Notes under the pieces: generated by a model
Seen by the model: the letters and a program-made list of their open reading frames with translations, nothing else
Databases searched by the model: none
What the model was told of the DNA's origin: nothing
Made by a program: the position numbers and the translations under genes
Part shown: positions 1-64,000 of the stretch, one piece after another
Numbering within the stretch: the first letter of the stretch is position 1
How the letters are laid out: each line of letters starts with the position of its first letter
Source of the DNA: Micromonospora noduli
GTDB taxonomy: Bacteria; Actinomycetota; Actinomycetes; Mycobacteriales; Micromonosporaceae
NCBI RefSeq assembly: GCF_003264365.1
Contig: NZ_PYAK01000034.1
Coordinates: 1-64,000 of the forward strand
Direction: 5' to 3'
DNA length: 64,000 nucleotides

Positions 1-1352
1 CCGACCCGGCCGGCGCCGTCGAGCAGCGCCCTGGCCAGCCGTGGGTGCGCCCCGGCGGCGGCGATCGAGCGCCCCCGCGCCGTGATCCGACCGTCGGCGT
101 CGACAGCGCCCAGGGTCTCCAGGGTGTCCCGGGCCACCGTCATCGCGGCTGCCGGCGGCGCGTCGGGCAACGCGAGCCCGACGCCGTCCGGTCGGCCCCA
201 GGCGGCCAGCTCCAACGCGAAGCCGGTGAGATCGGCGGTGGCGATCTCCGGCTCGGCACGGGCGGGCAGCCGCTCGTGGGTCGCCGCCGACCAGCAGCGG
301 TAGACGTACCCGGGGGCCTCCCGGCCGGCCCGGCCGGCCCGCTGGGTGGCGGCGGCGCGGGAGACCGGCACGGTGACCAGCGCGCCCAGCCCACGGGCCA
401 AATCGATCCGGGGCACCCGGGACAGCCCGGCGTCCACCACGATCCGCACGCCCGGGACGGTCAGACTGGTCTCGGCCAGCGCGGTGGCCAGCACCACCCG
501 CCGTCGGTCCGCAAGCCGAAGCGCGGCGTCCTGCTCGGCGCCGCGTTGACGGCCGTGCAGCGGCAGCAGCGCGACCGCGTCCCGCAGGTCGGCCAGCCTG
601 CCGGTGACCGCGGCGATCTCGCCGGCCCCGGGCAGGAAGACGAGCACGTCGCCGTCGTGCTCGCGCAGCGCCCGCCGGACGGTGGCGGCCACGTGGTCGA
701 GCAGGGCCCGGTCCACCGGCCCGGCTCCGGGCGGGGCGATCGGGCGCGCCGGGGGCACCCAGATCCGCTCCACCGGGTGCAACGCCGAGTCGGCCCGTAC
801 CACCGGGGCCGGGGTGGGCCCGCCCAGCAGCGCGGCGAACCGGTCGGTGTCCGGGGTCGCCGACATCGCCAGCAGCCACAGGTCCGGCCGGAGGGTGGCG
901 CGCGCCTCCACGGTGAAGGCCAGCGCGAGGTCGGCGTCGAGTTGGCGTTCGTGGCACTCGTCGAGCAGCACGGCACCCGTGCCGGGCAGTTCCGGGTCGT
1001 GGTGCAGCCGGCGGACCAGCAGGCCGGTGGTGACCACCTCGATCCGGGTGGCCGGGCCGACCCGGCGCTCCCCGCGTACCGCGTAGCCGACCCGCTCACC
1101 GACCCGTTCGCCGAGCAACTCGGCCATGCGCCGGGCAGCGGCACGGGCCGCCACCCGGCGGGGTTGGGCGATCACCACCCGACCGGTCACCCGGTCGGCC
1201 ACGGCCAGCGGCGCGAGGGTGGTCTTGCCGGTGCCCGGCGGGGCCACCAGCACACCGGCGCCGGCCGCGTCGAGTGCCGCGACCAGCGCCGGCAGCACCG
1301 GACGGACCGGCAGGTCAACTGTTACGTCGGAGAGCACGGCCCAGTCTCGCAC
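1..1352 (-). CDS. hrpB: ATP-dependent helicase HrpB, N-terminal part (runs off window)
   Basis: DEAH-box RNA/DNA helicase of the HrpB family. The first 450 residues are present and the 3' part lies outside the window (family members are usually over 800 residues). A GTG start is placed at 1352. Walker A (PPGTGKT) has its Lys at about residue 43. Motif II reads DECH, followed by a SAT-like motif (MSATPDTDRF) and the QRAGRAGRE motif VI typical of DEAH helicases. It begins 13 bp after the DUF397 gene on the same strand, so it may be cotranscribed with it. The family's cellular role is poorly defined. The helicase assignment is firm; the start is an inference. Confidence 0.9.
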   Translation of the reverse strand, partial: MRDWAVLSDVTVDLPVRPVLPALVAALDAAGAGVLVAPPGTGKTTLAPLAVADRVTGRVVIAQPRRVAARAAARRMAELLGERVGERVGYAVRGERRVGPATRIEVVTTGLLVRRLHHDPELPGTGAVLLDECHERQLDADLALAFTVEARATLRPDLWLLAMSATPDTDRFAALLGGPTPAPVVRADSALHPVERIWVPPARPIAPPGAGPVDRALLDHVAATVRRALREHDGDVLVFLPGAGEIAAVTGRLADLRDAVALLPLHGRQRGAEQDAALRLADRRRVVLATALAETSLTVPGVRIVVDAGLSRVPRIDLARGLGALVTVPVSRAAATQRAGRAGREAPGYVYRCWSAATHERLPARAEPEIATADLTGFALELAAWGRPDGVGLALPDAPPAAAMTVARDTLETLGAVDADGRITARGRSIAAAGAHPRLARALLDGAGRV

Positions 1353-1365
1353 CGGGACGGGTGCG

Positions 1366-1566
1366 TCAGGAGCGACGGACCTCGCCGACGCCGAGCACGA
1401 AGGCCCGCCAGGCCGGCGCACCGAAGGCGAGCACCGGGCCGGAGCGGTCCTTGCTGTCCCGGACGGCGACCTGACCGTCGACTGTCGCGACCTCCACGCA
1501 GTTGCCGTTGCCGCTGCTGCGCGTGCTGGTGCGCCAGTCCGCTCGGGTCAGGTCGTACGCCGTCAT
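1366..1566 (-). CDS. DUF397 domain protein
   Basis: A 66-residue protein of the DUF397 family, recognisable from the W-R-TSTRSSGNGNCVEVA block and a following DSKDRSGPVLAF segment. In actinomycetes these small proteins are usually encoded next to an XRE/DUF5753 regulator and are thought to act with it in developmental regulation. Here the XRE gene lies immediately upstream on the same strand (41 bp gap). The start chosen is the internal Met before TAYDLTRADWR, because upstream residues are Arg-rich and not family-like. No catalytic residues are known for the family. Confidence 0.88.
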   Translation of the reverse strand: MTAYDLTRADWRTSTRSSGNGNCVEVATVDGQVAVRDSKDRSGPVLAFGAPAWRAFVLGVGEVRRS

Positions 1567-1607
1567 CCGCGGTACCTCTCGTCTGCGTCGGCGTGCCGCA
1601 GAAGCGG

Positions 1608-2474
1608 TCACGCAAAGTTACGAGAAGCATGCTCAAGACGGGTCAACGACGCCGTCGGATCGAGCGCCATCCGGCACAGCTCCTCGTGCAGAAGGCTATA
1701 CCCGAGCACATGATCGGCTTCCTCCAGAGCCAGTCCCATCGTGAGGTTATCCAGGTAAACCACGGACGCGTCGGCGGCGTCGGCGAAGTTGAGGATCACG
1801 TACGGGGTGCTCATGGCCGGATGCCCGCCAGCCGCGAATGGAAGTACCTGGATTGTCACGTTGGGTAGTTGCGCGATCCGACTCATGTGGACCAGTTGTT
1901 CGGCCATCACCGCGGTGCCGCCGACCGGGCGCAGGAGCACCGCCTCGTTGAGGATCACCGACAGGTCGACAGGGTCCTCGCGGCGCAGCACCTCCTGTCG
2001 GCGCAGTCGGGCGGCGACCTTGCGCTCCAGGCCGTCCTCGCCGGCGGTGCGCCGGAAGATCTCCCGGGCATACGCCTCGGTCTGCAGCAGCCCGGGCACC
2101 GACTCGGCCTCGTACGTGCGCAGCGCCGCCGCCTCGGCCTCCAGCCCGACGTAGAACTCGAACCACTCGGGGAGCACGTCGCTGTAGTTCTGCCACCATC
2201 CGCGCTGCTGTGCCCCCCGGGCGATCTCGATCAGCGCCTCGGCATCCGAACCGGTCACCTCGTACAGCGCGAGAGCGGCCCGGACGTCGCGCGGTTTGAT
2301 GCCGATCTGTGCGGTCTCGATCCGGGAGAGGTTGCTCTTCGACATGTCGAGCTGACGGGCTGCCACATCGAGGGTCATGCCCGCGCGTTCCCGAAGTTGG
2401 CGGAGTTCCCGGGCGATGCGGCGTCGCCGCACTGTCGGGCTGGCGGCGTGCCGGATGGCGGGAGTGGCGGTCAC
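1608..2474 (-). CDS. XRE-family regulator with DUF5753 domain
   Basis: Helix-turn-helix DNA-binding regulator of 288 residues from a GTG start at 2474. The N-terminal HTH (around residues 15-75) contains LRQLRERAGMTLDVAARQL and SKSNLSRIETAQ. It is followed by the long DUF5753 domain with the characteristic YEAESVPGLLQTEAYAR segment. Pairs of this regulator with a DUF397 protein are numerous in Streptomyces and Micromonospora and behave somewhat like regulator/antagonist modules. The DUF397 gene follows. The reading frame stays open far upstream of 2474, but residues there do not resemble the family. Confidence 0.9.
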   Translation of the reverse strand: MTATPAIRHAASPTVRRRRIARELRQLRERAGMTLDVAARQLDMSKSNLSRIETAQIGIKPRDVRAALALYEVTGSDAEALIEIARGAQQRGWWQNYSDVLPEWFEFYVGLEAEAAALRTYEAESVPGLLQTEAYAREIFRRTAGEDGLERKVAARLRRQEVLRREDPVDLSVILNEAVLLRPVGGTAVMAEQLVHMSRIAQLPNVTIQVLPFAAGGHPAMSTPYVILNFADAADASVVYLDNLTMGLALEEADHVLGYSLLHEELCRMALDPTASLTRLEHASRNFA

Positions 2475-2615
2475 CGTCCGAGTCTGCCACGACAAGATCC
2501 GCAGGTCGCAGATGCACGGAGTGCAACTTTCAAATCTGGGAGTTGCGTTGCAGTAGCTGTCGGTGCATCCTTTCCCGGTCGCGATCACTGTGGACACACC
2601 TGTGCGGGAGGACCG

Positions 2616-3242
2616 TTGCTCATCGCCGACGAGTTCTTCCTCATCGCACACAACGACAGTCGCGGCAAGGCCAAACTGCACCCGGCGGCGACCGGGCTCG
2701 GGCTGGCCGGCGGGCTCCTCGGCGAGTTGATCCTTTATGGACACATCACCGTCACGGCCGGGCAGATCACCGTCATCGACCGACGTCCGCCGGCCGATGC
2801 CCTGGCGCACACAGTGCTGGACCAGTTGGTCGGTGAGTCCCAGCACCGGGAGCTGCGCACCTGGCTGAGCTTCCTGGCGCAGAGCGCCACGACCTCGGTG
2901 GGGGAGCGGTTGGCCCGCGCCGGGGTGCTACGCCGCCAGGAGAGCCGCCGGCTGCTGCGTACCACGGTCAGCTACCTGCCGATCGACCTCAACGCGGTGG
3001 CCTGGCCGGCCACCCGGCTACGGGCCCTGCTGGACCGGCCGGACCCACCTGGCGTGCCGGACGCCCTGCTGCTCGGCCTGGTCGTGGCCGCGGGGCTGAC
3101 CCGCGAGGTGCTGTGGAGCGCCGGCCCCCGCGCGCACCACCGGTTGAACGTCCTCATCCCCGCGCTGCCGGCACCACTCAAGGAACTCGTCGGGCACACC
3201 GAGGCCGCCGTCGGCGCCGCCGTGCTGCGCGGCATCCCCTGA
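2616..3242 (+). CDS. GPP34 (GOLPH3-like) family protein
   Basis: A 208-residue member of the GPP34 family, relatives of the eukaryotic Golgi phosphoprotein GOLPH3. The opening LLIADEFFLIAHND segment, GLAGGLLGELILYGHI, and the C-terminal LIPALPAPLKELVGHTEAAV block are typical. The start is a TTG at 2616 preceded by GGGAGG at 2606-2611; no in-frame ATG or GTG lies close by. The gene is divergent from the XRE regulator. Actinomycetes carry many paralogues of unknown function; phosphoinositide-type lipid binding is known only for the eukaryotic protein. Confidence 0.85.
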   Translation: MLIADEFFLIAHNDSRGKAKLHPAATGLGLAGGLLGELILYGHITVTAGQITVIDRRPPADALAHTVLDQLVGESQHRELRTWLSFLAQSATTSVGERLARAGVLRRQESRRLLRTTVSYLPIDLNAVAWPATRLRALLDRPDPPGVPDALLLGLVVAAGLTREVLWSAGPRAHHRLNVLIPALPAPLKELVGHTEAAVGAAVLRGIP

Positions 3243-3288
3243 TCCCCCGGTAACCCCCAACCCTCCCCTCGACAATCGGAGTAGTCGT

Positions 3289-4800
3289 ATGCCCCCGACA
3301 TCGACAGTCGACCGACCCAGCAACGTCTCCGAAGCCCTGGCCCGAGGCCGTCTCGGCATCCCCTCGGTGATCTTCTTCGTCCTCTCCGCCGCCGCGCCGC
3401 TGACAGTGGTGGCCGGCGTCGTCACCACCGGCTACGGCGTCATCGGGGTGACCGGCATCCCGCTGGCCTTCCTGCTGATCGCCGCGGTGCTCGCGCTCTT
3501 CTCGGTGGGTTACGTGGCGATGTCCCGCCGGGTGGAGAACGCCGGCGCCTTCTACGCCTACGTCTCCCGTGGTCTCGGTCGACCGGCCGGCGTGGGCGCC
3601 GCCTGGGTCGCGCTGATCGCGTACAACGCGTTGCAGGTCGGGCTGTACGGCACCATCGGCGTGGCGGCCGAGCCGGTGCTCGACCGGCTCTTCGGCGGGC
3701 ACCCGCACTGGGCCGTCGTGGCCCTGGTGGCGTGGGCGTTGGTTGGCCTGCTCGGCCTGCTCCGGGTCGACCTCAACGGCATGGTCCTGGCCGCGCTGCT
3801 GGTCGCCGAGATCGTGGTGGTCCTCGTCTTCGACCTGGGACAACTCGGCAACCCTGCCGAGGGTGGGGTCAGCTTCGCCCCGTTCTCACCGGACAACCTC
3901 TTCGTGCCGGGGGTCGGCGCGGTGCTGGTGCTCGCCGTCCTCGGCTTCGTCGGCTTCGAGTCGGCGGTGGTCTTCAGCGAGGAGAGCAAGGACCCGAAGC
4001 GGACGGTGCCGCTGGCCACCTACCTCTCGGTGGCGATCATCGCCGGGCTGTACGCGCTGTCGTCCTGGACCATGACCGTCGCGGTCGGGCAGGACCAGAT
4101 CGTCGCCGAGGCCGGCGAGCAGAGCGTCGGGCTCATCTTCAACCTTGCCGCCGCGCACCTCGGCGACACAGCGGTCACCATCGGGCAGGTGCTCTTCCTG
4201 ACCTCGGTGCTCGCCGCGATGATCTCGTTCCACAACACCACGGCCCGCTACACCTTCGCGCTCGGTCGGGAACGCGTGCTGCCGGCGGTGTTCGGGCAGA
4301 CCTCGGCCCGCACCGGGGCGCCGCGGGCCGCCTCGGTGGCGCAGAGCGTCCTCGGACTGCTGGTCATCCTGCTGTACGCCGTCAACGGCTGGGATCCGGT
4401 GGTTCAGCTCTTCTTCTGGGTCGGCACCACCGGCGGCTTCGGTGTCCTGCTGCTGATCGCCACCACCTCGGTGGCGGTGATCGCCTACTTCGCCCGCTCC
4501 GCCGGGGGCGAGAACCTCTGGCGACGGGCCATCGCGCCCGGCCTGGCCACCATCGCGCTCTTCGTGATCATCTGGTTGGCCGTGTCGAACTTCGCCAACC
4601 TGCTCGGTGTCGCGCCCGACTCGACGCTGCGCTGGGCGCTGCCCGCCGCGTACCCGGTGGCCGCCCTGCTGGGCATCGGCTGGGCCCTGCTGTTGCGCAG
4701 CAACCGCCCGGACACGTACGCCCGGATCGGCCTGGGGGCCGCGAGCGCCGCGGCGGCCGTCAAGCCGGAGTCACCAGCCGCCGTGGAGGTGACCCGATGA
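3289..4800 (+). CDS. APC-family amino acid permease
   Basis: Integral membrane transporter of 503 residues, amino acid-polyamine-organocation superfamily. About 12 hydrophobic segments are visible. The first follows a short cytoplasmic tail and carries the small-residue stretch LSAAAPLTVVAGVVTTGYG that forms the unwound substrate-binding helix in this fold. A conserved ESAVVFSEESKDPKRTVP loop follows TM6. The substrate is not deducible; amino acid uptake is the family default. Its stop overlaps the start of the downstream acetyltransferase (ATGA), so the two are translationally coupled. Confidence 0.9.
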   Translation: MPPTSTVDRPSNVSEALARGRLGIPSVIFFVLSAAAPLTVVAGVVTTGYGVIGVTGIPLAFLLIAAVLALFSVGYVAMSRRVENAGAFYAYVSRGLGRPAGVGAAWVALIAYNALQVGLYGTIGVAAEPVLDRLFGGHPHWAVVALVAWALVGLLGLLRVDLNGMVLAALLVAEIVVVLVFDLGQLGNPAEGGVSFAPFSPDNLFVPGVGAVLVLAVLGFVGFESAVVFSEESKDPKRTVPLATYLSVAIIAGLYALSSWTMTVAVGQDQIVAEAGEQSVGLIFNLAAAHLGDTAVTIGQVLFLTSVLAAMISFHNTTARYTFALGRERVLPAVFGQTSARTGAPRAASVAQSVLGLLVILLYAVNGWDPVVQLFFWVGTTGGFGVLLLIATTSVAVIAYFARSAGGENLWRRAIAPGLATIALFVIIWLAVSNFANLLGVAPDSTLRWALPAAYPVAALLGIGWALLLRSNRPDTYARIGLGAASAAAAVKPESPAAVEVTR

Positions 4801-5387
4801 GCGTGGTCATCGAGCAACTAGGGCCGGAGGAGACCACCCTCGTGGCGGGTCGGATCGCCGAGGCGTTCACCATCCTGGAGGTGACGTACTGGCTGGTCCC
4901 CGACCCGAGCAAGCGGGAGGCGGTACTGGCCGGCGACTTCGAGATCCTGGTCGGGCACGCGATGCGGCACGGCATCGTCCACGCCACAGCGGACCGGGCC
5001 TCGGTCGCGGTCTGGTTTCCGTCGGTCGGCCAGCCGGCGCCGCCGCCGGCGGACTACGACGCCCGACTGGCCGCCGCCTGCGGCGAGTGGACCGACCGTT
5101 TCCAGCACCTCGACGAGCTGTTCGCGGCGAACCACCCGCACCCGGACCACCACCACCTCGCGTTCCTGGCGACCCGGCCAGACCGGCAGGGGCAGGGCTT
5201 GGGGAGCGCGCTGATGCGCCACCACCACGCCTGGCTGGACGCCAACGGGATGCCGGCGTACCTGGAGGCGAGCAGCCCGCGCAGCCGGGACCTGTACGCG
5301 AAGCACGGCTACCTGGCCGGCGAGCCGTTCCGGGTGCCCGACGGAACGCCGTTCTGGCCGATGTGGCGCGAGCCGGTCGGGCACTGA
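4797..5387 (+). CDS. GNAT-family N-acetyltransferase
   Basis: A 196-residue GCN5-related acetyltransferase. The acetyl-CoA binding motif is LAFLATRPDRQGQGLGSALM (around residues 120-140), followed by YLEASSPRSRDLYAKHGYLAGEPF, the usual beta-alpha end of the fold. The ATG at 4797 overlaps the permease stop by four bases. Coupling to an amino acid permease suggests a small amine or amino acid acceptor, but the substrate cannot be read from sequence. A perfect bidirectional terminator palindrome follows. Confidence 0.9.
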   Translation: MSVVIEQLGPEETTLVAGRIAEAFTILEVTYWLVPDPSKREAVLAGDFEILVGHAMRHGIVHATADRASVAVWFPSVGQPAPPPADYDARLAAACGEWTDRFQHLDELFAANHPHPDHHHLAFLATRPDRQGQGLGSALMRHHHAWLDANGMPAYLEASSPRSRDLYAKHGYLAGEPFRVPDGTPFWPMWREPVGH

Positions 5388-5445
5388 GCCGGTTGGTTGA
5401 CGCGACCAGCACGCCCCGTGGTCGCACTGTAACGCTCACGTGACA

Positions 5446-5483
5446 GCACGGAGGGCCGGGTCCATGGACCCGGCCCTCCGTGC
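5446..5483. terminator. Bidirectional terminator between convergent genes
   Basis: Perfect 38-bp palindrome with 19-base arms (GCACGGAGGGCCGGGTCCA and its complement), between the GNAT gene on plus and the sigma factor on minus. There is no U tract, as is usual in high-GC actinomycetes. Confidence 0.75.
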
Positions 5484-5492
5484 GTCAACCGG

Positions 5493-6317
5493 TCAGTACG
5501 TGCCGTCGAGCTGGCCGCGCAGCTTGGTCAGCGCGCGGGTCAGCAGCCGCGAGACGTGCATCTGCGAGACACCGATCTGGTCGGCGATCTGCGACTGGGT
5601 CAGGTTGCCGTAGAAGCGCAGCGTGAGGATCTTCTGCTCGCGCTCGTCGAGGGTGGCCAGCGCCGGGCCGAGGGCGACCCGCAGCTCAGCCAGCTCGAAC
5701 TCGCTGTCCTCGCCGCCGAGCATGTCGCCCAGCTCGGTGGCGCGCTCGCCGTCGCCGGTCGGGGTGGACAGCGACACCGCGTTGTACGCGCGGGCGCCCT
5801 CCAGGCCCTCCAGCACCTCTTCCTCGGTGAGCTTGAGGTGCGCGGCGATGTCGGCGACCGTCGGCGAGCGGCCGAGGGTCTGCAGGAGCGAGCTGTTGGC
5901 GTCGGAGATGGCCAGCCGCAGCTCCTGGAGCCGGCGGGGCACCCGGATGTCCCAGGTGCGGTCCCGGAAGTGCCGCTTGAGCTCGCCGATGATGGTGGGG
6001 ATCGCGTAACCGGCGAAGTCGACACCGCGCTCGGGGTCGAACTTGTCGATGGCCTTGATCAGGCCGATCGCGGCGGTCTGCGCCAGGTCGTCGTTCGGCT
6101 CGCCGCGCCCGCTGTAGCGGTGGGCCAGGTGGTTGGCGAGCGGCAGCCAGGCCTCGATCGCCCGGTCCCGCAGAGCGGCGCGCGACGGGTGGTTGGCGGG
6201 CAGCGCCGCCATCGCGTTGAGCAGATCGGCGGCGCTGTCGGTGAGAGCGCGCGGGTCGAGCTTGGTGGTGGCCTTGACGGCGGCGCTCGGCTGCTCGGTG
6301 ATCGTTGGCGCGGTCAT
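5493..6317 (-). CDS. sigF: SigF/SigB-family RNA polymerase sigma factor
   Basis: Sigma-70 factor of 274 residues of the stress/sporulation group (SigB/SigF/SigG type). Region 2 has GEPNDDLAQTAAIGLIKAIDKFDPERGVDFAGYAIPTIIGELKRHFRD, with the WDIRVPRRLQEL linker diagnostic of this group. Region 3 is the LGRSPTVADIAAHL block, and region 4 the HTH LTQSQIADQIGVSQMHVSRLLTRAL. The start at 6317 is preceded by GGGAGG with proper spacing; an in-frame ATG 18 bp earlier lies on top of that RBS. No anti-sigma kinase gene is adjacent, but an RsbU/RsbW-like fusion is encoded at 23-25 kb. Expected promoters are GTTT/GGGTA, and several occur in this window. Confidence 0.9.
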   Translation of the reverse strand: MTAPTITEQPSAAVKATTKLDPRALTDSAADLLNAMAALPANHPSRAALRDRAIEAWLPLANHLAHRYSGRGEPNDDLAQTAAIGLIKAIDKFDPERGVDFAGYAIPTIIGELKRHFRDRTWDIRVPRRLQELRLAISDANSSLLQTLGRSPTVADIAAHLKLTEEEVLEGLEGARAYNAVSLSTPTGDGERATELGDMLGGEDSEFELAELRVALGPALATLDEREQKILTLRFYGNLTQSQIADQIGVSQMHVSRLLTRALTKLRGQLDGTY

Positions 6318-6705
6318 GGGTGGTCCTCCCTGCACCTCGTCCGCTGACGAAAAAGACGTGACGCTTTGGTTTAGCTTCCAATGGGCCGTTCGGGAGTCAC
6401 CTTAACCTGATCGTCTCCCGGAAATCTAGCCGAAAGGTTGATGTACTTAAGGTGTGTCGAGCAATAAAAGGGGCAAATGGCGCGGAAGTTGGGGTGGTTG
6501 TGAGGATCCTTACCCGTTGTCGTCGCTACGGTCCGCCGCCCGGTCCACCGCCGGTCGGTCGGCCGGCTCGGCCGATCGGCCCACGGGTCGCGTCGACTGG
6601 TCAACATGAAATCCGACAAGTCGCCAGGAGTGTCGACTATCCGTCCTTGTCCCGCTGGTGGGACCGGCCGTAGCGTCGCGTGTACACACCCGGTTCGGAG
6701 GCACC
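6318..6705. other. Long non-coding intergenic region upstream of sigF
   Basis: A 388-bp divergent gap between the sigma factor and the decarboxylase-like gene. The part next to sigF (about 6345-6480) is unusually AT-rich for this genome and probably holds its promoter and leader, though I find no clean GTTT/GGGTA pair there. The half nearer 6600 is GC-rich with short GGCCGG repeats. No supportable gene was seen. Confidence 0.5.
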
Positions 6706-7455
6706 GTGCTCGATCCAGCCGCTCCCCAGCTTGTCGTGAACAGCCGCACCCTCTACTTCAGCTGGCTGCCGGCGGATCCCGACGCGGTCGCCGCGCTGGT
6801 CCCGCCGGGGCTCTGCCCCCGCCCCGACCGGCAGGTCTTCCTCAACCAGTACATCGTCGACGACGAGACGCAGACCTCCGGCTTCGGTGCGTACTCGCTG
6901 ACCTACCTCGGCGTCTCGCTGCTGGGCGTCGACGCGCCGGGCGGCCTCAACGCCGGTGGCTGGTGGACCCACTACGTGGCCTCCAGCCGGCTGGTCCGTG
7001 AGTACGCCCTCGCCCGCGGCGCCCCGGTGCTCGCCGGGCGCACCCGGATCGACGTGAACGGCGAGGACCTGGTCTCCGAGACGGAGATCGACGGCACACC
7101 GTTGGTCCGGGCCCGGTGTCGGGTGGGGGAGACCGGTCACGTGATCAGCAGTGGGCACCACCGCTACTTCACCCGGCGCGACGGACAGTTGCTCAGCTCG
7201 GCCTACCCCTTCGTCGCCGAGCCGGTCGCCCCGTTCGAGATCGAGTCGGTGGAGTTCCTCCAGCCCGGCCACCCGATGTACGCGCTGCGCCCGGCCAACC
7301 CGCTGACCATCGGCTTCGGCTACTACTCACCGCGCTCGTCGTTCGCCTACCCCGGCGGGCTGCACGTGCACGCGGTCGCCGCGCCGGAGCCGTCCCGACC
7401 GCGTCACCAGGTGCCGGCCAGCCTCGCCCGCAGCGGCCTGCCGTCCGGGTCGTAG
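6706..7455 (+). CDS. Acetoacetate decarboxylase-like domain protein
   Basis: A 249-residue protein that resembles the acetoacetate decarboxylase (ADC)-like beta-barrel family. Opening residues NSRTLYFSWLPADPDAVAALVPPGLCP match the typical start of these proteins, and NQYIVDDETQTSGFGAYSLTYLGV resembles the early barrel strands. The GTG at 6706 is chosen because GGAGG lies just upstream. The function is not established; many actinobacterial members lack demonstrated decarboxylase activity. Its 3' end overlaps the tail of the convergent PLD-like gene by about 50 bp, which is unusual but both reading frames look real. Confidence 0.75.
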   Translation: MLDPAAPQLVVNSRTLYFSWLPADPDAVAALVPPGLCPRPDRQVFLNQYIVDDETQTSGFGAYSLTYLGVSLLGVDAPGGLNAGGWWTHYVASSRLVREYALARGAPVLAGRTRIDVNGEDLVSETEIDGTPLVRARCRVGETGHVISSGHHRYFTRRDGQLLSSAYPFVAEPVAPFEIESVEFLQPGHPMYALRPANPLTIGFGYYSPRSSFAYPGGLHVHAVAAPEPSRPRHQVPASLARSGLPSGS

Positions 7456-8993
7456 ACCAGCCGGTACATCGGCAGCGCCCAGGCCCGGGTGTACCACGGC
7501 AGCCGTTCGGGGCGGTGCGGGCGCAGCCGCCCGGGCGGCCGTTCTCCCACCTGGCCGTCGTCGTACCACTGCTGTAGCGCGTCGGCGGCGGCCGTGGCGG
7601 CCGCGACGGCGTCCGCCGGGTCCAGCAGGTCGGCGTCGTCCGCGCCGTCCGGGTCGCGGTCCAGGTGCTCGCGCCACAGCCGCAGTCGCAGGTCCCGGGC
7701 GAAGCTCCGCGCGCCGTCGCCCCGCCCAGCGGGGTCGGTGGGCTCCCGCTGGTCGGGGGTGTCGTCGAGCACCGCGCAGGACAACTCGCTGTCGTGCGTC
7801 CAGGACCGCCGGTTGAAGTTGTCGCTGCCCACGCTGGCCCAGACGTCGTCGATCACGCAGACCTTCGCGTGTACGTAGACCGGGCCGCCGGCGTGGTTCT
7901 CCACGTCGAACACGTGCACCCGGTCCGGTGCGGCCTGCTCACACAGTGACAGCGCCTGCTCGCGCCCGACCATGTTCGGCGGCAACGCCAGCCTGCCGTC
8001 CACGTCCGGGTGGCGGGGGACGACGGCGATCAGGTGCAGGTCCGGGTTGTCCCGCAGCGCGTGCGCGAACAGGTCCGCGACCTCGGCCGACCAGAGGTAC
8101 TGATCCTCCAGGTAGATCAGCCGGCGGGCCCGGCGTACCGCCTTTGTGTAACCCCGGGCCACGGTCCGCTCCCCGTGCGGTGCGAACGAGTAGCGCGGGC
8201 GGACGGCGGGGTAGGTGCGCAGCACCTGGATCTGGTGCGGACCGCAGGGCGGCGGATCGGCCGGCTGTTCGGGCAGCGGGTCGGGGCGCAGGTCCGAGCC
8301 GCGCAGCCGGTCCCGCAGGTAGGCCACCGGGTTCTCCGAGTCCAGCGGCATCGGGTCGGTCCAGCGTTCCCGGAACAGGGTGTCCAACGCGCCGACCACC
8401 GGACCGCGCACCGCGAGCTGCACGTCGTGCCAGGGCGGATTGGGTCCGTACCGGGGGGACATCTGCACCGGTTGCGGGTCGCCGTGGTGCGCGGCGTCGT
8501 CGCGGCGGCTGTGGCACAGGTCGATCCCGCCGGCGAAGGCGACGTCCCGCTCGGGCGCGCCCTGGTGCCGCAGCACCACGAGCTTCTGATGGTGCGAGCC
8601 GCCGCGCCGGACCCGTTGGTCCAGCAGCACCTCGCCACCGGCGGCCGAGATCGTCTCGCTGAGGTCGCGGTTCTCGGCCTCGCTGTACGCCAGGACGTCG
8701 AGGTGCGAGCGCCAGATCAACCCCTTGACCACCACACCGCGCTGCGCGGCCTGCGCGAAGAGCTGGGCCACTGTCGGACCGTCCGGGCGCAACCGCTGGT
8801 CCGGGTCACCCCGCCAGTCGGTGAAGAACAGATGGTCGCCGGGGCCCAGGGCCTCGACCTCGCCGACCAGCCGGTCGAAGTAAGCGGCACCGTGAATCAA
8901 CGGCTCGGCGAGGTTTCCCGTGGTCCATACGGGTATGCCAGAGACCGGGTTGGCGCGTTCCTCAGCGGTGAGGAACCAGTCCTGCAACGGCAC
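7404..8993 (-). CDS. Phospholipase D-like (HKD) family protein
   Basis: A 529-residue PLD-superfamily protein with two HKD regions. The C-terminal one is complete (HAKVCVIDDVWASVGSDNFNRRSW). The N-terminal one reads SHHQKLVVLRHQG: His135 and Lys137 are present, but the Asp position is Arg142, so that half-site is degenerate. No signal peptide is evident, so it is probably cytoplasmic or membrane-associated. It could be a phosphodiesterase acting on lipids or nucleic acid. The start at 8993 is the first Met of the frame. It overlaps the convergent decarboxylase-like gene at its 3' end. Confidence 0.85.
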   Translation of the reverse strand: MPLQDWFLTAEERANPVSGIPVWTTGNLAEPLIHGAAYFDRLVGEVEALGPGDHLFFTDWRGDPDQRLRPDGPTVAQLFAQAAQRGVVVKGLIWRSHLDVLAYSEAENRDLSETISAAGGEVLLDQRVRRGGSHHQKLVVLRHQGAPERDVAFAGGIDLCHSRRDDAAHHGDPQPVQMSPRYGPNPPWHDVQLAVRGPVVGALDTLFRERWTDPMPLDSENPVAYLRDRLRGSDLRPDPLPEQPADPPPCGPHQIQVLRTYPAVRPRYSFAPHGERTVARGYTKAVRRARRLIYLEDQYLWSAEVADLFAHALRDNPDLHLIAVVPRHPDVDGRLALPPNMVGREQALSLCEQAAPDRVHVFDVENHAGGPVYVHAKVCVIDDVWASVGSDNFNRRSWTHDSELSCAVLDDTPDQREPTDPAGRGDGARSFARDLRLRLWREHLDRDPDGADDADLLDPADAVAAATAAADALQQWYDDGQVGERPPGRLRPHRPERLPWYTRAWALPMYRLVYDPDGRPLRARLAGTW

Positions 8994-9126
8994 CGTCCAG
9001 CCCCCCTGGAGGTCGGCAACGTCCTCACGGTAGGACCCCCGACGCGGGTCCGCACGCCAGGCCCCCGACCGGTGACCTGGCCAACGCCATCAAAAGCGAC
9101 GCGACAACAGCCGAGGAGGCCACACC

Positions 9127-9255
9127 ATGCCCCGCGACACGACGAATCCCGTGACCGAGAACCGCGAGCCGGCGGTGGAGAGCGAACGGGGTGCGCTGGT
9201 AGCGGTGTTGGTGATGGTGATTCTGGGCGTCGCCGGGATTTTTGCGGTCTCCTGA
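9127..9255 (+). CDS. Small single-pass membrane protein (42 aa)
   Basis: Short gene encoding 42 residues, starting MPRDTTNPVTENREP. A charged N-terminal half (ENREPAVESERG) is followed by one hydrophobic helix (ALVAVLVMVILGVAGIFAVS) at the C terminus. GAGGAGG lies 7 bases before the ATG, a strong ribosome binding site, and the stop is followed by a perfect stem-loop. Divergent from the PLD-like gene. I do not recognise a family, but RBS, frame and terminator together argue that it is real. Confidence 0.65.
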   Translation: MPRDTTNPVTENREPAVESERGALVAVLVMVILGVAGIFAVS

Positions 9256-9258
9256 GGC

Positions 9259-9298
9259 GGCGCCGACGCCCCCGGGGTGAACCGGAGGCGTCGGCGCC
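9259..9298. terminator. Stem-loop terminator, convergent genes
   Basis: Perfect 12-base arms GGCGCCGACGCC and GGCGTCGGCGCC separated by 16 bases. It lies between the 42-aa gene on plus and the pirin gene on minus and probably serves both. Confidence 0.65.
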
Positions 9299-9319
9299 GA
9301 ACCCAGCGGTCGACAGTGG

Positions 9320-10306
9320 TCAGGGCCGGGTGCCCTGGCCGCCGGTGTGCGGGAGCCGCTCGGTGGGGATCACGCCGAGGCGGCCGGCCTTGAAGTCCTC
9401 GAATGCCTTGAGCAGCTCGTCCCGGGTGTTCATCACGAACGGGCCGTACTGTGCCACCGGCTCCCGGATCGGCTGACCACCCATGATGTAGAGGTCCAGT
9501 GCCGCGGTGTTGCTGTCCTGCGAGGTGTCGGCGCTGAACCGCAGCGCGTCACCCGGGCCGTGCACCGCGAGCTGGCCGGTACGCACCGGACGCCGGTCGG
9601 TGCCGACGGTGCCGCGACCGCCCAGCACGTACACCAGGGCGTTGAAGTCGGGCCGCCAGGGCAGGTCGACCTGCGCGCCCGGCTGCACTGTGACGTGCGT
9701 GATGGTGATCGGGGTGAAGGTCGAACCCGGGCCGCGGTGCCCGGCGACCTCGCCGGCGATGACCCGGATCAGCGCGCCGCCGTCGGGCGTGGTGAGCAGC
9801 GCCGACTCCCGACCCCGGATGTCCTGGTAGCGGGGCGGGTTCATCTTGGCCGAGCGGGGCAGGTTGACCCACAGTTGCGTGCCGTGGAAGAGCCCGCCGC
9901 TCATCACCAGGTGCTCCGGCGGCGCCTCGATGTGCAGCAGGCCGCTGCCCGCCGTCATCCACTGGGTGTCGCCGTCGGTGATGGTGCCGCCACCACCGTT
10001 GGAGTCCTGGTGGTCGAAGACGCCGTCGATGATGTAGGTGACGGTCTCGAAGCCGCGGTGCGGGTGCCACGGGGTGCCCTTGGGCTCGCCCGGCGCGTAG
10101 TCGACCTCGCCCATCTGGTCGAGGTGAATGAACGGGTCCAGGTCGGTGGTCGACACCCCGGCGAAGGCGCGACGAACCGGGAAGCCCTCACCCTCGAAGC
10201 CGCTGGGCGCCGTGGTCACCGTGCGGACCGGGCGGATCGTGGCGGCCTCGTCGAGGCGGGGCAGGCGGGGCAGGACGAGAACGTTGTCGACGGTGATCGC
10301 GGGCAT
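9320..10306 (-). CDS. Pirin family protein
   Basis: Cupin-fold pirin of 328 residues. The N-terminal cupin carries the metal-binding set PFIHLDQMG and GTPWHPHRGFETVTYIIDGVFDHQDSNGG (His residues near 75-80), then QWMTAGSGLLHIEAP. Some pirins have quercetin 2,3-dioxygenase activity; others are regulators, and sequence does not decide which. It sits 10 bp downstream of the MarR-type regulator gene on the same strand, an arrangement common for stress or quinone-responsive MarR/pirin pairs. The start is the ATG at 10306 in the sequence MPAITVDNVL. Confidence 0.9.
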   Translation of the reverse strand: MPAITVDNVLVLPRLPRLDEAATIRPVRTVTTAPSGFEGEGFPVRRAFAGVSTTDLDPFIHLDQMGEVDYAPGEPKGTPWHPHRGFETVTYIIDGVFDHQDSNGGGGTITDGDTQWMTAGSGLLHIEAPPEHLVMSGGLFHGTQLWVNLPRSAKMNPPRYQDIRGRESALLTTPDGGALIRVIAGEVAGHRGPGSTFTPITITHVTVQPGAQVDLPWRPDFNALVYVLGGRGTVGTDRRPVRTGQLAVHGPGDALRFSADTSQDSNTAALDLYIMGGQPIREPVAQYGPFVMNTRDELLKAFEDFKAGRLGVIPTERLPHTGGQGTRP

Positions 10307-10316
10307 GTCGAGGCTC

Positions 10317-10805
10317 CTAGCGTGAGGCGGGGGTGGTCGAGCTGACCCGCGATGCCCGCAGGCGCTCGCCGAGCCGGTCGAAGACCCGGGTGAGGCAGGC
10401 GACCTCGGCATCGTCGAGGTCGTCCATGAGATGCGTGCGCACCGACGCCAGATGGTGGGGTGCGGCTTCCCGCAGGGCGAGCAGCCCGGCGGCGGTGAGC
10501 ACCGCCTCGCTGCCGCGCCGGTCGTCCGGGCAGGGCTCCTTGCTGACCAGGCCACGACGCTGCATGGAGGAGACCTGGTAGGTGAGGCGGCTGGGCGAGA
10601 AGATCAACCGGCTGGCCAACTCGCCCATCCGTAGCCGCTGCCCCGGCGCCTCGGAGAGCAGGACCAGCACGTGGTAGTCGGCGAAGCTGAGGTCGCTGTC
10701 GACCCGCAGATCCTCTTCCAACTGCGTGTAGAGACGCTGGCTGGCCTCGATGTAGGCGCGCCAGGCGGCCTCTCGGGTGCTGTCCAGGCTCTCGGTCATG
10801 TCCAC
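10317..10805 (-). CDS. MarR-family transcriptional regulator
   Basis: Winged-helix regulator of 162 residues. LSFADYHVLVLLSEAPGQRLRMGELASRLIFSPSRLTYQVSSMQRRGLVSKEPCPDDRRGSEAVLTAAG is a full MarR wHTH with wing. It is transcribed with the pirin gene, which it probably represses, and is divergent from a GNAT gene across 151 bp. An AT-rich imperfect palindrome just upstream (10815-10837) is a candidate operator. Two Met starts six bases apart are possible; no strong RBS is visible. Confidence 0.9.
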   Translation of the reverse strand: MDMTESLDSTREAAWRAYIEASQRLYTQLEEDLRVDSDLSFADYHVLVLLSEAPGQRLRMGELASRLIFSPSRLTYQVSSMQRRGLVSKEPCPDDRRGSEAVLTAAGLLALREAAPHHLASVRTHLMDDLDDAEVACLTRVFDRLGERLRASRVSSTTPASR

Positions 10806-10814
10806 GACGATAGC

Positions 10815-10837
10815 ACTCTTTCAAAATTTAAGTAATG
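10815..10837. promoter_or_regulatory. Candidate MarR operator/promoter
   Basis: AT-rich block in an otherwise GC-rich genome, containing CTTTCAAAATTTAAG, an imperfect inverted repeat (CTT...AAG around AAATTT), about 10 bp upstream of the marR-like start. Position and composition suit autoregulation; the match is by inspection only. Confidence 0.4.
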
Positions 10838-10956
10838 TCGTTAAGCGTCGCCTGCGTCACTTCCTCACCCGCTGGCGGCTGGATCGTGCAGCTTTGAAGG
10901 AAACCCGCGTTAATCCGGCGGCGCCCAGGCCGCAGGTTGTGCCAGACTCCGGCCTC

Positions 10957-11490
10957 GTGGAACACGTGGAACTCTCCGCCGCCGACCTGTTGCTGCGCCC
11001 CTGGCGAGACGCGGACGCTCCGGCGGTGCGCGACGCCCTCCGGGACCCGGCGATCGCCCAGTGGAACCCGCAGGGCGGCGACCCGATCGACGACGAGGTC
11101 GCGCTGCTCTGGGTGCGTCGCCGGGCCGACTGGTCCACCGGCGGCCACGCCTCGATGGCGGTCACCGCGGCGGCCGACGGCGAACTGCTCGGCTCGGTGT
11201 CGCTGCACCGCATCCACGACGGCGACGCGTCCATCGGCTACTGGACGGTGCCCGCGGCGAGGGGGCGTCAGGTGGCGGTGCGCGCCGTCGTCCGGCTCAC
11301 CGACTGGGCGTTCGCGGATCTCGGGCTGCACCGGGTGGAGTTGTGTCACGCGGTGGCCAACCCGGCGTCCTGCCGGGTCGCCGACCGCGCCGGCTACCCG
11401 GCCGAGGGGACCCTGCGCGAGTCGTACCGGTACGGCGACGGCCGCCGCTACGACGAGCACCTGCACGCCCGCCTGGCCACCGACCGTTAG
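10957..11490 (+). CDS. GNAT-family N-acetyltransferase (RimJ-like)
   Basis: A 177-residue acetyltransferase of the RimJ/RimL subgroup. LLLRPWRDADAPAVRDALRDPAIAQWNP is the typical N-terminal strand and helix; GDASIGYWTVPAARGRQVAVRAVVRLTDWAFADLGLHRVELCHAVANPASCRVADRAGY covers the acetyl-CoA site and the conserved N-x-x-S segment. The GTG at 10957 begins the conserved region. Likely substrates are protein N termini or small amines, not resolvable here. It stands alone, divergent from the MarR/pirin pair. Confidence 0.88.
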   Translation: MEHVELSAADLLLRPWRDADAPAVRDALRDPAIAQWNPQGGDPIDDEVALLWVRRRADWSTGGHASMAVTAAADGELLGSVSLHRIHDGDASIGYWTVPAARGRQVAVRAVVRLTDWAFADLGLHRVELCHAVANPASCRVADRAGYPAEGTLRESYRYGDGRRYDEHLHARLATDR

Positions 11491-11551
11491 CCGGAGGCGG
11501 ACCGGGGTCCGAACACGCTCCGGCCCCGGCCGCGCAGGTCGTCTCGAACCG

Positions 11552-12040
11552 TCACTCGGTGACCTTGCGGAGGAATGTCGCGAGGGCGGTCCTGACGCGC
11601 TCGATCCGCTCCGGCAGGGGCAGTGGCTCGGGCGCGGGGGGCCCGGCGTGCTTCTTCCCGCGCAGGTACAGCGAGCAGGCCAGGTCGGAGCACAGGTACG
11701 TGCCCACGGAGTCGCCCTGCCGTCCGCTCGGGCCGGCCTTGGGTGCGGTCATCAACGAGACGCCACCGCCGAGGTGGGTGGTCAGGCAGAACGAGCACAT
11801 GCTGTGCCGCACGCGCCCCATCTGGTGCTTCGCGGCCCGCAGCACCACCCCGGCCAGCTTGCCGTCGGTCTCGGCGACCAGGTAGGCCCGCTGCGGGGCG
11901 GAGGGATCCCGCCAGCCGAGAAAGTCGAGGTCGTCCCACTGGCGCATTTCAAGATCATTCGGTACGGCCAGCCGCTTCGCCTCGCCCTTGCTGCAGTTGA
12001 CGAAGGACGCGCGGATGACGGATTCGGTCAGGACCAACAT
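11552..12040 (-). CDS. FBP domain (treble-clef zinc finger) protein
   Basis: A 162-residue protein matching the actinobacterial family annotated as FBP domain, elongation-factor-G-binding-like C-terminal zinc finger. The hallmark cysteines are MCSFC and TYLCSDLACSLYLRGKK, which would form a treble-clef zinc site. In other bacteria this zinc-binding region lets FusB-type proteins bind EF-G; whether this actinobacterial form does so is unproven. It starts at the ATG at 12040 and is divergent from a TetR regulator with a palindromic operator candidate between them. Confidence 0.8.
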   Translation of the reverse strand: MLVLTESVIRASFVNCSKGEAKRLAVPNDLEMRQWDDLDFLGWRDPSAPQRAYLVAETDGKLAGVVLRAAKHQMGRVRHSMCSFCLTTHLGGGVSLMTAPKAGPSGRQGDSVGTYLCSDLACSLYLRGKKHAGPPAPEPLPLPERIERVRTALATFLRKVTE

Positions 12041-12048
12041 AGGTAGTA

Positions 12049-12065
12049 GCCTAGCCCTCTTAGGC
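12049..12065. promoter_or_regulatory. Candidate TetR operator between divergent genes
   Basis: Inverted repeat GCCTAGCCCTCTTAGGC (5-base arms, 7-base spacer) in the 60-bp gap between the FBP gene and the TetR gene. A further GGCTAGG at 12079-12085 repeats the CCTAGCC half-site in inverse orientation. Arrangement suits a regulator that controls both genes. Confidence 0.5.
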
Positions 12066-12100
12066 AAGCGATTATTACGGCTAGGTTGGGAGTGTGCTGC

Positions 12101-12670
12101 ATGGCACGTGCCGGGGTGACCGTCGAGCGCCTGACGCTGGCCGCGGCCGAGCTGGCCGACGAGGTGGGGGTCGAGAACGTCACAGTCGCCGCGCTCGCGC
12201 GCCAGTTCGGGGTGAAGGACGCCAGCCTGTACTTCCACCTCAAGAACGCACACGAACTGCGGGTCCGGATCGCCCTGCTGGCACTGGCGGAGCTGGCCGA
12301 CCGGGTCGCCGCCGCGCTCGCCGGCCGGGCCGGCAAGGACGCGCTGGTGGCGTTCGCCAACGCGTACCGCGACTACGCGCGAGAGCACCCGGGCCGCTAC
12401 GCGGCCATGCAGATCGACCTCGACCCGGAGACCGCCGCCGCGAGCGCGGGCGTCCGGCACGCCGAGATGACCCGGGCGATCCTGCGCGGCTACCGGCTCT
12501 CCGAGCCTGACCAGACCGACGCGGTGCGGATGATGCACAGCACGTTCCACGGGTTCGTGAGCCTGGAGAAGACCGGCGGCTTCCGGCACACCCCGCGCCC
12601 CACCGACGACTCCTGGTCGCGCGCCCTGGACGCCCTCGACGCCGTCCTCACCAACTGGCCGTCGCGCTGA
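12101..12670 (+). CDS. TetR-family transcriptional regulator
   Basis: TetR/AcrR regulator of 189 residues. The HTH is VERLTLAAAELADEVGVENVTVAALARQFGVKDASLYFHLKNAHELRVRI (residues 7-55). The C-terminal ligand-binding domain carries the MHSTFHGFVSLEKTGGF segment of the WHG-type subfamily. The ATG at 12101 is preceded by GGGAG; a TTG 15 bp earlier is less likely. It is divergent from the FBP-domain gene and probably controls that gene and itself through the inverted repeat between them. Confidence 0.9.
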   Translation: MARAGVTVERLTLAAAELADEVGVENVTVAALARQFGVKDASLYFHLKNAHELRVRIALLALAELADRVAAALAGRAGKDALVAFANAYRDYAREHPGRYAAMQIDLDPETAAASAGVRHAEMTRAILRGYRLSEPDQTDAVRMMHSTFHGFVSLEKTGGFRHTPRPTDDSWSRALDALDAVLTNWPSR

Positions 12671-12703
12671 GCTGCCGCAGAGCCACGGCATAGGCTCGGT
12701 GGT

Positions 12704-13291
12704 GTGGATGATCTGGAGTTGGCCGACTGGCGGGAGCGGGTGGCCCGGCTGTACCTGTCCGACGTCGACCTGGCCGGCTTCCGCGCCGGCCGCGACGAAC
12801 TCTTCGCCACCCATCCGCAGAGCCCGATCCCCGTGGCGGAGAGGTCCGACTTCGCCGGGGTGCGCTACTTCCCGCCCAACCCCGAGGCCGTGGTCGAGGC
12901 GCCCCTGCGGTCGGCCAGCGGTGAGCTGCGCATCGACACCGGTGGCCCGGACGGGGTGGTCGCGTACCGGCGGGTGGCGGTTGCCGAGACGTCCTGGGGG
13001 CCGCTGACCCTGTGGTGGATCGAGGCGTACGGGGGCGGGCTGTTCGTTCCGCTGCGCGACGGCACCTGCGGTCGGGAGAGCTACGGCGGAGGCCGGTACC
13101 TCACCGACACGGTGAAGGGCACCTTCGGCCGGGGCGTCGAGCTACTGCCCGGCGACCGGGTCCGGCTGGACGCGAACTACCTCTACAACCCGAGCTGCGC
13201 CTACGACGACCGCTGGGCCTGCCCGCTGGCACCACCGGAGAACCGGGTCGATGTGCCGCTGCGCGCCGGCGAGCTGACGTACCACGACTGA
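12704..13291 (+). CDS. DUF1684 domain protein
   Basis: A 195-residue protein of the DUF1684 family. Recognisable blocks are the opening W-R-RVARLYL, HPQSPIP, VRYFPPNP, and the C-terminal GGRYL-D and LDANYLYNPSCAYDDRWACPLAPPENRVDVPLRAGE, which is the most conserved part of the family. The function is unknown. GTG start at 12704, about 30 bp after the TetR gene, so cotranscription is possible. A strong stem-loop follows. Confidence 0.85.
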   Translation: MDDLELADWRERVARLYLSDVDLAGFRAGRDELFATHPQSPIPVAERSDFAGVRYFPPNPEAVVEAPLRSASGELRIDTGGPDGVVAYRRVAVAETSWGPLTLWWIEAYGGGLFVPLRDGTCGRESYGGGRYLTDTVKGTFGRGVELLPGDRVRLDANYLYNPSCAYDDRWACPLAPPENRVDVPLRAGELTYHD

Positions 13292-13292
13292 A

Positions 13293-13330
13293 CGGCCGCC
13301 CGCCCCGAGTGCTGCCGGGGCGGGCGGCCG
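13293..13330. terminator. Bidirectional terminator
   Basis: Perfect 15-base arms (CGGCCGCCCGCCCCG and complement) with an 8-base loop, between the convergent DUF1684 and YflT-like genes. Confidence 0.75.
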
Positions 13331-13338
13331 GTCGTCGC

Positions 13339-13926
13339 TCAGCCGTTGGTGGCCGCCCGTCCCGACATCTGCATCCGACCGAGCAGCTGCCGCGCCTGGT
13401 CGGCGAGCTGCGCGTCGACTGTCACCGCGTACTGGCCGGCGCGCAGTGAGCTGGCCGAGGTGAAGTCGCGCTGGCCGCCCGTCATGGCGTGCGCGACCGC
13501 ACCGAACACGGCACCCCAGATCGCACCGATGACCAGCCCGACCAGGATCACCGCCAGCCAGTTGCCGACGGTGAAGATGCCGAACAACAGGCCGATGAAG
13601 AGCCCGAACCAGGCGCCGGTACCGGCGCCGAGCAGACCGGCTCGACCGGTGGTCATTCGCCCGAGCACCGTCTCCACCAGGGTGAGGTTGGTGCCGACGA
13701 TGGCGCTGTGCTCCACCGGAAAGCGGTTGTCGGCCAGGTAGTCGACGACCCGCTGCGCGGTCGGATAGTCCTGGTACGAGCCGATCGTCACGGTCGGCGG
13801 GCCGGCCTCCGGCCCGTGGCCGTCCCCGCCCGGGGACGACAGGCGGCCGGCCGGCCCGGATGGAAGCAGGTCGCCACCCTGTGTGCCGGACCGCCAGGCG
13901 GCGGTCGGCTCCGAAGCTGACGTCAT
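13339..13926 (-). CDS. General stress protein, YflT/17M-like with glycine-rich membrane segments
   Basis: A 195-residue protein. An N-terminal soluble domain (VTIGSYQDYPTAQRVVDYLADNRFPVEHSAIVGTNLTLVETVLGR) matches the heat-induced YflT/GS17M fold. It is followed by two hydrophobic, glycine-rich segments (GLLGAGTGAWFGLFIGLLFGIF and VGNWLAVILVGLVIGAIWGAVFGAVAHAM), and a C-terminal part (AGQYAVTVDAQLADQARQLL). B. subtilis yflT belongs to the SigB regulon, so SigF control here is plausible. The start at 13926 lies 6 bases after GGGAGG. Confidence 0.8.
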   Translation of the reverse strand: MTSASEPTAAWRSGTQGGDLLPSGPAGRLSSPGGDGHGPEAGPPTVTIGSYQDYPTAQRVVDYLADNRFPVEHSAIVGTNLTLVETVLGRMTTGRAGLLGAGTGAWFGLFIGLLFGIFTVGNWLAVILVGLVIGAIWGAVFGAVAHAMTGGQRDFTSASSLRAGQYAVTVDAQLADQARQLLGRMQMSGRAATNG

Positions 13927-14037
13927 GAGCATCCTCCCTCGTCAGCTCGCCGCGTTCCCGTCCAGGCCGACCGGTAACGCGGTCTCCACCGCCGGACAGG
14001 AGGGGAATGGGCGCGGACTGCCCGGGTAGGCAGTCAG

Positions 14038-15870
14038 GTGGAGAGCGGACAGATCAGCGACTACGGGTTCCTCGCCGACGGCCGCACCGCGGCGCTGGTG
14101 GACGCCTCGGGCTCGGTGAACTGGTGGTGCCCTGGCCGGTTCGACGCCCCGTCGGTGTTCGGGCGGCTGCTCGACGAGGGCGCAGGGCACTGGTCGATCC
14201 GACCGGAGGTCGATTTCACTGTCGAACGGAGCTACCTGGAGGACACCCTGGTCCTGCGGACCGTCTTCCGTACCGCGCAGGGGGAGGTCGCGCTCACCGA
14301 TGCGCTCGCCTTCGAGCCCGGCTCGCGAGGTCACGACATAGGGATGCACCCACCGCAGGTGCTGGTCCGTAGCGTGCAGGGACTCTCCGGTGCGGTGCCG
14401 ATGCGGGTGCACTACCGTCCGCGCTTCGAGTACGGGCGCACCACCGCGTACCTGGTCGAGCGTGAGGACATGCTTGAGGCCATCGCCGGGGCCGTGCGGC
14501 TCACCTTCCGCAGCAGCGTGCGGTTGGCGTGCGGCGACGACGGCGATGCCGCAGCGACGTTCACCGTCCGCGCCGGCACGACCCACAACTTCAGTCTCGG
14601 GTACGCCCCGACCTACGACGCACCACTGCCGGAGGTACCGGACGCCGACCAGACGATCGCCGACACCGTCGCAGGCTGGCGGTCCTGGGCCGACGAGCAC
14701 GAGTACAAGGGCTTCTACGCCGAGGAGGTGCGGCGCAGCGGGCTGGTGGTGCAGGGCATGACGTACCGGCCCAGCGGCGCGGTGGTGGCCTCGGTGACCA
14801 CCTCGCTGCCGGAGAAGCTCGGCGGGGACCGCAACTACGACTACCGCTACGTCTGGGTGCGCGACTTCAGCCACACGCTGCGGGCGCTGTGGCGGTCGGC
14901 GTGCTTCGACGAGGTGCGGCGGCAGTTCGCCTGGTTGGGCCGGGCGATGGGCCGAATCGGCGACCAGCCGGTGCCCATCATGTACGGGGTGCTGGGGGAG
15001 CGGGACCTCACCGAACATCGGCTGGACCAGCTCGGCGGTTACCGCGACAGCCCGCCGGTGGTGACCGGCAACGACGCATGGCGGCAGCGGCAGAACGACA
15101 TCTACGGCGCGGCCATGGACGCCGCCTGGCTGATGCGCGACCAGCTGGAACCGTTCGACCCGGACGTCTACCACCTGCTCCGGGTGCTCGCCGATCAGGC
15201 CGAGCAGGACTGGAAACAGCCGGACGCGGGGATGTGGGAGGAGCGTGGGGTGCAACACCACCACGTGTCCTCGAAGGTGGAGTGCTGGGTAGCGCTGGAC
15301 CGGGCGGTCCGCTTCGGCGACCAGCTCGGCGGGCCGCAGGACCTGGCCCGCTGGACGGCGGCCCGGGACGAGGTGCGCGCGGCGATCCTCGAGCGGGGGT
15401 GGAGCGACCGGCTCCAGTCGTACACCGGGATTTTTGATTCCGACGAGCTGGACGCGTCGGTGCTGGTGATGCCGCTGGTGGGTTTTCTGCGTGCCGATGA
15501 CCCGCGGATGCGCTCGACGGTCCGCGCGGTGGAGCGGCGGCTGTCGCACGACGGCCTGCTGCGGCGCTGGGACGGCGACCCGGCGGGCTTCGTCATCTGT
15601 TCGTTCTGGTTGGTGAGTTGCCTGGCGTTGGGCGGCGAGCGGGAGCGGGCGCACGAGTTGTTTCGCGATCTGGCTGGTCGGGTCAACGACCTTGGCCTGT
15701 TCGCCGAGCAGATCGACCAGCAGACCGGGGAGCAGTTGGGCAACTTCCCGCAGGCGTTCTCGCACATCGGCCTCATCAATGCCGCCGGTGTGCTCACCGA
15801 CGTCGAGCAGGACCCGACGTTGCGCGATTGCGGGATGCCCCCGGCGCACTTCACTCCGACGCGTCGCTGA
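14038..15870 (+). CDS. Glycoside hydrolase family 15 protein
   Basis: A 610-residue GH15 enzyme (glucoamylase/trehalase group). The N-terminal beta-sandwich begins ISDYGFLADGRTAALVDASGSVNWWCPGRFDAPSVFGRLLD, the standard signature. The (alpha/alpha)6 barrel contains GDRNYDYRYVWVRDFSHTL, and later QPDAGMWEERGVQHHHVSSKVECWVALDRAVRFG, where the Glu after W is the likely general acid. No signal peptide is present, so it is cytoplasmic. Mycobacterial homologues are trehalases, so trehalose or a short maltooligosaccharide is likely. GTG start, divergent from the YflT-like gene. Confidence 0.9.
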   Translation: MESGQISDYGFLADGRTAALVDASGSVNWWCPGRFDAPSVFGRLLDEGAGHWSIRPEVDFTVERSYLEDTLVLRTVFRTAQGEVALTDALAFEPGSRGHDIGMHPPQVLVRSVQGLSGAVPMRVHYRPRFEYGRTTAYLVEREDMLEAIAGAVRLTFRSSVRLACGDDGDAAATFTVRAGTTHNFSLGYAPTYDAPLPEVPDADQTIADTVAGWRSWADEHEYKGFYAEEVRRSGLVVQGMTYRPSGAVVASVTTSLPEKLGGDRNYDYRYVWVRDFSHTLRALWRSACFDEVRRQFAWLGRAMGRIGDQPVPIMYGVLGERDLTEHRLDQLGGYRDSPPVVTGNDAWRQRQNDIYGAAMDAAWLMRDQLEPFDPDVYHLLRVLADQAEQDWKQPDAGMWEERGVQHHHVSSKVECWVALDRAVRFGDQLGGPQDLARWTAARDEVRAAILERGWSDRLQSYTGIFDSDELDASVLVMPLVGFLRADDPRMRSTVRAVERRLSHDGLLRRWDGDPAGFVICSFWLVSCLALGGERERAHELFRDLAGRVNDLGLFAEQIDQQTGEQLGNFPQAFSHIGLINAAGVLTDVEQDPTLRDCGMPPAHFTPTRR

Positions 15871-16023
15871 GCCCGTACTTTCGTGTAAATCTTGACAACT
15901 TTCGATCCGATGACGCGAAGTTCTATCGCCTTCCAGTGAAAGACGTTAATGTCCGGGAAACACCGCGGTGCTCCTCCAGTCGGCGGGAGCGGCACCGAGA
16001 TCCCCCGGACAGCTGGAGGTCTC

Positions 16024-18900
16024 GTGTCCCGCACTCTGCGTCGACGGCTCGTCAGCGCCACCACACTGCTCACCGTCCTGGTCACCCTCTGCCTCGTTCC
16101 ACAGGCAAGCGTTCCACCGGCCGCCGCGTCCCCGGCCCAGGCCGCCGCCCTCGCCCCGCCCGCCACCATCGGTTTCGAGAAGGTCGCCCTCGACGGCGGC
16201 CTCTCCATGGGCGAACCGATCGAACTGGCCGTCGCACCAGACGGCAAGGTCTTCTACATCAACCGGGGCACCAGCAGCGCCGGTGGTCAGGTCCGCCTCT
16301 ACAACCCGGCGACCAGGTCCACCACGGTCGCGCTGACCCTGCCACTGGACGCCCGCTTCGAGGACGGCCTGATCGGCATCACAGTGCACCCGAGCTTCGC
16401 GAGCAATCGCTGGGTCTACCTCTTCTACTCGCCCAAGGTCACCCCACTGGTCAACCGGATCAGTCGGTTCACCTTCAACCCGTCCACTCTGCTGCTCGAC
16501 CCGGGCAGCGAGGACGTGCTGATCGAGTGGCCCACCGAACGCGATCTCTGCTGCCACTCGGCCGGCTCGATGAGCTGGGACACGGCCGGCAACCTGTACT
16601 TCGCCGTCGGCGACAACACCAACTCCGGCGGCGACTCAGCCGGGATGGCCCCGATCGACGAGCGGACGAACCGTAACGCCCAGTACGACGCCCAGCGCAC
16701 CTCGGGCAACACCAACGACCTGCGCGGCAAGATCAACCGGATCCACCCGGAGAACGACGGCAGCTACACCGTCCCCACCGGCAACCTCTTCGCCGCCGGC
16801 ACCGCGCGAACGCGGCCGGAGATCTACGTGATGGGCGTGCGCAACCCGTACCGGATCTGGGTGGACCGCAAGGCCAACAACACCCTCTACTGGGGCGAGG
16901 TCGGCCCGGATGCCGGCACCGACCTCGCCAACCGTGGCCCGGCGGCCTACGACGAGTTCAACCGGGCCAACGGGCCCGGCAACTACGGCTGGCCGTACTG
17001 CGGCGGCCCCAACGTCGCCTACAACGACTGGGACTTCGCCACCGCCACACCGCGTGCCTGGTTTCCCTGCGGCGGCTCGACCGGCCCGGTCAACAACTCA
17101 CCCCGCAACACGGGGGTCCAGCAGCTCCCGCCGACGAAACCGGCGCTGGTCTGGGAGCAGCACGGCGGCAGTGAGGACTGGCCGGCGCTGGACAACCCGG
17201 GTGGGTGCGGGTCGCCCAACCACGTCGAGGTCTACCACTACGACCCGAACCTCGTCTCGGACGTGAAGTGGCCGGCCTACTACGACAACAAGTGGCTGAT
17301 CTCCGAGTACTGCCGCAACTGGATCAAGGAGGTCCAGTTCGACAACGGCAACCCGTCCACCGGGGCGCCGACCGTCATCGAGCCGGTGCTCGCCGGCATG
17401 AAACTCGTCCACCCGATCGACTGGCAGTTCGGCCCGGACGGCTCGCTCTACCTGCTGGAGTACGGCAGCGGCTACTTCTCCGGCGCGGTCGACGCCGGTC
17501 TCTACAAAATCAACTACGTCCAGGGTGGCCGATCGCCGGTAGCCAAGGCCACCGTCAACCGGGACAACGGACTGGCCCCCCTCTCGGTGACCTTCTCCAG
17601 CGCCGGCAGCTCTGACCCGGACGGCGACCCGCTGACGTACGCGTGGGACTTCACCAACAACGGCAGCACCGACTCGACCGCCGCGAACCCGTCCTTCACG
17701 TACTCCGCCAACGGCAGCTACAGCGCCCGGCTCACCGTCAACGACGGCACCGGCCGCAGCGCCACCACTGTGGTGTCGGTGGTGGTCGGCAACAACCGGC
17801 CGACTGTCACGTTGACCGGCCTGCCCGCCGGCGGGCTCTTCGACTGGGGACAGGACCTGGCGGTGGGCGCCACGGCCAGTGACCCGCAGGACGGCACGCC
17901 GGCCTGCTCGGCGGTGGTCGTCCGGGCCGCGCTGGGCCATCAGGAGCACGCCCACGAGGAGGGGGAGGGGACCGGCTGCGGCGCGACCTTCAACACCGGC
18001 CCGGTGCACGCCGGCCCCGACTCGGTGCTGTTCTTCGTCCTGCGGGGCAGCTACACCGATCGCGGCGCGACCGGCTCCGCCGCACTCACCGGTGAGCAGG
18101 AGATCAGCCTCTACCCGAAACAGTGGCAGGCCGAGCACTTCGTCCAACTCAACGGCCCCAAGGTGATCGACCAGGCGGCGGCCGAGGGTGGCAAGCGGCT
18201 GGGTGACGTCCAGAACGGCGAGAGCGTCCGGCACCACGCGGTGAGCCTCAAGGGGATCACCGGCGTCCGGGCCCGGGTCTCCTCCGGCGGCCCCGGCGGC
18301 ACCATTTCCTTCCGGTACGACTCACCGACCGGCACCGAGGTCGCCCGGATCGCGGTGCCGAACACCGGCGGCTGGGACAACTACACCGAGCTGAGTGCCA
18401 CTGTGACCAAGCCGGACGACGGCACCCACGACCTGTACCTGGTCGTCACCGGCGGCAGCGGGGCGTTGCTGGACGTGGACAGCTACACCTTCACCGGCCC
18501 TGGCGTCGGCACCGGCGGGGCGCGCACCGGTGAGGTCAAGGCCCTCGGCAAGTGCGCGGACATCGCCTCCAGCCAGACCGCGAACGGCACCAAGGTGCAG
18601 ACCTGGACCTGCAACGGCACCGCCGCCCAGCGCTGGTCCCTGCCCGGCGACGGTACGGTGCGGGGGCTCGCCAAGTGCCTGGACGTGAAGGCGAGCGGCA
18701 CCACCGACGGCACTCTCGTGCAGCTCTACGACTGCAACGGCAGCGGGGCCCAGCAGTGGGCCGCCCAGCCGGACGGCAGCCTGCGCAACCCCCAGTCCGG
18801 ACGGTGCCTGGACATCCCCAACTCGGACCTCACCGACGGTCGGCAACTGCGGATCTGGACCTGCAACGGCACCGGGGCGCAACGCTGGACCCTGCCGTGA
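16024..18900 (+). CDS. Secreted PQQ-type sugar dehydrogenase with PKD, CBM6-like and ricin-lectin modules
   Basis: A 958-residue modular secreted protein. A signal peptide (RTLRRRLVSATTLLTVLVTLCLV, then PPAAASPAQA) is followed by a glucose/sorbosone dehydrogenase-like beta-propeller to about residue 490 (LIGITVHPSFASNRWVYLFYS, GKINRIHPENDG, VMGVRNPYRIWVD, WQFGPDGSLYLLEYG). Next comes a PKD domain (APLSVTFSSAGSSDPDGDPLTYAWDF), an insert with an HEHAHEE-like acidic stretch, a CBM6-like domain (about 720-840) and a C-terminal ricin B lectin with three QxW repeats (QRW, QQW, QRW). GTG start with GGAGG 4 bases upstream. Probably oxidises sugars at polysaccharide surfaces. Confidence 0.88.
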   Translation: MSRTLRRRLVSATTLLTVLVTLCLVPQASVPPAAASPAQAAALAPPATIGFEKVALDGGLSMGEPIELAVAPDGKVFYINRGTSSAGGQVRLYNPATRSTTVALTLPLDARFEDGLIGITVHPSFASNRWVYLFYSPKVTPLVNRISRFTFNPSTLLLDPGSEDVLIEWPTERDLCCHSAGSMSWDTAGNLYFAVGDNTNSGGDSAGMAPIDERTNRNAQYDAQRTSGNTNDLRGKINRIHPENDGSYTVPTGNLFAAGTARTRPEIYVMGVRNPYRIWVDRKANNTLYWGEVGPDAGTDLANRGPAAYDEFNRANGPGNYGWPYCGGPNVAYNDWDFATATPRAWFPCGGSTGPVNNSPRNTGVQQLPPTKPALVWEQHGGSEDWPALDNPGGCGSPNHVEVYHYDPNLVSDVKWPAYYDNKWLISEYCRNWIKEVQFDNGNPSTGAPTVIEPVLAGMKLVHPIDWQFGPDGSLYLLEYGSGYFSGAVDAGLYKINYVQGGRSPVAKATVNRDNGLAPLSVTFSSAGSSDPDGDPLTYAWDFTNNGSTDSTAANPSFTYSANGSYSARLTVNDGTGRSATTVVSVVVGNNRPTVTLTGLPAGGLFDWGQDLAVGATASDPQDGTPACSAVVVRAALGHQEHAHEEGEGTGCGATFNTGPVHAGPDSVLFFVLRGSYTDRGATGSAALTGEQEISLYPKQWQAEHFVQLNGPKVIDQAAAEGGKRLGDVQNGESVRHHAVSLKGITGVRARVSSGGPGGTISFRYDSPTGTEVARIAVPNTGGWDNYTELSATVTKPDDGTHDLYLVVTGGSGALLDVDSYTFTGPGVGTGGARTGEVKALGKCADIASSQTANGTKVQTWTCNGTAAQRWSLPGDGTVRGLAKCLDVKASGTTDGTLVQLYDCNGSGAQQWAAQPDGSLRNPQSGRCLDIPNSDLTDGRQLRIWTCNGTGAQRWTLP

Positions 18901-18971
18901 CCGCCCCCTGACCGGCTCGGCACCCGTACCCGAGCGTCGATGACGCACGGGGCCGGGCGGCGGAGGCGGAG

Positions 18972-19010
18972 CCCGGCCGTCCACCCACGTCCCCCGGGTG
19001 GGCGGCCGGG
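18972..19010 (+). terminator. Terminator after the sugar dehydrogenase gene
   Basis: Fifteen-base arms CCCGGCCGTCCACCC and GGGTGGGCGGCCGGG with a 9-base loop and one T/G wobble, about 70 bp after the stop codon. Confidence 0.6.
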
Positions 19011-19022
19011 ACTCGGGGGACA

Positions 19023-19532
19023 ATGCCGGGTATGCGGCTGGTGCTCACGGCGGACACCCACGTACCGAAGCGGGCCCGGGACCTACCCGGGCCACTCTGG
19101 GCGGCCATCGAGGCGGCCGACCTGGTGGTGCACGCCGGCGACTGGGTGGACGAGGCCCTGCTCGACGCCATGACCGCGCGATCGCGCCGACTGATCGGGG
19201 TGTACGGCAACAACGACGGCCCGGCGCTGCGCGCCCGGCTGCCGGAGGTGGCCCGGGTCGAGCTCGACGGACTGCGGGTCGCGGTGGTGCACGAGACCGG
19301 GCCCCGGACCGGCCGGGAGAAGCGGTGCGCGGCCCGCTTTCCCGATGTCGACCTGCTGGTGTTCGGGCATTCGCACATCCCCTGGGACACCGAGGCAACC
19401 GGTGGGCTGCGCCTGCTCAACCCGGGCTCACCCACCGACCGCCGCTCCCAACCCCACGCCACCTACCTCACGGCCGAGGTGCACGCCGGCATCCTCACCG
19501 AGGTCCAGCTGCATCGCCTGCCCCGCCCCTGA
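19023..19532 (+). CDS. Metallophosphoesterase, YfcE/MJ0936 family
   Basis: A 169-residue calcineurin-like phosphoesterase. Metal-ligand motifs are in order: LTADTHVP (D-x-H), VVHAGDWVD (GD), VYGNNDG (GNND), VVHETG (H), VFGHSHIPW (GHSH). This is the small YfcE-type core, with likely phosphodiesterase activity on small substrates. The start may be M1 or the Met at 19032 (MRLVLTADTH). The downstream palindromic repeat at 19545-19632 could terminate it. Confidence 0.88.
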   Translation: MPGMRLVLTADTHVPKRARDLPGPLWAAIEAADLVVHAGDWVDEALLDAMTARSRRLIGVYGNNDGPALRARLPEVARVELDGLRVAVVHETGPRTGREKRCAARFPDVDLLVFGHSHIPWDTEATGGLRLLNPGSPTDRRSQPHATYLTAEVHAGILTEVQLHRLPRP

Positions 19533-19544
19533 CCCCACCCCGCC

Positions 19545-19632
19545 CCTCACCCGCGATCTTGCACCTGCTGACGACGATTTGCGCCTCGCGTGCCCTTTTG
19601 TCGTGACAGGAAGTGCAAGATCGCGGGTGAGG
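19545..19632. repeat. Intergenic inverted repeat (GATC-type element 1)
   Basis: Perfect 20-base arms (CCTCACCCGCGATCTTGCAC and its complement) enclosing 48 bases that themselves fold imperfectly (CCTGCTGACGAC against GTCGTGACAGG). C-rich sequence precedes and G-rich sequence follows, so the stem may extend. It lies between convergent genes. It shares architecture with elements at 35023 and 59332. Confidence 0.8.
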
Positions 19633-19641
19633 GGGTCGGGG

Positions 19642-19857
19642 TTACTGGCCTCGGCCCGTTTCGGCCTGAAGCTCGTCGATGCGCTTGGACGCCTCGGCCT
19701 TGGTCAGGTCGTCCGGGAGGTCGGCGTGGGCTTCCCGGGCAAGCGTGCTCAGGTAGGACTCCTGGGCGGCGGTCGGCGGCTCATCCCCGGTGACCCACTC
19801 GTCCGGGTCCTTGATCGCGGCGTTCTGGTCGGCCTGCTCGGTGCGGCGGTCCGTCAT
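19642..19857 (-). CDS. DUF3072 domain protein
   Basis: A 71-residue protein of the DUF3072 family, recognised from NAAIKDPDEWVTGDEPPTAAQESYLSTLAREA and the C-terminal DLTKAEASKRIDELQAETGRG. The family is widespread in actinobacteria and some proteobacteria and has no assigned function; the second half resembles a SAP-like helix pair. Three consecutive in-frame ATG codons follow an AAAGGG; the third (19857) has the best spacing. Confidence 0.85.
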   Translation of the reverse strand: MTDRRTEQADQNAAIKDPDEWVTGDEPPTAAQESYLSTLAREAHADLPDDLTKAEASKRIDELQAETGRGQ

Positions 19858-19943
19858 CATCATCACCCTTTCTTTCGAACAGGTGTGCCAGTACCCCGAT
19901 CATCAGTGGTTCATGCCCGAACGCCGCCACCTACGATCATCTG

Positions 19944-20903
19944 ATGACGGAGGACCGGTCGAGCGTGGTGGTGGTCGGGGCGGGCATCGCCGGGGTGGCC
20001 TGTGCGGTCGAGTTGACCCGGGCCGGGGTGCCGGTGCAGATCCGGGAGCGGGGGCACGTCTGCGGTGGCCGGATGGCCAGCAAACGCTTCCAGGGCCGGC
20101 CCGCGGACATCGGCGCCGCCTACTTCACCGCCACCGACCCGGACTTCGCCGCACTGGTCGAGCAGTGGCGCGCCGCCGGGCTGGTCCGCGAATGGACCGA
20201 CACCTTCCAGGCGTACGACCGGAGTGGCAACCACGAGGTGCCCGGGCCGATGCGCTTCGCCGCCCCCCGTGGGCTGCGCTCGTTGGTCGAGCACCTGGCC
20301 GGCTCGGTGCCGGTGACCGTCGACCGGCTGGTGCTCACGGTGGAACCCGGCCCGGTCGTCGACGGGCAGTCGTGTGCGGCGGTCGCCCTGGCCATGCCGG
20401 GTCCGCAGGCCGCCCTGCTGCTCGACCCGGCCCTGACCGACGCCACCCGGGTCGTACAGGCGCAACGCTGGTCGCCGTCGCTGGCCGCGGTGCTGCGCTT
20501 CCCGACCCGGCGCTGGCCGGACTTCCGGGGTGCGTTCGTCAACGAGCATCCGGTCCTCAACCTCGTCTGCGACGACGGTGACCGGCGCGGTGACGGCGCG
20601 CCGGTGCTGGTCGCGCACACAGTGCCTGAGTTCGCGGCCGGGCACCTGGCCCAACCCACCGGGGCCGGCCCGGCGATCGAACAGGCCGTCCGGGACCTGC
20701 TCGGGCTGCCCGAGCAGGCCGTCGACGTGCACGTGCACCGTTGGACGTACGCGAAGCCGACCAGCGACGCCGGCGGCGCCACCCACCACCTCGACGCCGA
20801 CGGAATCGGCCTGGCCGGCGACGCGTTCGGCAAGCCCCGGGTGCAGAGCGCCTGGCGCTCCGGCCGGGACCTGGGCCGTGCACTGGCCGCCCGCCTGGCC
20901 TGA
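19944..20903 (+). CDS. Renalase-like NAD(P)/FAD-dependent oxidoreductase
   Basis: A 319-residue flavoprotein with an N-terminal Rossmann motif SSVVVVGAGIAGVACAVELTRAG, then RERGHVCGGRMASKRF and DIGAAYFTATDPDF, the pattern of bacterial renalase-type amine or dihydronicotinamide oxidases. The C-terminal FAD-binding end is GIGLAGDAFGKPRVQSAWRSGRDLG. Bacterial renalases oxidise dihydro-NAD(P) isomers; that activity is inferred by family only. It is convergent with the antiporter gene, which follows within 10 bp. Confidence 0.82.
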   Translation: MTEDRSSVVVVGAGIAGVACAVELTRAGVPVQIRERGHVCGGRMASKRFQGRPADIGAAYFTATDPDFAALVEQWRAAGLVREWTDTFQAYDRSGNHEVPGPMRFAAPRGLRSLVEHLAGSVPVTVDRLVLTVEPGPVVDGQSCAAVALAMPGPQAALLLDPALTDATRVVQAQRWSPSLAAVLRFPTRRWPDFRGAFVNEHPVLNLVCDDGDRRGDGAPVLVAHTVPEFAAGHLAQPTGAGPAIEQAVRDLLGLPEQAVDVHVHRWTYAKPTSDAGGATHHLDADGIGLAGDAFGKPRVQSAWRSGRDLGRALAARLA

Positions 20904-20912
20904 GTCACCCGC

Positions 20913-22208
20913 TCAGGCGTGTCCGGCTGCCGCGACCGGCCGAGCGTCGGCGTCCCGCTCGGCCGGGTCGGAGGTCCGCTCTCCCTCCCGGTCCAGCAAC
21001 TGCATGACCGGGGTCGCCGCGACGCCGTGCACCACGACGGAGACGAGCACCACCAGCCCGACGGTCGCCCAGAGCAGCTCGGCCTGCGGGAAGTCGGCCT
21101 TGGTGGTGGCGTAGGCGAGGTAGTAGAACGAGCCGACGCCGCGAATGCCGAACAACGAGATGACCCAGTGCTCGGCCGGGCGTCCCGGTGCGCCACGCAA
21201 CGACAACCAGCCGATCAGCGGCCGCACCAGGAACACCAGCGCCAGCCCGACGGCGGCCGCCGGCCAGGTCAGTGGGCCCAGCAGACCACCCACGATCGCG
21301 CCGCCGAGCAGCAGCAACAGCACCAGGGTGAGCAGCCGTTCGACCTGCTCGGCGAAGTCGTGCAGCACCGAGTGGAACTCGTGGGTCCGCTCAGCGGCCC
21401 GAATGGCCCGGGCGGCCACGAACACCGCCAGGAAGCCGTACCCGCCGACCACCTCCACCAGCCCGTACGCCAGGAACGTGGCGGCCAGCGCCAGGAAGCC
21501 CTCGGCGTGCCGGGCCAACCGCAGGTCACTGGGCGCGCGGAAGAACAGCTTGCCGAGCAGCCAGCCGATGAGCAGCCCACCGCCGACGCCGATGCTGATC
21601 TTCCAGAGCACGTCCACTGTGAACCACTCGGCCAACCAGTCGCTCGGGGCGAGGCTGGTCGAGGCGATGGCGATGGCCGCGTAGACGAACGGGAACGCCA
21701 GCCCGTCGTTCAGGCCGGCCTCCGAGGTCAGCGCGAAGCGGACCTCGTCCTCGGAATCCTCCACGTCGGTCGGCTCGCCGACCTGCACGTCGGCGGCGAG
21801 CACCGGGTCGGTGGGCGCCAGCGCGGCGCCCAACAACAGCGCGGCGGCCGGCACCAGCCCCGCCCACCACCAGCCGAGCACTGCCACCGCCGCGATGCAC
21901 AGGGGCATCGCGATCGCCAGCAGTCGCCAGGTGGACGACCACCGCCGCCAACTCAACGGCCGGTCAATCTTCAGCCCGGCGCCCATCAGCGCGACGATCA
22001 CCCCGATCTCGGTGAGGTGGGTGGTCAGCTCCGGGTGGGCCAGGGGGTCCGGTGACGGCAGCCCGACCGGCAGCAGGAACACCAGCATGCCGAGGGCGAG
22101 GAAGGCGATCGGCATGGACAGCGGGCGCCGCTCCAGCACCCGCGGCAGGATGCCCGCCAGCAGGGCGCCCAGGCCCACCAGCGCGAACGCCACATCTACC
22201 GGCTCCAC
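20913..22208 (-). CDS. CPA1-type cation:proton antiporter
   Basis: A 431-residue membrane protein with about 12 helices, Na+/H+ exchanger type. LIDRPLSWRRW-like loops and GAALAPTDPVLAADVQVGEP (the conserved PTDP element of CPA1 exchangers), then LTSEAGLNDGLAFPFVYAAIA (the E-x-G-x-N-D-G motif holding the ion-binding Asp). The C-terminal tail is short and polar. GTG start at 22208 with AAAGGGTGG upstream. It is downstream of the HAD gene on the same strand with a 108-bp gap. Confidence 0.9.
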   Translation of the reverse strand: MEPVDVAFALVGLGALLAGILPRVLERRPLSMPIAFLALGMLVFLLPVGLPSPDPLAHPELTTHLTEIGVIVALMGAGLKIDRPLSWRRWSSTWRLLAIAMPLCIAAVAVLGWWWAGLVPAAALLLGAALAPTDPVLAADVQVGEPTDVEDSEDEVRFALTSEAGLNDGLAFPFVYAAIAIASTSLAPSDWLAEWFTVDVLWKISIGVGGGLLIGWLLGKLFFRAPSDLRLARHAEGFLALAATFLAYGLVEVVGGYGFLAVFVAARAIRAAERTHEFHSVLHDFAEQVERLLTLVLLLLLGGAIVGGLLGPLTWPAAAVGLALVFLVRPLIGWLSLRGAPGRPAEHWVISLFGIRGVGSFYYLAYATTKADFPQAELLWATVGLVVLVSVVVHGVAATPVMQLLDREGERTSDPAERDADARPVAAAGHA

Positions 22209-22316
22209 GGCACCACCCTTTCTGGCCGCACCCGCGAGGCGCGGGCAGGTGGTGACAGTCCTTGCCCCGCAAGGGCTCCGGCTATGCGCGTCCGCGCCGG
22301 TGGACCCGAGTGATCC

Positions 22317-22994
22317 TCACCGGGGTCGGCTGAGCGGCGAGTCCGCCAACTCGTGCAACAGCGCGGCCGGGTCGTCGTACACCGACACGGCACCCGCGCC
22401 GGCGAGCTCGCCGCGGCTGGTGCCACCGCAGGTCAGGCCCACACATGGAATGTTCAGCTTCCCGGCCGCGGCGACGTCCCACACCGAGTCGCCGACGAAG
22501 ACCACCCGCTCGGCGGCCAACCCGGACTGCTCCAACGCGGCGACAAGGATGTCCGGTGCCGGCTTGCTCTGCTGGGCGTCCGCGGAGGAGGTGATCGTGT
22601 CGATCACGTCATCGGCGGCCAGCGCCCGACGAAGCGCGCCCACCTCGGGTTCCGAGGCGGACGTGGCCAGCACGACCCGCAACCCCCGCTCGGCGCAGGC
22701 ACGCAACAGGTCGGCCGCCCGGGGTAGTGGCGTGAGCCGTTCCCAGTACTCGGCGTAGAGGGTGTCGTGCGCGTCGCGCAGCTTCGAGTCGGCGTCGCGG
22801 TCCCGCTCCGGGCCGAGGAGATGATCCAGGAGTTTGTCCGATCCCATCCCGATCGAACGGTGCACCACCGCCATCGGCACCGGCTGATCGGTCTGGCGTA
22901 ACGCCTCCCACCAGCTCACGGTGTGCAGATAGGTGGTGTCGACAAGGGTGCCGTCGACATCGAAGAGGACCCCGGCGGGCCGGTCGGTAGCCAT
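22317..22994 (-). CDS. HAD-family hydrolase (phosphoglycolate phosphatase-like)
   Basis: A 225-residue HAD phosphatase. Motif I FDVDGTLVDTTYLH, motif II LATSASEPE, motif III Lys in SKPAPDILVAAL, motif IV VFVGDSVWDVAAAGKLNIP. A cap of four helices follows motif I, as in beta-phosphoglucomutase and Gph-like enzymes. The substrate is probably a small phosphate ester. It lies 25 bp after the PP2C-type regulator gene, suggesting cotranscription with it. Confidence 0.9.
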   Translation of the reverse strand: MATDRPAGVLFDVDGTLVDTTYLHTVSWWEALRQTDQPVPMAVVHRSIGMGSDKLLDHLLGPERDRDADSKLRDAHDTLYAEYWERLTPLPRAADLLRACAERGLRVVLATSASEPEVGALRRALAADDVIDTITSSADAQQSKPAPDILVAALEQSGLAAERVVFVGDSVWDVAAAGKLNIPCVGLTCGGTSRGELAGAGAVSVYDDPAALLHELADSPLSRPR

Positions 22995-23019
22995 GGGCGT
23001 CCTCCTACCCTCGGGCGGT

Positions 23020-25158
23020 TCAGGGATGCGCGGCCGGCGGCGTGAGGATCTCGAACCAGACCGTGGAGCCCCGGACCGACGGGTCGGTGCCCCAGGCGTC
23101 GCTGAGTTCCTCGATCAGGCCCAGGCCGCGCCCGCGACTGCTCAACGTGTCGGTACGGGCCCGGGTCACGGTGCCCCGGGTGCCGGAATCCGCGACCGAG
23201 ACGAGCAGCCGCTCGGCGCTGAGGTCAATCTCCACCCGGGCGGCCGTGCCGGCGTGCAGCAACGCGTTGGTGGTCAGCTCGCTGGTGCAGAGCACCGCCG
23301 CCCCGATCACCGACTCGGGCACCTGCCACTCGGTGAGCTGGCCGGTCAGCCAGTGCCGGACCCGGCTGGGCGCGGTCGGCTCGGCGGGCACCTCCATGCT
23401 CGCCGAACGACTCGGTTTGAGCGCGTGCTCGACCGCCAGCACGGCCACGTCGTCCTCCGTGCCGCCCGGGACCGCCGCGGTGGCCACCGCGCAGAGTGCC
23501 CGTGGGTCGCCGCTGCCGGCCTTGGCGATGGCGTCGCTCAGGGTGGCCAGCCCGGCGCTCAGGCTCTGCCGGCGACGCTCCACCACCCCGTCGCTGAACA
23601 GCAGCAGGGTGTCGCCGGGGCGGAACGGGACGGTAGTGGTGCCCGGCCGGCCGCCCAACCCCAGCGGCGGCCCGGCCGGGACGTCGACGTACTCGGCGTG
23701 GAACCGACCATCCGGGTCGCCGCGGCGGATCAGCGGCGCGGGGTGCCCCGCGCTGGACAGGGTCAGCTCCCGCCGCTCCGCGTCGATCACCCCGAACGCC
23801 ACTGTGACGAACAGCTCGTGGGTGCCGGCCTCCACGCCGAGGCTGGTCACCAGCCGGTCCAGGCCGCCCAGGACCGCAGCGGGCGTCGGGTCGGCCAGGG
23901 CCAGGGCGCGCAGCGCGGCCCGGACCTGCCCCATCCGCGCGGCGGCCTGCACGTCGTGACCGGCGACGTCGCCCAGCACCACGCCGAGCGAGCCGTTGGG
24001 CAGCAGGAACGCATCGTAGAAGTCACCGCCGGCCGCGTTGCCGTCCACGCCCGGGTCGTAGCGGGCCGCGATCCGCAACCGGGGCAGATCCGGCAGGTGC
24101 TCCGGCAACATGCTGCGCTGCAACAGTTGGGCCGTGCCGTGCTGGGTCTCGAACCGGCGGGCCCGCTCCGCGGCCTGGCCGATCAGCTCCGCCGAGGCGG
24201 CCAGCAGCGCCCGCTCGGCGGGAGACCAGGTGTGCGGGACCTGGTAGCCGACCGCCAGCCCGCCGCGGATCACCGAGGTGCCCAGCGGCAGGGCCGCCAT
24301 CGCCCGGATCTTCTGGTCGTGGCGGTCCACGGCGGTGTCCCGCAGCGGCTGCCCGTCGCGGGTGAACGACGGGGCGCCGGAGCGGGCCGCCTGCACCACC
24401 GGGGCCGACCAGTCCGCCGGTGCGCGCCGCCAGAGCGGGGGAAGCCGCTCGTCGGCCTCGTCCAACAACTCGCCACGAACCCGACGCACCATGCGCCAGC
24501 CACCGCCGCCCTCGTCGACAGCGAACGAGGCCTGGTCGGGGTCGAACGTGGTGATCGCGTACCGCAGCGCCACCCGGGCCACGTCGTCGAGGGTGAGGGT
24601 GCCGGCGAGCGCCGCGGCCACCTCGCTGAGGCTCTGCAACTGCTCGGTGACGTGGGTGGTCTCGGCCGCGACCGTCAACACGCCGACGATGTGACCTGCG
24701 CTGTCGCGCACCGGTGAGTAGCCCCGGGTGAAGACCGCCTGTTCCACCGTCGCGGAGTGCCCCCGGACCAGCGGCAGGGTGGACTCCTTCTCCAGGAAGG
24801 CCTCGCCCTGCCGGTAGCAGCGCTCGATCACCGCACCGACGCCGGGCAGCGCCCAGATCTCCGCGAACACCTCGGAGGCCGGACGACCGAGGGCGCTCGG
24901 GTGCTTGGTGCCCAGCAGCTCGGCGTAGCCGGCGTTGTAGAGCAGGACGAGGTCGTCGCCGTACGCCAGGGCCATCGGCATCGGCGAGGCGAGGACCAGC
25001 TCCACCACGGCCTGGAGGGCGACATCCCAGCCGTCGGCCGGGCCCAGCGGGGTGCTGGCCCAGTCGTGGGCGAGCGCGCCGACACCCGGGCCGGACCCGG
25101 TGGGTGCGTCCGGGCCCGGAGTTGCTGGCGTGGGGACCCGCCCGACCGTTCCTGGCAT
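23020..25158 (-). CDS. PAS-GAF-PP2C phosphatase fused to an RsbW-like ATPase domain
   Basis: A 712-residue signalling protein. An N-terminal PAS-like domain (about 40-155, LASPMPMALAYGDDLVLLYNAGYAELLG) is followed by GAF (about 170-335), SpoIIE/RsbU-type PP2C phosphatase (about 360-570, with the metal motifs AAGGDFYDAF and LGDVAGHDVQAAARM) and a C-terminal histidine-kinase-like ATPase (TSELTTNALLHAG, SRGRGLGLIEELSDAWG). It therefore combines the phosphatase and anti-sigma-kinase-like parts of a partner-switching module. An obvious target would be anti-sigma antagonists acting on a SigF-type factor. No clear RBS; TAGGCT ten bases before the ATG may be a -10 for a leaderless transcript. Confidence 0.9.
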   Translation of the reverse strand: MPGTVGRVPTPATPGPDAPTGSGPGVGALAHDWASTPLGPADGWDVALQAVVELVLASPMPMALAYGDDLVLLYNAGYAELLGTKHPSALGRPASEVFAEIWALPGVGAVIERCYRQGEAFLEKESTLPLVRGHSATVEQAVFTRGYSPVRDSAGHIVGVLTVAAETTHVTEQLQSLSEVAAALAGTLTLDDVARVALRYAITTFDPDQASFAVDEGGGGWRMVRRVRGELLDEADERLPPLWRRAPADWSAPVVQAARSGAPSFTRDGQPLRDTAVDRHDQKIRAMAALPLGTSVIRGGLAVGYQVPHTWSPAERALLAASAELIGQAAERARRFETQHGTAQLLQRSMLPEHLPDLPRLRIAARYDPGVDGNAAGGDFYDAFLLPNGSLGVVLGDVAGHDVQAAARMGQVRAALRALALADPTPAAVLGGLDRLVTSLGVEAGTHELFVTVAFGVIDAERRELTLSSAGHPAPLIRRGDPDGRFHAEYVDVPAGPPLGLGGRPGTTTVPFRPGDTLLLFSDGVVERRRQSLSAGLATLSDAIAKAGSGDPRALCAVATAAVPGGTEDDVAVLAVEHALKPSRSASMEVPAEPTAPSRVRHWLTGQLTEWQVPESVIGAAVLCTSELTTNALLHAGTAARVEIDLSAERLLVSVADSGTRGTVTRARTDTLSSRGRGLGLIEELSDAWGTDPSVRGSTVWFEILTPPAAHP

Positions 25159-25356
25159 GTTCGCAGCCTAGTCGGCCGACCGGGAAAGGCATCCGACCAT
25201 GGCGGCGGGCCGTGGCCGCGTCCGTTGCGGTGGCTGTTCGGGCAGTTCACGGCCCCTGTCCGGAGGTCTGTCGGGAAAAACGCCGCACGCTGCGCGGAGT
25301 GCCGGACCGGTTGCCGGGTATGCGCCCGGCGCAGTCCATGCGACAGGAGGGACATC

Positions 25357-26166
25357 ATGCTGAAAACCCTCGCGGTCCGGCAGGCCGACATCGGCGATGC
25401 CATCGCCGACACCTGGAGGTCGGTGCTGCTCTTCATCCCGAAGGCAGTGGCCTTCATCGTCATCCTCGTGGTCGGCTGGCTCATCGCCAGAGCCGTCCTC
25501 AAGATCGTGGATACGGTGCTGGAACGGGTGCGTTTCGACCAGGCGGTCGAACGCGGTGGCATCAAACGGGCCCTGGAGAGAACGAAGTACGACGCCAGCG
25601 ACATTCTGGCCAGACTGGCGTACTACGCCGTACTGCTGTTCACGCTGCAGTTCGCCTTCGGAGTCTGGGGGCCCAACGCGATCAGTGACCTGATCAGCGG
25701 CGTGGTGTCCTGGCTGCCGCGCGCGTTCATCGCGATCGTCATCGTGGTGGTGGCGGCCGCGATCGCCAACGCTGTCCGGGATCTGGTCACCGGGGCGTTG
25801 GGAGGGCTCTCGTACGGCAAGGTCCTGGCCGACCTGACGGCGATCTTCATCATCGCGCTCGGTGTGATCGCCGCCCTGAACCAGGTGGGTATCGCCACCA
25901 CTGTGACCACCCCGGTGCTGATCGCGGTGCTCGCCACGGTGGCCGGCATCCTGATCGTCGGCGTCGGCGGTGGTCTCGTGAAGCCGATGCAGAAGCGCTG
26001 GGACGGCTGGCTGGACCGGGCGGCCCAGGAGGCTCGGGCGGTGCAGCAGCAACGTCAGGCCACGTCAGCCGGGCGTAGCGACGTGGAGCGGCAGATGGCC
26101 GACCGCGGGGGTGACCGCACCCAGGCCATGCCTCGGGTGGACGAAGCCCAGCAGTACCGCTCGTAG
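25357..26166 (+). CDS. Mechanosensitive-channel-type TM-helix repeat protein (CmpX-like)
   Basis: A 269-residue membrane protein with about five hydrophobic helices. SVLLFIPKAVAFIVILVVGWLIARAVLKIVDTVL and SVVSWLPRAFIAIVIVVVAAAIANAVRDLV-type segments are the repeated conserved MscS TM helix found in CmpX-like proteins. It lacks the full MscS beta-domain, so it may not be a classical channel. The C terminus is charged and Gln-rich, and AGGAGGG precedes the ATG. A GGGTAT at 25316-25321 could be a SigF-type -10 but no matching -35 is visible. Divergent from the PP2C regulator gene. Confidence 0.82.
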   Translation: MLKTLAVRQADIGDAIADTWRSVLLFIPKAVAFIVILVVGWLIARAVLKIVDTVLERVRFDQAVERGGIKRALERTKYDASDILARLAYYAVLLFTLQFAFGVWGPNAISDLISGVVSWLPRAFIAIVIVVVAAAIANAVRDLVTGALGGLSYGKVLADLTAIFIIALGVIAALNQVGIATTVTTPVLIAVLATVAGILIVGVGGGLVKPMQKRWDGWLDRAAQEARAVQQQRQATSAGRSDVERQMADRGGDRTQAMPRVDEAQQYRS

Positions 26167-26233
26167 CGGGGCGGAACGGCACGACGGGTCGGAGGGTGTT
26201 CCGCGGACGACGCGGGGCGCCCTCCCTCGCGTG

Positions 26234-26587
26234 TCAGTGCCGGTCGAGTGCGCGAGCCAGCGCGCAGACCGCGACCAGCCGGGTGAGCAGCCACTCCGGG
26301 TGGCTCCAGTCCACCGGCCCGCTGGGCGGCGTCCACCCGTGCTCCAGGGCGGCGGCACGCACCCCCTCGGCGTAGCCGGCGAGCGCCGCGGAGGTCAGCG
26401 GCGTGCGGTCCCCGTCGAGGCTGTCCCGGACGGCCGCCGCATGCTGGTCGACGAGGGCCAGCAGCCCCGGTCGCGCGGCGGCGGCGGCGAGCCCGACAGT
26501 GCCCACGGAGACGGTGAGGGCGGCCAGGGTGGACCGCGCCGAGTCGACGGCGGTACGGGAGGCGACCCGGTTGAACGGCACACGCAT
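26234..26587 (-). CDS. Conserved actinobacterial protein, DUF6401-like
   Basis: A 117-residue alpha-helical protein from an ATG at 26587. LAALTVSVGTVGLAAAAARPGLLALVDQHAAAVRDSL and a C-terminal LLTRLVAVCALARALDRH resemble small helical proteins annotated as DUF6401 in Micromonosporaceae. The resemblance is from memory and the function is unknown. It is alone, convergent with the preceding channel-like gene and divergent from the next one. Codon use is normal for this genome. Confidence 0.65.
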   Translation of the reverse strand: MRVPFNRVASRTAVDSARSTLAALTVSVGTVGLAAAAARPGLLALVDQHAAAVRDSLDGDRTPLTSAALAGYAEGVRAAALEHGWTPPSGPVDWSHPEWLLTRLVAVCALARALDRH

Positions 26588-26749
26588 GGTGACCGAGGCT
26601 AACCGACCGGTGACAGTGTCGACCTCGGCCACTCGGCGGATGTCAGCTGCCCCACTGGGGCGGACGCCGCTGACCTGGGGGATTGATCCGGCACAGACGG
26701 GGCAGCAGGAGAACACCCACGGACGACGGCACCCGGCACGGAGGCACGG

Positions 26750-27199
26750 ATGGGACAGCAGGCGGACGGACCCGACGAGCGGCACCGGCGGCCGGACGGC
26801 GTCAGCGACGCTACTGTCGCCGCGCTCGGCAAGCTCAGCGAGGCCCTGGAGTGTGTGGAGCGGGCCCGGGGGCACCTCTACTCGGTGCACCAGTTGATCG
26901 GCCATGCCGACCTGATGCTCGACGACGCGGTGGAGCAGTTTCGCGCCGCCGGGCATCCGCATCTCGCCGACCGGATCGCCACGGAGCTGCGTGGCCGCAA
27001 CGTCATCGCCGGACGGTGGACGTTTCAGATCGTCGAGGACTTCGACGACGGTTACCACGCGCTGTTCCGGGAGTTGGACCAGCAGGCCCGCGACGAGTTG
27101 GTGGGTGGGCGGCGCCACCTCTACGAGGCGGAGATGAAGGAACGCCGCCGTAGCCGGGGCCGGCCGGGCCACGAGGCCCGGCCGGGCGGCGGAGGCTAG
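26750..27199 (+). CDS. Conserved hypothetical protein (149 aa)
   Basis: A soluble, mostly helical protein of 149 residues that I do not recognise. It contains ALGKLSEALECVERARGHLYSVHQLIGHADLMLDDAVEQF, a heptad-like helix, then AGRWTFQIVEDFDDGYHALFRELDQQARDELVGGRRHLYEAEMKERRR, which ends in a basic tail. GC pattern and absence of an opposing good frame support coding. It overlaps by 4 bp the stop of the convergent small membrane-protein gene. Confidence 0.7.
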   Translation: MGQQADGPDERHRRPDGVSDATVAALGKLSEALECVERARGHLYSVHQLIGHADLMLDDAVEQFRAAGHPHLADRIATELRGRNVIAGRWTFQIVEDFDDGYHALFRELDQQARDELVGGRRHLYEAEMKERRRSRGRPGHEARPGGGG

Positions 27200-27405
27200 T
27201 CGCTTGTCGCGTTGGCCGGGCGACGCCGTGCCGCGTCGTCAGCGATGATCACGGTGGCCACCATCAGCGCGACGCAGAGGCTGAACAGCCACGACTCGTC
27301 GGCGACGAGCCAGGCGGACACGGGCGCCTGGAGCGCGGCGAGCAGGAAGCCGAGCCAGGCGAGCCGGCGCTGACGCGTGGAGAGGATTCCGGAGCCTTGA
27401 TGCAT
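27196..27405 (-). CDS. Small two-helix membrane protein (69 aa)
   Basis: A 69-residue protein with two hydrophobic segments (RLAWLGFLLAALQAPVSAWLV and SWLFSLCVALMVATVIIADDAA) and a short basic N terminus, ending RRRPANATSD. The ATG at 27405 follows a relatively AT-rich region (AAGAATTTC). No family is recognised. The membrane topology is the only supportable statement about its role. Confidence 0.65.
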   Translation of the reverse strand: MHQGSGILSTRQRRLAWLGFLLAALQAPVSAWLVADESWLFSLCVALMVATVIIADDAARRRPANATSD

Positions 27406-27563
27406 CCCGAAATTCTTACGCGAACCGGCCGGCTTGCCGTCCTCCGATCGGCCGATTCTGGATGAGCTGTCCGTTTTCTCGACCGTACGGACACGACTTC
27501 TTTGCGCCGAGGGCGATCGGGTGCCGACGGCGCTAGGGTGCCCCTGCGGCAGGATGGTGTCTC

Positions 27564-28877
27564 GTGTCCACCCCGCCCGCGCGTCCTCGCGCCGCACTGC
27601 TCCTGCTGTCCTACCTCGCGTTCGTCAGTCTCGGCCTGCCCGACGGCCTGCTCGGCGTCAGCTGGCCCTCGATCCGGGGTGACTTCGACGTGCCGACCGA
27701 GGCGGTCGGGTGGGTGCTCACCGCCGGCACCGTCGGCTATCTCACCTCCAGCGTGCTGGCCGGCTTCACTCTGGCCCGGGTCGGCGTGGGCGCCCTGCTC
27801 GCCGGCAGCACCCTGCTGGCCAGCCTGGCGCTGACCGGCTACTCGGTGAGCCCCGTGCTGGCGGTGCTGGTGGGCTGTGCGCTGCTGCTCGGGCTCGGCT
27901 CCGGTGCGGTCGACTCCGGGCTCAACGCGTACGCCGCCGGGGCCTTCGGACCCCGCCACATGAACTGGTTGCACGCCTTCTTCGGCCTCGGCGTGGCCAT
28001 CGGTCCACTGATCATGACCGCGGTGCTGAGCGCCGGGCTCGCCTGGCGTTGGGGGTACGGCATCGTGGCCGCCGCCCAACTCGTCCTCGCCGCCGCGTTC
28101 GCGCTCACCGTGCGGGCCTGGCACCGCGGCGCCCCGGGCAGCACCGAGGCCGACGCCCCGGTGCCCACCGAGGCCGGTGCCGCCATCCAGGCCGGGCCGA
28201 CGTCGGCCGTCCGCGTCCCGGTTCGGGCCACGCTGCGGCTGCCGGCGGTCTGGTCGGGAACGCTCGCCTTCGTGCTGTACGTGGCGATCGAGGTGTCCGC
28301 CGGGCTGTGGGCGTTCCTGCTGCTGACCGAGGGGCGCGGGCTCAGCGCGGCGTTGGCCGGCGGCTGCGTCTCCGCGTACTGGGGCAGCCTCTTCATCGGC
28401 CGGGTCGTGCAGGGTCTGGTGGCCGAGCGCCTGGGGGCGGGGCTGGTGCTGCGCGTCAGCCTTGCCGGAATGGCCGTCGGCGCGGCGCTGATCGCCGTTC
28501 CCGGGCCGGCCCTGCTGGCGGTGCTCGGCCTGGTCGTTGTCGGTTTCGCCGCCGCGCCGGTGTTTCCGCTGCTCACCCTCACCACCGCCGAACGGGTCGG
28601 CGCGGCGCACGCGGACCGGGCCATCGGGCTGCAGATCGGCGCCGCGGGCGTCGGTGCGGCGCTCGTCCCGGCCGGGCTGGGCGTGCTGATCGGCAACACC
28701 TCGGTGCAGGTGCTGGGCTCGGCCCTGCTGGTGCTCGCGCTGGCGCTGATCGCGCTGTACGAGTGGGGCGACCGTCGCTCGACCGGCCGGCCCACCGGGC
28801 AGCCGGCGCCCACTCAGCCCGGCCGGGAGGGTCAGCCCGCGTCCGGACCGGTCCGCCCGGTGGTGGACGGGCGGTAG
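27564..28877 (+). CDS. MFS transporter
   Basis: A 437-residue major facilitator transporter with 12 predicted helices, split 6+6 by a longer polar loop (GAPGSTEADAPVPTEAGAAIQAG). N-terminal half: YLAFVSLGLPDGLLGVSWPSIRGDFDVPTEAVGWVLTAGTVGYLTSS. The motif-A region between TM2 and TM3 is degenerate. It resembles the FucP/YfkF-like group of sugar or drug transporters. The substrate is unknown. GTG start. Its 3' end overlaps the convergent 87-aa gene by 46 bp. Confidence 0.88.
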   Translation: MSTPPARPRAALLLLSYLAFVSLGLPDGLLGVSWPSIRGDFDVPTEAVGWVLTAGTVGYLTSSVLAGFTLARVGVGALLAGSTLLASLALTGYSVSPVLAVLVGCALLLGLGSGAVDSGLNAYAAGAFGPRHMNWLHAFFGLGVAIGPLIMTAVLSAGLAWRWGYGIVAAAQLVLAAAFALTVRAWHRGAPGSTEADAPVPTEAGAAIQAGPTSAVRVPVRATLRLPAVWSGTLAFVLYVAIEVSAGLWAFLLLTEGRGLSAALAGGCVSAYWGSLFIGRVVQGLVAERLGAGLVLRVSLAGMAVGAALIAVPGPALLAVLGLVVVGFAAAPVFPLLTLTTAERVGAAHADRAIGLQIGAAGVGAALVPAGLGVLIGNTSVQVLGSALLVLALALIALYEWGDRRSTGRPTGQPAPTQPGREGQPASGPVRPVVDGR

Positions 28878-29095
28878 CGGCGCTCCGGGTCGGTGTCCTC
28901 CCGGCTGTTGCCCTGGGCCTGCCCCTTCCGGTCGTCCGCTGCCGGCCCGTGGCCGAACGTCGCCTCTTCCCCCGCGTCGTTGCCGGTCACGTCGTCGGCC
29001 TGCCCGTCGAGGCTGGAGCCGGCCACGGCCTGCTCCAGCTCTTCCAGCGGAATCCGCTCCTCGTCCCGCCACACCCTGATGCTGTCGTCGGTCAT
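28832..29095 (-). CDS. Acidic hypothetical protein (87 aa) behind a SigF-type promoter
   Basis: An 87-residue acidic, probably disordered protein: it starts MTDDSIRVWRDEERIPLEELEQAVAGSS and then runs through Asp/Glu/Gly-rich sequence. No family is recognised. The strongest evidence for the gene is a near-perfect SigF/SigB-type promoter ending 10 bases upstream of the ATG, so the mRNA would have almost no leader. The 3' end overlaps the convergent MFS gene by 46 bp. Confidence 0.65.
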   Translation of the reverse strand: MTDDSIRVWRDEERIPLEELEQAVAGSSLDGQADDVTGNDAGEEATFGHGPAADDRKGQAQGNSREDTDPERRYRPSTTGRTGPDAG

Positions 29096-29105
29096 GTCTT
29101 GAGCG

Positions 29106-29131
29106 GTACCCGGGCGCGATGATCGCAAACG
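29106..29131 (-). promoter_or_regulatory. SigF/SigB-type promoter
   Basis: Read on minus: CGTTTG, 14-base spacer, GGGTAC. The -10 ends 10 bases before the ATG at 29095. Matches the GTTT/GGGTA consensus of SigB/SigF-group sigma factors. Confidence 0.65.
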
Positions 29132-29158
29132 GTGGCGTGCGACAAGGCTGAGACACGG

Positions 29159-29188
29159 CGATGGCCGCCAGGATTCTGGCGGCCATCG
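29159..29188 (-). terminator. Terminator after the SRPBCC gene
   Basis: Perfect 13-base arms CGATGGCCGCCAG and CTGGCGGCCATCG around a GATT loop, 16 bp past the stop of the minus-strand SRPBCC gene. Confidence 0.7.
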
Positions 29189-29203
29189 GTGTCACTGCTC
29201 AGG

Positions 29204-29665
29204 TCACGGCTGCGGACGGTCCACCGACCCGCGCCAGGCACCGGTCTCCTGACCGCGTCGCTCGATGAAGGTCTTGAACCGCTCCAGGTCGCTCTTGGCC
29301 CGCCGGTCGACGATGCCGAGCTTGTCACCGGCCTGCTCGACCACCCCGTGCGGCTCGAACTCAAGCTGCAGGGTGACGCGGGTCTTGTCCTCGTCGAGCC
29401 GGTGGAAGGTCACCACACCGGCCTGCTGGGTGCCGCCGGTGGAGCGCCAAGCGACGCGCTCGTCGGGCAGCTGCTCGGTGATCTCGGCGTCGAACTCGCG
29501 CTTCACCCCGGCGATGTCCACAGTCCAGTGGGTCATCGTGTCGGAGAGCTGCCGGACCTCCTGCACACCCTCCATGAACTCGGGGAACTCCTCGAACTGC
29601 GTCCACTGGTCGTACGCGGTGCGTACGGGTACGGAAACGTCCACATGTTCGGTAACGCCACTCAT
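29204..29665 (-). CDS. SRPBCC (polyketide cyclase/dehydrase-like) protein
   Basis: A 153-residue START-like helix-grip protein. It opens with GVTEHVDVSVPVRTAYDQWTQFEEFPEFMEGV, the standard beginning of this family, then SDTMTHWTVDIAGVKREFDAEITEQLPDERVAW. The hydrophobic cavity may bind a lipid or other small molecule; no catalytic residues are fixed. It starts at 29665 after GGAGG and follows the DUF2795 gene by 52 bp, probably in the same transcript from the SigF-type promoter at 30145. Confidence 0.88.
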   Translation of the reverse strand: MSGVTEHVDVSVPVRTAYDQWTQFEEFPEFMEGVQEVRQLSDTMTHWTVDIAGVKREFDAEITEQLPDERVAWRSTGGTQQAGVVTFHRLDEDKTRVTLQLEFEPHGVVEQAGDKLGIVDRRAKSDLERFKTFIERRGQETGAWRGSVDRPQP

Positions 29666-29717
29666 CGGGGAACCTCCTTCAGTCGCCGGTGGATTGCCGG
29701 ATCGGGGGCGATCCTGA

Positions 29718-30134
29718 TCACCAGCGAGTTGTCTCGTTCTTGTTGCCCAGCGCGGCCCACACCTCGGAGACCGTCTGGTAGACGGTGCCCTCGGGCAGCC
29801 GTTCCAGCGCCGCCACGATGTCGTCCGGCGCCTCGTTCTCACGAGCGCTGGCAATGAGCACCAGACGGTCGCCCGGCAGCGCGCTCATCGAGATGAACCG
29901 GCCGAGCCGGCTGCGCTGCTCGACGTCCGTGGAGCTCATGCCCTTCGGGGCGCCGGTGCGCGTCTCACCCGCCGGGACGGTGCTCACCTCCGGCTGGTCC
30001 TCACCGGCCGGTTCGGGCACCCGGAACTCGTCGACCCGAGAGCCACCGGTCCCCGGCCCCTGTACGAGGCCGCTGACCTCCTGACTCATCTGTTCGTCGA
30101 TCCTCGGTCCGTGCTTGCTGTTGCCACGCTCCAT
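29718..30134 (-). CDS. DUF2795 domain protein
   Basis: A 138-residue protein. The N-terminal MERGNSKHGPRIDEQMSQEVSGLVQG block is shared by many actinobacterial DUF2795 proteins. The C-terminal DUF2795 domain follows (about 75-135: RFISMSALPGDRLVLIASARENEAPDDIVAALERLPEGTVYQTVSEVWAALG). The function is unknown; the family is often stress-linked. The start at 30134 lies 10 bases after a SigF-type -10, so the message would be nearly leaderless; an internal Met at 30089 has a better RBS and is the alternative. Confidence 0.85.
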   Translation of the reverse strand: MERGNSKHGPRIDEQMSQEVSGLVQGPGTGGSRVDEFRVPEPAGEDQPEVSTVPAGETRTGAPKGMSSTDVEQRSRLGRFISMSALPGDRLVLIASARENEAPDDIVAALERLPEGTVYQTVSEVWAALGNKNETTRW

Positions 30135-30144
30135 GCCTTCTGCG

Positions 30145-30170
30145 CTACCCGGCACCCGGCGCGGTAAACC
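30145..30170 (-). promoter_or_regulatory. SigF/SigB-type promoter
   Basis: Read on minus: GGTTTA, 14-base spacer, GGGTAG. The -10 ends 10 bases before the DUF2795 start, the same distance as for the 29095 gene. Confidence 0.7.
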
Positions 30171-30234
30171 GGCACCGGGCCGCGAACCGGCCCCCGGCCC
30201 GTCGGCGAACCGGACAACACGACCGAACGGGACC

Positions 30235-31221
30235 TCACTCGTCGGCGGGCTTGCGGGGCGGCAGCACCGGCTCGTCCGGGTCCGGGTCGCCGGCCTGCAA
30301 CTGCCGTCCGCGCTGCACCTCGGAGTTGATCTGCACACCCAGCATCAGCGCCGAGTTGGACAGGTAGAGCCAGACCAGGAACGCGATGGCCGCTCCGAGG
30401 CTGCCGTAGGTGGTGTTGTACGAGCCGAAGTTGGCCACGTAGAGGCCGAAGCCGAAGGAGGCCGCCGCCCAGGAGATCAGGGCCACCGCGCCGCCCGGGG
30501 TGAGCCAGCGGAACCGGGGCTGACGCACGTTCGGCGCGATCCAGAACAGCAGGGACAGCAGCACCATCATGATCATGGCGAGGACCGGCCACTTCGCCAC
30601 GCTCCACGTCGTGCGGGCCAGGCCGCCGGCGTTGATCAGGTCGCCGACCGCATCGGTGACCGGCCCACTGACGATCAGGCCGAGGGCGACCACCGCGAGC
30701 AGCACCAGCGTGATCGCCGCCAGGCCGATCTGTAGCGGTCGAAGCCTCCAGACCGGGCGGCCCTCGGTCACCCCGTAGACGGCGTTCGAGGCTCGGGTGA
30801 AGGCACCGATGAAACCCGACGCGGACCAGAGCGCGCCGAGCAGGCCGAAGCTCAGCAGCAGCTTGGGGTTGCTCTGGTCGAGCACCACGGTCCGGATCAC
30901 CCCGACCACGCCACCCTCGTCGTTTGTCAGCACCGACCCGGCGCCCACTTGGTTGGCCAGGTCGACCACCGTGTCCAGGGTCCGCTCCCCGTCGGAGACC
31001 AGACCGACCAGCGCCACCACCACGATGGCGGACGGAAAGAGCGCCAGCACCCCGTAGTACGTCAGCGCGGCGGCCCAGTCGGAGCAGTTGTCGTTGACGA
31101 AGTTCTGCACGCTGCGAACCAGCACCCCGCGCCAGGTCCGCCAGCTCAACTGCCGCATCCGTCGGGGCACCCGCGTGTCCGGTGTGCCGTCGAGCGTCGT
31201 ATCGGGCTCCGTGGTCGTCAT
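30235..31221 (-). CDS. YihY/BrkB family membrane protein
   Basis: A 328-residue inner-membrane protein of the YihY/BrkB (formerly Rbn) family with six helices. Typical blocks: NDNCSDWAAALTYYGVLALFPSAIVVVALVGL, LWSASGFIGAFTRASNAVYGVTEGRPVWRLRPLQIGL, and NFGSYNTTYGSLGAAIAFLVWLYLSNSALMLGVQINSEV. The old assignment as ribonuclease BN is known to be wrong; the role is unknown. The ATG at 31221 has GGGAGCGG upstream, and a SigF-type promoter lies about 60 bp farther upstream. Confidence 0.92.
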   Translation of the reverse strand: MTTTEPDTTLDGTPDTRVPRRMRQLSWRTWRGVLVRSVQNFVNDNCSDWAAALTYYGVLALFPSAIVVVALVGLVSDGERTLDTVVDLANQVGAGSVLTNDEGGVVGVIRTVVLDQSNPKLLLSFGLLGALWSASGFIGAFTRASNAVYGVTEGRPVWRLRPLQIGLAAITLVLLAVVALGLIVSGPVTDAVGDLINAGGLARTTWSVAKWPVLAMIMMVLLSLLFWIAPNVRQPRFRWLTPGGAVALISWAAASFGFGLYVANFGSYNTTYGSLGAAIAFLVWLYLSNSALMLGVQINSEVQRGRQLQAGDPDPDEPVLPPRKPADE

Positions 31222-31281
31222 GCCCGCTCCCTGCGCCCCGGCCGCCGGATGACCGGTCGTCCGGTCTGGCCTGGCCCGGCG

Positions 31282-31308
31282 GTACCCGGATGGTGAAATC
31301 GACAAACC
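31282..31308 (-). promoter_or_regulatory. SigF/SigB-type promoter for the YihY gene
   Basis: Read on minus: GGTTTG, 15-base spacer, GGGTAC; about 60 bp upstream of the yihY-like ATG, leaving room for its RBS. Confidence 0.65.
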
Positions 31309-31334
31309 CACGCGGTACCGGGCGGCGTCGCTAC

Positions 31335-31359
31335 GGTTTGCCGCCCGGTCACCGGGGAA
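31335..31359 (+). promoter_or_regulatory. Possible SigF/SigB-type promoter for the ChaB gene
   Basis: GGTTTG, 13-base spacer, GGGGAA on plus, 37 bases before the ChaB ATG. The -35 is good; the -10 deviates from GGGTAT. Confidence 0.45.
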
Positions 31360-31396
31360 CGGTCACAGTGACAGTGTCGACACGGAGGAGGACGAG

Positions 31397-31798
31397 ATGC
31401 CCGGGCGCGAAGACCTGCCCAGCACGCTGCGACGCTCCCCGGAGAAGGCGCAGCGCACATGGGAGAAGACGCACGACTCGGCGGTCGAGACCTACGGCGA
31501 GGGGGAGCGGTCGCACCGCACCGCCTTCGCCGCCGTGAAGCATGAGTTCGAGAAGGTGGGCGACCACTGGGAGCCGAAGGGCCGCAAGGGCCCCAGCGAC
31601 CAGCAGGCCGCCGGTGGCGGGCCGGAACGGCGGGCCCCCACAGCCGGTGGCGTGGACGCCAACGCCACCAAGGACCACCTGATGTCGGTGGCCCGCAAAC
31701 TCGACGTGCCCGGGCGGTCCGGCATGACCAAACCGGAGCTGGTCACGGCCATCGAGAAGGCCAACGACCGCGCCACCCGCAAGGCCCGCGGCGACTGA
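31397..31798 (+). CDS. ChaB family protein
   Basis: A 133-residue protein with an N-terminal ChaB domain (about 5-65: DLPSTLRRSPEKAQRTWEKTHDSAVETYGEGERSHRTAFAAVKHEFEKVGDHWEPKG), a Gln/Gly-rich linker, and a C-terminal SAP/Rho-N-like helix pair (ATKDHLMSVARKLDVPGRSGMTKPELVTAIEKANDRATRKARG) that may bind nucleic acid. ChaB was named as a cation-transport regulator, but the function is unresolved. GGAGGAGG precedes the ATG. Divergent from YihY, with which it may share stress control. Confidence 0.9.
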   Translation: MPGREDLPSTLRRSPEKAQRTWEKTHDSAVETYGEGERSHRTAFAAVKHEFEKVGDHWEPKGRKGPSDQQAAGGGPERRAPTAGGVDANATKDHLMSVARKLDVPGRSGMTKPELVTAIEKANDRATRKARGD

Positions 31799-31828
31799 CC
31801 GCGGCCGCACACCGGAGCACAACCGACG

Positions 31829-31869
31829 CGGTACGGGCGGACGCGCCACCCCTGCGTCCGCCCGTACCG
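31829..31869. terminator. Bidirectional terminator
   Basis: Perfect 16-base arms CGGTACGGGCGGACGC and GCGTCCGCCCGTACCG with a 9-base loop, between the convergent ChaB and aldehyde dehydrogenase genes. Confidence 0.75.
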
Positions 31870-31870
31870 T

Positions 31871-33304
31871 TCACCAGTGCCCGCCGCCGGGCGCCTCGAT
31901 GTGCACCGCCTTCGTGGCGGTGAACTCGTCCAGCAGCTCCGGGCCGTACCCGAAGCCCTGCCCGCTGGCCCGGCGCGGATGCGCGGCACCCCCCGGCGCA
32001 CCCCCGAACACCGCGTTGACCTTGACCGTGCCCACGGGCAGCTCCCGCCACGCCCGCTGCGCGTGACTCATCGACGGGGTCAACACCGTTGCGGCCAGCC
32101 CGTACGGGGAGTCCGCAGCGCAGCGCAGCGCCTCGTCGAACGAGTCGACCACCACCACCGGGGCGACCGGCCCGAAGGTCTCCTCCCGGACCAGCGGCAT
32201 GTCGTGGCGGCAGTCGGTGACGACGGTGGCCGGGTAGAACGCCCCCGGCCCGTCCGGCACCTCGCCGCCCACCCGCACCCGTGCGCCGTCCGCCACCGCG
32301 GCCGCCACCTGCCCGTGCACGTGGTCCCGGTGCCGCCGGTCGACCAGCGGGCCCAGCTCGGTGCCCGGGTCCCGGCCCGGTCCGACCCGTAGGGCTCCGG
32401 CGCGGCGTACCAGCGCGGCCACGAAGTCGTCGGCCACCTCCCGGTGCACGTAGAGCCGCTCCACCGCCACGCAGATCTGCCCGGCGTTGGCGAACGCGCC
32501 GAGCGCGGCCTGCTCCGCCGCCCACTCCGGGTCGACGCCCGCATCCACGATCAACGGGTCACTGCCGCCGTTCTCCAGGAGCACCTTCGCGCCGGTGCGG
32601 GCCGCCGCGGCGGCGATCGCCCGCCCGGTCGCTGTGGAACCCACGTGGGCCACCACGTCGACGTCCTGCGCCGCCAGTGCCGCACCCACCTCCGGGCCGC
32701 CGGTGAGCAGCGACAACACCCCGGCCGGCAGCGCCTGGTCCAGTGCTCGGGCCAGCAGCCAACCCGTCGCCGGTGTCCGTTCGCTCGGCTTGTAGAGCAC
32801 CACGTTCCCGGTCACCAGGGCCGCGCCGAGCAGTCCACAAGAGACCGCCACCGGGTCGTTCCAGGGGGTGATCGCCGCGACCACCCCGCGTGGCTGCGGG
32901 GTCAGGAAGTCCAGCGCGTCGGTTTCGCCGTTCAGCGTGCGCCCGCCACGCAGCGGTGCCAGTTCCGCATACTGTCGCAGGGTGCCGATCCCCGCCTCGA
33001 CGCCGCCGCGGGCGTCCGCCAACGGCTTGCCCATCTCCGCGGTGACCGCCGCCGCCAACTCCTCGATGACCGCCTCCACCGCGTCCGCGGCCCGGTGCAG
33101 CGCCGCCGCGCGTTCCGCAGGAGCGGTCGCCGCCCACTGGGCCGCCGCGTTGCGGGCCGCCTGGGTCGCCTTGCCCACCTCGTCGGCAGTGGCCACCGGC
33201 ACCGTGCTCACCGGCGCGTCGTCCGCCGGATCACGCACCACCAGTTCGCCGCCGTCGCCGCCCGCACCCCACACTCCGCCCACCAGCTGCGCAACCGTGT
33301 ACAT
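31871..33304 (-). CDS. Aldehyde dehydrogenase family protein
   Basis: A 477-residue NAD(P)-dependent aldehyde dehydrogenase. Key parts: AAITPWNDPVAVSCGLLGAALVTGNVVLYKPSERTP (cofactor region), VGSTATGRAIAAAAARTGAKVLLENGGSDPLIV (general-base Glu in LENGG, where most relatives have LELGG), and AFANAGQICVAVERLYV (catalytic Cys). ETFGPVAPV is near the end. Class and substrate are not deducible; succinic-semialdehyde-type enzymes are closest in feel. Divergent from the flavoprotein at 33377, so the two could act in one pathway. Confidence 0.9.
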   Translation of the reverse strand: MYTVAQLVGGVWGAGGDGGELVVRDPADDAPVSTVPVATADEVGKATQAARNAAAQWAATAPAERAAALHRAADAVEAVIEELAAAVTAEMGKPLADARGGVEAGIGTLRQYAELAPLRGGRTLNGETDALDFLTPQPRGVVAAITPWNDPVAVSCGLLGAALVTGNVVLYKPSERTPATGWLLARALDQALPAGVLSLLTGGPEVGAALAAQDVDVVAHVGSTATGRAIAAAAARTGAKVLLENGGSDPLIVDAGVDPEWAAEQAALGAFANAGQICVAVERLYVHREVADDFVAALVRRAGALRVGPGRDPGTELGPLVDRRHRDHVHGQVAAAVADGARVRVGGEVPDGPGAFYPATVVTDCRHDMPLVREETFGPVAPVVVVDSFDEALRCAADSPYGLAATVLTPSMSHAQRAWRELPVGTVKVNAVFGGAPGGAAHPRRASGQGFGYGPELLDEFTATKAVHIEAPGGGHW

Positions 33305-33340
33305 GCGGCGTTGGATGCCCCGGCCTCGACGAGGCAAACG

Positions 33341-33367
33341 CGTTTCGCCCGGTTGCGCGCCGGGTAG
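33341..33367 (+). promoter_or_regulatory. SigF/SigB-type promoter
   Basis: CGTTTC, 15-base spacer, GGGTAG on plus; the -10 ends 9 bases before the ATG at 33377, again giving an almost leaderless message. Confidence 0.6.
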
Positions 33368-33376
33368 GCGGATCCG

Positions 33377-34984
33377 ATGACAACCACCACCGCGCAGAGC
33401 GCGGACGCCGTCATCGTCGGCGCCGGGCACAACGGCCTGGTGGCGGCCAACCTGCTGGCCGACGCCGGCTGGGACGTGGTGGTGCTGGAGGCGACAGCGG
33501 TGCCCGGCGGCGCGGTCCGCTCCGCCGAGGTCACCGCACCCGGCTACCTCAGCGACCTCTACAGCTCTTTCTACCCCCTCGGGTACGCCTCGCCCGTGCT
33601 GGGCGGCCTGGACCTGGGTCGACACGGGCTGTCCTGGCGGCACTCGCCGGACGTGCTGGCGCACCTGCTGCCGGACGGTCGAGCCGCGGTGATCAACCGG
33701 GACCCGGACGTCACGGCAGCGTCGCTGGAGCAGTTCGCCCCTGGGGACGGTAAGCGCTGGCTCAACGCGTACACCGACTGGCTCGACGTGGCCGACCCAA
33801 TGCTGGAGGCGATCACCTCGCCGTTCCCACCGGTACGCGGCGGGCTGGGCCTCCTGCGTCGGTTGCGCGTCGCCGGCGCGCTGCGACTCGCGCGGCGCCT
33901 GGTCGTGCCGGTCCGCAAACTTGGCGACGAACTCTTCGACGGTCCCGGCGGGCCGGCCCTGCTGGCCGGCTGTGCCCTGCACACCGACCTCTCCCCGGAG
34001 GAGGCCGGCTCCGGGGTGTACGGCTGGCTGCTGGCCATGCTCGGCCAGCAGGTCGGCTGGCCGGTGCCCGACGGAGGCGCGCAGCAGATCACCAACGCGC
34101 TGGTGGATCGGCTACAGGGGCTCGGCGGGACGATCATCTACGGTGCCCGAGCCGATCGGGTGCTCACCGCCCGGGGCCGGGCGATGGGGGTCCGGACCGT
34201 CGGCGGCGGGCTGTGGCGGGCCCGGAGGGCCGTGCTCGCCGACGTGCCGGCGCCGGCGCTCTACCTCGACCTGGTCGGCGCGGCGGCACTGCCGTCCCGG
34301 CTGGTGGAGGACCTGGCGCACTTCCGGTGGGACGGTTCCACGCTGAAGGTGGACTGGGCGCTCTCCGCGCCGGTGCCCTGGACGAACCGGCAGGTGGCCG
34401 GCGCCGGCACCGTGCACCTCGGCGCGGACCTGAACGGGCTCACCCACTACGCCAGCGAGTTGGCCCGTGGCGAGCTGCCCCGCGACCCGTTCCTGCTGGT
34501 CGGGCAGATGTCGGTGGCGGACCCGAGCCACTCCCCTCCGGGCACCGAGTCGCTCTGGTCGTACACCCATCTGCCGTTCCGGCGGAACTGGCGGGCCGAG
34601 GAGATCGCCGGGCACGTGCAGCGGATGGAGGACGTGCTGGAGGCGGCGGCCCCGGGTTTCCGGAGCCTCATCGTGGGCCGACACGTGGCCGGGCCGGCCG
34701 ACCTGGAGAAGGGCAATCCGAGCCTGGTCGGTGGCGCGCTCGGCGGCGGGACCGCCGCCGCGTACCAGCAGCTCTTCCTGCGCCCGATCCCTGGCCTGGG
34801 CCGGGCGGACACCCCGGTGGACCGGCTCTTCCTGGCCAGCGCGTCGGCGCACCCCGGCGGCGGTGTGCACGGCGCACCGGGCGCGAACGCGGCCCGCGCC
34901 GCGCTGGCCCGCGACCGCGCGCTCACCGGCCGCGCCTACGCCGCAGCCATCTCCACCGCCCACCGCGCCATCTACCCCGACTAA
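33377..34984 (+). CDS. Phytoene desaturase-like NAD(P)/FAD oxidoreductase
   Basis: A 535-residue flavin-dependent oxidoreductase of the CrtI/phytoene-dehydrogenase-related superfamily. The Rossmann motif DAVIVGAGHNGLVAANLLADAGWDVVVLEA opens the protein and PGGAVRSAEVTAPGYLSDLYSSFYPLG follows. The C-terminal FAD-binding end is LFLASASAHPGGGVHGAPGANAARAAL. No other carotenoid genes are in the window, so carotenoid desaturation is uncertain; retinol saturase-like or unrelated oxidations are alternatives. The SigF-type promoter immediately upstream suggests stress induction. Confidence 0.85.
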   Translation: MTTTTAQSADAVIVGAGHNGLVAANLLADAGWDVVVLEATAVPGGAVRSAEVTAPGYLSDLYSSFYPLGYASPVLGGLDLGRHGLSWRHSPDVLAHLLPDGRAAVINRDPDVTAASLEQFAPGDGKRWLNAYTDWLDVADPMLEAITSPFPPVRGGLGLLRRLRVAGALRLARRLVVPVRKLGDELFDGPGGPALLAGCALHTDLSPEEAGSGVYGWLLAMLGQQVGWPVPDGGAQQITNALVDRLQGLGGTIIYGARADRVLTARGRAMGVRTVGGGLWRARRAVLADVPAPALYLDLVGAAALPSRLVEDLAHFRWDGSTLKVDWALSAPVPWTNRQVAGAGTVHLGADLNGLTHYASELARGELPRDPFLLVGQMSVADPSHSPPGTESLWSYTHLPFRRNWRAEEIAGHVQRMEDVLEAAAPGFRSLIVGRHVAGPADLEKGNPSLVGGALGGGTAAAYQQLFLRPIPGLGRADTPVDRLFLASASAHPGGGVHGAPGANAARAALARDRALTGRAYAAAISTAHRAIYPD

Positions 34985-34986
34985 TT

Positions 34987-35015
34987 CCCACCCCCACCCC
35001 CACCCCCACCCCCAC
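34987..35015. repeat. Hexanucleotide CCCCCA tandem repeat
   Basis: Four exact CCCCCA units (34991-35014) after a partial unit, directly downstream of the flavoprotein stop and directly before the inverted repeat at 35023. On the opposite side the repeat is matched by a G-rich tract, so it may extend the stem. Confidence 0.85.
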
Positions 35016-35022
35016 GGCTCCC

Positions 35023-35082
35023 GGTGATCAAGAGGTTTGCGTCGCCAGCGTCGGCGGATCTGACGCAAACCTCTTGATCACC
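35023..35082. repeat. Intergenic inverted repeat (GATC-type element 2)
   Basis: Perfect 21-base arms (35023-35043 and 35062-35082; beginning GGTGATCAAGAGG) around an 18-base loop, between the convergent flavoprotein and GT2 genes. Flanked on the left by CCCCCA repeats and on the right by GGGGTGGGGGG. Same architecture as elements at 19545 and 59332. Confidence 0.85.
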
Positions 35083-35121
35083 CAGGCGGGGTGGGGGGAG
35101 AGGAGGGGAGAGGGGGGAGGG

Positions 35122-35898
35122 TTAGCGGGTGATGTTGCGGTGTTTGCTGCGGAGGCGGAAGGGCATGAGCGCGCTCTCCACCTTGGTCGCGGTGGTCATC
35201 TTGGAGACGCCGTCGCGCCGCTCCTCGAAGCGGATCGGCACCTCCAGGATGGTGTGCCCCAGCTTGGTGGCGAGGTAGTGCATCTCCACCTGGAAGCTGT
35301 AGCCGTTGGACTGCACCCGCTCCAGGTCGATGTCGCGCAGGGCTTCGGCCTGCCAGATCTTGAAGCCGGCGGTCAGGTCCCGGATACGTACCCGTAGCAG
35401 GGTGTGCACGTAAAGGTTGGCCCAGCCACTGAGCGCCCGGCGGTAGAGCGGCCAGTTCTCGTCCAGCTCGCCGCCGGGGACGTACCGGGAACCGATCACC
35501 ACACTGGCCTGGGTGGAGAGCAGCGCGCCGAGCATCCCCGGCAGCGCCTCGGGCGGGTGCGAGAGGTCGGCGTCCATCTGCGCCACGTACTCGGCGCCGC
35601 CCTCGATCGCCCGGGTCATCCCGTCCACGTACGCCCGGCCGAGGCCCTCCTTGCCGGCGCGGTGCACCACCTCGATCCGGTCGGGGTGCTCGATGGCCAG
35701 CTTGTCGGCCACCTCCCCGGTGCCGTCGGGGGAGTTGTCATCGGCGACGAGGATGCGCAGCCCCGGCAGCGGCAGCGCGAGCAGCCGCTCGACCAGCGCC
35801 GGGAGGTTGCCCGCCTCGTTGTACGTGGGCACCACGACGGTCAGGCGTGCGTCCCGCCACGGCGTCGGCAACTGCACCGGCTTGATCATGTCGGTCAT
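35122..35898 (-). CDS. Polyprenol-phosphate mannosyltransferase-like GT2
   Basis: A 258-residue glycosyltransferase family 2 enzyme resembling dolichol/polyprenol-phosphate mannose synthase. TVVVPTYNEAGNLPALVERLL, VADDNSPDGTGEVAD, EGLGRAYVDGMTRAIEGGAEYVAQMDADLSHPPEALP (DxD metal site) and GSRYVPGGE are all present. LTAGFKIWQ and VEMHYLATKLGHTILEVPIRFEERRDGVSKM complete the family pattern. It would transfer a hexose, typically mannose, from GDP-mannose to polyprenyl phosphate at the membrane. The start is chosen at MTDMIKPVQ; longer starts at 35922 or beyond are possible. Confidence 0.88.
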   Translation of the reverse strand: MTDMIKPVQLPTPWRDARLTVVVPTYNEAGNLPALVERLLALPLPGLRILVADDNSPDGTGEVADKLAIEHPDRIEVVHRAGKEGLGRAYVDGMTRAIEGGAEYVAQMDADLSHPPEALPGMLGALLSTQASVVIGSRYVPGGELDENWPLYRRALSGWANLYVHTLLRVRIRDLTAGFKIWQAEALRDIDLERVQSNGYSFQVEMHYLATKLGHTILEVPIRFEERRDGVSKMTTATKVESALMPFRLRSKHRNITR

Positions 35899-36036
35899 CC
35901 TCGGTTTGCGGACAAGGGTCATGGAAAGGGTATCTAGTTCCCGCATTCGGTCTGAGGGAGGCACCCCTTCCGGGAGTTGCGGACCCTCGCCACCCACCGT
36001 GCGCAGGCGTCGAAGCCCTGGTCAGAGGCTCGCTGG

Positions 36037-37038
36037 TCAACGACGACGGCGAGCGACCGCGTTGAGGGCGAGCGCTGCGACGGCGATCGCGACACCGGAG
36101 AGCGCTGGTTTGTGCGTGCCCACCCACAGTGCCGCGGAACGGTCCCGCGCCTGTTCGCGGAACACGCCCGCCGTGCCCCGGTCCGTGTCCGCATCGCCGG
36201 GGTGATCCAGATTGTCCCGCCAGGTCGCCGGATCGATCTTCTCGCCGGTCTGCTGGCTGTCGTAGCCGTCGCGGGCCAGCTTGCGGTCCAGCAGGCCGGG
36301 GAACAGGGCGTCGCCCACCCGGGCCTGCCAGGTCGGGCCACCCACGTTCAGCTCCCTGGTGCCACGGTCGGCGGCCCAGACGATGGCCCGGGCGGCCAGC
36401 TCCGGAGTGAAGATCGGCGGTACCGGTTGCGGATGCCGGGGCAGCCGGGTGCGGACCCAGGAGAACTGCGGCGTGTTGACCGCGGGCAGCTGCACCATTG
36501 ACAACTTCACCCCCGGGCAGTCGTGCAGCAGCTCGGCGCGCAGCGAGTCGTTGAACCCCTGGACGGCGTGCTTGCTGGCGCAGTACGCCGACTGCAGCGG
36601 GATCCCCCGATAAGCCAACGCCGAGCCCACCTGCACGATCGTGCCCCGCCCGTGCGCCCGCATGTGCCGCAGCGCGGCGAGGGTGCCGTGCACCGTGCCC
36701 AGGTAGGTGACCTCGGTGACCCGACGGAACTCGCGAGCCGGGATCTCCCAGGCCGGCGCGAACACCGACGCCATCGCGTTGTTGATCCACACGTCGATGC
36801 CGCCCCACCGGTGCACCACGTCGTCGGCGGCCTGCTGCACCGCGCCCGCGTCGGCCACGTCGACCCGGTACACCCGCACGTCGGTCGCGCCGCGCAGTCG
36901 GCACTCCCGCTCGGCGGCGACCAGACCCGCCTCGCCCCGGGCCAGCAGCGCCAGCCGGGCGCCGCGCGCCGCGTACGCGTGGGCGACGGCCCGACCGACG
37001 CCGGCGCTCGCCCCGGTCACCACCACGGTCTGCGTCAC
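36037..37038 (-). CDS. SDR family oxidoreductase
   Basis: A 333-residue short-chain dehydrogenase. Cofactor motif VVVTGASAGVGRAVAHAYAARG, NNA in VWINNAMASVFAP, catalytic Ser in VQVGSALAYRGIPLQSAYCASKHAVQGF with Tyr-x-x-x-Lys (YCASK). A C-terminal extension ends in a hydrophobic helix (LSGVAIAVAALALNAVARRRR), so it is probably membrane-anchored. The GTG start overlaps the stop of the upstream SRPBCC gene by four bases. The substrate is unknown. Confidence 0.88.
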   Translation of the reverse strand: MTQTVVVTGASAGVGRAVAHAYAARGARLALLARGEAGLVAAERECRLRGATDVRVYRVDVADAGAVQQAADDVVHRWGGIDVWINNAMASVFAPAWEIPAREFRRVTEVTYLGTVHGTLAALRHMRAHGRGTIVQVGSALAYRGIPLQSAYCASKHAVQGFNDSLRAELLHDCPGVKLSMVQLPAVNTPQFSWVRTRLPRHPQPVPPIFTPELAARAIVWAADRGTRELNVGGPTWQARVGDALFPGLLDRKLARDGYDSQQTGEKIDPATWRDNLDHPGDADTDRGTAGVFREQARDRSAALWVGTHKPALSGVAIAVAALALNAVARRRR

Positions 37039-37481
37039 GGTGACCCCTTCTGCCGGGTGGCGATGTCGGCGAGGCGGTCCAGGGTCTCCCGGTTACGCAG
37101 GTGCAGCACCAGATCGTTGACCTTGTTGCGGACCCAGCGCAGCGGGCCGGCGGCGAAATCCTCCCCGATCCGGATGCGGGTGGCGTTCTCGCCGACCGGC
37201 TCCAGCGTGAAGGCCACGATCGCCTCGCCGGCCGGCCAGAGACCGGCCTTCAGCACGAGCCGGTGCGGCGGTTCGCAGACCAGCACCGTCGAGGCGTCCT
37301 GCAAGGAGAACGGCCACGGCCCGGCCTTGTGGTGCAGTTGGCTGCCCACCCGGGGCCAGGCGTCGTCCACGTCGCGTACGTGTGTCGTGCCGACCACCCA
37401 GTCGCTGTACGTCCATCCGTCCGCGAGCACGTCGAACACCTGCTGCGGGGAAGCGTCAATCACTTTCTCCACAATCGCCAC
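37035..37481 (-). CDS. SRPBCC family protein
   Basis: A START-like helix-grip protein of 148 residues from a GTG at 37481 (a Met nine codons upstream is also possible). VEKVIDASPQQVFDVLADGWTYSDWVVGTTHVRDVDDAWPRVGSQLHHKAG is the classical opening of this family. It is translationally coupled to the SDR gene downstream (GTGA overlap), so the two probably act on the same lipid-like substrate. It is divergent from the heptose operon. Confidence 0.85.
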   Translation of the reverse strand: MAIVEKVIDASPQQVFDVLADGWTYSDWVVGTTHVRDVDDAWPRVGSQLHHKAGPWPFSLQDASTVLVCEPPHRLVLKAGLWPAGEAIVAFTLEPVGENATRIRIGEDFAAGPLRWVRNKVNDLVLHLRNRETLDRLADIATRQKGSP

Positions 37482-37510
37482 CGGTATCCCATACCCGGAG
37501 CACGGCACGG

Positions 37511-37532
37511 GCTAACGGCTGACCTGGTTAGC
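37511..37532. promoter_or_regulatory. Candidate operator upstream of the heptose operon
   Basis: Inverted repeat GCTAAC and GTTAGC with a 10-base spacer between divergent genes. GGTTAG at 37526-37531 followed after 15 bases by GGGTAA at 37547-37552 could be a weak SigF-type promoter overlapping it. Confidence 0.4.
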
Positions 37533-37682
37533 TTCTCTCAGACGGCGGGTAAGGCCGACCCGGGGCATCGCTGGCGGCGCTGGCCCACCGCCTCCACGAC
37601 GACGTTTACTCCTCGGGGCGCAGGGAACCCGCCGGCTGTGCGACAGGACCAGGAGGATCCGTATCAGCGCAGGTCAGCCCAG

Positions 37683-39314
37683 GTGTACGCCGCTGCTGAC
37701 CGCGCCGGTTCCGGGTCTGTCGCAAGCCCCCGAGCGGTGCTCTACGACGCGGTGCTGCTGGACCGCGACGGCACCCTGATCGAGGACGTGCCGTACAACG
37801 GCGACCCGGAGAAGGTGCGGCCGGTGCCGGGCGCTCGGGCGGCGCTGGACCGGCTGCGCGCGGCCGGGCTGCGGCTGGCGGTCGTCACGAACCAGTCGGG
37901 CCTGGCCCGGGGTTACTTCACCGGTGAGCAGATGCGGGCCGTGCACGCCCGCGTCGAGGAGTTGCTGGGCCGGTTCGACGCGTGGCTGGTCTGCCCGCAC
38001 GACGACGCCGACGGCTGTGACTGCCGCAAGCCGGCGCCGGGCCTGGTGTACGCCGCCGCCCGAGAGTTGGGCACGACGCCGTCCCGCTGCGTACTCGTGG
38101 GCGACATCGGCCGGGACGTCGGCGCCGCCATGGCCGCCGGGGCCGCGGGGGTGCTGGTGCCCACCCCGGTGACCCGGCCGGAGGAGGTCGTCGCCGCCGG
38201 GTGGGTGGCCACCGATCTGCCGGCGGCGGTGGCGGAGATCCTGCGCCGCCAACAGGCTGTGCAGCCCTCGACCCCGACCACCGAACCGGTACGGACGGCG
38301 CTCGTGGTCCGCTCGGATTCGGCGGGTGACGTGCTGGTCACCGGCCCGGCGATCCGCGCCGTCGCGGCTGGAGCGGAGCGGGTGGTGCTGCTGTGCGGGC
38401 CGCGTGGTCGGGCCGCCGCCGACCTGTTGCCCGGCGTCGACGAGATCATCGAGCATCCGCTGCCGTGGATCGACCCCGCGCCGGGGCCGGTCGACCCGGA
38501 GGCCATGCGGAGCCTGTCCGCGCGGCTGGGTGCGGTCGGCGCGGACCAGGCGGTGGTGTTCACCTCGTTCCACCAGTCCGCCCTGCCGCTGGCGCTGCTG
38601 TTGCGGATGGCGGGGGTCCACCGGATCGCGGCGATCAGCGACGACTATCCGGGCTCGCTGCTGGACATCCGGCACCGGGTGCCGGTGGGCGTCCCCGAAC
38701 CCGAACGTGCCCTTTCCCTGGCCGCCGCCGCCGGCCACCGGCTGCCCCACGGCGACGAACCGGTCCTGCGGCTGCGCCGAGACGCCGTGCCGCCGCGCCC
38801 GGCCGACCTCGGCGATCCGGGGTACGTGGTGCTGCACCCCGGGTCGGCCGCGTCGAGCCGGGCCTGCCCGCCCGAGGTGGCCACCCGGATCGTCGGGGCG
38901 CTGGCCGACGCCGGGCACCGGGTGCTGGTGACCGGCGGCCCGGACGAGCGCGCGGTCACCGCCCGGGTCGCCGCGGCCGGCGGCACCGACCTGGGCGGCC
39001 GCACCGACCTGGCCGGGCTGGCCGCTATCGTCGCGGACGCCAGCGCGGTGGTGGTGGGCAACACCGGGCCCGCGCACCTGGCGGCCGCCGCCGGTGTGCC
39101 GGTGGTGAGTCTCTTCGCGCCGACCGTCCCGTTCGGCCAGTGGGGGCCCTACCGGGTGCCGACCGTCCGGCTCGGCGACGCCGCCGCTCCCTGCCGGGAC
39201 ACCCGGGCGGCCAGTTGCCCGGTCCCCGGGCACCCCTGCCTCAGCGGCGTCGACCCGGGCGACGTGGTCGACGCGCTGCGAACTCTCGCCGTCAGCGGTG
39301 GTGGCGGCCGATGA
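37683..39314 (+). CDS. GmhB-type heptose-bisphosphate phosphatase fused to a GT9 glycosyltransferase
   Basis: A 543-residue fusion. Residues 20-190 are a HAD-IIIA phosphatase: nucleophile pair LLDRDGT (Asp27, Asp29), VVTNQSGLARGYF, zinc ligands in CPHDDADGCDCRKP, and VGDIGRDVGAAMAAG. This is the pattern of D-glycero-D-manno-heptose-1,7-bisphosphate 7-phosphatase. From about residue 200 follows a GT9 heptosyltransferase-like domain (SDSAGDVLVTGPAIRAVAAG, VLHPGSAASSRACPPEVATRIV, GNTGPAHLAAAAGVPVVSLFAPTVPFGQWGPY). First gene of a tightly overlapping operon. The GTG at 37683 is the best visible start, but a further GTG at 37737 is possible. Confidence 0.85.
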   Translation: MYAAADRAGSGSVASPRAVLYDAVLLDRDGTLIEDVPYNGDPEKVRPVPGARAALDRLRAAGLRLAVVTNQSGLARGYFTGEQMRAVHARVEELLGRFDAWLVCPHDDADGCDCRKPAPGLVYAAARELGTTPSRCVLVGDIGRDVGAAMAAGAAGVLVPTPVTRPEEVVAAGWVATDLPAAVAEILRRQQAVQPSTPTTEPVRTALVVRSDSAGDVLVTGPAIRAVAAGAERVVLLCGPRGRAAADLLPGVDEIIEHPLPWIDPAPGPVDPEAMRSLSARLGAVGADQAVVFTSFHQSALPLALLLRMAGVHRIAAISDDYPGSLLDIRHRVPVGVPEPERALSLAAAAGHRLPHGDEPVLRLRRDAVPPRPADLGDPGYVVLHPGSAASSRACPPEVATRIVGALADAGHRVLVTGGPDERAVTARVAAAGGTDLGGRTDLAGLAAIVADASAVVVGNTGPAHLAAAAGVPVVSLFAPTVPFGQWGPYRVPTVRLGDAAAPCRDTRAASCPVPGHPCLSGVDPGDVVDALRTLAVSGGGGR

Positions 39315-40285
39315 ACATCCTGCTCTGGCACGTGCACGGCTCCTGGACCACGTCGTTCGTGCACGGCAGCCATCGCTACCTGATTCCCACCACACCCGAC
39401 CGCGGCCCGTACGGCCTCGGCCGGGCCCGCACCTACCCGTGGCCGGACAGCGCTGTCGAGGTCAGCCCGGGGGAGTTGCCGAGCGCTGACGTCGACCTGG
39501 TCATCCTGCAACGCCCCGAGGAGATCGACCGGGCCGAGCAGTGGCTTCGTCGCCGCCCCGGTCGCGACCTTCCGGCGATCTACGTCGAGCACAACACCCC
39601 CAAGGGCGACGTGCCGAACACCCGCCACCCGATGGCCGACCGCGACGACCTGCTCATCGCCCACGTCACCGGGTTCAACCAGATCTTCTGGGACACCGGC
39701 GCCACGCGCTCCACAGTGGTCGACCACGGCATCGTCGCTCCCTCCGCGTCCTACACCGGGGAGCTGGACCGACTCGCCGTGGTGATCAACGAGCCGGTAC
39801 GGCGAGGTCGGGTCACCGGCACCGACCTGCTGCCCCAGTTCGCCGAGATCGCGCCGCTGGACGTCTTCGGCATGGGCGTCGCCGGCCTGGCCGACCACCT
39901 CGGGCTGCCCGCCGACCGGCTGACCAGCCACGATGACGTGCCCCAGGAGCGGATGCACACCGAACTGGCTCGCCGGCGGGCGTACCTGCATCTGTGCCGG
40001 TGGACCTCCCTCGGGCTCAGCCTCATCGAGGCGATGGCGATCGGCATGCCGGTCGTCGCGCTCGCCACCACCGAGGCGGTGATGGCGGTGCCCCCGGAGG
40101 CGGGGGCGCTCGCCACCCGGACCGACACCCTGCTCGACGCCGCCCGCCGGTTCATCGCCGAACCGGCTACCGCGCGGCAGGCCGGAGCGGCGGCGCGAAC
40201 CGCCGCGCGCGACAGGTACGGCCTCGACCGTTTCCTCGCTGACTGGGACCGGCTGCTGGAGGAGGAAGTATGCGGATCGCGATGA
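39311..40285 (+). CDS. Glycosyltransferase (GT-B type)
   Basis: A 324-residue glycosyltransferase that begins MNILLWHVHGSWTTSFVHGSHRYLIP. The recognisable donor-binding end is HLCRWTSLGLSLIEAMAIGMPVVALATTEAVMAVP, as in GT4-like enzymes, and the central EHNTPKGDVPNTRHPMADRDD segment is family-specific. The ATG overlaps the upstream stop (ATGA), and its 3' end overlaps the next gene by 16 bp. Donor and acceptor are not known; context suggests a heptose- or hexose-containing glycan. Confidence 0.82.
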   Translation: MNILLWHVHGSWTTSFVHGSHRYLIPTTPDRGPYGLGRARTYPWPDSAVEVSPGELPSADVDLVILQRPEEIDRAEQWLRRRPGRDLPAIYVEHNTPKGDVPNTRHPMADRDDLLIAHVTGFNQIFWDTGATRSTVVDHGIVAPSASYTGELDRLAVVINEPVRRGRVTGTDLLPQFAEIAPLDVFGMGVAGLADHLGLPADRLTSHDDVPQERMHTELARRRAYLHLCRWTSLGLSLIEAMAIGMPVVALATTEAVMAVPPEAGALATRTDTLLDAARRFIAEPATARQAGAAARTAARDRYGLDRFLADWDRLLEEEVCGSR

Positions 40286-41487
40286 TCTCGGAGCACGCCA
40301 GCCCGCTCGCCGTCCTCGGAGGGGAGGATGCCGGCGGCCAGAACACCCACGTCGCGGAGCTGTCCGCCGCGCTCGCCGCCGCCGGGCACGAGGTGCGGGT
40401 CTACACCCGCCGCGACGCGCCCGACCTGCCGGTGACCGTCCGCAGCCCGGACGGGTACGACGTGGTGCACGTGCCGGCCGGCCCGGCCGAGCCGGTGGCC
40501 AAGGACGCGCTGCTGCCGCACATGCGGGAGTTCAGCAACTGGCTGATCGAGCGGTGGCGCGGCGGCGACTGGGTGCCCGAGGTGATCCACGCGCACTTCT
40601 GGATGAGCGGCCTGGCCGGGCTGAGCGCCGGCCGGCAGACCGGGGTGCCGGTGGTGCAGACGTACCACGCGCTGGGCACTGTGAAGCGCCGCTACCAGGG
40701 TGTGCAGGACACCAGCCCGGCCCGACGGGTCTCCTACGAGCGGGAGCTGGGCCGCTCGGTGGACCGGATCGTCGCGCAGTGCCGCGACGAGGTGGGCGAA
40801 CTGGTCCGGATGGGTGTGCCCCGGTCCCGGATGACAGTGGTGCCCTCCGGGGTCAACCTCGCCACCTTCGCCCCGCTCGGACCGGCCGCCGACCGGGAAC
40901 CGGGGCGGGCCCGCATCCTCACCGTGGGTCGGCTGGTCGAGCGCAAGGGCTTCCAGACCGTGATCCGCGCGATGGCGTTGGTCCCGGACGCCGAGTGCGT
41001 GGTCGTCGGCGGCCCGCCCGAGGGGCTGTTGGAGACCGACCCGTACGCCCGGCGGCTGCGGGCCCTCGCGGAGTCGTGCGGGGTTGCCGATCGGGTGCAC
41101 CTGGTCGGCGCGGTGCCCCGGGAGGAGATGGGCCGCTGGTACCGCTCGGCGGACCTGCTGGTCGCGGCGCCCTGGTACGAGCCGTTCGGGTTGACCCCGC
41201 TGGAGGCGATGGCCTGTGGGGTTCCGGTCGTCGGCACGGCAGTGGGCGGCATCCGGGACACAGTGGTCGACGGGACGACCGGTGACCTCGTGCCGGCCCG
41301 GGACCCGCACGCCCTGGCCACCGCGATCCAGGGGCTGCTCGACGACCGGATCAGGCGTTTCGCGTACGCGACGGCGGCGCGTGAGCGGGCCCGGGAGCGG
41401 TACTCGTGGGCGGCCACCGCCGAGCGGCTGGTCGAGGTCTACAGCGAGGTGGCCGCCGTGCGCCGGCCGACCCGGGTGGTGGCCTGA
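40270..41487 (+). CDS. GT4 family glycosyltransferase
   Basis: A 405-residue GT-B glycosyltransferase. The acceptor domain starts MRIAMISEHASPLAVLGGEDAGGQNTHVAELSAALAAAGHEVRVYTRRD, the MshA-like signature. The donor domain contains RILTVGRLVERKGFQTVIRAM and APWYEPFGLTPLEAMACGVPVVGTAVGGIRDTVVDGTTGDLV (E-x7-E). It overlaps both neighbours, so it is an integral part of the heptose operon. Probably uses a nucleotide-activated sugar at the cytoplasmic face. Confidence 0.9.
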   Translation: MRIAMISEHASPLAVLGGEDAGGQNTHVAELSAALAAAGHEVRVYTRRDAPDLPVTVRSPDGYDVVHVPAGPAEPVAKDALLPHMREFSNWLIERWRGGDWVPEVIHAHFWMSGLAGLSAGRQTGVPVVQTYHALGTVKRRYQGVQDTSPARRVSYERELGRSVDRIVAQCRDEVGELVRMGVPRSRMTVVPSGVNLATFAPLGPAADREPGRARILTVGRLVERKGFQTVIRAMALVPDAECVVVGGPPEGLLETDPYARRLRALAESCGVADRVHLVGAVPREEMGRWYRSADLLVAAPWYEPFGLTPLEAMACGVPVVGTAVGGIRDTVVDGTTGDLVPARDPHALATAIQGLLDDRIRRFAYATAARERARERYSWAATAERLVEVYSEVAAVRRPTRVVA

Positions 41488-42200
41488 TGCCGACGGGCAG
41501 CCTGCTCGACACCCACCTGACGAATCTCGCCGCGGCGCTGGTGCCGTACCGACGGTGTGAGCGACAGCTGGCGCGCTGGGGCGCGGACCTGGCCCACCGG
41601 CTGGCCGCCGGGGGGCGCCTGCTGGTGGCCGGCAACGGCGGCAGCGCCGCGGAGGCCCAGCACCTCACCGCCGAGCTGGTGGGCAAGCTGCACGACGACC
41701 GCCAGCCGCTGTCCGCGATCGCGTTGCACGCCGAGACGAGCGCGCTCACCGCCATCGCCAACGACTACGGCTACACCGACGTGTACGCCCGCCAGGTGCG
41801 CGCCCACGGCCGCCCGGGCGACATCCTGCTGTTGCTGAGCACCAGCGGAACCAGCCCCAACCTGGTCGCCGCCGCGCAGGCCGCCCGCGACGTCGGGGTG
41901 ACCACCTGGGCGCTCACCGGCACCGCGCCCAATCCGCTCGCCGACGCCTGCGACGACGTGCTGGCCGTCGCGTCCCCGGACACCCAGGTCGTCCAGGAGC
42001 TGCACCTGGTGACCAGTCATCTGCTCTGCGAGTACCTCGAACAGGAGTTGCCCGCCGCGCTGGCGGCAGTCGCCGATCCGGCGGTCGTCCACCCCGGGCC
42101 CGGGGAGCCCGCACCGGCCGGTCGGCTGCCTTCCGCGCCGGTACGCACCGGGGTCGAGGTGGTGCTCGACGGCGGGCCCGGACAGCAGGTCGACGCGTGA
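41487..42200 (+). CDS. gmhA: D-sedoheptulose-7-phosphate isomerase GmhA-like (SIS domain)
   Basis: A 237-residue sugar isomerase. LLVAGNGGSAAEAQHLTAELVGKL, then ALTAIANDYGYTDVYARQVRAHGRPGDILLLLSTSGTSPNLVAAAQAARD, and the metal-binding QELHLVTSHLLCEYLE are all conserved in GmhA. It would convert sedoheptulose 7-phosphate to D-glycero-D-manno-heptose 7-phosphate, the first step of the ADP-heptose route. It is about 45 residues longer than usual: a Pro/Gly-rich C-terminal tail. Stop and start with the upstream GT4 overlap by one base (TGATG). Confidence 0.88.
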   Translation: MPTGSLLDTHLTNLAAALVPYRRCERQLARWGADLAHRLAAGGRLLVAGNGGSAAEAQHLTAELVGKLHDDRQPLSAIALHAETSALTAIANDYGYTDVYARQVRAHGRPGDILLLLSTSGTSPNLVAAAQAARDVGVTTWALTGTAPNPLADACDDVLAVASPDTQVVQELHLVTSHLLCEYLEQELPAALAAVADPAVVHPGPGEPAPAGRLPSAPVRTGVEVVLDGGPGQQVDA

Positions 42201-42224
42201 GTCGGACAGCAGGTCGACGCGTGA
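42179..42224 (+). repeat. Short tandem duplication at the gmhA 3' end
   Basis: Two exact 22-base copies (42179-42200 and 42203-42224) with a 24-base period. The first copy ends in the gmhA TGA; the second carries the same codons and stop again just before the hldE RBS. Confidence 0.9.
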
Positions 42225-42240
42225 CGATGAGGAGGCAAGC

Positions 42241-43701
42241 GTGAGGGGACCGGTGGTGGTGCTCGGGGACACCCTGCTCGACCGGGATGTGGAAGGTGTG
42301 GTGAACCGGCTCTGCCCGGATTCCCCGGTGCCGGTGCTCGACGAGACCGTGGCCACCGACCGACCGGGGGGCGCCGGGTTGGCGGCGGTGTTCGCCGCCG
42401 CGCAGGGCGCCGAGGTGGTGCTGGTGACCGCGCTCGCCGACGACGCCGGCGGGGCCCGGCTGAGCGCGCTGCTCGCCGCCGCCGGCGTGCAGGTGTATCC
42501 CCTGGCCCTCTCCGGTGCGACGCCGGAGAAGATCCGGCTGCGGGCCCGGGGGCGGGTGCTGCTGCGCCACGACCGGGGCGGGGCGTCCGGGGAGCCGGGT
42601 CAGCCCTCCGACGAGGTGCTCCGGGTGATCGCCGCGGCGTCGGCGGTGCTGGTCAGCGACTACGGCCGGGGGGTGGCCCGGCAGCCCGCGCTGCGCGACG
42701 CGTTGGCCGCCACCCGCGCACCGGTGGTGTGGGACCCGCATCCGCGCGGCCCGGCAGCCGTGCCCGGCGTACACCTGGCCACCCCGAACGAGTCCGAGGT
42801 GCGCGAGCTGGTCCCCGCGCTGCCCGGGGCCTCCCGACTTGCCACCGCGTCCCGCGGCGCCCAGGGGCTACGACGGCGCTGGCGCGCCGGCGCGGTCGCT
42901 GTGACGCTGGGCGGCGACGGTGCGCTGCTCTGCCACGCCGGGTCCACGCCGCTGGTGGTGCCGACGCCGGGTAGCGCCGAGGGGGACACCTGCGGTGCCG
43001 GCGACCGGTTCGCGGCGGCGGCCAGCCTCGCACTGGCCCAGGGCGCGCTGGTCTCCGAGGCGGTGCAGGTGGCGGTCGCCGAGGCGTCCGCGTACGTGGC
43101 CGGTGGGGGAGTGGCTACGGTGCTGCCTCCATCGGCGCCTACGGTGCGGGCCAGGAGTGCGCCGGGGCCGCGAGCCCTCCAGCCGGCACCACGAGGTGGT
43201 GCGGTGGCCGACCGGGTGGGAGTCGCAGCTGTCGCCACGCTCCTGGGTGAGGTACACGCCGCGGGTGGCACTGTGGTGGCGACCGGCGGTTGCTTCGACC
43301 TGCTGCACGCCGGGCACGTGGCCACCCTGGAGGCGGCGCGGCAGCTCGGCGACTGCCTCATCGTCTGCCTGAACTCCGACGCCAGCGTGGCCGGGTTGAA
43401 GGGGCCGGATCGGCCGGTGCAGTCCGAAGCTGACCGCAGCCGACTGCTGGCCGCCCTGAGCTGCGTCGACGCGGTCCTCATCTTCGACGAGCCGACCCCG
43501 GAGACGGCGCTGTCCTGGGTACGCCCCGACGTGTGGGTCAAGGGCGGCGACTACGCCACCGGCGGTGGGGACGCGAGCGTCACCCTGCCGGAGGCGGAGG
43601 TCCTGCGCCGCTGGGGTGGGAACACCGTGGTGGTGCCCTACCTGGACGGTCGTTCCACCACCGACCTGATCGTCCGCACGCTCGCGGAGCGGACCCGATG
43701 A
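42241..43701 (+). CDS. hldE: Bifunctional heptose-7-phosphate kinase / heptose-1-phosphate adenylyltransferase
   Basis: A 486-residue two-domain enzyme. The N-terminal PfkB-type kinase (1 to about 300) has VVVLGDTLLDRDVEGVVNRLCPDSPVPVLDE, RPGGAGLAAVFAAAQGA and the catalytic GDTCGAGDRFAAAAS. The C-terminal nucleotidyltransferase (about 325-486) has TGGCFDLLHAGHVATLEAARQLGD (HxGH), NSDASVAGLKGPDRPVQSEADR and VKGGDYA. It would phosphorylate heptose 7-phosphate at C1 and, after GmhB, adenylylate it to ADP-heptose. Strong GAGGAGG RBS. The stop overlaps the next gene start. Confidence 0.9.
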   Translation: MRGPVVVLGDTLLDRDVEGVVNRLCPDSPVPVLDETVATDRPGGAGLAAVFAAAQGAEVVLVTALADDAGGARLSALLAAAGVQVYPLALSGATPEKIRLRARGRVLLRHDRGGASGEPGQPSDEVLRVIAAASAVLVSDYGRGVARQPALRDALAATRAPVVWDPHPRGPAAVPGVHLATPNESEVRELVPALPGASRLATASRGAQGLRRRWRAGAVAVTLGGDGALLCHAGSTPLVVPTPGSAEGDTCGAGDRFAAAASLALAQGALVSEAVQVAVAEASAYVAGGGVATVLPPSAPTVRARSAPGPRALQPAPRGGAVADRVGVAAVATLLGEVHAAGGTVVATGGCFDLLHAGHVATLEAARQLGDCLIVCLNSDASVAGLKGPDRPVQSEADRSRLLAALSCVDAVLIFDEPTPETALSWVRPDVWVKGGDYATGGGDASVTLPEAEVLRRWGGNTVVVPYLDGRSTTDLIVRTLAERTR

Positions 43702-44399
43702 CCGCCACGCGGCCCGGCGCCGGGCCCACCGTCCTGGTCACCGGCGGCGCCAGCGGCCTCGGCGCGGCGGTGGTCGCCGCGGTGGCCGCCTCCGGTGGCC
43801 GACCGCTCGTGCTGGACCGGCAACCGCCGGCCGACGGGGTGTCCTGGACCGAGTGCGACCTGGCCGACACGCGAGCCGCCGAGGTGGCCACCCAGCACCT
43901 CGCCGAGCAGGCCGGTGGCCTGGACGCGGTGGTGACCGCCGCCGGCACGGACGTGCCGGGTCGACTCGGCGACCTGCCGGGGGAGACCTGGGACCGGATC
44001 GTCGCCGTCGACCTGCTGGCCACCGCGGCGGTGATCCGGGCCGCGCTGCCGTTCCTGCTGACCTCCCGGGGCCGCATCGTCACCGTCGCCTCAACCCTGG
44101 GCGTCAAGGCGGTCAGTGACGCCACCGCGTACTGCGCGGCGAAGTTCGGCGTGGTGGGGTTCACCCGAGCCCTCGCCGCCGAGCTGGCCGGTCAGGTCGG
44201 CGTCACCCTGCTCATTCCGGGTGGGATGCGTACCGCGTTCTTCGACGAACGTGACCCGCAGTACAAGCCGGGGCCGGACGCGAACCTCAACGAGCCCGCC
44301 GACACCGCTGCCGCGATCATGTTCGCGCTCAACCAGCCGCCCGGTTGCGCGGTGCGCGAGATGGTGGTCTGCGCCGAGCAGGAGACCTCGTACCCGTGA
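43698..44399 (+). CDS. SDR family oxidoreductase in the heptose operon
   Basis: A 233-residue classical SDR. VLVTGGASGLGAAVVAAVAASGG (cofactor), VVTAAGTDVPGRLG, TVASTLGVKAVSDATAYCAAKFGVVGFTRALAAEL (Ser/Tyr-x-x-x-Lys). It sits where a Gram-negative cluster often has the ADP-heptose 6-epimerase HldD, but HldD is an extended SDR of about 310 residues with different motifs, so this is not an obvious epimerase. It may oxidise or reduce a sugar or carrier in this pathway. ATGA overlap with hldE and GTGA overlap with the GT9 gene. Confidence 0.85.
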   Translation: MTATRPGAGPTVLVTGGASGLGAAVVAAVAASGGRPLVLDRQPPADGVSWTECDLADTRAAEVATQHLAEQAGGLDAVVTAAGTDVPGRLGDLPGETWDRIVAVDLLATAAVIRAALPFLLTSRGRIVTVASTLGVKAVSDATAYCAAKFGVVGFTRALAAELAGQVGVTLLIPGGMRTAFFDERDPQYKPGPDANLNEPADTAAAIMFALNQPPGCAVREMVVCAEQETSYP

Positions 44400-45349
44400 T
44401 CCTCGTGCTGCGCGCCCTCGGCGTCGGCGATCTGGTGACCGCGGTGCCCGCGCTGCGGGCGCTGCGGGCCGCGTACCCGTCGCGGGAGCTGGCGCTCGCC
44501 GCGCCCGGCTGGCTGGCCCCGCTGGTCGACCTGGTCGGTGGCGTCGACCGGCTGGTGGACACCGCCGGGCTGGATCGCCCTCTCCGGGTGGGGTCGGCCC
44601 CGCGGGTCGCGGTCAACCTGCACGGGCGCGGCCCGCAGTCGCACCGGCTGCTCGCGGCAACCCGGCCCGGTCGGCTGCTCGCCTTCGCCAGCCCGGACGC
44701 CGGCTGCGCCGACGGCCCGCGCTGGGCCGTCGACGAGCACGAGGTGGACCGGTGGTGCCGGCTGCTGTCCTGGTACGACATCCCGGCCGACCGCGCCGAC
44801 CTCAGCCTGCGTCGGCCCGGGGCGGCGGGGCTGCCCAGCGGTGTCACAGTGCTGCACCCGGGCAGCAAGATCCCGGCCAAGCGGTGGCCCGCCGAGCGGT
44901 TCGCCGCGCTGGCCCGGGCGCTGACCGACCAGGGGCACCGGGTGCTGCTCACCGGCTCGGCCGACGAACGGGCGTTGGCGGCCCGGGTGGCGGAGGCGGC
45001 GGGCCTGAGCTCGGACGCCGTGCTGGCCGGCAGGACCGACCTCGGCGCGCTCGCCGCGCTGGTGGCCGACGCCCGGCTGGTGGTCAGCGGGGATACCGGG
45101 GTCGCCCACCTGGCCACCGGGTACGGCACCCCGTCGGTCGTCCTCTTCGGGCCGGTGCCACCGGCGCACTGGGGGCCTCCACCGGATCGGCCGCGGCACC
45201 GGGTGCTCTGGGCCGGCGAGGCGGATTGGCCCAGGTGGGACGGGGTAGGAAGCCACCCGACGATGGCGGCTCTGCGCCTTGACGAGGTGCTGGCCGCCGT
45301 GGCCGAGGTGGAGAGGGTGGTGCGGGTCTCCGGTGCGGTTGCGGCGTAG
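44396..45349 (+). CDS. GT9 family (ADP-heptose:heptosyltransferase-like) glycosyltransferase
   Basis: A 317-residue GT9 enzyme starting at GTG 44396, which overlaps the SDR stop. VLRALGVGDLVTAVPALRALRAAYP is the N-terminal signature, TVLHPGSKIPAKRWPAERFAALARALTDQGHRVLLTGSADE begins the donor-binding half, and VSGDTGVAHLATGYGTPSVVLFGPVPPAHWGPP completes it. This is the second GT9 domain of the operon, besides the one fused to GmhB. The acceptor must be something other than LPS in this organism. Confidence 0.88.
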   Translation: MILVLRALGVGDLVTAVPALRALRAAYPSRELALAAPGWLAPLVDLVGGVDRLVDTAGLDRPLRVGSAPRVAVNLHGRGPQSHRLLAATRPGRLLAFASPDAGCADGPRWAVDEHEVDRWCRLLSWYDIPADRADLSLRRPGAAGLPSGVTVLHPGSKIPAKRWPAERFAALARALTDQGHRVLLTGSADERALAARVAEAAGLSSDAVLAGRTDLGALAALVADARLVVSGDTGVAHLATGYGTPSVVLFGPVPPAHWGPPPDRPRHRVLWAGEADWPRWDGVGSHPTMAALRLDEVLAAVAEVERVVRVSGAVAA

Positions 45350-46316
45350 CGACCCGGGTCGACCGGGGTACGGACGGCGTCGGCGCGGACGGGGTTGGCT
45401 CTTCGTCGACCAGTCCGGGGCTCCGGTGCGGGATCCGGATGTCCTGGCCCGGCTGCGGGAGTTGGTCATCCCGCCGGCCTGGCAGGACGTGTGGATCGCG
45501 CCGCACCCGAACGGGCACATCCAGGCGATCGGGATCGACGCGGCCGGGCGAAAGCAGTACATCTACCACCCGCGGTGGCGGGAGAAGCAGGACGAGGCGA
45601 AGTTCGACCACATGCTGGAGGTGGCCCGGCGGCTGCCGGCGCTGCGCGAGCGCGTGGGGCGCGACCTTGACGGCCGTGGGCTGGGCCGGGACCGGGTGCT
45701 GGCGACGGTGACCCGACTGCTGGACATGGGGATGTTCCGGGTCGGCAGCGACCAGTACGCGAACGGCGACGACCCGACGTACGGGGTGGCGACCCTGCGC
45801 CCCGAGCATGCCCGGTCCCGGCGCGGCTGCGTGGTGTTCGTGTTTCCGGCGAAGGGAGGCATCGAGCAGGTACGCCGGATCGAGGACCCGGAGCTGTGCC
45901 AGGTGCTGGTGGATCTGCGCCGTCGTCGGCGACGGGCGGAGCGGCTGTTCGGCTACTGGGACGGCCGGGAGTGGCGCGACGTGCGCAGCGACGAGGTCAA
46001 CGGCTACCTGCGCGACGCCAGCGGTGGGGAGATGACCGCGAAGGACTTCCGTACCTGGCACGCCACAGTGCTCGCGGCCACCGAGTTGGCCACCGTCGGC
46101 CCGGCCCGCTCGATGACCGCCCGGCGGAAGGCGGTGGTCGCCGTGATGCGTGAGGTGGCGGAGCTGCTGGGCAACACGCCGACGGTGGCTCGCGCGTCGT
46201 ACGTGGACCCCCGGGTGGTCGACCTCTACCACGACGGGGTGGTGGCGTCGGTGGACCCGCAGGCGCCTCGCGAGGAGGCGGAGCAGGTCGTCCTGAAGCT
46301 GCTGGAGGGGGCCTGA
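45333..46316 (+). CDS. Eukaryotic-type DNA topoisomerase IB
   Basis: A 327-residue type IB topoisomerase. GWLFVDQSGAPVRDPDVLARLRELVIPPAWQDVWIAPHPNGHIQAIGIDAAGRKQYIYHPRWRE is the N-terminal block of bacterial TopIB; TLRPEHARSRRG and FRTWHATVLAATELA carry the catalytic Arg and His set. The nucleophile Tyr is Y290 in ASYVDPRVVDLY. The enzyme relaxes DNA supercoils through a 3'-phosphotyrosine intermediate. The GTG start lies 17 bp inside the upstream GT9 gene, so it is coupled to the heptose operon for no obvious functional reason. Confidence 0.9.
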   Translation: MRLRRSDPGRPGYGRRRRGRGWLFVDQSGAPVRDPDVLARLRELVIPPAWQDVWIAPHPNGHIQAIGIDAAGRKQYIYHPRWREKQDEAKFDHMLEVARRLPALRERVGRDLDGRGLGRDRVLATVTRLLDMGMFRVGSDQYANGDDPTYGVATLRPEHARSRRGCVVFVFPAKGGIEQVRRIEDPELCQVLVDLRRRRRRAERLFGYWDGREWRDVRSDEVNGYLRDASGGEMTAKDFRTWHATVLAATELATVGPARSMTARRKAVVAVMREVAELLGNTPTVARASYVDPRVVDLYHDGVVASVDPQAPREEAEQVVLKLLEGA

Positions 46317-46394
46317 CCGGCCCCGTCGGCGGTTCTGGGGGGAAGCGCGACGGAGCCGGAGCCTCGGGCGTCAGTGGGGCGCCACCGGGCGGCC

Positions 46395-46416
46395 GCCCGC
46401 CGCTCGCGCGGCGGGC
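46395..46416. terminator. Stem-loop between convergent topoisomerase and AraC genes
   Basis: Nine-base arms GCCCGCCGC and GCGGCGGGC with a TCGC loop, in a GC-rich convergent gap. Confidence 0.5.
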
Positions 46417-46471
46417 GCCTCGCCACGGCCCCCGTTGGCGGCCCACCAGGTGGCGGCCGGCCGCGTTGGTG

Positions 46472-47506
46472 TCAGTCTGCCGGCAGCGAGTTGACCGTGG
46501 ACGCCTGGCGGTTGACGATCCGCGCCAAATCCGAACCACTGTCGCGGTGTTCCTGCGGGGTGGTGCCGTACGCGGCCCGGAATACCCGGCTGAAGTGGGC
46601 CTTGTCGGAAAAACCCCACCGCGCCGCCACGGTCTGCACGGGCTGCGTGCGCAGCGCCGGGTCGGCCAGGTCGCGCCGGCACCGGGCCAGCCGCAGATCC
46701 CGGATGTACGACGCCACAGTGACGTCCTCGGCCTCGAACAACCGGTGCAGGGACCGCACCGAGATGTGGTGGGCGTCGGCCACGACCTGCGGGCCGAGTG
46801 TCGCCTCGCCGAGGTGGCGGTGGATGTACGACTGCACCTGGGTGAGCAGCGCCCGGCGGCGGACCTCGGTGGGCACGGCGTCCTCGGCGACGAGGTGCCG
46901 GCCGAGCATTGTGGTGGCCAGGTCGAGCCCCACCGCGCCGAGCCGGCTGGCGTCGGCGGCATGGTACTGCTCGGGGTGCCCGGTCACCTGGAGCAGGAAC
47001 TGCGCCAGCAGCGCCCCGATCCCCTCGCTGCCGGACATCCGGCCGCCGTAGAGCGCGGCCATCCGCTGCGGCGGTAGGGGCAGGGCGGCGTGCGGGATCA
47101 TCGTGACGATCGAGGTGGCCTGGTCCCGGTCCGGCTCGGTGGCGTGGTGGCAGACGTCGTGCGGGCGGGACCCGTCGTAGAAGGTGAACTCGCCGGCCAG
47201 GATCTCGCTGCGGCGACCGTCCTGGCTGGACGTGCCGATGCCGCCGGTGGTGAGGGCGAGGATGTACAGCTCCGGGTCGGACTGACGGACCAGCTTCGGG
47301 GTCCGGGTGGCGTCCAGGGACGGGTATTCGTACTGCGCCAGTTGGATCGGGCCGAGCGCGATGAAATTGGCGCGGGCGGCGAAGTCGTCGCTGTGCGCGG
47401 ACTGGATGCGCAGCGGCACCGAGGTGCGTGCGACCAGGTCCAGCCACATGCCGAACCGTTCGCCGGGTGGCAGGACGGTGGTGTCGATGATGTCTCTCGG
47501 CAGCAT
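46472..47506 (-). CDS. AraC-family transcriptional regulator
   Basis: A 344-residue regulator. The N-terminal AraC_binding_2-type domain (about 20-200) includes FARANFIALGPIQLAQYEYPSLDATRTP and ILAGEFTFYDGSRPHDVCH. The C-terminal double HTH (about 225-320) includes LGPQVVADAHHISVRSLHRLFEAEDVTVASYIRDLRLARCRRDLADP and VQTVAARWGFSDKAHFSRVFRAAYGTTPQEHR. It follows the TetR gene by 9 bp, so both regulators are probably made from one transcript opposite the exporter. Confidence 0.9.
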   Translation of the reverse strand: MLPRDIIDTTVLPPGERFGMWLDLVARTSVPLRIQSAHSDDFAARANFIALGPIQLAQYEYPSLDATRTPKLVRQSDPELYILALTTGGIGTSSQDGRRSEILAGEFTFYDGSRPHDVCHHATEPDRDQATSIVTMIPHAALPLPPQRMAALYGGRMSGSEGIGALLAQFLLQVTGHPEQYHAADASRLGAVGLDLATTMLGRHLVAEDAVPTEVRRRALLTQVQSYIHRHLGEATLGPQVVADAHHISVRSLHRLFEAEDVTVASYIRDLRLARCRRDLADPALRTQPVQTVAARWGFSDKAHFSRVFRAAYGTTPQEHRDSGSDLARIVNRQASTVNSLPAD

Positions 47507-47515
47507 GGGGCTCCC

Positions 47516-48298
47516 TCAGCCCGCCCGGCGTTGGATCAGCGCCTCGACGCCGTCGAGGATCCGGTCCAGGCCGAAGACGAACTCGTCGTCGGGGTCGTCG
47601 TCCTGGTAGAGCACACCGGCGCTCAGTACCCGGTGCAGCGCGGGGAAACGGGCCGGGTCGATGAGCCGGGCCACCAGTCGACCGTACGCCGGCATCATCT
47701 CGCTGGGGTCGACGCCGGCGGCCCGGCTGCCCTCGGCGATCTGCGAGGTGAGGGTGGCCTCGTTGCGGACGTACCCGGTGATCAGCAGGAGCACCGACAT
47801 CTTCTCGCCCTCGCCGAGGGTGGTGCCGTCGAGGCAGCGCAGCCCGTCCTCCATCCAACCGAGCTGCTGCGGGGTGATCGGTGGGCCGCTGATCGGCACG
47901 TGCAGCAGCCAGGACCGTTGCCGCAGCACCTTGTGCTCGGCCCAGGCCCACCGGGTGAGGCCGGCGCGCCAGTCGTCCTCCGGGGCGGGTGGGCCGGGGG
48001 AGGGGCCGTACCCGGTGTCGACCATGAGCATCAGCAGCTCGTCCTTCGAGCCGACGTACCGGTAGAGGGCCATGGTCGCGGCGCCCAACTCCTTGGCCAC
48101 CCGGCTCATCGAGACGGCCGCGAGGCCGTCGGCGTCGGCCACGCGTACGGCGGCGTCCACGATGGCGGGCACGCTCATTCCCGGCCGGGGGCCCTTGGGT
48201 GGCCGCTCCCGCAGCCCCCACGCGCTCTCGATGGCCGCTGGGATTACCGGACCGCTGCCGTCTGTCTTCGCCGCCACATTTCCTCCTTGCCCCGCCAT
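47516..48298 (-). CDS. TetR-family regulator with TetR_C-type ligand domain
   Basis: A 260-residue TetR-type repressor. The HTH is IVDAAVRVADADGLAAVSMSRVAKELGAATMALYRYVGSKDELLMLMVD (about 45-95). The C-terminal domain, with WRAGLTRWAWAEHKVLRQRSWLLHVP, matches the tetracycline-repressor-like C domain common in regulators of MFS efflux pumps. Long N-terminal extension of about 40 residues. Divergent from an MFS exporter across 61 bp carrying two identical-architecture operators. Confidence 0.9.
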   Translation of the reverse strand: MAGQGGNVAAKTDGSGPVIPAAIESAWGLRERPPKGPRPGMSVPAIVDAAVRVADADGLAAVSMSRVAKELGAATMALYRYVGSKDELLMLMVDTGYGPSPGPPAPEDDWRAGLTRWAWAEHKVLRQRSWLLHVPISGPPITPQQLGWMEDGLRCLDGTTLGEGEKMSVLLLITGYVRNEATLTSQIAEGSRAAGVDPSEMMPAYGRLVARLIDPARFPALHRVLSAGVLYQDDDPDDEFVFGLDRILDGVEALIQRRAG

Positions 48299-48306
48299 CC
48301 TAGTTC

Positions 48307-48323
48307 TGCGTATGGTCTACGCA
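48307..48323. promoter_or_regulatory. TetR operator copy 1
   Basis: TGCGTATGGTCTACGCA: TGCGTA, 5-base spacer, TACGCA, in the divergent promoter region of the regulator and the exporter. Confidence 0.65.
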
Positions 48324-48328
48324 TAACA

Positions 48329-48343
48329 GCGTACGCCCTACGC
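48329..48343. promoter_or_regulatory. TetR operator copy 2
   Basis: GCGTACGCCCTACGC: GCGTA, 5-base spacer, TACGC. Centre is 21 bp (two helical turns) from copy 1. The outer halves of the two copies also form a 9-base inverted repeat (TTCTGCGTA and TACGCAGAA). Confidence 0.65.
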
Positions 48344-48359
48344 AGAAAAGGAACTGACC

Positions 48360-49949
48360 ATGACGATCACCACCACACCGGCACCGCGAGCGGGCCGACG
48401 GGAGTGGATCGGGCTCACGGTGCTGATGCTGCCGCTGCTCCTGGTCTCGATGGACGTGTCGGTGCTCTACTTCGCCGTCCCGTTCATCAGCGCGGAGTTG
48501 CGTCCCACCGCCACTGAACAGCTCTGGATCTTCGACATCTACGGCTTCGTGCTGGCCGGGCTGCTCATCACCATGGGCGCTCTGGGTGACCGGATCGGCC
48601 GACGCCGGCTCCTGTTGATCGGCGCCACCGCGTTCGGCGCGGCGTCGCTGCTGGCCGCGTACGCCGACAGCACCGCGACGCTGATCGCCGCGCGTGCGGT
48701 GCTCGGCGTCGGTGGGGCTACCCTGATGCCCTCGACGCTCGCCCTGGTGCGCAACATGTTCCACGACGCCAAGCAGCGCGGGACCGCCATCGGCATCTGG
48801 ACCGCCACCCTCACCGGTGGCATCGCCATCGGCCCGGTGCTCAGCGGGATCCTGCTGGAGCACTTCTGGTGGGGCTCGATCTTCCTGATCAACATCCCGG
48901 CGATGCTGATGCTGCTCCTGCTTGTGCCGCTCCTGGTGCCCGAGTTCCGCAACCCGGCGACCGGGCGGTTCGACCTGATCAGCGCGGCACTGTCGCTCGG
49001 CGCGCTGCTGCCGGTGATCTACGGCATCAAGGAGATGGCCCGCGACGGCCTCAGCCCGGTGCGGGTCCTCGCCATCGTCGCCGGTCTGCTGGTGGGGGCG
49101 CTCTTCCTGCACCGGCAGCGGACCAGGGCGTACCCGATGGTCGACCTTGCGTTGTTCCGCCGTCGCGGCTTCGCCGGGTCGCTCGCGGTCAACCTGCTGG
49201 CGATGTTCGCCATCGTCGGCTTCGCCATCTTCACCACCCAGCACCTTCAACTGGTGCTCGGCCTGAGCCCGCTACGGGCGGCGCTGTGGAGCCTCGTGCC
49301 GTCCCTCGCCGTGGGCGGAGTCGCGCCGGCCGCGGCCGCCCTGGCCCAGCGCGTCGAACGGGCGTACCTGATCGGTGCGGGGTTCGGCATCGCAGTGGTC
49401 GGCTTCGTGGTGTTGACCCAGGTCACCCCGGAGACGCCGCTGTGGCTGCTGCTCGTCGGCGCCAGTGTCTACGCGGGCGGCCTGGTGATGGTGATGTCCC
49501 TCGTCACCGAGCTGGTCCTCGGCGCGGCGCCGCCCGAGCAGGCGGGTGTCGCGTCGGCGCTGACCGAGTCCAGTAGCGAGCTGGGCGGTGCGCTGGGAAT
49601 GGCGATCCTGGGCAGCGTGGGCGCGGCGGTCTACCGCCGCGAGATCGTCGACGGACTGCCGGCCGGGCTGCCCGCCGACACCACCGCCGTGGCCCGGGAG
49701 ACCCTGGGTGGTGCGCTCGCGGTCGCCCAAGGGCTGCCGGCGGAGCTGGCTGACGCGGTGCGGCACGCCGCCGGCGTCGCGTTCACCGACGGGCTGCACC
49801 TGGCCGCGTACGCCGCCATGGTGGTGATGCTGCTCGGCGGGGTCACCGCGCTTCTCGCGCTGCGCGGCGTCCGACCGGCCGACCCCACGGCGCTGGCCGT
49901 CGAGCCGACCGGTCCGGCCGATACCTCGTTGTCGTCGATCAGTCGATGA
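48360..49949 (+). CDS. MFS drug exporter (DHA2-type, 14 TM)
   Basis: A 529-residue drug:H+ antiporter-2-type exporter. It begins GLTVLMLPLLLVSMDVSVLYFAVPFISAELRPTATEQLWIFDIYGFVLAGLLITMGALGDRIGRRRLLLIGATAFGAASLLAAYA, with motif A (GDRIGRRR) intact. About 14 helices; ARAVLGVGGATLMPSTLALVRNMFHDAKQRGTAIGIWTATLTGGIAIGPVLSGILLEHF covers motif B/C, as in QacA- and SmvA-like pumps. Expression should be repressed by the divergent TetR protein. AAGGA precedes the ATG by 8 bases. Confidence 0.92.
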   Translation: MTITTTPAPRAGRREWIGLTVLMLPLLLVSMDVSVLYFAVPFISAELRPTATEQLWIFDIYGFVLAGLLITMGALGDRIGRRRLLLIGATAFGAASLLAAYADSTATLIAARAVLGVGGATLMPSTLALVRNMFHDAKQRGTAIGIWTATLTGGIAIGPVLSGILLEHFWWGSIFLINIPAMLMLLLLVPLLVPEFRNPATGRFDLISAALSLGALLPVIYGIKEMARDGLSPVRVLAIVAGLLVGALFLHRQRTRAYPMVDLALFRRRGFAGSLAVNLLAMFAIVGFAIFTTQHLQLVLGLSPLRAALWSLVPSLAVGGVAPAAAALAQRVERAYLIGAGFGIAVVGFVVLTQVTPETPLWLLLVGASVYAGGLVMVMSLVTELVLGAAPPEQAGVASALTESSSELGGALGMAILGSVGAAVYRREIVDGLPAGLPADTTAVARETLGGALAVAQGLPAELADAVRHAAGVAFTDGLHLAAYAAMVVMLLGGVTALLALRGVRPADPTALAVEPTGPADTSLSSISR

Positions 49950-50442
49950 GCACGTGCGCGAGCCGGTCGCGGAAACGCCGCTCGGAGTCGCTGACCGACT
50001 CGCCACCGATGCCCAGCAGCCCACCGCTGGACGCGGCGCCCACCACCTGCTCGGCGATCTTCACGAGCCAGTGCTTGTACGCGCCAGCCTCACCCTCGTC
50101 GACCCGCGCCGCCAGCAACGCGCCGGCCTCGCCGGCCCGCAGCAGCACGTCGTCGATGTACGCCCCGGGGTCGGAGGGCGCGATGACCGGCAACTCCTCG
50201 CCGGTGTCCGGGTCACCGACCCGGGTGACGATCTCCCCGGCCACGGCGGCGACCAGCGGGCTGGCCGACTCCCGGCCGGCGGCGATGGTCTCCAACCCGG
50301 CCGCGTTCTCCGCCATGGTCCGGCGGGTGCCGTCGGACTCGGCGGCGCTCGCCGCGGTCAGCACCGACTGCGGCAGGCCGACAAGCAACCCCCACTCCCC
50401 GTCGGAGAAACCGAAACCGGTGTACGCCGGCTGCTCGATCAC
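49939..50442 (-). CDS. Conserved hypothetical protein (167 aa)
   Basis: A 167-residue soluble protein that I do not recognise. It starts at a GTG (VIEQPAYTGFGFSDGEWGLLVGLPQSVLTAASAAESDGTRRTMAENAAGLETI) after GGAAGGGG. The amphipathic helices VLLRAGEAGALLAARVDEGEAGAYKHWLVKIAEQVVGAA and the C-terminal GGESVSDSERRFRDRLAHVL look like a compact helical fold of the kind found in uncharacterised actinobacterial proteins. It overlaps the exporter 3' end by 11 bp. Confidence 0.75.
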   Translation of the reverse strand: MIEQPAYTGFGFSDGEWGLLVGLPQSVLTAASAAESDGTRRTMAENAAGLETIAAGRESASPLVAAVAGEIVTRVGDPDTGEELPVIAPSDPGAYIDDVLLRAGEAGALLAARVDEGEAGAYKHWLVKIAEQVVGAASSGGLLGIGGESVSDSERRFRDRLAHVLID

Positions 50443-50530
50443 GGCAATGCCCCTTCCGCCCTGCTCTGCTTGGTCAATCGGTGCTCTGCTTGCTCGATCC
50501 ACCGGGCCCGAAAGCGGCACCCGGGTCAGG

Positions 50531-52162
50531 CTAGTCCAGGGTCAGCAGGCCCTGTTCGGACACCACGCGCACCGACAACGTCTTGTACCCGACCTCCTCG
50601 AAGAGAACGGTCATCTTGTCCTCCTCGTAGGAGAGCACCATGCCGGACCCCCACTCCGGGTGCCGCACCTGGCTGTGCACCGGGAACGGCCCGACCGCGC
50701 CCTGGTCGGCCACGCTGGTGCCGTTGTGGCAGTTGTCGCAGTGGCCGCAGACCTGCGTCATCTGCTCGCCGAAGTAGGCCAGCAACGTCTGCCCACGGCA
50801 GGCGGTGGTCTCGGCGAAGGCCCGCATCATGTCGGTGCGGGACCGGGTCACCGTCTGCTGGCGCTCCGCCTCGGCCAGCGCCGCCGCGGCGGCGTCGGTC
50901 GGGGCGGGGGAGTAACGGGGCGCGCCGATGCGCTGCCGGGCGCGCGGCTCGGCCGCACCGACCTGCTCCAACAGGGAGAGGTACTGGCCCAGCTTGCGCG
51001 GCCCGAGGCCGGTGGTCTCGCGCAGCTCGGTCTTGGTGGCCGGCTTCTTGCGCAGCAGCGCGGCCAGGTCGCGCAGCTCGTCGACGTCGGGCAGGCCGCC
51101 GCTGAAGAACCGTTGCAGGCCGACGTCCTCGGCCTGCCAGAGCAGCAGCACCCGGGCCGGTTGCCCGTCGCGGCCGGCCCGGCCGATCTCCTGGAAGTAG
51201 CTGTCCGGCGAGTCGGGCAGCGCCATGTGCACCACCCAGGCGATGTTCGGCTTGTCGATGCCCATGCCGAACGCCGAGGTCGCCACCATGATCGGCACCT
51301 GGTCGGCAAGGAACGCCTCGTGCAGTTCGTGGCGTGCGCCGGCCGCCATCCCACCGTGGTAGAACTGCGCCGGGTAGCCGGCGTCGGTCAACCGGGTGGC
51401 CAGCTCCTCGGCGGCACGGCGGGTGGGCACGTAGATGATCCCGGGTCGCTCGTCGTCGCTCAGCAGCGCGATCAGTCGCCGCCACCGGTAGTCCTCGGTG
51501 GGGCAGTGCGCTACCTCGACGAACAGGTTCGGCCGGTCCAGCCCGGAGACCACCACCTCCGGGTCGCGCAGCCGCAGCCGGGCGATGATGTCGTCGCGTA
51601 CCGGAGGGGAGGCGGTGGCGGTCAGCGCGACCACCGGCGGCCGACCGATGCCGTCGATGAGGTGCCCGAGCGCCAGGTAGTCGGGGCGGAAGTCGTGCCC
51701 CCACGCCGAGATGCAGTGCGCCTCGTCGATCGCCACCAGGGCTGGCTTCAGCTCGGCGACCTCGGCCATCCGGTCCGGGTTGCTGAGCTGTTCCGGGGTG
51801 ATGAAGAGGAACTCCGCCCGGCCCTCGCGGATCTCGGTGATCGCCTCGGCCTGCTGGGTGGGCGACTCGTTCGAGCTGATCCGCACCGCCCGCAGCTCCG
51901 GGCGTTGCCGCTCGTTGAGGGAGGCGATCTGGTCCTGCTGAAGGGCCAGCAGTGGGGAGATCACCACGGTGGGGCCGGGGATCAGGCTGGCCGGGATCTG
52001 GTAGATCGCCGACTTGCCGGCTCCGGTGGGCAACACCACCAGGGCGTCTCGCCGCTTCATCACGGCGCGCATGGCGGCCAGTTGGTTGGGCCGTAGCGCC
52101 TTCCAGCCGAAAAGGCTGCGGGCCGCGCGGCGCAACGTCATCGAGTGCGTGGACAGTTTCAT
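50531..52162 (-). CDS. RecQ family ATP-dependent DNA helicase
   Basis: A 543-residue RecQ-type helicase. FGWKALRPNQLAAMRAVMKRRDALVVLPTGAGKSAIYQIPASL (Walker A), LVAIDEAHCISAWGHDFRPDYLALG (DEAH plus the RecQ aromatic loop), VALTATASPPVRDDII, and YHGGMAAGARHELHEAF through ATSAFGMGIDKPNIAWVVHMALPDSPDSYFQEIGRAGRDG (motif VI). A zinc-binding region with CRG and CGHCDNC is followed by a winged-helix-like tail and no HRDC domain. The start is uncertain: Met at 52162 is taken; 52234 is also possible. Confidence 0.9.
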   Translation of the reverse strand: MKLSTHSMTLRRAARSLFGWKALRPNQLAAMRAVMKRRDALVVLPTGAGKSAIYQIPASLIPGPTVVISPLLALQQDQIASLNERQRPELRAVRISSNESPTQQAEAITEIREGRAEFLFITPEQLSNPDRMAEVAELKPALVAIDEAHCISAWGHDFRPDYLALGHLIDGIGRPPVVALTATASPPVRDDIIARLRLRDPEVVVSGLDRPNLFVEVAHCPTEDYRWRRLIALLSDDERPGIIYVPTRRAAEELATRLTDAGYPAQFYHGGMAAGARHELHEAFLADQVPIMVATSAFGMGIDKPNIAWVVHMALPDSPDSYFQEIGRAGRDGQPARVLLLWQAEDVGLQRFFSGGLPDVDELRDLAALLRKKPATKTELRETTGLGPRKLGQYLSLLEQVGAAEPRARQRIGAPRYSPAPTDAAAAALAEAERQQTVTRSRTDMMRAFAETTACRGQTLLAYFGEQMTQVCGHCDNCHNGTSVADQGAVGPFPVHSQVRHPEWGSGMVLSYEEDKMTVLFEEVGYKTLSVRVVSEQGLLTLD

Positions 52163-52264
52163 CGAGGGCCGGAGGTACCCGAGCCCGTGACCGCCGAAAC
52201 GCGTTCGGACGATCACAGGCGGGGCACCCGCCATGCCCGCGACGGCGGCTCGCCGATCCGCTAC

Positions 52265-53215
52265 TCAGCGCAGCCGGGGCAGGACCTCGCGCTGGTAGAG
52301 GTCGAACAGACCCTGGTAGTGCGGGCCGGTGTTGGCCACGTACACCTCGTCGAAGCCGGCCTTGGCGTACTTGTCGATCATCTCCAGGTGCGCGTCGACG
52401 CTGTTGCCGCAGACGAACGCGTCCCTGACCATCTCCGGCTTGACCAGCTCGGCGGCCTGCTCGAAGTGGCGCGGTGAGGGGAGCACCTGGGACAGCTCAC
52501 CCGGCACCCCCGCGTTCGGCCAGCGCTCGTACGCGATGCGCATGCCCTCGTCCTCGCTGTCGGCGTACGCCGCCTTGAAGCCGGCCTGGCACGGCTTGTC
52601 GCCGCCGCCGTTCTCGCGGAAGCGCCGGACCATCTCGCCGTCGGGCATGGTGCTCACGTAGCCGTCACCGATCCGCGCGGCCAGGTCGATGGACTTCGGC
52701 CCGAAGCCGGAGACGTAGATCGGCGGGGGAGTGTCGGGCAGCGTGTAGATCCGGGCCTGCTCCACTGTGTAGTGCTTGCCGTGGTGGTTGACGAAGCCGC
52801 CGCCCCACAGCGCGCGCAGCACCTCGACGGCCTCCTCCAGCATCTCCAGCCGGACGTCGGCCTGCGGCCAGGCGTCGCCGAAGATGTGCTCGTTGAGCGC
52901 CTCGCCGGTGCCGACGCCGAGCACGAACCGCCCACCGTGCAGCACCGCGCTGGTCGCCGCCGCCTGAGCGATCACGGCTGGGTGGATCCGCACTGTCGGG
53001 CAGGTCACCGCCGTGGTCACCGGCAGCGAACAGACCTGGCTGAGCGCGCCGATCATCGACCAGACGAACGGGCTCTGGCCCTGTGCGTCCACCCAGGGGT
53101 GGTAGTGGTCGGAGATCCACAGCGCCTCGAAGCCGGCCCGTTCGGCGCCGCGCGCCTGCTCCAGCAACTCGGCTGGCGTGAACTCCTCACTGGACAGGAA
53201 ATAACCGATCTTCAT
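52265..53215 (-). CDS. F420-dependent LLM-class oxidoreductase (FGD-like)
   Basis: A 316-residue luciferase-like (LLM) TIM-barrel enzyme of the actinobacterial F420-dependent group (TIGR03557-like). KIGYFLSSEEFTPAELLEQARGAERAGFEALWISDHYHPWVDAQGQSPFVWSMIGALSQV is characteristic; GGRFVLGVGTGEALNEHIFGDAWP and PDTPPPIYVSGFGPKSIDLAARIGDGYV follow. It resembles F420-dependent glucose-6-phosphate dehydrogenase but substrate specificity cannot be assigned. F420 synthesis is general in actinomycetes, so the cofactor is expected. Confidence 0.9.
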   Translation of the reverse strand: MKIGYFLSSEEFTPAELLEQARGAERAGFEALWISDHYHPWVDAQGQSPFVWSMIGALSQVCSLPVTTAVTCPTVRIHPAVIAQAAATSAVLHGGRFVLGVGTGEALNEHIFGDAWPQADVRLEMLEEAVEVLRALWGGGFVNHHGKHYTVEQARIYTLPDTPPPIYVSGFGPKSIDLAARIGDGYVSTMPDGEMVRRFRENGGGDKPCQAGFKAAYADSEDEGMRIAYERWPNAGVPGELSQVLPSPRHFEQAAELVKPEMVRDAFVCGNSVDAHLEMIDKYAKAGFDEVYVANTGPHYQGLFDLYQREVLPRLR

Positions 53216-53314
53216 GGCTTACCCCTTCGGCACGCGAACCTGCTGATGGGGAGAGCCGTACCCCGGTCGCGGTCGACCACACCCGGCCCGTCGGGCCCGG
53301 ATCGGCGCGGTCGC

Positions 53315-53440
53315 TCAGCGTCGACCGAACATCGCCCGGATCGCGGCGAGGAGCAGCAGGGCGCCGACCACCAGGCCGAGCAGGCGTACGCCGGGGATGT
53401 CGGCCGGGCTCGTCGCGTCGGCCAGCAGGACGGGATCCAT
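53315..53440 (-). CDS. Small single-pass membrane protein (41 aa)
   Basis: A 41-residue protein, MDPVLLADATSPADIPG followed by one hydrophobic helix VRLLGLVVGALLLLAAIRAMFGRR with a basic end, so the N terminus is probably outside. The ATG at 53440 follows GGGGAGAG-type purine-rich sequence. An AT-rich promoter-like block lies 45-60 bp upstream. No family is recognised. Its length and pattern suggest a conserved small membrane protein next to the LLM gene. Confidence 0.6.
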   Translation of the reverse strand: MDPVLLADATSPADIPGVRLLGLVVGALLLLAAIRAMFGRR

Positions 53441-53488
53441 CCCCGCACTCTCCCCGGAGAGCGGGCCGCCAGGCAACTGTAAGGTTTA

Positions 53489-53517
53489 TTGACTATTGAA
53501 TCGCTCAGTGTGACCAT
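53489..53517 (+). promoter_or_regulatory. Possible sigma-70-type promoter for the GH3 gene
   Basis: TTGACT, 17-base spacer, GACCAT on plus in an AT-rich block (53478-53503) that is conspicuous in this genome. The -35 is good and the -10 weak; the same block could also drive the 41-aa gene on minus. Confidence 0.35.
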
Positions 53518-53580
53518 GGCAGGACCGCCTGCCGGTGGCGGTGCGCCGAGGGCGCGCGAGAGATGGGGTACGGGGGCCGC

Positions 53581-53661
53581 ATGAGCGAGCGCAACCAGCG
53601 GGTCGACGGGGGCGCACCGTCGCCGGTGATCGACATCGATCACTGCGAGGGGGCGGAGTGA
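53581..53661 (+). CDS. Possible leader peptide (26 aa) coupled to GH3
   Basis: A 26-codon frame beginning MSERNQRVDGGAP and ending EGAE, whose stop overlaps the GTG start of the GH3 gene (GTGA). GGGGG precedes the ATG. If translated it would couple GH3 translation to its own. No homology is known to me; could be non-coding leader. Confidence 0.35.
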   Translation: MSERNQRVDGGAPSPVIDIDHCEGAE

Positions 53662-55148
53662 CCACTGCCAACGGGCACCTCTCGGCGCTCGCCGCCGCCG
53701 TCCTGCAACCCGGCTTCGTCGGCACCACCCCACCACCATGGGTGTGCCGCTGGCTCGGCGAGGGTCTCGGCTCGGTGGTGCTCTTCGCCCGCAACGTCGT
53801 CGACACCGAGCAGGTGGCCGCGCTCACCGCGACGCTGCGTGCGGAACGGCCGGACGTCATCGTGGCGATCGACGAGGAGGCCGGCGACGTCACCCGACTG
53901 GAGTCGGTGCACGGCAGCTCCCGGCCCGGCAACTTCGCCCTCGGCGCTGTCGACGACCCGGAGCTGACCGAAGCCGTCGCCCGGGACCTCGGCGCCGAGC
54001 TGGCCACGGCGGGAATCACCCTGAACTACGCCCCGGACGCCGACGTCAACTCCAATCCGGCGAACCCGGTGATCGGCGTCCGTTCCTTCGGTGCCGACCC
54101 GGTGCTGGTCGCGCGGCACACCGCCGCCTGGGTTCGCGGGCTCCAGGCCGGCGGCGTCGCGGCCTGCGCCAAACACTTCCCCGGACACGGCGACACCCGT
54201 GTCGACTCACACCACGACCTGCCCCGGATCACCGCCGACCGGGACCGGCTGGACGCCTGCGAACTGGCCCCGTTCCGCGCCGCCGTGGCCGCCGGCGTGC
54301 AGGCGGTGATGACCGGTCACCTGCTGGTGCCCGCCCTCGACCCGCACCTGCCAGCGACGCTGAGTCAGCGCATCCTGGGCGGGTTGCTCCGCGACGAGCT
54401 GGGCTTCTCCGGCGTGGTGGTCACCGACGCGGTGGAGATGCGCGCGGTCGCCGACCGGTACGGCTTCGCCGGGGCGACGGTCCGCGCACTCGCTGCCGGG
54501 GCCGACGCCATCTGCATCGGCGGCGAACGGGCCGACGAACAGGCCGCCCGCGAGCTGCGCGACGCCATCGTGGCCGCCGTCGTCTCCGGTGAACTGCCCG
54601 AGGAACGCCTCGCCGAGGCCGCCAAGCGCGTCGGTCAACTCGCCGCCTGGACGGTGGCCGCCCGCAGCGCCGGCTCGGCCGGAGCGCGCGCCGCCACCGA
54701 CGTCGGTCTGGTCGCCGCCCGTCGGGCCGTCCGGGTCACCGCCGCCCCGGGCACGACGGTCGCGCTGCCCCTGACCCGCGCGGCACACGTCGTCGAGTTC
54801 GAGCCGCTGCGCAACATCGCCATCGGCGCCGAGACCCCGTGGGGCATCGGCGGACCGCTGACCGAGCTGCTGCCCGGCACCAGCACGGTCCGCTACGCCG
54901 AACCCGATGTGCCGGCTGACCCGGGCGCCGGTGCCGGCAGCCGCCCGCTGGTCCTGGTTGTCCGCGACCAGCATCGGCACGACTGGATGCGCGCCGCCGT
55001 GCACCGCGCGTTGGCCGCCCGGCCGGACGCCGTCGTGGTCGAGCTGGGCGTGCCCGAGCTGGTCAACGGGGCGGTGCACCTGGCCACCCACGGCGCCACC
55101 CGGGCCAGTGGACAGGCTGCCGCCGAGGTGCTCACCGGCGCCCGCTGA
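53658..55148 (+). CDS. Glycoside hydrolase family 3 protein (NagZ-like)
   Basis: A 496-residue GH3 enzyme of the beta-N-acetylhexosaminidase group. VIVAIDEEAGDVTRLE, GITLNYAPDADVNSNPANPVIGVRSFG, ACAKHFPGHGDTRVDSHHDLP (the NagZ His/Asp catalytic dyad loop) and GFSGVVVTDAVEMRAV (nucleophile Asp). About 150 extra C-terminal residues form a second domain. No signal peptide is visible, so it probably acts in the cytoplasm on muropeptide or chitin-type GlcNAc disaccharides. GTG start at 53658. Confidence 0.88.
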   Translation: MTTANGHLSALAAAVLQPGFVGTTPPPWVCRWLGEGLGSVVLFARNVVDTEQVAALTATLRAERPDVIVAIDEEAGDVTRLESVHGSSRPGNFALGAVDDPELTEAVARDLGAELATAGITLNYAPDADVNSNPANPVIGVRSFGADPVLVARHTAAWVRGLQAGGVAACAKHFPGHGDTRVDSHHDLPRITADRDRLDACELAPFRAAVAAGVQAVMTGHLLVPALDPHLPATLSQRILGGLLRDELGFSGVVVTDAVEMRAVADRYGFAGATVRALAAGADAICIGGERADEQAARELRDAIVAAVVSGELPEERLAEAAKRVGQLAAWTVAARSAGSAGARAATDVGLVAARRAVRVTAAPGTTVALPLTRAAHVVEFEPLRNIAIGAETPWGIGGPLTELLPGTSTVRYAEPDVPADPGAGAGSRPLVLVVRDQHRHDWMRAAVHRALAARPDAVVVELGVPELVNGAVHLATHGATRASGQAAAEVLTGAR

Positions 55149-55157
55149 CGGCCCGCC

Positions 55158-55445
55158 CTACGGGAGGTCGGCGACCAGGTCGGCGTACTCGGGGTGCTTG
55201 TCGATGAACGCGGACATGAAGGGGCACTGCGGCACCACTGTCGTGCCGCGTGCCCGGAGCTCGTCCAGGGTGCCGCGGACCAGCGCGCCGCCCACCCCCT
55301 TGCCCTGAAAGCCCCGGTCCACCTCGGTGTGGGTGAAGACCAGGACCTCGCCGCGCGGCAGGTACGCGGTGAAGCCCGCCAGCGCGTCGTCGACCAGGAT
55401 CTCGAAGCGGTGCTTCGCCGGGTTGTCCTCGACCAGGGTGCTCAT
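55158..55445 (-). CDS. GNAT acetyltransferase, YjdJ-like (small)
   Basis: A 95-residue protein of the short GNAT_acetyltr_2/YjdJ-type family. RFEILVDDALAGFTAYLPRGEVLVFTHTEVDRGFQGKGVGGALVRGTLDELRARGTTVVPQCPFMSAFIDKHPEYADLV covers the entire fold, with acetyl-CoA loop FQGKGVGG and conserved PxCPF. The ATG overlaps the stop of the cysteine-desulfurase-like gene (ATGA), so it is translated from the same message. It is convergent with GH3 with only 9 bp between the stops. Confidence 0.88.
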   Translation of the reverse strand: MSTLVEDNPAKHRFEILVDDALAGFTAYLPRGEVLVFTHTEVDRGFQGKGVGGALVRGTLDELRARGTTVVPQCPFMSAFIDKHPEYADLVADLP

Positions 55446-56668
55446 CCGGCCATTCTCCCCGCCGGGTCGGCCAGCGCGTCGAGTTCGCCGAGCAACCGGT
55501 CCACCTCGTCGGCGGTGTTGTAGTGGTAGATGCTGGCCCGCACCGCGCCGCCGCTGTCGCGCAGACCCATGAGCTGGAAGTACTCGTAGGCGTAGTAGTC
55601 GCCGACGGAGAGGCAGAAACCGGCAGCGCCCAACGCCTCCTGGACGGCCGCCGGGGACATCCCGGCGACCCGGAACGAGACGGTCGGGCAGCGCCGCGCC
55701 GGCGAACCGTAGACGGTGATCGCCGGCCGCTGTGCCAGCCCGGCGAGCAGCTGGTCCAGTAGCGCCTCCTCGTGCGCCTGGGCGGCGGCCAGCCCGGCCC
55801 GCAGCCGGGCCCGCCGGTCCCCGACCGCGTCCGGGTCCAGCCCCGCCAGGTGATCCACCGCCGCGGCCACGCCGGCCAGCAGCGGGAAGCTCGGCGTGCC
55901 GTACTCGAACCGGTCCGGCACCGCGTCGGAGGACGGCACCAGCTTCGCCGGGCGCAACGCCGCCCACCGGGCCGGGTCCGCCACCATCGCCGCCAGGTGC
56001 GGGCCGGACCACTTGTACGCGCTGGTGACCAGCACGTCGGCGCCGAGCGAGGCCAGGTCGGTCGGCCCGTGCGGAACCGAGTGCACGCCGTCGACGTAGA
56101 CCAACGCGCCGACCGCGTGCGCGATCTTGGCGATCGCCGGCACGTCCGGCATGGTGCCGATGGCGTTGCTGCCGGCGGTGACCGCTACCAACCGGGTCCG
56201 CTCACCCACCAGGTCCGCGTACTGGGCCGCGGGCAGCTCACCGGTGTGCCGGTCGACCTCGGCCCAGCGCACCGTCGCGCCGGCCGTCTCGGCGGCCTGC
56301 ACCCACGGCCGCACGTTCGCGTCGTGGTCGAGCCGGGAGACCACGACCTCGTCACCCGGGCGCCAGGCCGCGCCGAGCGTGCGAGCCAGGGTGTACGTCA
56401 GCGCGGTCGCGCTCGGGCCGAGCACCACACCGGCCGGGTCGGCGCCGAGCAGGTCGGCCACCGCCGAGCGGGCCTGGGCCACCAGCTCCAACGACCGGCG
56501 GCCCGCCACGTTGGCGGCGCTGCGGTTGCCGACCGCCGACCGCATGGCATCGGTGACCGCGTCGATCACACCGGCCGCGGTCTGGGTGCCGCCGGCACCG
56601 TCGAAGTGGACGAAGCCCTCGGTCAGGGCGGGGTACGCGGCCCGGGTGCGGGCAATGTCGAACGGCAT
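55442..56668 (-). CDS. Cysteine desulfurase-like aminotransferase (class V)
   Basis: A 408-residue PLP enzyme of the cysteine desulfurase-like subfamily (TIGR01976-like). FVHFDGAGGTQTAAGVIDAVTDAM opens the fold, VVVSRLDHDANVRPWVQAAETAGATVRW and ALVYVDGVHSVPHGPTDLASLGADVLVTSAYKWSGPHLA contain the PLP Asp/His region and the Schiff-base Lys (in AYKW). The C-terminal active-site loop lacks the classical Cys of IscS/SufS at the expected place, so sulfur transfer is not assured. Start at 56668. Confidence 0.85.
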   Translation of the reverse strand: MPFDIARTRAAYPALTEGFVHFDGAGGTQTAAGVIDAVTDAMRSAVGNRSAANVAGRRSLELVAQARSAVADLLGADPAGVVLGPSATALTYTLARTLGAAWRPGDEVVVSRLDHDANVRPWVQAAETAGATVRWAEVDRHTGELPAAQYADLVGERTRLVAVTAGSNAIGTMPDVPAIAKIAHAVGALVYVDGVHSVPHGPTDLASLGADVLVTSAYKWSGPHLAAMVADPARWAALRPAKLVPSSDAVPDRFEYGTPSFPLLAGVAAAVDHLAGLDPDAVGDRRARLRAGLAAAQAHEEALLDQLLAGLAQRPAITVYGSPARRCPTVSFRVAGMSPAAVQEALGAAGFCLSVGDYYAYEYFQLMGLRDSGGAVRASIYHYNTADEVDRLLGELDALADPAGRMAG

Positions 56669-56764
56669 GTCCCGGACCCTAGCCGGTGCTCCACGTACCC
56701 TGCCCGGCCGCCAGGTGATCACCGTTCGGCGGCGACCTCGCGGATGTCTCGTACTCTTGGCGAG

Positions 56765-57130
56765 GTGACGAACCGACCCGCCACCATGCCCATTTCCCCC
56801 GTCCGCCGCGCCGCCGGTCTCTTCGCCGGTCTGGCACTCGGCCTCGCCGTGCTCGCCGGGTGCAGCTCCCAGGGCGCCTCCACCGACTGCGGGCTGGACG
56901 CCTGCACCGTCACCTTCGAGCGGGGTGTCGACGCCAGCGCCACCATCCTGGGCGTCGAGGCCAAACTGGTCGGCGCCGAGGGTGACCAGGTGACCGTCGA
57001 GGTCGCCGGTGAGCAGCTCACCCTCACCACCGGCCAGCAGGCCGCCGAGGCGGGGGGCTTCGCTGTCACCCTGGACAGCGTGACCGACCAGCAGGTCAAG
57101 ATTCGCGTTTCACGCAACCCGGGCAGCTGA
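56765..57130 (+). CDS. Putative lipoprotein (121 aa)
   Basis: A small secreted lipoprotein. The signal sequence RRAAGLFAGLALGLAVLAGCSS contains a lipobox (LAG-C), after which the mature part is about 85 residues with two Cys (CGLDACTVTFERGVDASATILG). It ends with a beta-rich segment. No family is recognised. Start may be GTG 56765 or ATG 56786. It is divergent from the cysteine-desulfurase-like gene. Confidence 0.75.
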   Translation: MTNRPATMPISPVRRAAGLFAGLALGLAVLAGCSSQGASTDCGLDACTVTFERGVDASATILGVEAKLVGAEGDQVTVEVAGEQLTLTTGQQAAEAGGFAVTLDSVTDQQVKIRVSRNPGS

Positions 57131-57161
57131 CCTGGGCGGGCGGCGGTGGCCGACGTTTGGG

Positions 57162-57181
57162 AATCTTCCGAATCGGAGATT
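57162..57181. promoter_or_regulatory. Palindrome upstream of DUF1206 gene
   Basis: AATCTTCCGAATCGGAGATT: outer AATCT/AGATT arms around CCGA-A-TCGG, ending 8 bases before the ATG. Could be an operator or translation-blocking hairpin. Confidence 0.4.
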
Positions 57182-57189
57182 GTGACGCC

Positions 57190-58011
57190 ATGTCACTCAC
57201 CCGTAGCGCCGAAGCCACCGCCTCCCGTACGGCGGACAGCCGGTGGCTGGAACTCCTCGCCCGGGCCGGCTTCATCGGCTACGGCATCGTCCACCTCCTC
57301 TTCGCCTGGTTGGCGTTGCAGATCGCGTTCGGCACGTCGTCCGACGACGGCGACCAGTCCGGCGCGCTGCGTACCCTCTCCGCACAGCCCCTCGGCAAGT
57401 TCCTGGTCATCGCCGTCGCGGTCGGCCTGCTCGCGATGGCGATCTGGCAGGCGCTGGAGGCGGCGGTCGGGCACCGCGCCGAGCGCGACAAGGAGCGGCT
57501 CATGGAACGGCTCGCCTCGGCCGGCCGGACCATCGTCTACCTCTACTTCGCCTGGACCGCCTTCAAGGTCTTCAAGGACGCCGGGTCGAACAGCGCCGAC
57601 CAGCAGGAGGCGTTGACCGGCAAGCTGATGACCTCCAGCGGTGGCCGCTGGCTGGTCGGCCTGGCCGGGCTGGTCGTCGCCGCGATCGGCATCGGCCTGA
57701 TCATCTACGGAGCCCGGAAGAAGTTCGAGAAGCACCTCAAGACCGGCGAGATGAGCCCGAAGACCCGCCAGCTCGCCCGCCGGCTGGGCATGGCCGGATA
57801 CATCGCCAAGGGTGTCGCGTACGGCATCGCCGGTCTGCTGGTCATCGTGGCGGCGGTGAACTACGACCCGGAGAAGGCCCGTGGTCTGGACGCCGCGCTG
57901 CACCTGCTGCAGGAGCAGTCGTATGGCACGTTCCTGCTGACCCTGGTCGCCCTCGGCATCGCCGCCTTCGGCGTCTACTGCTTCCTCCAGTCCCGGTACC
58001 GCAAGGTCTGA
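57190..58011 (+). CDS. DUF1206 domain membrane protein
   Basis: A 273-residue integral membrane protein with three tandem DUF1206 repeats of two helices each: FIGYGIVHLLFAWLALQIAFG, RTIVYLYFAWTAFKVFKD, and MAGYIAKGVAYGIAGLLVIVAAVNY. Basic and acidic loops link them (KKFEKHLKTGEMSPKTRQLARRLG). The function is unknown; family members occur in stress-linked actinobacterial loci. The palindrome at 57162-57181 lies immediately upstream of the start. Confidence 0.9.
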   Translation: MSLTRSAEATASRTADSRWLELLARAGFIGYGIVHLLFAWLALQIAFGTSSDDGDQSGALRTLSAQPLGKFLVIAVAVGLLAMAIWQALEAAVGHRAERDKERLMERLASAGRTIVYLYFAWTAFKVFKDAGSNSADQQEALTGKLMTSSGGRWLVGLAGLVVAAIGIGLIIYGARKKFEKHLKTGEMSPKTRQLARRLGMAGYIAKGVAYGIAGLLVIVAAVNYDPEKARGLDAALHLLQEQSYGTFLLTLVALGIAAFGVYCFLQSRYRKV

Positions 58012-58093
58012 CTGGTCGATTCCCGGGTGGACGGGCACTCTTGGGCTTTTGCCCGAAGTGCCCGACGCCTGGTCGAAGGGAAGCTACGAAATC

Positions 58094-59284
58094 GTGCAGA
58101 ACTATCTCGAAACGGCCGTCGCCGCGCTCGTCGCGGCGGCGGTCGCCCTTTTCCTGGTCGAGATCGTCCACCGGTTGACCCGGCGGTTCGGCCGCCGGTC
58201 ACTGCTGTTGACCGAGTTGACCGACCACGCGCACCGCCCGTTCCAGGTCGCCGGAACGGTCCTGGCCGTGCAGTTCGCCGTCCGCTTCACCACCGGGTAC
58301 GCGGTCGGCGACAGCTGGCGGCGGCTGCTGCTACACCTGCTCATCCTCGGCGTCATCGCCACGGTGGCCTGGCTGGTCGCCTGCCTGCTTGTCGTCGTGG
58401 AGGACACCGCGCTGGCCCGGTTCCGGGTCGACGTACCGGACAACCGGCACGCCCGGCGGGTACGGACCCAGGTGGTGATGCTGCGCCGACTGACCATCGC
58501 GGTGATCGTCATCCTGACCGTGGGCGTGATGCTGATGACGTTCCCCAGCGTGCGGGGCATCGGCGCCGGTGTGCTGACCTCGGCCGGTGTGGTCGGTGTG
58601 GTGGCCGCGCTCGCCGCGCAGAGCCTGCTCGGCAACGTCTTCGCCGGCCTCCAGCTCGCCTTCAGCGACGCCGTCCGGCTCGACGACGTCGTCGTCGTCG
58701 AGGGGGAGTGGGGTCGCATCGAGGAGCTGACCCTCAGCTACGTCGTGGTGCAGATCTGGGACGACCGCCGGTTGATCCTGCCCACCTCGTACTTCACCAG
58801 CAAGCCGTTCCAGAACTGGACCCGGACCGAGGCGGCGGTGCTCGGCACCGCCGAATTCGACGTCGACTGGGCGGTACCCGTGCAAACCATGCGCGAGGAG
58901 CTGCGCCGCCTCGTCGAGGGCACCGAGCTGTGGGACGGGCGGGTCTGCGTCCTCCAGGTCACCGACGCCACCGGCGGGACGGTGCGGTTGCGCGCGCTGG
59001 TCAGCGCCGCCGACGCGGGCAGCCTGTGGGACCTGCGCTGCCTCGTCCGGGAGCACCTGGTCGCCTGGATCCGGGACAACCGCCCGACCGCGATGCCCCG
59101 GCTACGTACCGAGCTGGGCGACTCCAACAGCAACCTGTCCTGGCAGTGGGTGCAGCCGAGGCGACCGGCCCGCCGCCAGTCCGACACCGAGGCACCCGAC
59201 GACGCCCGTGTCTTCGGCGGCAGCGACGACGGCGACGCCCGCAGCGAAGCCTTCGTGGGCCCCGAAGAAACCCGCCCCCAATAG
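58094..59284 (+). CDS. MscS-type mechanosensitive ion channel
   Basis: A channel protein of about 396 residues with four TM helices and the MscS core: GIGAGVLTSAGVVGVVAALAAQSLLGNVFAGLQLAFSDAVRLDDVVVVEGEWGRIEELTLSYVVVQIWDDRRLILPTSYFTSKPFQNW is the pore helix plus beta-domain. The C-terminal tail is acidic and low-complexity (QSDTEAPDDARVFGGSDDGDARSEAF). The start is uncertain. GTG 58094 follows AAGGGAAG and is chosen; the frame is open back to a TTG at 58049 with plausible sequence. Confidence 0.9.
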   Translation: MQNYLETAVAALVAAAVALFLVEIVHRLTRRFGRRSLLLTELTDHAHRPFQVAGTVLAVQFAVRFTTGYAVGDSWRRLLLHLLILGVIATVAWLVACLLVVVEDTALARFRVDVPDNRHARRVRTQVVMLRRLTIAVIVILTVGVMLMTFPSVRGIGAGVLTSAGVVGVVAALAAQSLLGNVFAGLQLAFSDAVRLDDVVVVEGEWGRIEELTLSYVVVQIWDDRRLILPTSYFTSKPFQNWTRTEAAVLGTAEFDVDWAVPVQTMREELRRLVEGTELWDGRVCVLQVTDATGGTVRLRALVSAADAGSLWDLRCLVREHLVAWIRDNRPTAMPRLRTELGDSNSNLSWQWVQPRRPARRQSDTEAPDDARVFGGSDDGDARSEAFVGPEETRPQ

Positions 59285-59331
59285 CCCTCGTCCCGCGTCG
59301 CCCTTGCCCGCCCCGCCGGCAGACCCCCGAC

Positions 59332-59386
59332 GATCATGGAGTTGACGGGTGGGTGCGCCTGGTTTGTCCCCGCCAACCCCATGATC
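59332..59386. repeat. Intergenic inverted repeat (GATC-type element 3)
   Basis: Eighteen-base arms GATCATGGAGTTGACGGG and CCCGCCAACCCCATGATC with two mismatches that become G-U pairs in minus-strand RNA, around a 19-base loop. Followed by a G-rich tract. Same architecture as elements at 19545 and 35023. Confidence 0.75.
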
Positions 59387-59567
59387 ACCGTTGCAGGGGC
59401 GAGGAGGGGAGGGGTCGGGGAGCGGGGGTCGGTTGCGGGAGGTTTGGTCGGGCTTGGGTGGGGGATGTGCTGCCGGACGTCTCTGGCGTGATCGCGGCGG
59501 CTGGCCGCGTATTGGCGGCGCGGCGTCCGGACAACGGGGACGGTGAGCTGCTTGGCGCGCTTTAGGA

Positions 59568-59596
59568 TTGACGAGCGGCGACTTCGGGCATACAGC
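59568..59596 (+). promoter_or_regulatory. Sigma-70-type promoter of the holin operon
   Basis: TTGACG, exactly 17 bases, TACAGC, about 26 bases before the ATG with AAAGGAGG between. Good -35 and spacing, fair -10. Confidence 0.55.
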
Positions 59597-59621
59597 GCGG
59601 TGATGAGGAAAGGAGGACAGC

Positions 59622-60056
59622 ATGGCTGACGTGGCGAAAGCCCGCACATCCCAGAACGGGAGCGAGCCCTCCACCGCCGAGTTGGTGCAGCGGGCCACTG
59701 AGCAGATCTCCCGCCTCGTGCGGGACGAACTGACGCTGGCCCGAGCGGAGTTGACCCAGAAGGGTAAGCACGCGGGCATCGGGATCGGCCTGTTCGGCGG
59801 CGGCGGCGCGCTCGCGTTCTTCGGTCTGGGTGCGCTGGTCGCCACGGCGATCCTGCTGCTCGACCTGGTGTTGCCCGCCTGGGCCGCGGCGCTGATCGTG
59901 GCGGTGGCCTGCTTCCTGGTGGCCGGCATCCTCGCCCTGGTGGGCAAGAAGCAGGTCAGCCGTGCCGTCCCGCCGGTGCCGGCGGCCACGGTCCGCAGCC
60001 TCCGGGCAGACATGGACACCGTCACCGCCGCAGTGAAGGACAGGGGGCGGCAATGA
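59622..60056 (+). CDS. Phage holin family protein (actinobacterial superfamily III)
   Basis: A 144-residue membrane protein of the Phage_holin_3_6 type. STAELVQRATEQISRLVRDELTLARAELTQKGKHAGIGIGLFGGGGALAFFGLGALVATAILLLDLVLPAWAAALIVAVACFLVAGILALVGKKQV has two long hydrophobic helices after a basic amphipathic one. Despite the name, chromosomal members are not phage genes; they occur next to DUF3618 genes. Excellent AAAGGAGG RBS. The stop overlaps the next start. Confidence 0.9.
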   Translation: MADVAKARTSQNGSEPSTAELVQRATEQISRLVRDELTLARAELTQKGKHAGIGIGLFGGGGALAFFGLGALVATAILLLDLVLPAWAAALIVAVACFLVAGILALVGKKQVSRAVPPVPAATVRSLRADMDTVTAAVKDRGRQ

Positions 60057-60427
60057 CCGGTAACGGGACCGGCGACACGGAGGCCCTCCGCGAGGAGATC
60101 CGTCGCACCCGGGTCGAGTTGGGCGAGACGATGGAGGCGTTGGCCGCCAAGGCCGACGTCAAGGCGCGTCTCAAGGAGTCCGCTGAGCAGGCCAAGGCGC
60201 GGATGCGGGAGCAGGCGGCGCAGACCGTCGCTCGGGTCCGCGGTCAGGCCGCGCGCGGCGCTGGGATGGCCCGGGCGCAGGCGTACGAAAAGGGCGAGAA
60301 GGTACGCGCACAGGCGTACGACAAGGGCGAGTTGGTGCGCCGCAACCCGGTGCCGTGGGCGGCCATCGCGGCCGGCGCGGTGGCCACCGTGGTGGTGCTG
60401 ATGATCGTGCGGGGGAGGCGTAGGTGA
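60053..60427 (+). CDS. DUF3618 domain protein
   Basis: A 124-residue protein. EALREEIRRTRVELGETMEALAAKADVKARLKES is the DUF3618 motif, followed by an Ala/Glu/Arg-rich helix with two repeats (MARAQAYEKGEKVRAQAYDKGELVRRNP) and a C-terminal TM helix (AIAAGAVATVVVLMIV). Probably a membrane-anchored helical protein of the cell envelope. ATGA overlaps on both sides make it translationally coupled to its neighbours. Confidence 0.9.
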   Translation: MTGNGTGDTEALREEIRRTRVELGETMEALAAKADVKARLKESAEQAKARMREQAAQTVARVRGQAARGAGMARAQAYEKGEKVRAQAYDKGELVRRNPVPWAAIAAGAVATVVVLMIVRGRRR

Positions 60428-60696
60428 GTAAGAGCATCGGCAGGGTCGCGTACCGGCCGGTCGGCGTCCTGATGGGTATCGCCGCGGGCGCGGTGGCCGG
60501 GGCGATCTTCCGGCAGGTCTGGAAGGTCACCGCGGGCGACGGTGAGGCGCCCAACGCGACCGACGAGGATCGCGGCTGGGGCGAGATCCTGGCCGCCGCG
60601 GCGTTGCAGGGCGCCATCTTCGCGGTCGTCCGGGCCGCTGTGGACCGGGGCGGCGCGGTCGGCGTACGCCGGATGACCGGCAGCTGGCCGGATTGA
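60424..60696 (+). CDS. DUF4235 domain protein
   Basis: A 90-residue membrane protein of the DUF4235 family: YRPVGVLMGIAAGAVAGAIFRQVWKVTAGDGEAPNATDEDRGWGEILAAAALQGAIFAVVRAAVDRGGAVGVRRMTGSWP, two helices linked by an acidic loop. It is nearly always encoded after holin/DUF3618 genes in actinobacteria. GTG start overlaps the DUF3618 stop. A stem-loop terminator follows. Confidence 0.9.
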   Translation: MSKSIGRVAYRPVGVLMGIAAGAVAGAIFRQVWKVTAGDGEAPNATDEDRGWGEILAAAALQGAIFAVVRAAVDRGGAVGVRRMTGSWPD

Positions 60697-60710
60697 CAGG
60701 CAGCGACTTC

Positions 60711-60742
60711 AGCCCCCTTCCCGCATCGATGGGAAGGGGGCT
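60711..60742 (+). terminator. Terminator of the holin operon
   Basis: Perfect 12-base arms AGCCCCCTTCCC and GGGAAGGGGGCT with an 8-base loop, followed by TTTC. Confidence 0.75.
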
Positions 60743-60799
60743 TTCGCATGGCATCGCACGCCGCCCAGCGCACCTGAGGCATCCGTCAGGTCACATGTC

Positions 60800-60983
60800 G
60801 GAGAAATTCGTCGGAGAGGTCGTGACAGACTTTTTACCTCCGTGATTTGCTGGTCCCCGCTGTTGCGAGATGGCGTGGGTTGAGAGAAGTCTCCTTCGTG
60901 GGGCCGCCTCAGGCGCCGCTGCTCAAAAACGGCCAATCGGCCGGACGGCGTGCACGGCCGCCAGTTTTTAGAGGGAGAAACAC
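60800..60983 (+). promoter_or_regulatory. Long leader of the cold-shock gene
   Basis: About 180 bases precede the csp ATG. GTGACA near 60820 followed by an AT-richer stretch may be a promoter; the rest holds GC-rich inverted repeats and AGGGAG as RBS (60971-60976). Long structured 5' UTRs are typical of cold-shock mRNAs. Confidence 0.45.
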
Positions 60984-61187
60984 ATGGCTCAGGGAACCGT
61001 GAAGTGGTTCAACGCTGACAAGGGCTTCGGCTTCATCACCGTCGATGGTGGGGGTGCTGACGTGTTCGTCCACTTCTCGGCCATCCAGACCAGCGGCTAC
61101 CGCTCGCTGGAGGAGAACCAGCGGGTGGAGTTCGAGATTGCTCAGGGTCAGAAGGGCCCGCAGGCTGAGCAGGTTCGTCCCATCTGA
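60984..61187 (+). CDS. Cold-shock domain protein (CspA family)
   Basis: A 67-residue single-domain cold-shock protein. [16 protein letters not shown] (RNP1) and [11 protein letters not shown]-type sequence DVFVHFSAI (RNP2), [15 protein letters not shown] and [10 protein letters not shown] are complete. It would bind single-stranded RNA or DNA as an RNA chaperone. AGGGAG lies 7 bases upstream of the ATG. Monocistronic, bounded by the terminator at 61241. Confidence 0.95.
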
Positions 61188-61240
61188 GTAGGACGGCCGG
61201 CCCCCGCCGGCCAGTGGGACGATCCGGCTCAAGGGTCACG

Positions 61241-61278
61241 CGAAAGCCCCGCATCCCGGTTGGGATGCGGGGCTTTCG
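61241..61278. terminator. Bidirectional terminator
   Basis: Perfect 17-base arms CGAAAGCCCCGCATCCC and complement with a GGTT loop, between the csp gene and the convergent 63-aa gene. Confidence 0.8.
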
Positions 61279-61308
61279 CCTGTTCAGGCTTGCCGGTGGG
61301 GCGAGCAG

Positions 61309-61500
61309 TCAGCGTCGACGCGAGCGCAGGCCGAGCCAGATCACCACCAGCCCGGCCGCCGTCACGAGCGGGCCGATCACCGCCCAGATCTTCTCGTCGG
61401 TCATCACGCTGCCGCTGACGTAGCCGAGGCCCTGGACCGTCCACACCGCACCGATCACCACGGCCAGCAGGCCGAGGGTGAGTGGAAGCCAACCCCTCAT
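61309..61500 (-). CDS. Small two-helix membrane protein (63 aa)
   Basis: A 63-residue protein with two hydrophobic helices (LPLTLGLLAVVIGAVWTVQGLGYV and VIGPLVTAAGLVVIWLGLRSRRR). The GYVSGSVMTDEKIWAVIG loop between them is common in actinobacterial small membrane proteins of unknown role. Met start at 61500 and GGAGAGGGG nearby as RBS. Convergent with the csp gene. Confidence 0.75.
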   Translation of the reverse strand: MRGWLPLTLGLLAVVIGAVWTVQGLGYVSGSVMTDEKIWAVIGPLVTAAGLVVIWLGLRSRRR

Positions 61501-61588
61501 CGCGTCCCCTCTCCGCCGCCCGGGGCGGCGCGCCGCCGTCCAGCATCGCCGGCCGGGTGGCGCGACGCGAGCACCCCGGGCGCGCGGG

Positions 61589-62572
61589 TCACCACCGGTC
61601 GTGCACCTGCGGGCGGATCAACTCGTCGTAGGTCTCGCGGACGGCTGTCAACTGCTCGTCGGTGAGCGGGGACAGGGCCGCCGAGGCGGCGTTGCGTCGG
61701 GCCTGGTCGGCGTCGCGGGCACCGGGGATGACCACTGTGACGCCCGCCTGGTCCAACACCCAACGCAGGGCGAACTGCGCCATCGTGCGGTCCGCGTCGA
61801 CGAGCGGGGCCAGCCGGCGTACGGCGGCCAGACCTCGGTCGAAGTCGACTCCGGAGAACGTCTCCCCGACGTCGAAGGCCGCGCCGTGCCGGTTGTAGTT
61901 GCGGTGGTCGTCGGCGGGAAACTCGGTGTGCTCGTCGTAGCGGCCGGAGAGCAGGCCACTGGCGAGCGGCACGCGGGCGATGATGCCCACACCCGCTGCG
62001 GCCGCGGCCGGCAGCACCCGCTCCAGGGGCTTGTGGCGGACCGCGTTGAGGATGATCTGGACGCTCGCCACCCCCGGTCGGGCGATCGCGGTGAGGGCCT
62101 GGTCGCAGGTCTCGACGCTGACTCCGTACCCGGCGATGGCCTTCTCGGTGACGAGGGTGTCCAGGCCGTCGAAGACCTCGTCGGAGGAGAAGACCTCGGT
62201 GGGCGGGCAGTGCAACTGGACCAGGTCCAGGGTGTCCATGCCCAGGTTGGCCCGGGAGCGGTCGGTCCACTGCCGGAAGTTGGCCAGGGTGTACGCCTCC
62301 GGCCGCTGCTCGACGCGGCGGCCCATCTTGGTCGCGACGGTCAGCCCGGCGTCGGGTCGGGTGCGCAGGAAGCGGCCGATCAGCTGCTCGCTGCGGCCGT
62401 CGCCGTACACGTCGGCGGTGTCGAGGAAGGTGACCCCGGCGTCCACGGCGGCGGCGAGCACCGCCATCGCGTCGTCCTCGCTGACGGTGCCCCAGTCGGC
62501 GCCGAGTTGCCACGCGCCCAGGCCGACCGCGCCAACGGTCCGGCCGAGCCGGTTGAAGCTGCGCTGTTCCAT
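61589..62572 (-). CDS. Aldo/keto reductase
   Basis: A 327-residue AKR-superfamily TIM-barrel enzyme. RSFNRLGRTVGAVGLGAWQLGADWGTVSEDDA, FLDTADVYGDGRSEQLIGRFL (catalytic Asp and Tyr), ATKMGRR (Lys), and VQLHCPP (His) give the catalytic tetrad; VTVVIPGARDADQARRNAASAAL is the NADPH-binding end. Probably NADPH-dependent reduction of a small carbonyl compound. Met start at 62572; it is divergent from the methyltransferase gene. Confidence 0.9.
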   Translation of the reverse strand: MEQRSFNRLGRTVGAVGLGAWQLGADWGTVSEDDAMAVLAAAVDAGVTFLDTADVYGDGRSEQLIGRFLRTRPDAGLTVATKMGRRVEQRPEAYTLANFRQWTDRSRANLGMDTLDLVQLHCPPTEVFSSDEVFDGLDTLVTEKAIAGYGVSVETCDQALTAIARPGVASVQIILNAVRHKPLERVLPAAAAAGVGIIARVPLASGLLSGRYDEHTEFPADDHRNYNRHGAAFDVGETFSGVDFDRGLAAVRRLAPLVDADRTMAQFALRWVLDQAGVTVVIPGARDADQARRNAASAALSPLTDEQLTAVRETYDELIRPQVHDRW

Positions 62573-62655
62573 GCCCCGAGCCTAGTGATCGGGTTGCCAC
62601 CCTGCCACGCGAGCCGTACCGTTAGCAGTACGGACGTACGGTTTGGGAGGCGACC

Positions 62656-63450
62656 ATGTGGGACCCGACGACCTACCTGCGCTTCGGCGACGAGCGATCC
62701 CGGCCGTTTCACGACCTCCTCGCCCGGATCCCGGCCGAGCGACCCCGGGCGGTGGTCGACCTCGGCTGCGGCCCCGGCCAGCTCACCGCCGTCCTCGCCG
62801 AGCGCTGGTCGACCAGCCGGGTGCGCGGCCTCGACTCCTCACCCGAGATGATCGAGCGGGCCGAGGCCCTCGGCGCGCCTGTCGACTTCGCTGTCGCCGA
62901 CCTGCGCGACTGGGTTCCGGCCGGCGACGAGGACGTGGTGGTCAGCAACGCGGCGTTGCAGTGGGTCCCCGGCCACCAGGAGCTGCTGCGCCGCTGGGCC
63001 GCCGAGCTGCCCGCCGGCGCCTGGCTCGCCATGCAGGTCCCCGGCAACTTCGCCGCCGACTCGCACCGCGCCCTGCGGGAGGTCGCCGACCGACCGACCT
63101 GGCGGGCCGAGGTTGCCCCGCTGCTGCGCGCGGACCCGGTCGACGACCCGGCCGACTACGCGGCGCTGCTGACCGCCGCCGGCTGCGCGGTGGACGCCTG
63201 GGAGACTACCTACGTGCACCTGCTGCCGGCTCGACCCGCCGCCGAGCACCCGGTGCTGGCCTGGATGGAGGGCACGGCGCTGCGCCCGGTCCGGGCCGCA
63301 CTGGACGCCGCCGGCTGGTCCGCCTTCCGGGCCGAGCTGGGAGTACGGCTCACCGCGGCGTACCCGGTGCGGCAGGGTCAGGTGTACTTCCCGTTCCGCC
63401 GCGTCTTCGTCGTCGCCCGCACCGGCGACCATGCCCAGGAGAACCCGTGA
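62656..63450 (+). CDS. tam: Trans-aconitate 2-methyltransferase-like SAM methyltransferase
   Basis: A 264-residue class I methyltransferase. MWDPTTYLRFGDERSRPFHDLLARI, then SAM motif AVVDLGCGPGQLTAVLAERW, GLDSSPEMIERAEALG, and SNAALQWVPGHQELLRRWAAELPAGAWLAMQVPGNF, match Tam from E. coli and actinomycetes. It would methylate trans-aconitate to relieve aconitase inhibition. The stop overlaps the next gene start (GTGA). Confidence 0.88.
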   Translation: MWDPTTYLRFGDERSRPFHDLLARIPAERPRAVVDLGCGPGQLTAVLAERWSTSRVRGLDSSPEMIERAEALGAPVDFAVADLRDWVPAGDEDVVVSNAALQWVPGHQELLRRWAAELPAGAWLAMQVPGNFAADSHRALREVADRPTWRAEVAPLLRADPVDDPADYAALLTAAGCAVDAWETTYVHLLPARPAAEHPVLAWMEGTALRPVRAALDAAGWSAFRAELGVRLTAAYPVRQGQVYFPFRRVFVVARTGDHAQENP

Positions 63451-64000
63451 CCGACCTGTCCACCTTCATCGCCGGCCTGCCCAAGGTGGAGCTGCACGTG
63501 CACCACGTCGGCTCCGCCCTGCCCCGGATCGTCGCCGAGTTGGCCGCGCGCCACGAGGGGCGCACCCCCGTGCCGGCCGACCCGGACGCCCTCGCCAGCT
63601 ACTTCGAGTTCCGCGACTTCGCGCACTTCATCGAGGTCTACCTGAGCGTCGTGGATCTCATCCGTGACCCGGAGGACGTCTGGATCCTCACCCACGAGGT
63701 GGCCCGCGAGCTGGCCCGTCAACAGGTCCGGTACGCGGAGCTGACCATCACCCCGTACTCGCACGTCCGACGGGGCATTCCCGCGCCGGCGTTCTGCGAG
63801 GCCATCGAGGACGCCCGCAAGCGTGCCCTGGCCGACTTCGGCATCGAGCTGCGCTGGTGCTTCGACATCCCGGGCGAGGCCGGCCTGCCCGCGGCCGAGG
63901 AGACGCTGCGCATCGCGCTGGACGAGCGCCCGGACGGGCTGGTCAGTTTCGGTCTGGGCGGCCCGGAGATCGGGGTACCCCGACCGCAGTTCCGGCAGTA
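63447..64000 (+). CDS. Adenosine deaminase-like protein, N-terminal part (runs off window)
   Basis: The first 184 residues of an amidohydrolase of the adenosine deaminase/adenine deaminase family. KVELHVHHVGSALPRIVAELA has the HxH metal pair (His17, His19), but the usual Leu-Glu of HLHLEG is His-Val here. RDFAHFIEVYLSVVDLIRDPEDV and ARQQVRYAELTITPYSH follow, and GLVSFGLGGPEIGVPRPQF is the mid-barrel motif with the substrate-binding Gly-Asp/Glu loop. The GTG overlaps the tam stop. The rest lies outside the window. Confidence 0.85.
   Translation, partial: MTDLSTFIAGLPKVELHVHHVGSALPRIVAELAARHEGRTPVPADPDALASYFEFRDFAHFIEVYLSVVDLIRDPEDVWILTHEVARELARQQVRYAELTITPYSHVRRGIPAPAFCEAIEDARKRALADFGIELRWCFDIPGEAGLPAAEETLRIALDERPDGLVSFGLGGPEIGVPRPQFRQ

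Follow-up and report, generated by a model that had tools for sequence, protein, structure and literature searches.

An operon of Micromonospora noduli related to Streptomyces cwg and predicted to build a heptose-containing envelope glycan

Activated heptose is best known from Gram-negative lipopolysaccharide (LPS), whose pathway comprises GmhA, HldE, GmhB, HldD and WaaC/WaaF; to our knowledge, LPS is not expected in a Micromonospora. The septacidin and hygromycin B pathways of Streptomyces likewise use ADP-heptose in a Gram-positive actinomycete, according to excerpts of PMC10221265. The cwg operon of Streptomyces coelicolor (SCO6179-6190) is described in excerpts of PMC6767563 as vancomycin-induced and partly sigma-E dependent, with a predicted cell-wall glycan as its product. 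Excerpts of PMC5839063 list SCO6182 as a dehydratase, SCO6186 as a putative phosphoheptose isomerase and SCO6187 as a bifunctional synthase/transferase; by position, these correspond to GmhB, GmhA and HldE of the S. coelicoflavus locus L127. The word heptose is absent from the main text of the examined literature that names cwg, and an earlier statement elsewhere is possible. Text searches of the literature gave no direct report of heptose in actinomycete walls; the nearest papers, as far as their excerpts go, concern the deletion of gmhD from Rhodococcus ruber (PMC12786566) and a heptosyltransferase that salt induces in Frankia (PMC5563000).

The window, a stretch of 64,000 nucleotides of M. 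noduli, contains a run of seven plus-strand genes at 37683-45349 (Table 1; genes from the list of open reading frames, starts taken from the sequence). Five of the six junctions are overlaps (4, 16, 1, 4 and 4 bases) and a gap of 40 bases separates gmhA from hldE, which confirms the overlapping or nearly overlapping ends reported in an earlier note on this DNA. The domains named there (GmhB+GT9, GT-B, GT4, GmhA, HldE, SDR and GT9) also hold according to Pfam, NCBIfam and structure matches. The GTG that opens the first gene is a putative start, the first in frame past a promoter-like element.

Table 1. Genes of the M. noduli operon and its upstream element, with predicted functions
Feature	Position	Strand	Remark	Basis
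gmhB-GT9a fusion	37683-39314	+	GmhB domain ~37749-38250, GT9 domain ~38508-39206	Pfam, NCBIfam
GT-B glycosyltransferase of the GT4 kind (GTB)	39311-40285	+		predicted structure, structural matches
GT4 glycosyltransferase	40270-41487	+		Pfam Glycos_transf_1 and Glyco_transf_4
gmhA, sedoheptulose 7-phosphate isomerase	41487-42200	+		SIS/GmhA, TIGR00441
hldE, heptose 7-phosphate kinase / heptose 1-phosphate nucleotidyltransferase	42241-43701	+		PfkB and cytidylyltransferase-like
classical SDR	43698-44399	+	ATG at 43698	adh_short
GT9b, heptosyltransferase-type glycosyltransferase	44396-45349	+		Glyco_transf_9
promoter-like element GTTT-N15-GGGAAC	37604-37628	+	5' of operon	

A core of seven (GmhB, GT9a, GTB, GT4, GmhA, HldE and GT9b) occurs in the same order in cwg, read via L127. 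The window operon can be tied to cwg because in this S. coelicoflavus locus the published cwg promoter lies ahead of the same gene order. The promoter published for S. coelicolor is found before the operon at 26 of 29 bases in L127 and in L149 and at 27 of 29 in L049; it was recognized in 3 of 15 Streptomyces-type loci, the remaining 12 reaching 14-17 of 29. The two systems also differ: cwg has a dehydratase/epimerase, a carbamoyltransferase and a GT2 (cwgA-C by position), and L127 carries a second GT2 after GT9b, all of which are missing from the window operon. The latter has an SDR, a GmhB fused to GT9a and, unlike cwg, another conserved element instead of a recognized sigma-E-type promoter.

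GTB was chosen as the marker of the operon for locus searches. The 80 named loci found with it are the best 80 of 297 relatives; 22 which do not exceed 20 kb were dropped and 58 were counted, GTB being present in 58/58 by construction. Other locus sets were mostly picked by HldE matches, so gene contents were counted in the loci found with GTB. The core is complete in 52 of the 58 loci longer than 20 kb (from the best 80 of 297), with GmhA and HldE each in 57 and GmhB in 53. Outside Micromonosporaceae, most loci match GmhB and GT9a separately. The SDR, which the comparison scripts started at 43701, one codon past the ATG, has a counterpart of at least 50% identity in 37 of the 38 non-Streptomycetaceae loci and in none of the 20 from Streptomycetaceae (loci longer than 20 kb from the best 80 of 297). 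Most other lineages add a dehydratase/epimerase, a carbamoyltransferase and a GT2 to the core, ahead of it; among all 58 loci counted (again longer than 20 kb, from the best 80 of 297) these are present in 47, 51 and 52, respectively, and none of the three lies beside the window operon. The only carbamoyltransferase match in the genome is a remnant of 46 residues, away from the operon. The window operon is a reduced Micromonosporaceae variant, devoid of carbamoyltransferase, GT2b and epimerase, in which GmhB is fused to GT9.

Of 16 loci taken from other classes of the phylum, 10 contain the complete core, and the other 6 miss a gene or have diverged. The core also occurs in 45 of the 137 genera sampled with the marker. 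The GTB tree clusters by taxonomic group far beyond shuffled trees, even if some rows break the taxonomic pattern. The operon belongs to a widespread actinobacterial type and is no isolated anomaly. A recent acquisition from Gram-negatives was considered and rejected, given this clustering and the GC content of the operon (75-76%, higher than most of the window).

The element GTTT-N15-GGGAAC was first spotted by eye in an alignment of upstream regions and then tested. It is exact in 16 of 16 Micromonosporaceae upstream regions (window included) compared to 2 of 8000 Markov-simulated regions, and has 2 exact matches in the window where 0.03 are expected. It is exact in none of 5 regions 5' of the carbamoyltransferase-led operon. 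It may resemble the stress promoters of the sigma-B/sigma-F type. No conserved sigma-E-type motif was found 5' of the window operon in an alignment with 15 relatives: the single AAC-N-GTC match in the 461 upstream bases is not kept in them.

The earlier note mentioned a polyprenol-phosphate GT2 at a distance of 1.8 kb. This GT2 (35122-35997) passes no NCBIfam cut-off and does not belong to the widely conserved core: at 60% identity or more, it adjoins the core in 6 of 7 Micromonosporaceae and in 0 of 51 other loci (from the best 80 of 297). At the same threshold and in the same loci from the best 80 of 297, the SDR at 36037-37038 is near the core in 2/7 and 0/51, respectively, and a topoisomerase IB in 6/7 and 0/51. 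All three were therefore rejected as core members, being neighbors at this identity only in Micromonosporaceae. Weaker SRPBCC, topoisomerase and SDR matches occur near other loci (e.g., L046, L051, L077, L091, L099, L110 and L177).

The three proteins assigned to heptose-nucleotide synthesis score below curated cut-offs: the GmhB domain (HAD-IIIA) obtains 123.5 bits against the beta-heptose bisphosphatase model (NCBI curated cut-off 178), GmhA 159.8 bits against TIGR00441 (209.45), and HldE 250 bits against NF008454 (521) and 168.6 bits against rfaE_dom_II (181.5). Their names are therefore homology calls, not certified by the models. The nearest PDB match of GmhA is the phosphoheptose isomerase 2xbl (E = 7e-40). 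The motif residues, which we take to be catalytic, are conserved across about 100 related loci, each residue being counted only where it aligned. The Asp pair and the Cys-His-Cys-Cys loop of GmhB are kept in 99-100 of 100 loci, the Glu of GmhA in 112/112 and its His in 109/112. Among 111 HldE loci, the Asp of GAGD is kept in 104/104, both His of HxGH in 105/105 and the Arg of GRSTT in 84/105. The promiscuous heptose nucleotidyltransferase STTR5 has the motif (F/L)XXGRSTT, with Arg at position five (PMC11573728); HldE of the window reads YLDGRSTT, in which this Arg is present and position one is Tyr, not Phe or Leu. The label "tridomain synthetase", considered for a second HldE locus (L038), was rejected, since Pfam and NCBIfam recognize no domains there besides the kinase and the nucleotidyltransferase.

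The sole GmhA match of the genome is in the operon, and so is the only strong GmhB match, the three others having at most 28 bits. The complete GmhA/HldE/GmhB set recognized in the earlier note is borne out at the sequence level, with intact catalytic motifs. Chance is untenable as an explanation, since many genera keep both the gene set and the catalytic residues. For the synthesis of NDP-heptose and for GT9 transfer, the operon and the LPS pathway share their enzyme families. However, no LPS-type HldD 6-epimerase over the cut-off was found in the genome (the best of 13 matches has 114.8 bits, compared to 274.6; in control searches HldD is over the cut-off in 2 of 14 genomes), and the operon adds GT4-type transferases. 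The SDR of the operon stands as an SDR of the classical type (adh_short, E = 3.1e-34), but by Pfam and NCBIfam it is not an HldD-type epimerase. Its Ser, Tyr and Lys are present in 75 of 75 loci.

All four glycosyltransferase domains announced in the earlier note were found (GT9a, GTB, GT4 and GT9b). The AlphaFold2 model of GTB (mean pLDDT 94.9, pTM 0.91) matches the structures of BshA, TarM, MshA and PimA (Z of 24.9-27.1, rmsd of 2.8-3.4, about 300 residues aligned), the top Foldseek match having an E value of 4.2e-11; an alignment of 40 GTB sequences has 47 invariant columns. GT4 obtains 255.2 bits against the MshA model (cut-off 462.5), and its nearest solved chains are 6kih and 3c4q. GT9b matches Glyco_transf_9 (E = 1.6e-30), and its nearest PDB entry is the ADP-heptose LPS heptosyltransferase II 1psw (E = 1.6e-19). 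The Asp, Gly and His of its DTGxxH motif are present in 97/97 loci and the Thr in 96/97. In GT9a, the Asp of the usual motif is missing, and an Asn occupies the position of that of GT9b in 107/107 loci.

The operon is probably the Micromonosporaceae form of cwg, which would make NDP-D-glycero-D-manno-heptose and build a heptose-containing envelope glycan. The sequence supports the assignment of the enzymes to their families, the catalytic motifs, the conservation of the gene set and the correspondence with cwg; we infer the heptose substrate, the sugar sequence, the acceptor, the export, the wall attachment and the role of the SDR. GmhA would convert sedoheptulose 7-phosphate into D-glycero-D-manno-heptose 7-phosphate, the kinase of HldE would form the 1,7-bisphosphate, the GmhB domain would remove the 7-phosphate, and the nucleotidyltransferase of HldE would give NDP-heptose, in the form of ADP-heptose and perhaps of CDP- or UDP-heptose as well. 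The heptose would then be transferred by GT9b, and GT9a, GTB and GT4 would attach further residues on a lipid or another cytoplasmic acceptor, and the product would be exported to become part of the cell envelope. The LCP-family proteins, with seven matches in the genome, could link the polymer to the wall. The earlier proposal that the heptose enters a non-LPS glycan is consistent with the enzymes, the four transferase domains and the lack of an HldD over the cut-off, but it overlooked that the operon is a reduced one of the cwg type. Since the carbamoyltransferase, GT2b, the epimerase and a conserved sigma-E-type motif are missing, the product or its regulation may differ from those of cwg.

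A less likely reading is that the heptose ends up in a membrane glycolipid, a lipoglycan or a glycoprotein, as a short oligosaccharide on lipid or protein and not in a wall-linked polymer. The four transferase domains are consistent with it, and no exporter, flippase or polymerase was recognized by Pfam among the operon genes; for the whole window, the earlier note had reported no visible Wzx/Wzy or polysaccharide polymerase. The structural proximity of GTB to PimA, MshA and BshA, which act on lipid and small-molecule acceptors, points in the same direction, but TarM, which acts on wall teichoic acid, is among its close structures too. The vancomycin induction of the Streptomyces operon, described in excerpts of PMC6767563, hints at the wall but is no proof of it.

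It is rather improbable that the GmhA, HldE and GmhB homologues use another sugar phosphate and that the glycan is heptose-free. The scores below equivalog cut-offs and the invariant Asn in the donor motif of GT9a would fit, and GT9 enzymes are not confined to heptose, but the whole pathway travels together in the loci from the best 80 of 297 and its catalytic residues are kept. A natural-product cluster, whose heptose would enter an antibiotic as it does in septacidin and hygromycin B, is very unlikely: actinomycetes do make heptose natural products in this way (excerpts of PMC10221265 and PMC11461863), but no assembly-line or resistance gene was found among the operon genes and scanned neighbors, and, in contrast to those natural-product pathways, the core is widely shared, across genera and other classes, with a marker tree strongly clustered by taxon.

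It may tentatively be proposed that Actinomycetota share an ancient D-glycero-D-manno-heptose envelope glycan, a Gram-positive counterpart of the LPS inner core, which would be carbamoylated in most lineages and not in many Micromonosporaceae, and whose synthesis in Streptomyces would be the vancomycin-responsive cwg. The examined literature presents the cwg product as a predicted cell-wall glycan. From the comparison, a specific and measurable sugar, D-glycero-D-manno-heptose, is expected in these envelopes, as well as which lineages should carry it carbamoylated and which should not. The vertebrate innate sensor ALPK1 has NDP-heptoses among its ligands (PMC11573728), so that Actinomycetota which make them would be of wider interest.

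The earlier note had described seven tightly packed genes, and the open reading frames (all on the + strand), coordinates and junction overlaps bear this out: five gene junctions overlap, by 4, 16, 1, 4 and 4 bases, and a gap of 40 bases separates gmhA from hldE. The GC content of the operon is 75–76%. The domain assignments also hold, with GmhA, GmhB and HldE scoring below the NCBI equivalog cut-offs, and the observation was correct overall. The PDB relatives are phosphoheptose isomerases (GmhA), a heptose 7-phosphate kinase and a putative cytidylyltransferase (HldE), heptose bisphosphate phosphatases (GmhB domain) and LPS heptosyltransferases II and I (the second GT9, GT9b). A direct repeat of about 16 bases, seen by eye, lies at 42188-42225, with copies at the end of gmhA and within the gap that follows.

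Genes of the operon and the element upstream of it
Feature	Position	Strand	Remark
GTTT-N15-GGGAAC element	37604-37628		upstream of operon
gmhB-GT9a	37683-39314	+	
GTB	39311-40285	+	
GT4	40270-41487	+	
gmhA	41487-42200	+	
hldE	42241-43701	+	
SDR	43698-44399	+	
GT9b	44396-45349	+	

The operon belongs with an already known one, the cwg operon of Streptomyces coelicolor (SCO6179-6190), named for a predicted cell wall glycan, which was compared through published gene names and the S. coelicoflavus locus L127. PMC5839063 names SCO6182 a dehydratase, SCO6186 a phosphoheptose isomerase and SCO6187 a bifunctional synthase/transferase. The order in L127 is epimerase, carbamoyltransferase, GT2, GmhB, GT9a, GTB, GT4, GmhA, HldE, GT9b, then another GT2. 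The published cwg promoter lies upstream of it with 3 mismatches in 29 bases (0 expected by chance). It is found at 26–27 of 29 bases in three of the 15 Streptomyces-type loci (L127, L149 and L049); the best value in the other 12 is 14–17, and it is thus either recognisable only near S. coelicolor or outside the stretch examined. By position, SCO6185 is the GT4; when 13 candidates were tested in S. coelicolor, it ranked within the five with the most stable transcription (PMC4630627). Unlike the cwg-type layout, the window's operon lacks the carbamoyltransferase (PF16861, PF02543), the GT2 (GT2b) and the NAD-dependent epimerase/dehydratase, and its GmhB is fused to the first GT9 (GT9a).

Gene content was compared in the 58 loci longer than 20 kb among 80 named ones, the best 80 of 297 relatives found with GTB, the GT-B glycosyltransferase used as operon marker. 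GTB (by construction) and GT4 are present in 58/58, GmhA and HldE in 57, GT9a in 55, GmhB and GT9b in 53, GT2b in 52, the carbamoyltransferase in 51, the epimerase in 47 and the SDR in 37; the seven-gene core, SDR not counted, is complete in 52. In this same sample, an SDR of at least 50% identity occurs in 0/20 Streptomycetaceae and 37/38 other loci, and the carbamoyltransferase in one of seven Micromonosporaceae loci.

Residue conservation was counted in 75 loci for the SDR and in 98 to 112 for the other proteins, at positions which we take to be catalytic in characterised enzymes. GmhB keeps its nucleophile Asp (99/100), acid/base Asp (100/100) and Cys-His-Cys-Cys loop, GmhA its Glu (112/112) and His (109/112), HldE, where aligned, the GAGD Asp (104/104) and HxGH (105/105), the SDR its Ser, Tyr and Lys (75/75), and GT9b the Asp, Gly and His of DTGxxH (97/97; Thr 96/97). 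The GT9a domain (38508-39206) has Asn instead of the usual donor-motif Asp in 107/107 aligned loci, so its donor, or its role altogether, may differ. The STTR5-motif Arg of HldE, tied to the use of CTP and UTP besides ATP in PMC11573728, occurs in 84/105 loci; the window's HldE has this Arg, but Tyr at the first position.

The predicted model of GTB is confident (mean pLDDT 94.9) and places the protein among GT-B enzymes of the GT4 kind. Its best structural match is a tetrahydrobiopterin glucosyltransferase (Z 27.4), and BshA, TarM, MshA and PimA match over about 300 residues (Z 24.9–27.1, rmsd 2.8–3.4, 14–17% identity). Neither donor nor acceptor follows from this shared fold.

In the GTB tree (128 rows, root not determined), all 31 Streptomycetaceae rows lie to one side of a branch with support 96, and four groups require 4 changes, compared to a shuffled mean of 31.1. 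This grouping suggests mainly vertical descent of the marker, with exceptions: two Micromonosporaceae loci (L067, L068) sit among another family's rows, and Cellulomonas fimi and Herbidospora lie apart from their kin. Weak inner branches number 44/124. Separately, genome G134 has two operon copies (L039, L040) that differ in layout, yet their GTB genes are sisters (support 100), which suggests gene conversion between the copies.

An exact GTTT-N15-GGGAAC element precedes the operon in 16/16 Micromonosporaceae upstream regions and occurs in 2/8000 simulated ones, odds that are indicative only, because the pattern was picked after seeing the alignment. It presumably resembles sigma-B/F-kind stress promoters. 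No exact match was found in five regions ahead of carbamoyltransferase-led operons. A second exact copy in the window (31336-31360, +) shortly precedes an ORF at 31397-31798 and may answer to the same regulator.

The window's genome has a single GmhA match, one strong GmhB match and seven LCP-family matches; HldD, searched across it, gave none over the cut-off. L059 (G000:C1:168001-186000) holds at 7366-8072, - strand, what is left of another, truncated cwg-type operon: carbamoyltransferase residues 3–45 abut GT9b residues 114–308, as if everything between them had been deleted, though the join may be a misassembly. Another HldE-type kinase/nucleotidyltransferase, divergent from the first (323.9 bits), is found in L038 (G000:C44:6001-26000) at 6552-10499, adjoined by a GT2 and a GT9; since there is no second GmhA match in the genome, it may draw its substrate from the window's operon.

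Because the enzyme families are known, a pathway can be proposed. GmhA would convert sedoheptulose 7-phosphate into heptose 7-phosphate, which the HldE kinase would phosphorylate to the 1,7-bisphosphate; GmhB would then yield the 1-phosphate and the HldE nucleotidyltransferase NDP-heptose. GT9b would transfer the heptose, and assembly would proceed with GT9a, GTB and GT4. The acceptor, the other sugars, the role of the SDR, export and wall attachment are what we infer.

Gram-positive actinomycetes are able to use this route, as septacidin and hygromycin B show (PMC10221265 and PMC11461863), but the breadth of the operon's distribution speaks against a natural product. Micromonospora orduensis has the closest GTB (93% identity over 320 columns), and the wider neighbourhood recurs in named Micromonospora loci; the window thus comes from a Micromonospora or a very near relative. 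Of the genus, 16 genomes were compared: 15, among them the window's, match HldE strongly (E 3.4e-219 or better), and seven of the 16 show a second copy (66–69% identity). The operon is widespread yet patchy: GTB occurs in 98/394 genomes and 45/137 genera of the class; across the phylum it occurs in 27/246 genomes, of which 18 belong to other classes. Among 16 examined loci of those 18, ten have the full core, two no detected GmhA, three are diverged and one lacks GmhB inside the stretch examined. The comparison with cwg leads to a testable prediction: which sugar the operon would use, and where this sugar would be expected in carbamoylated form.
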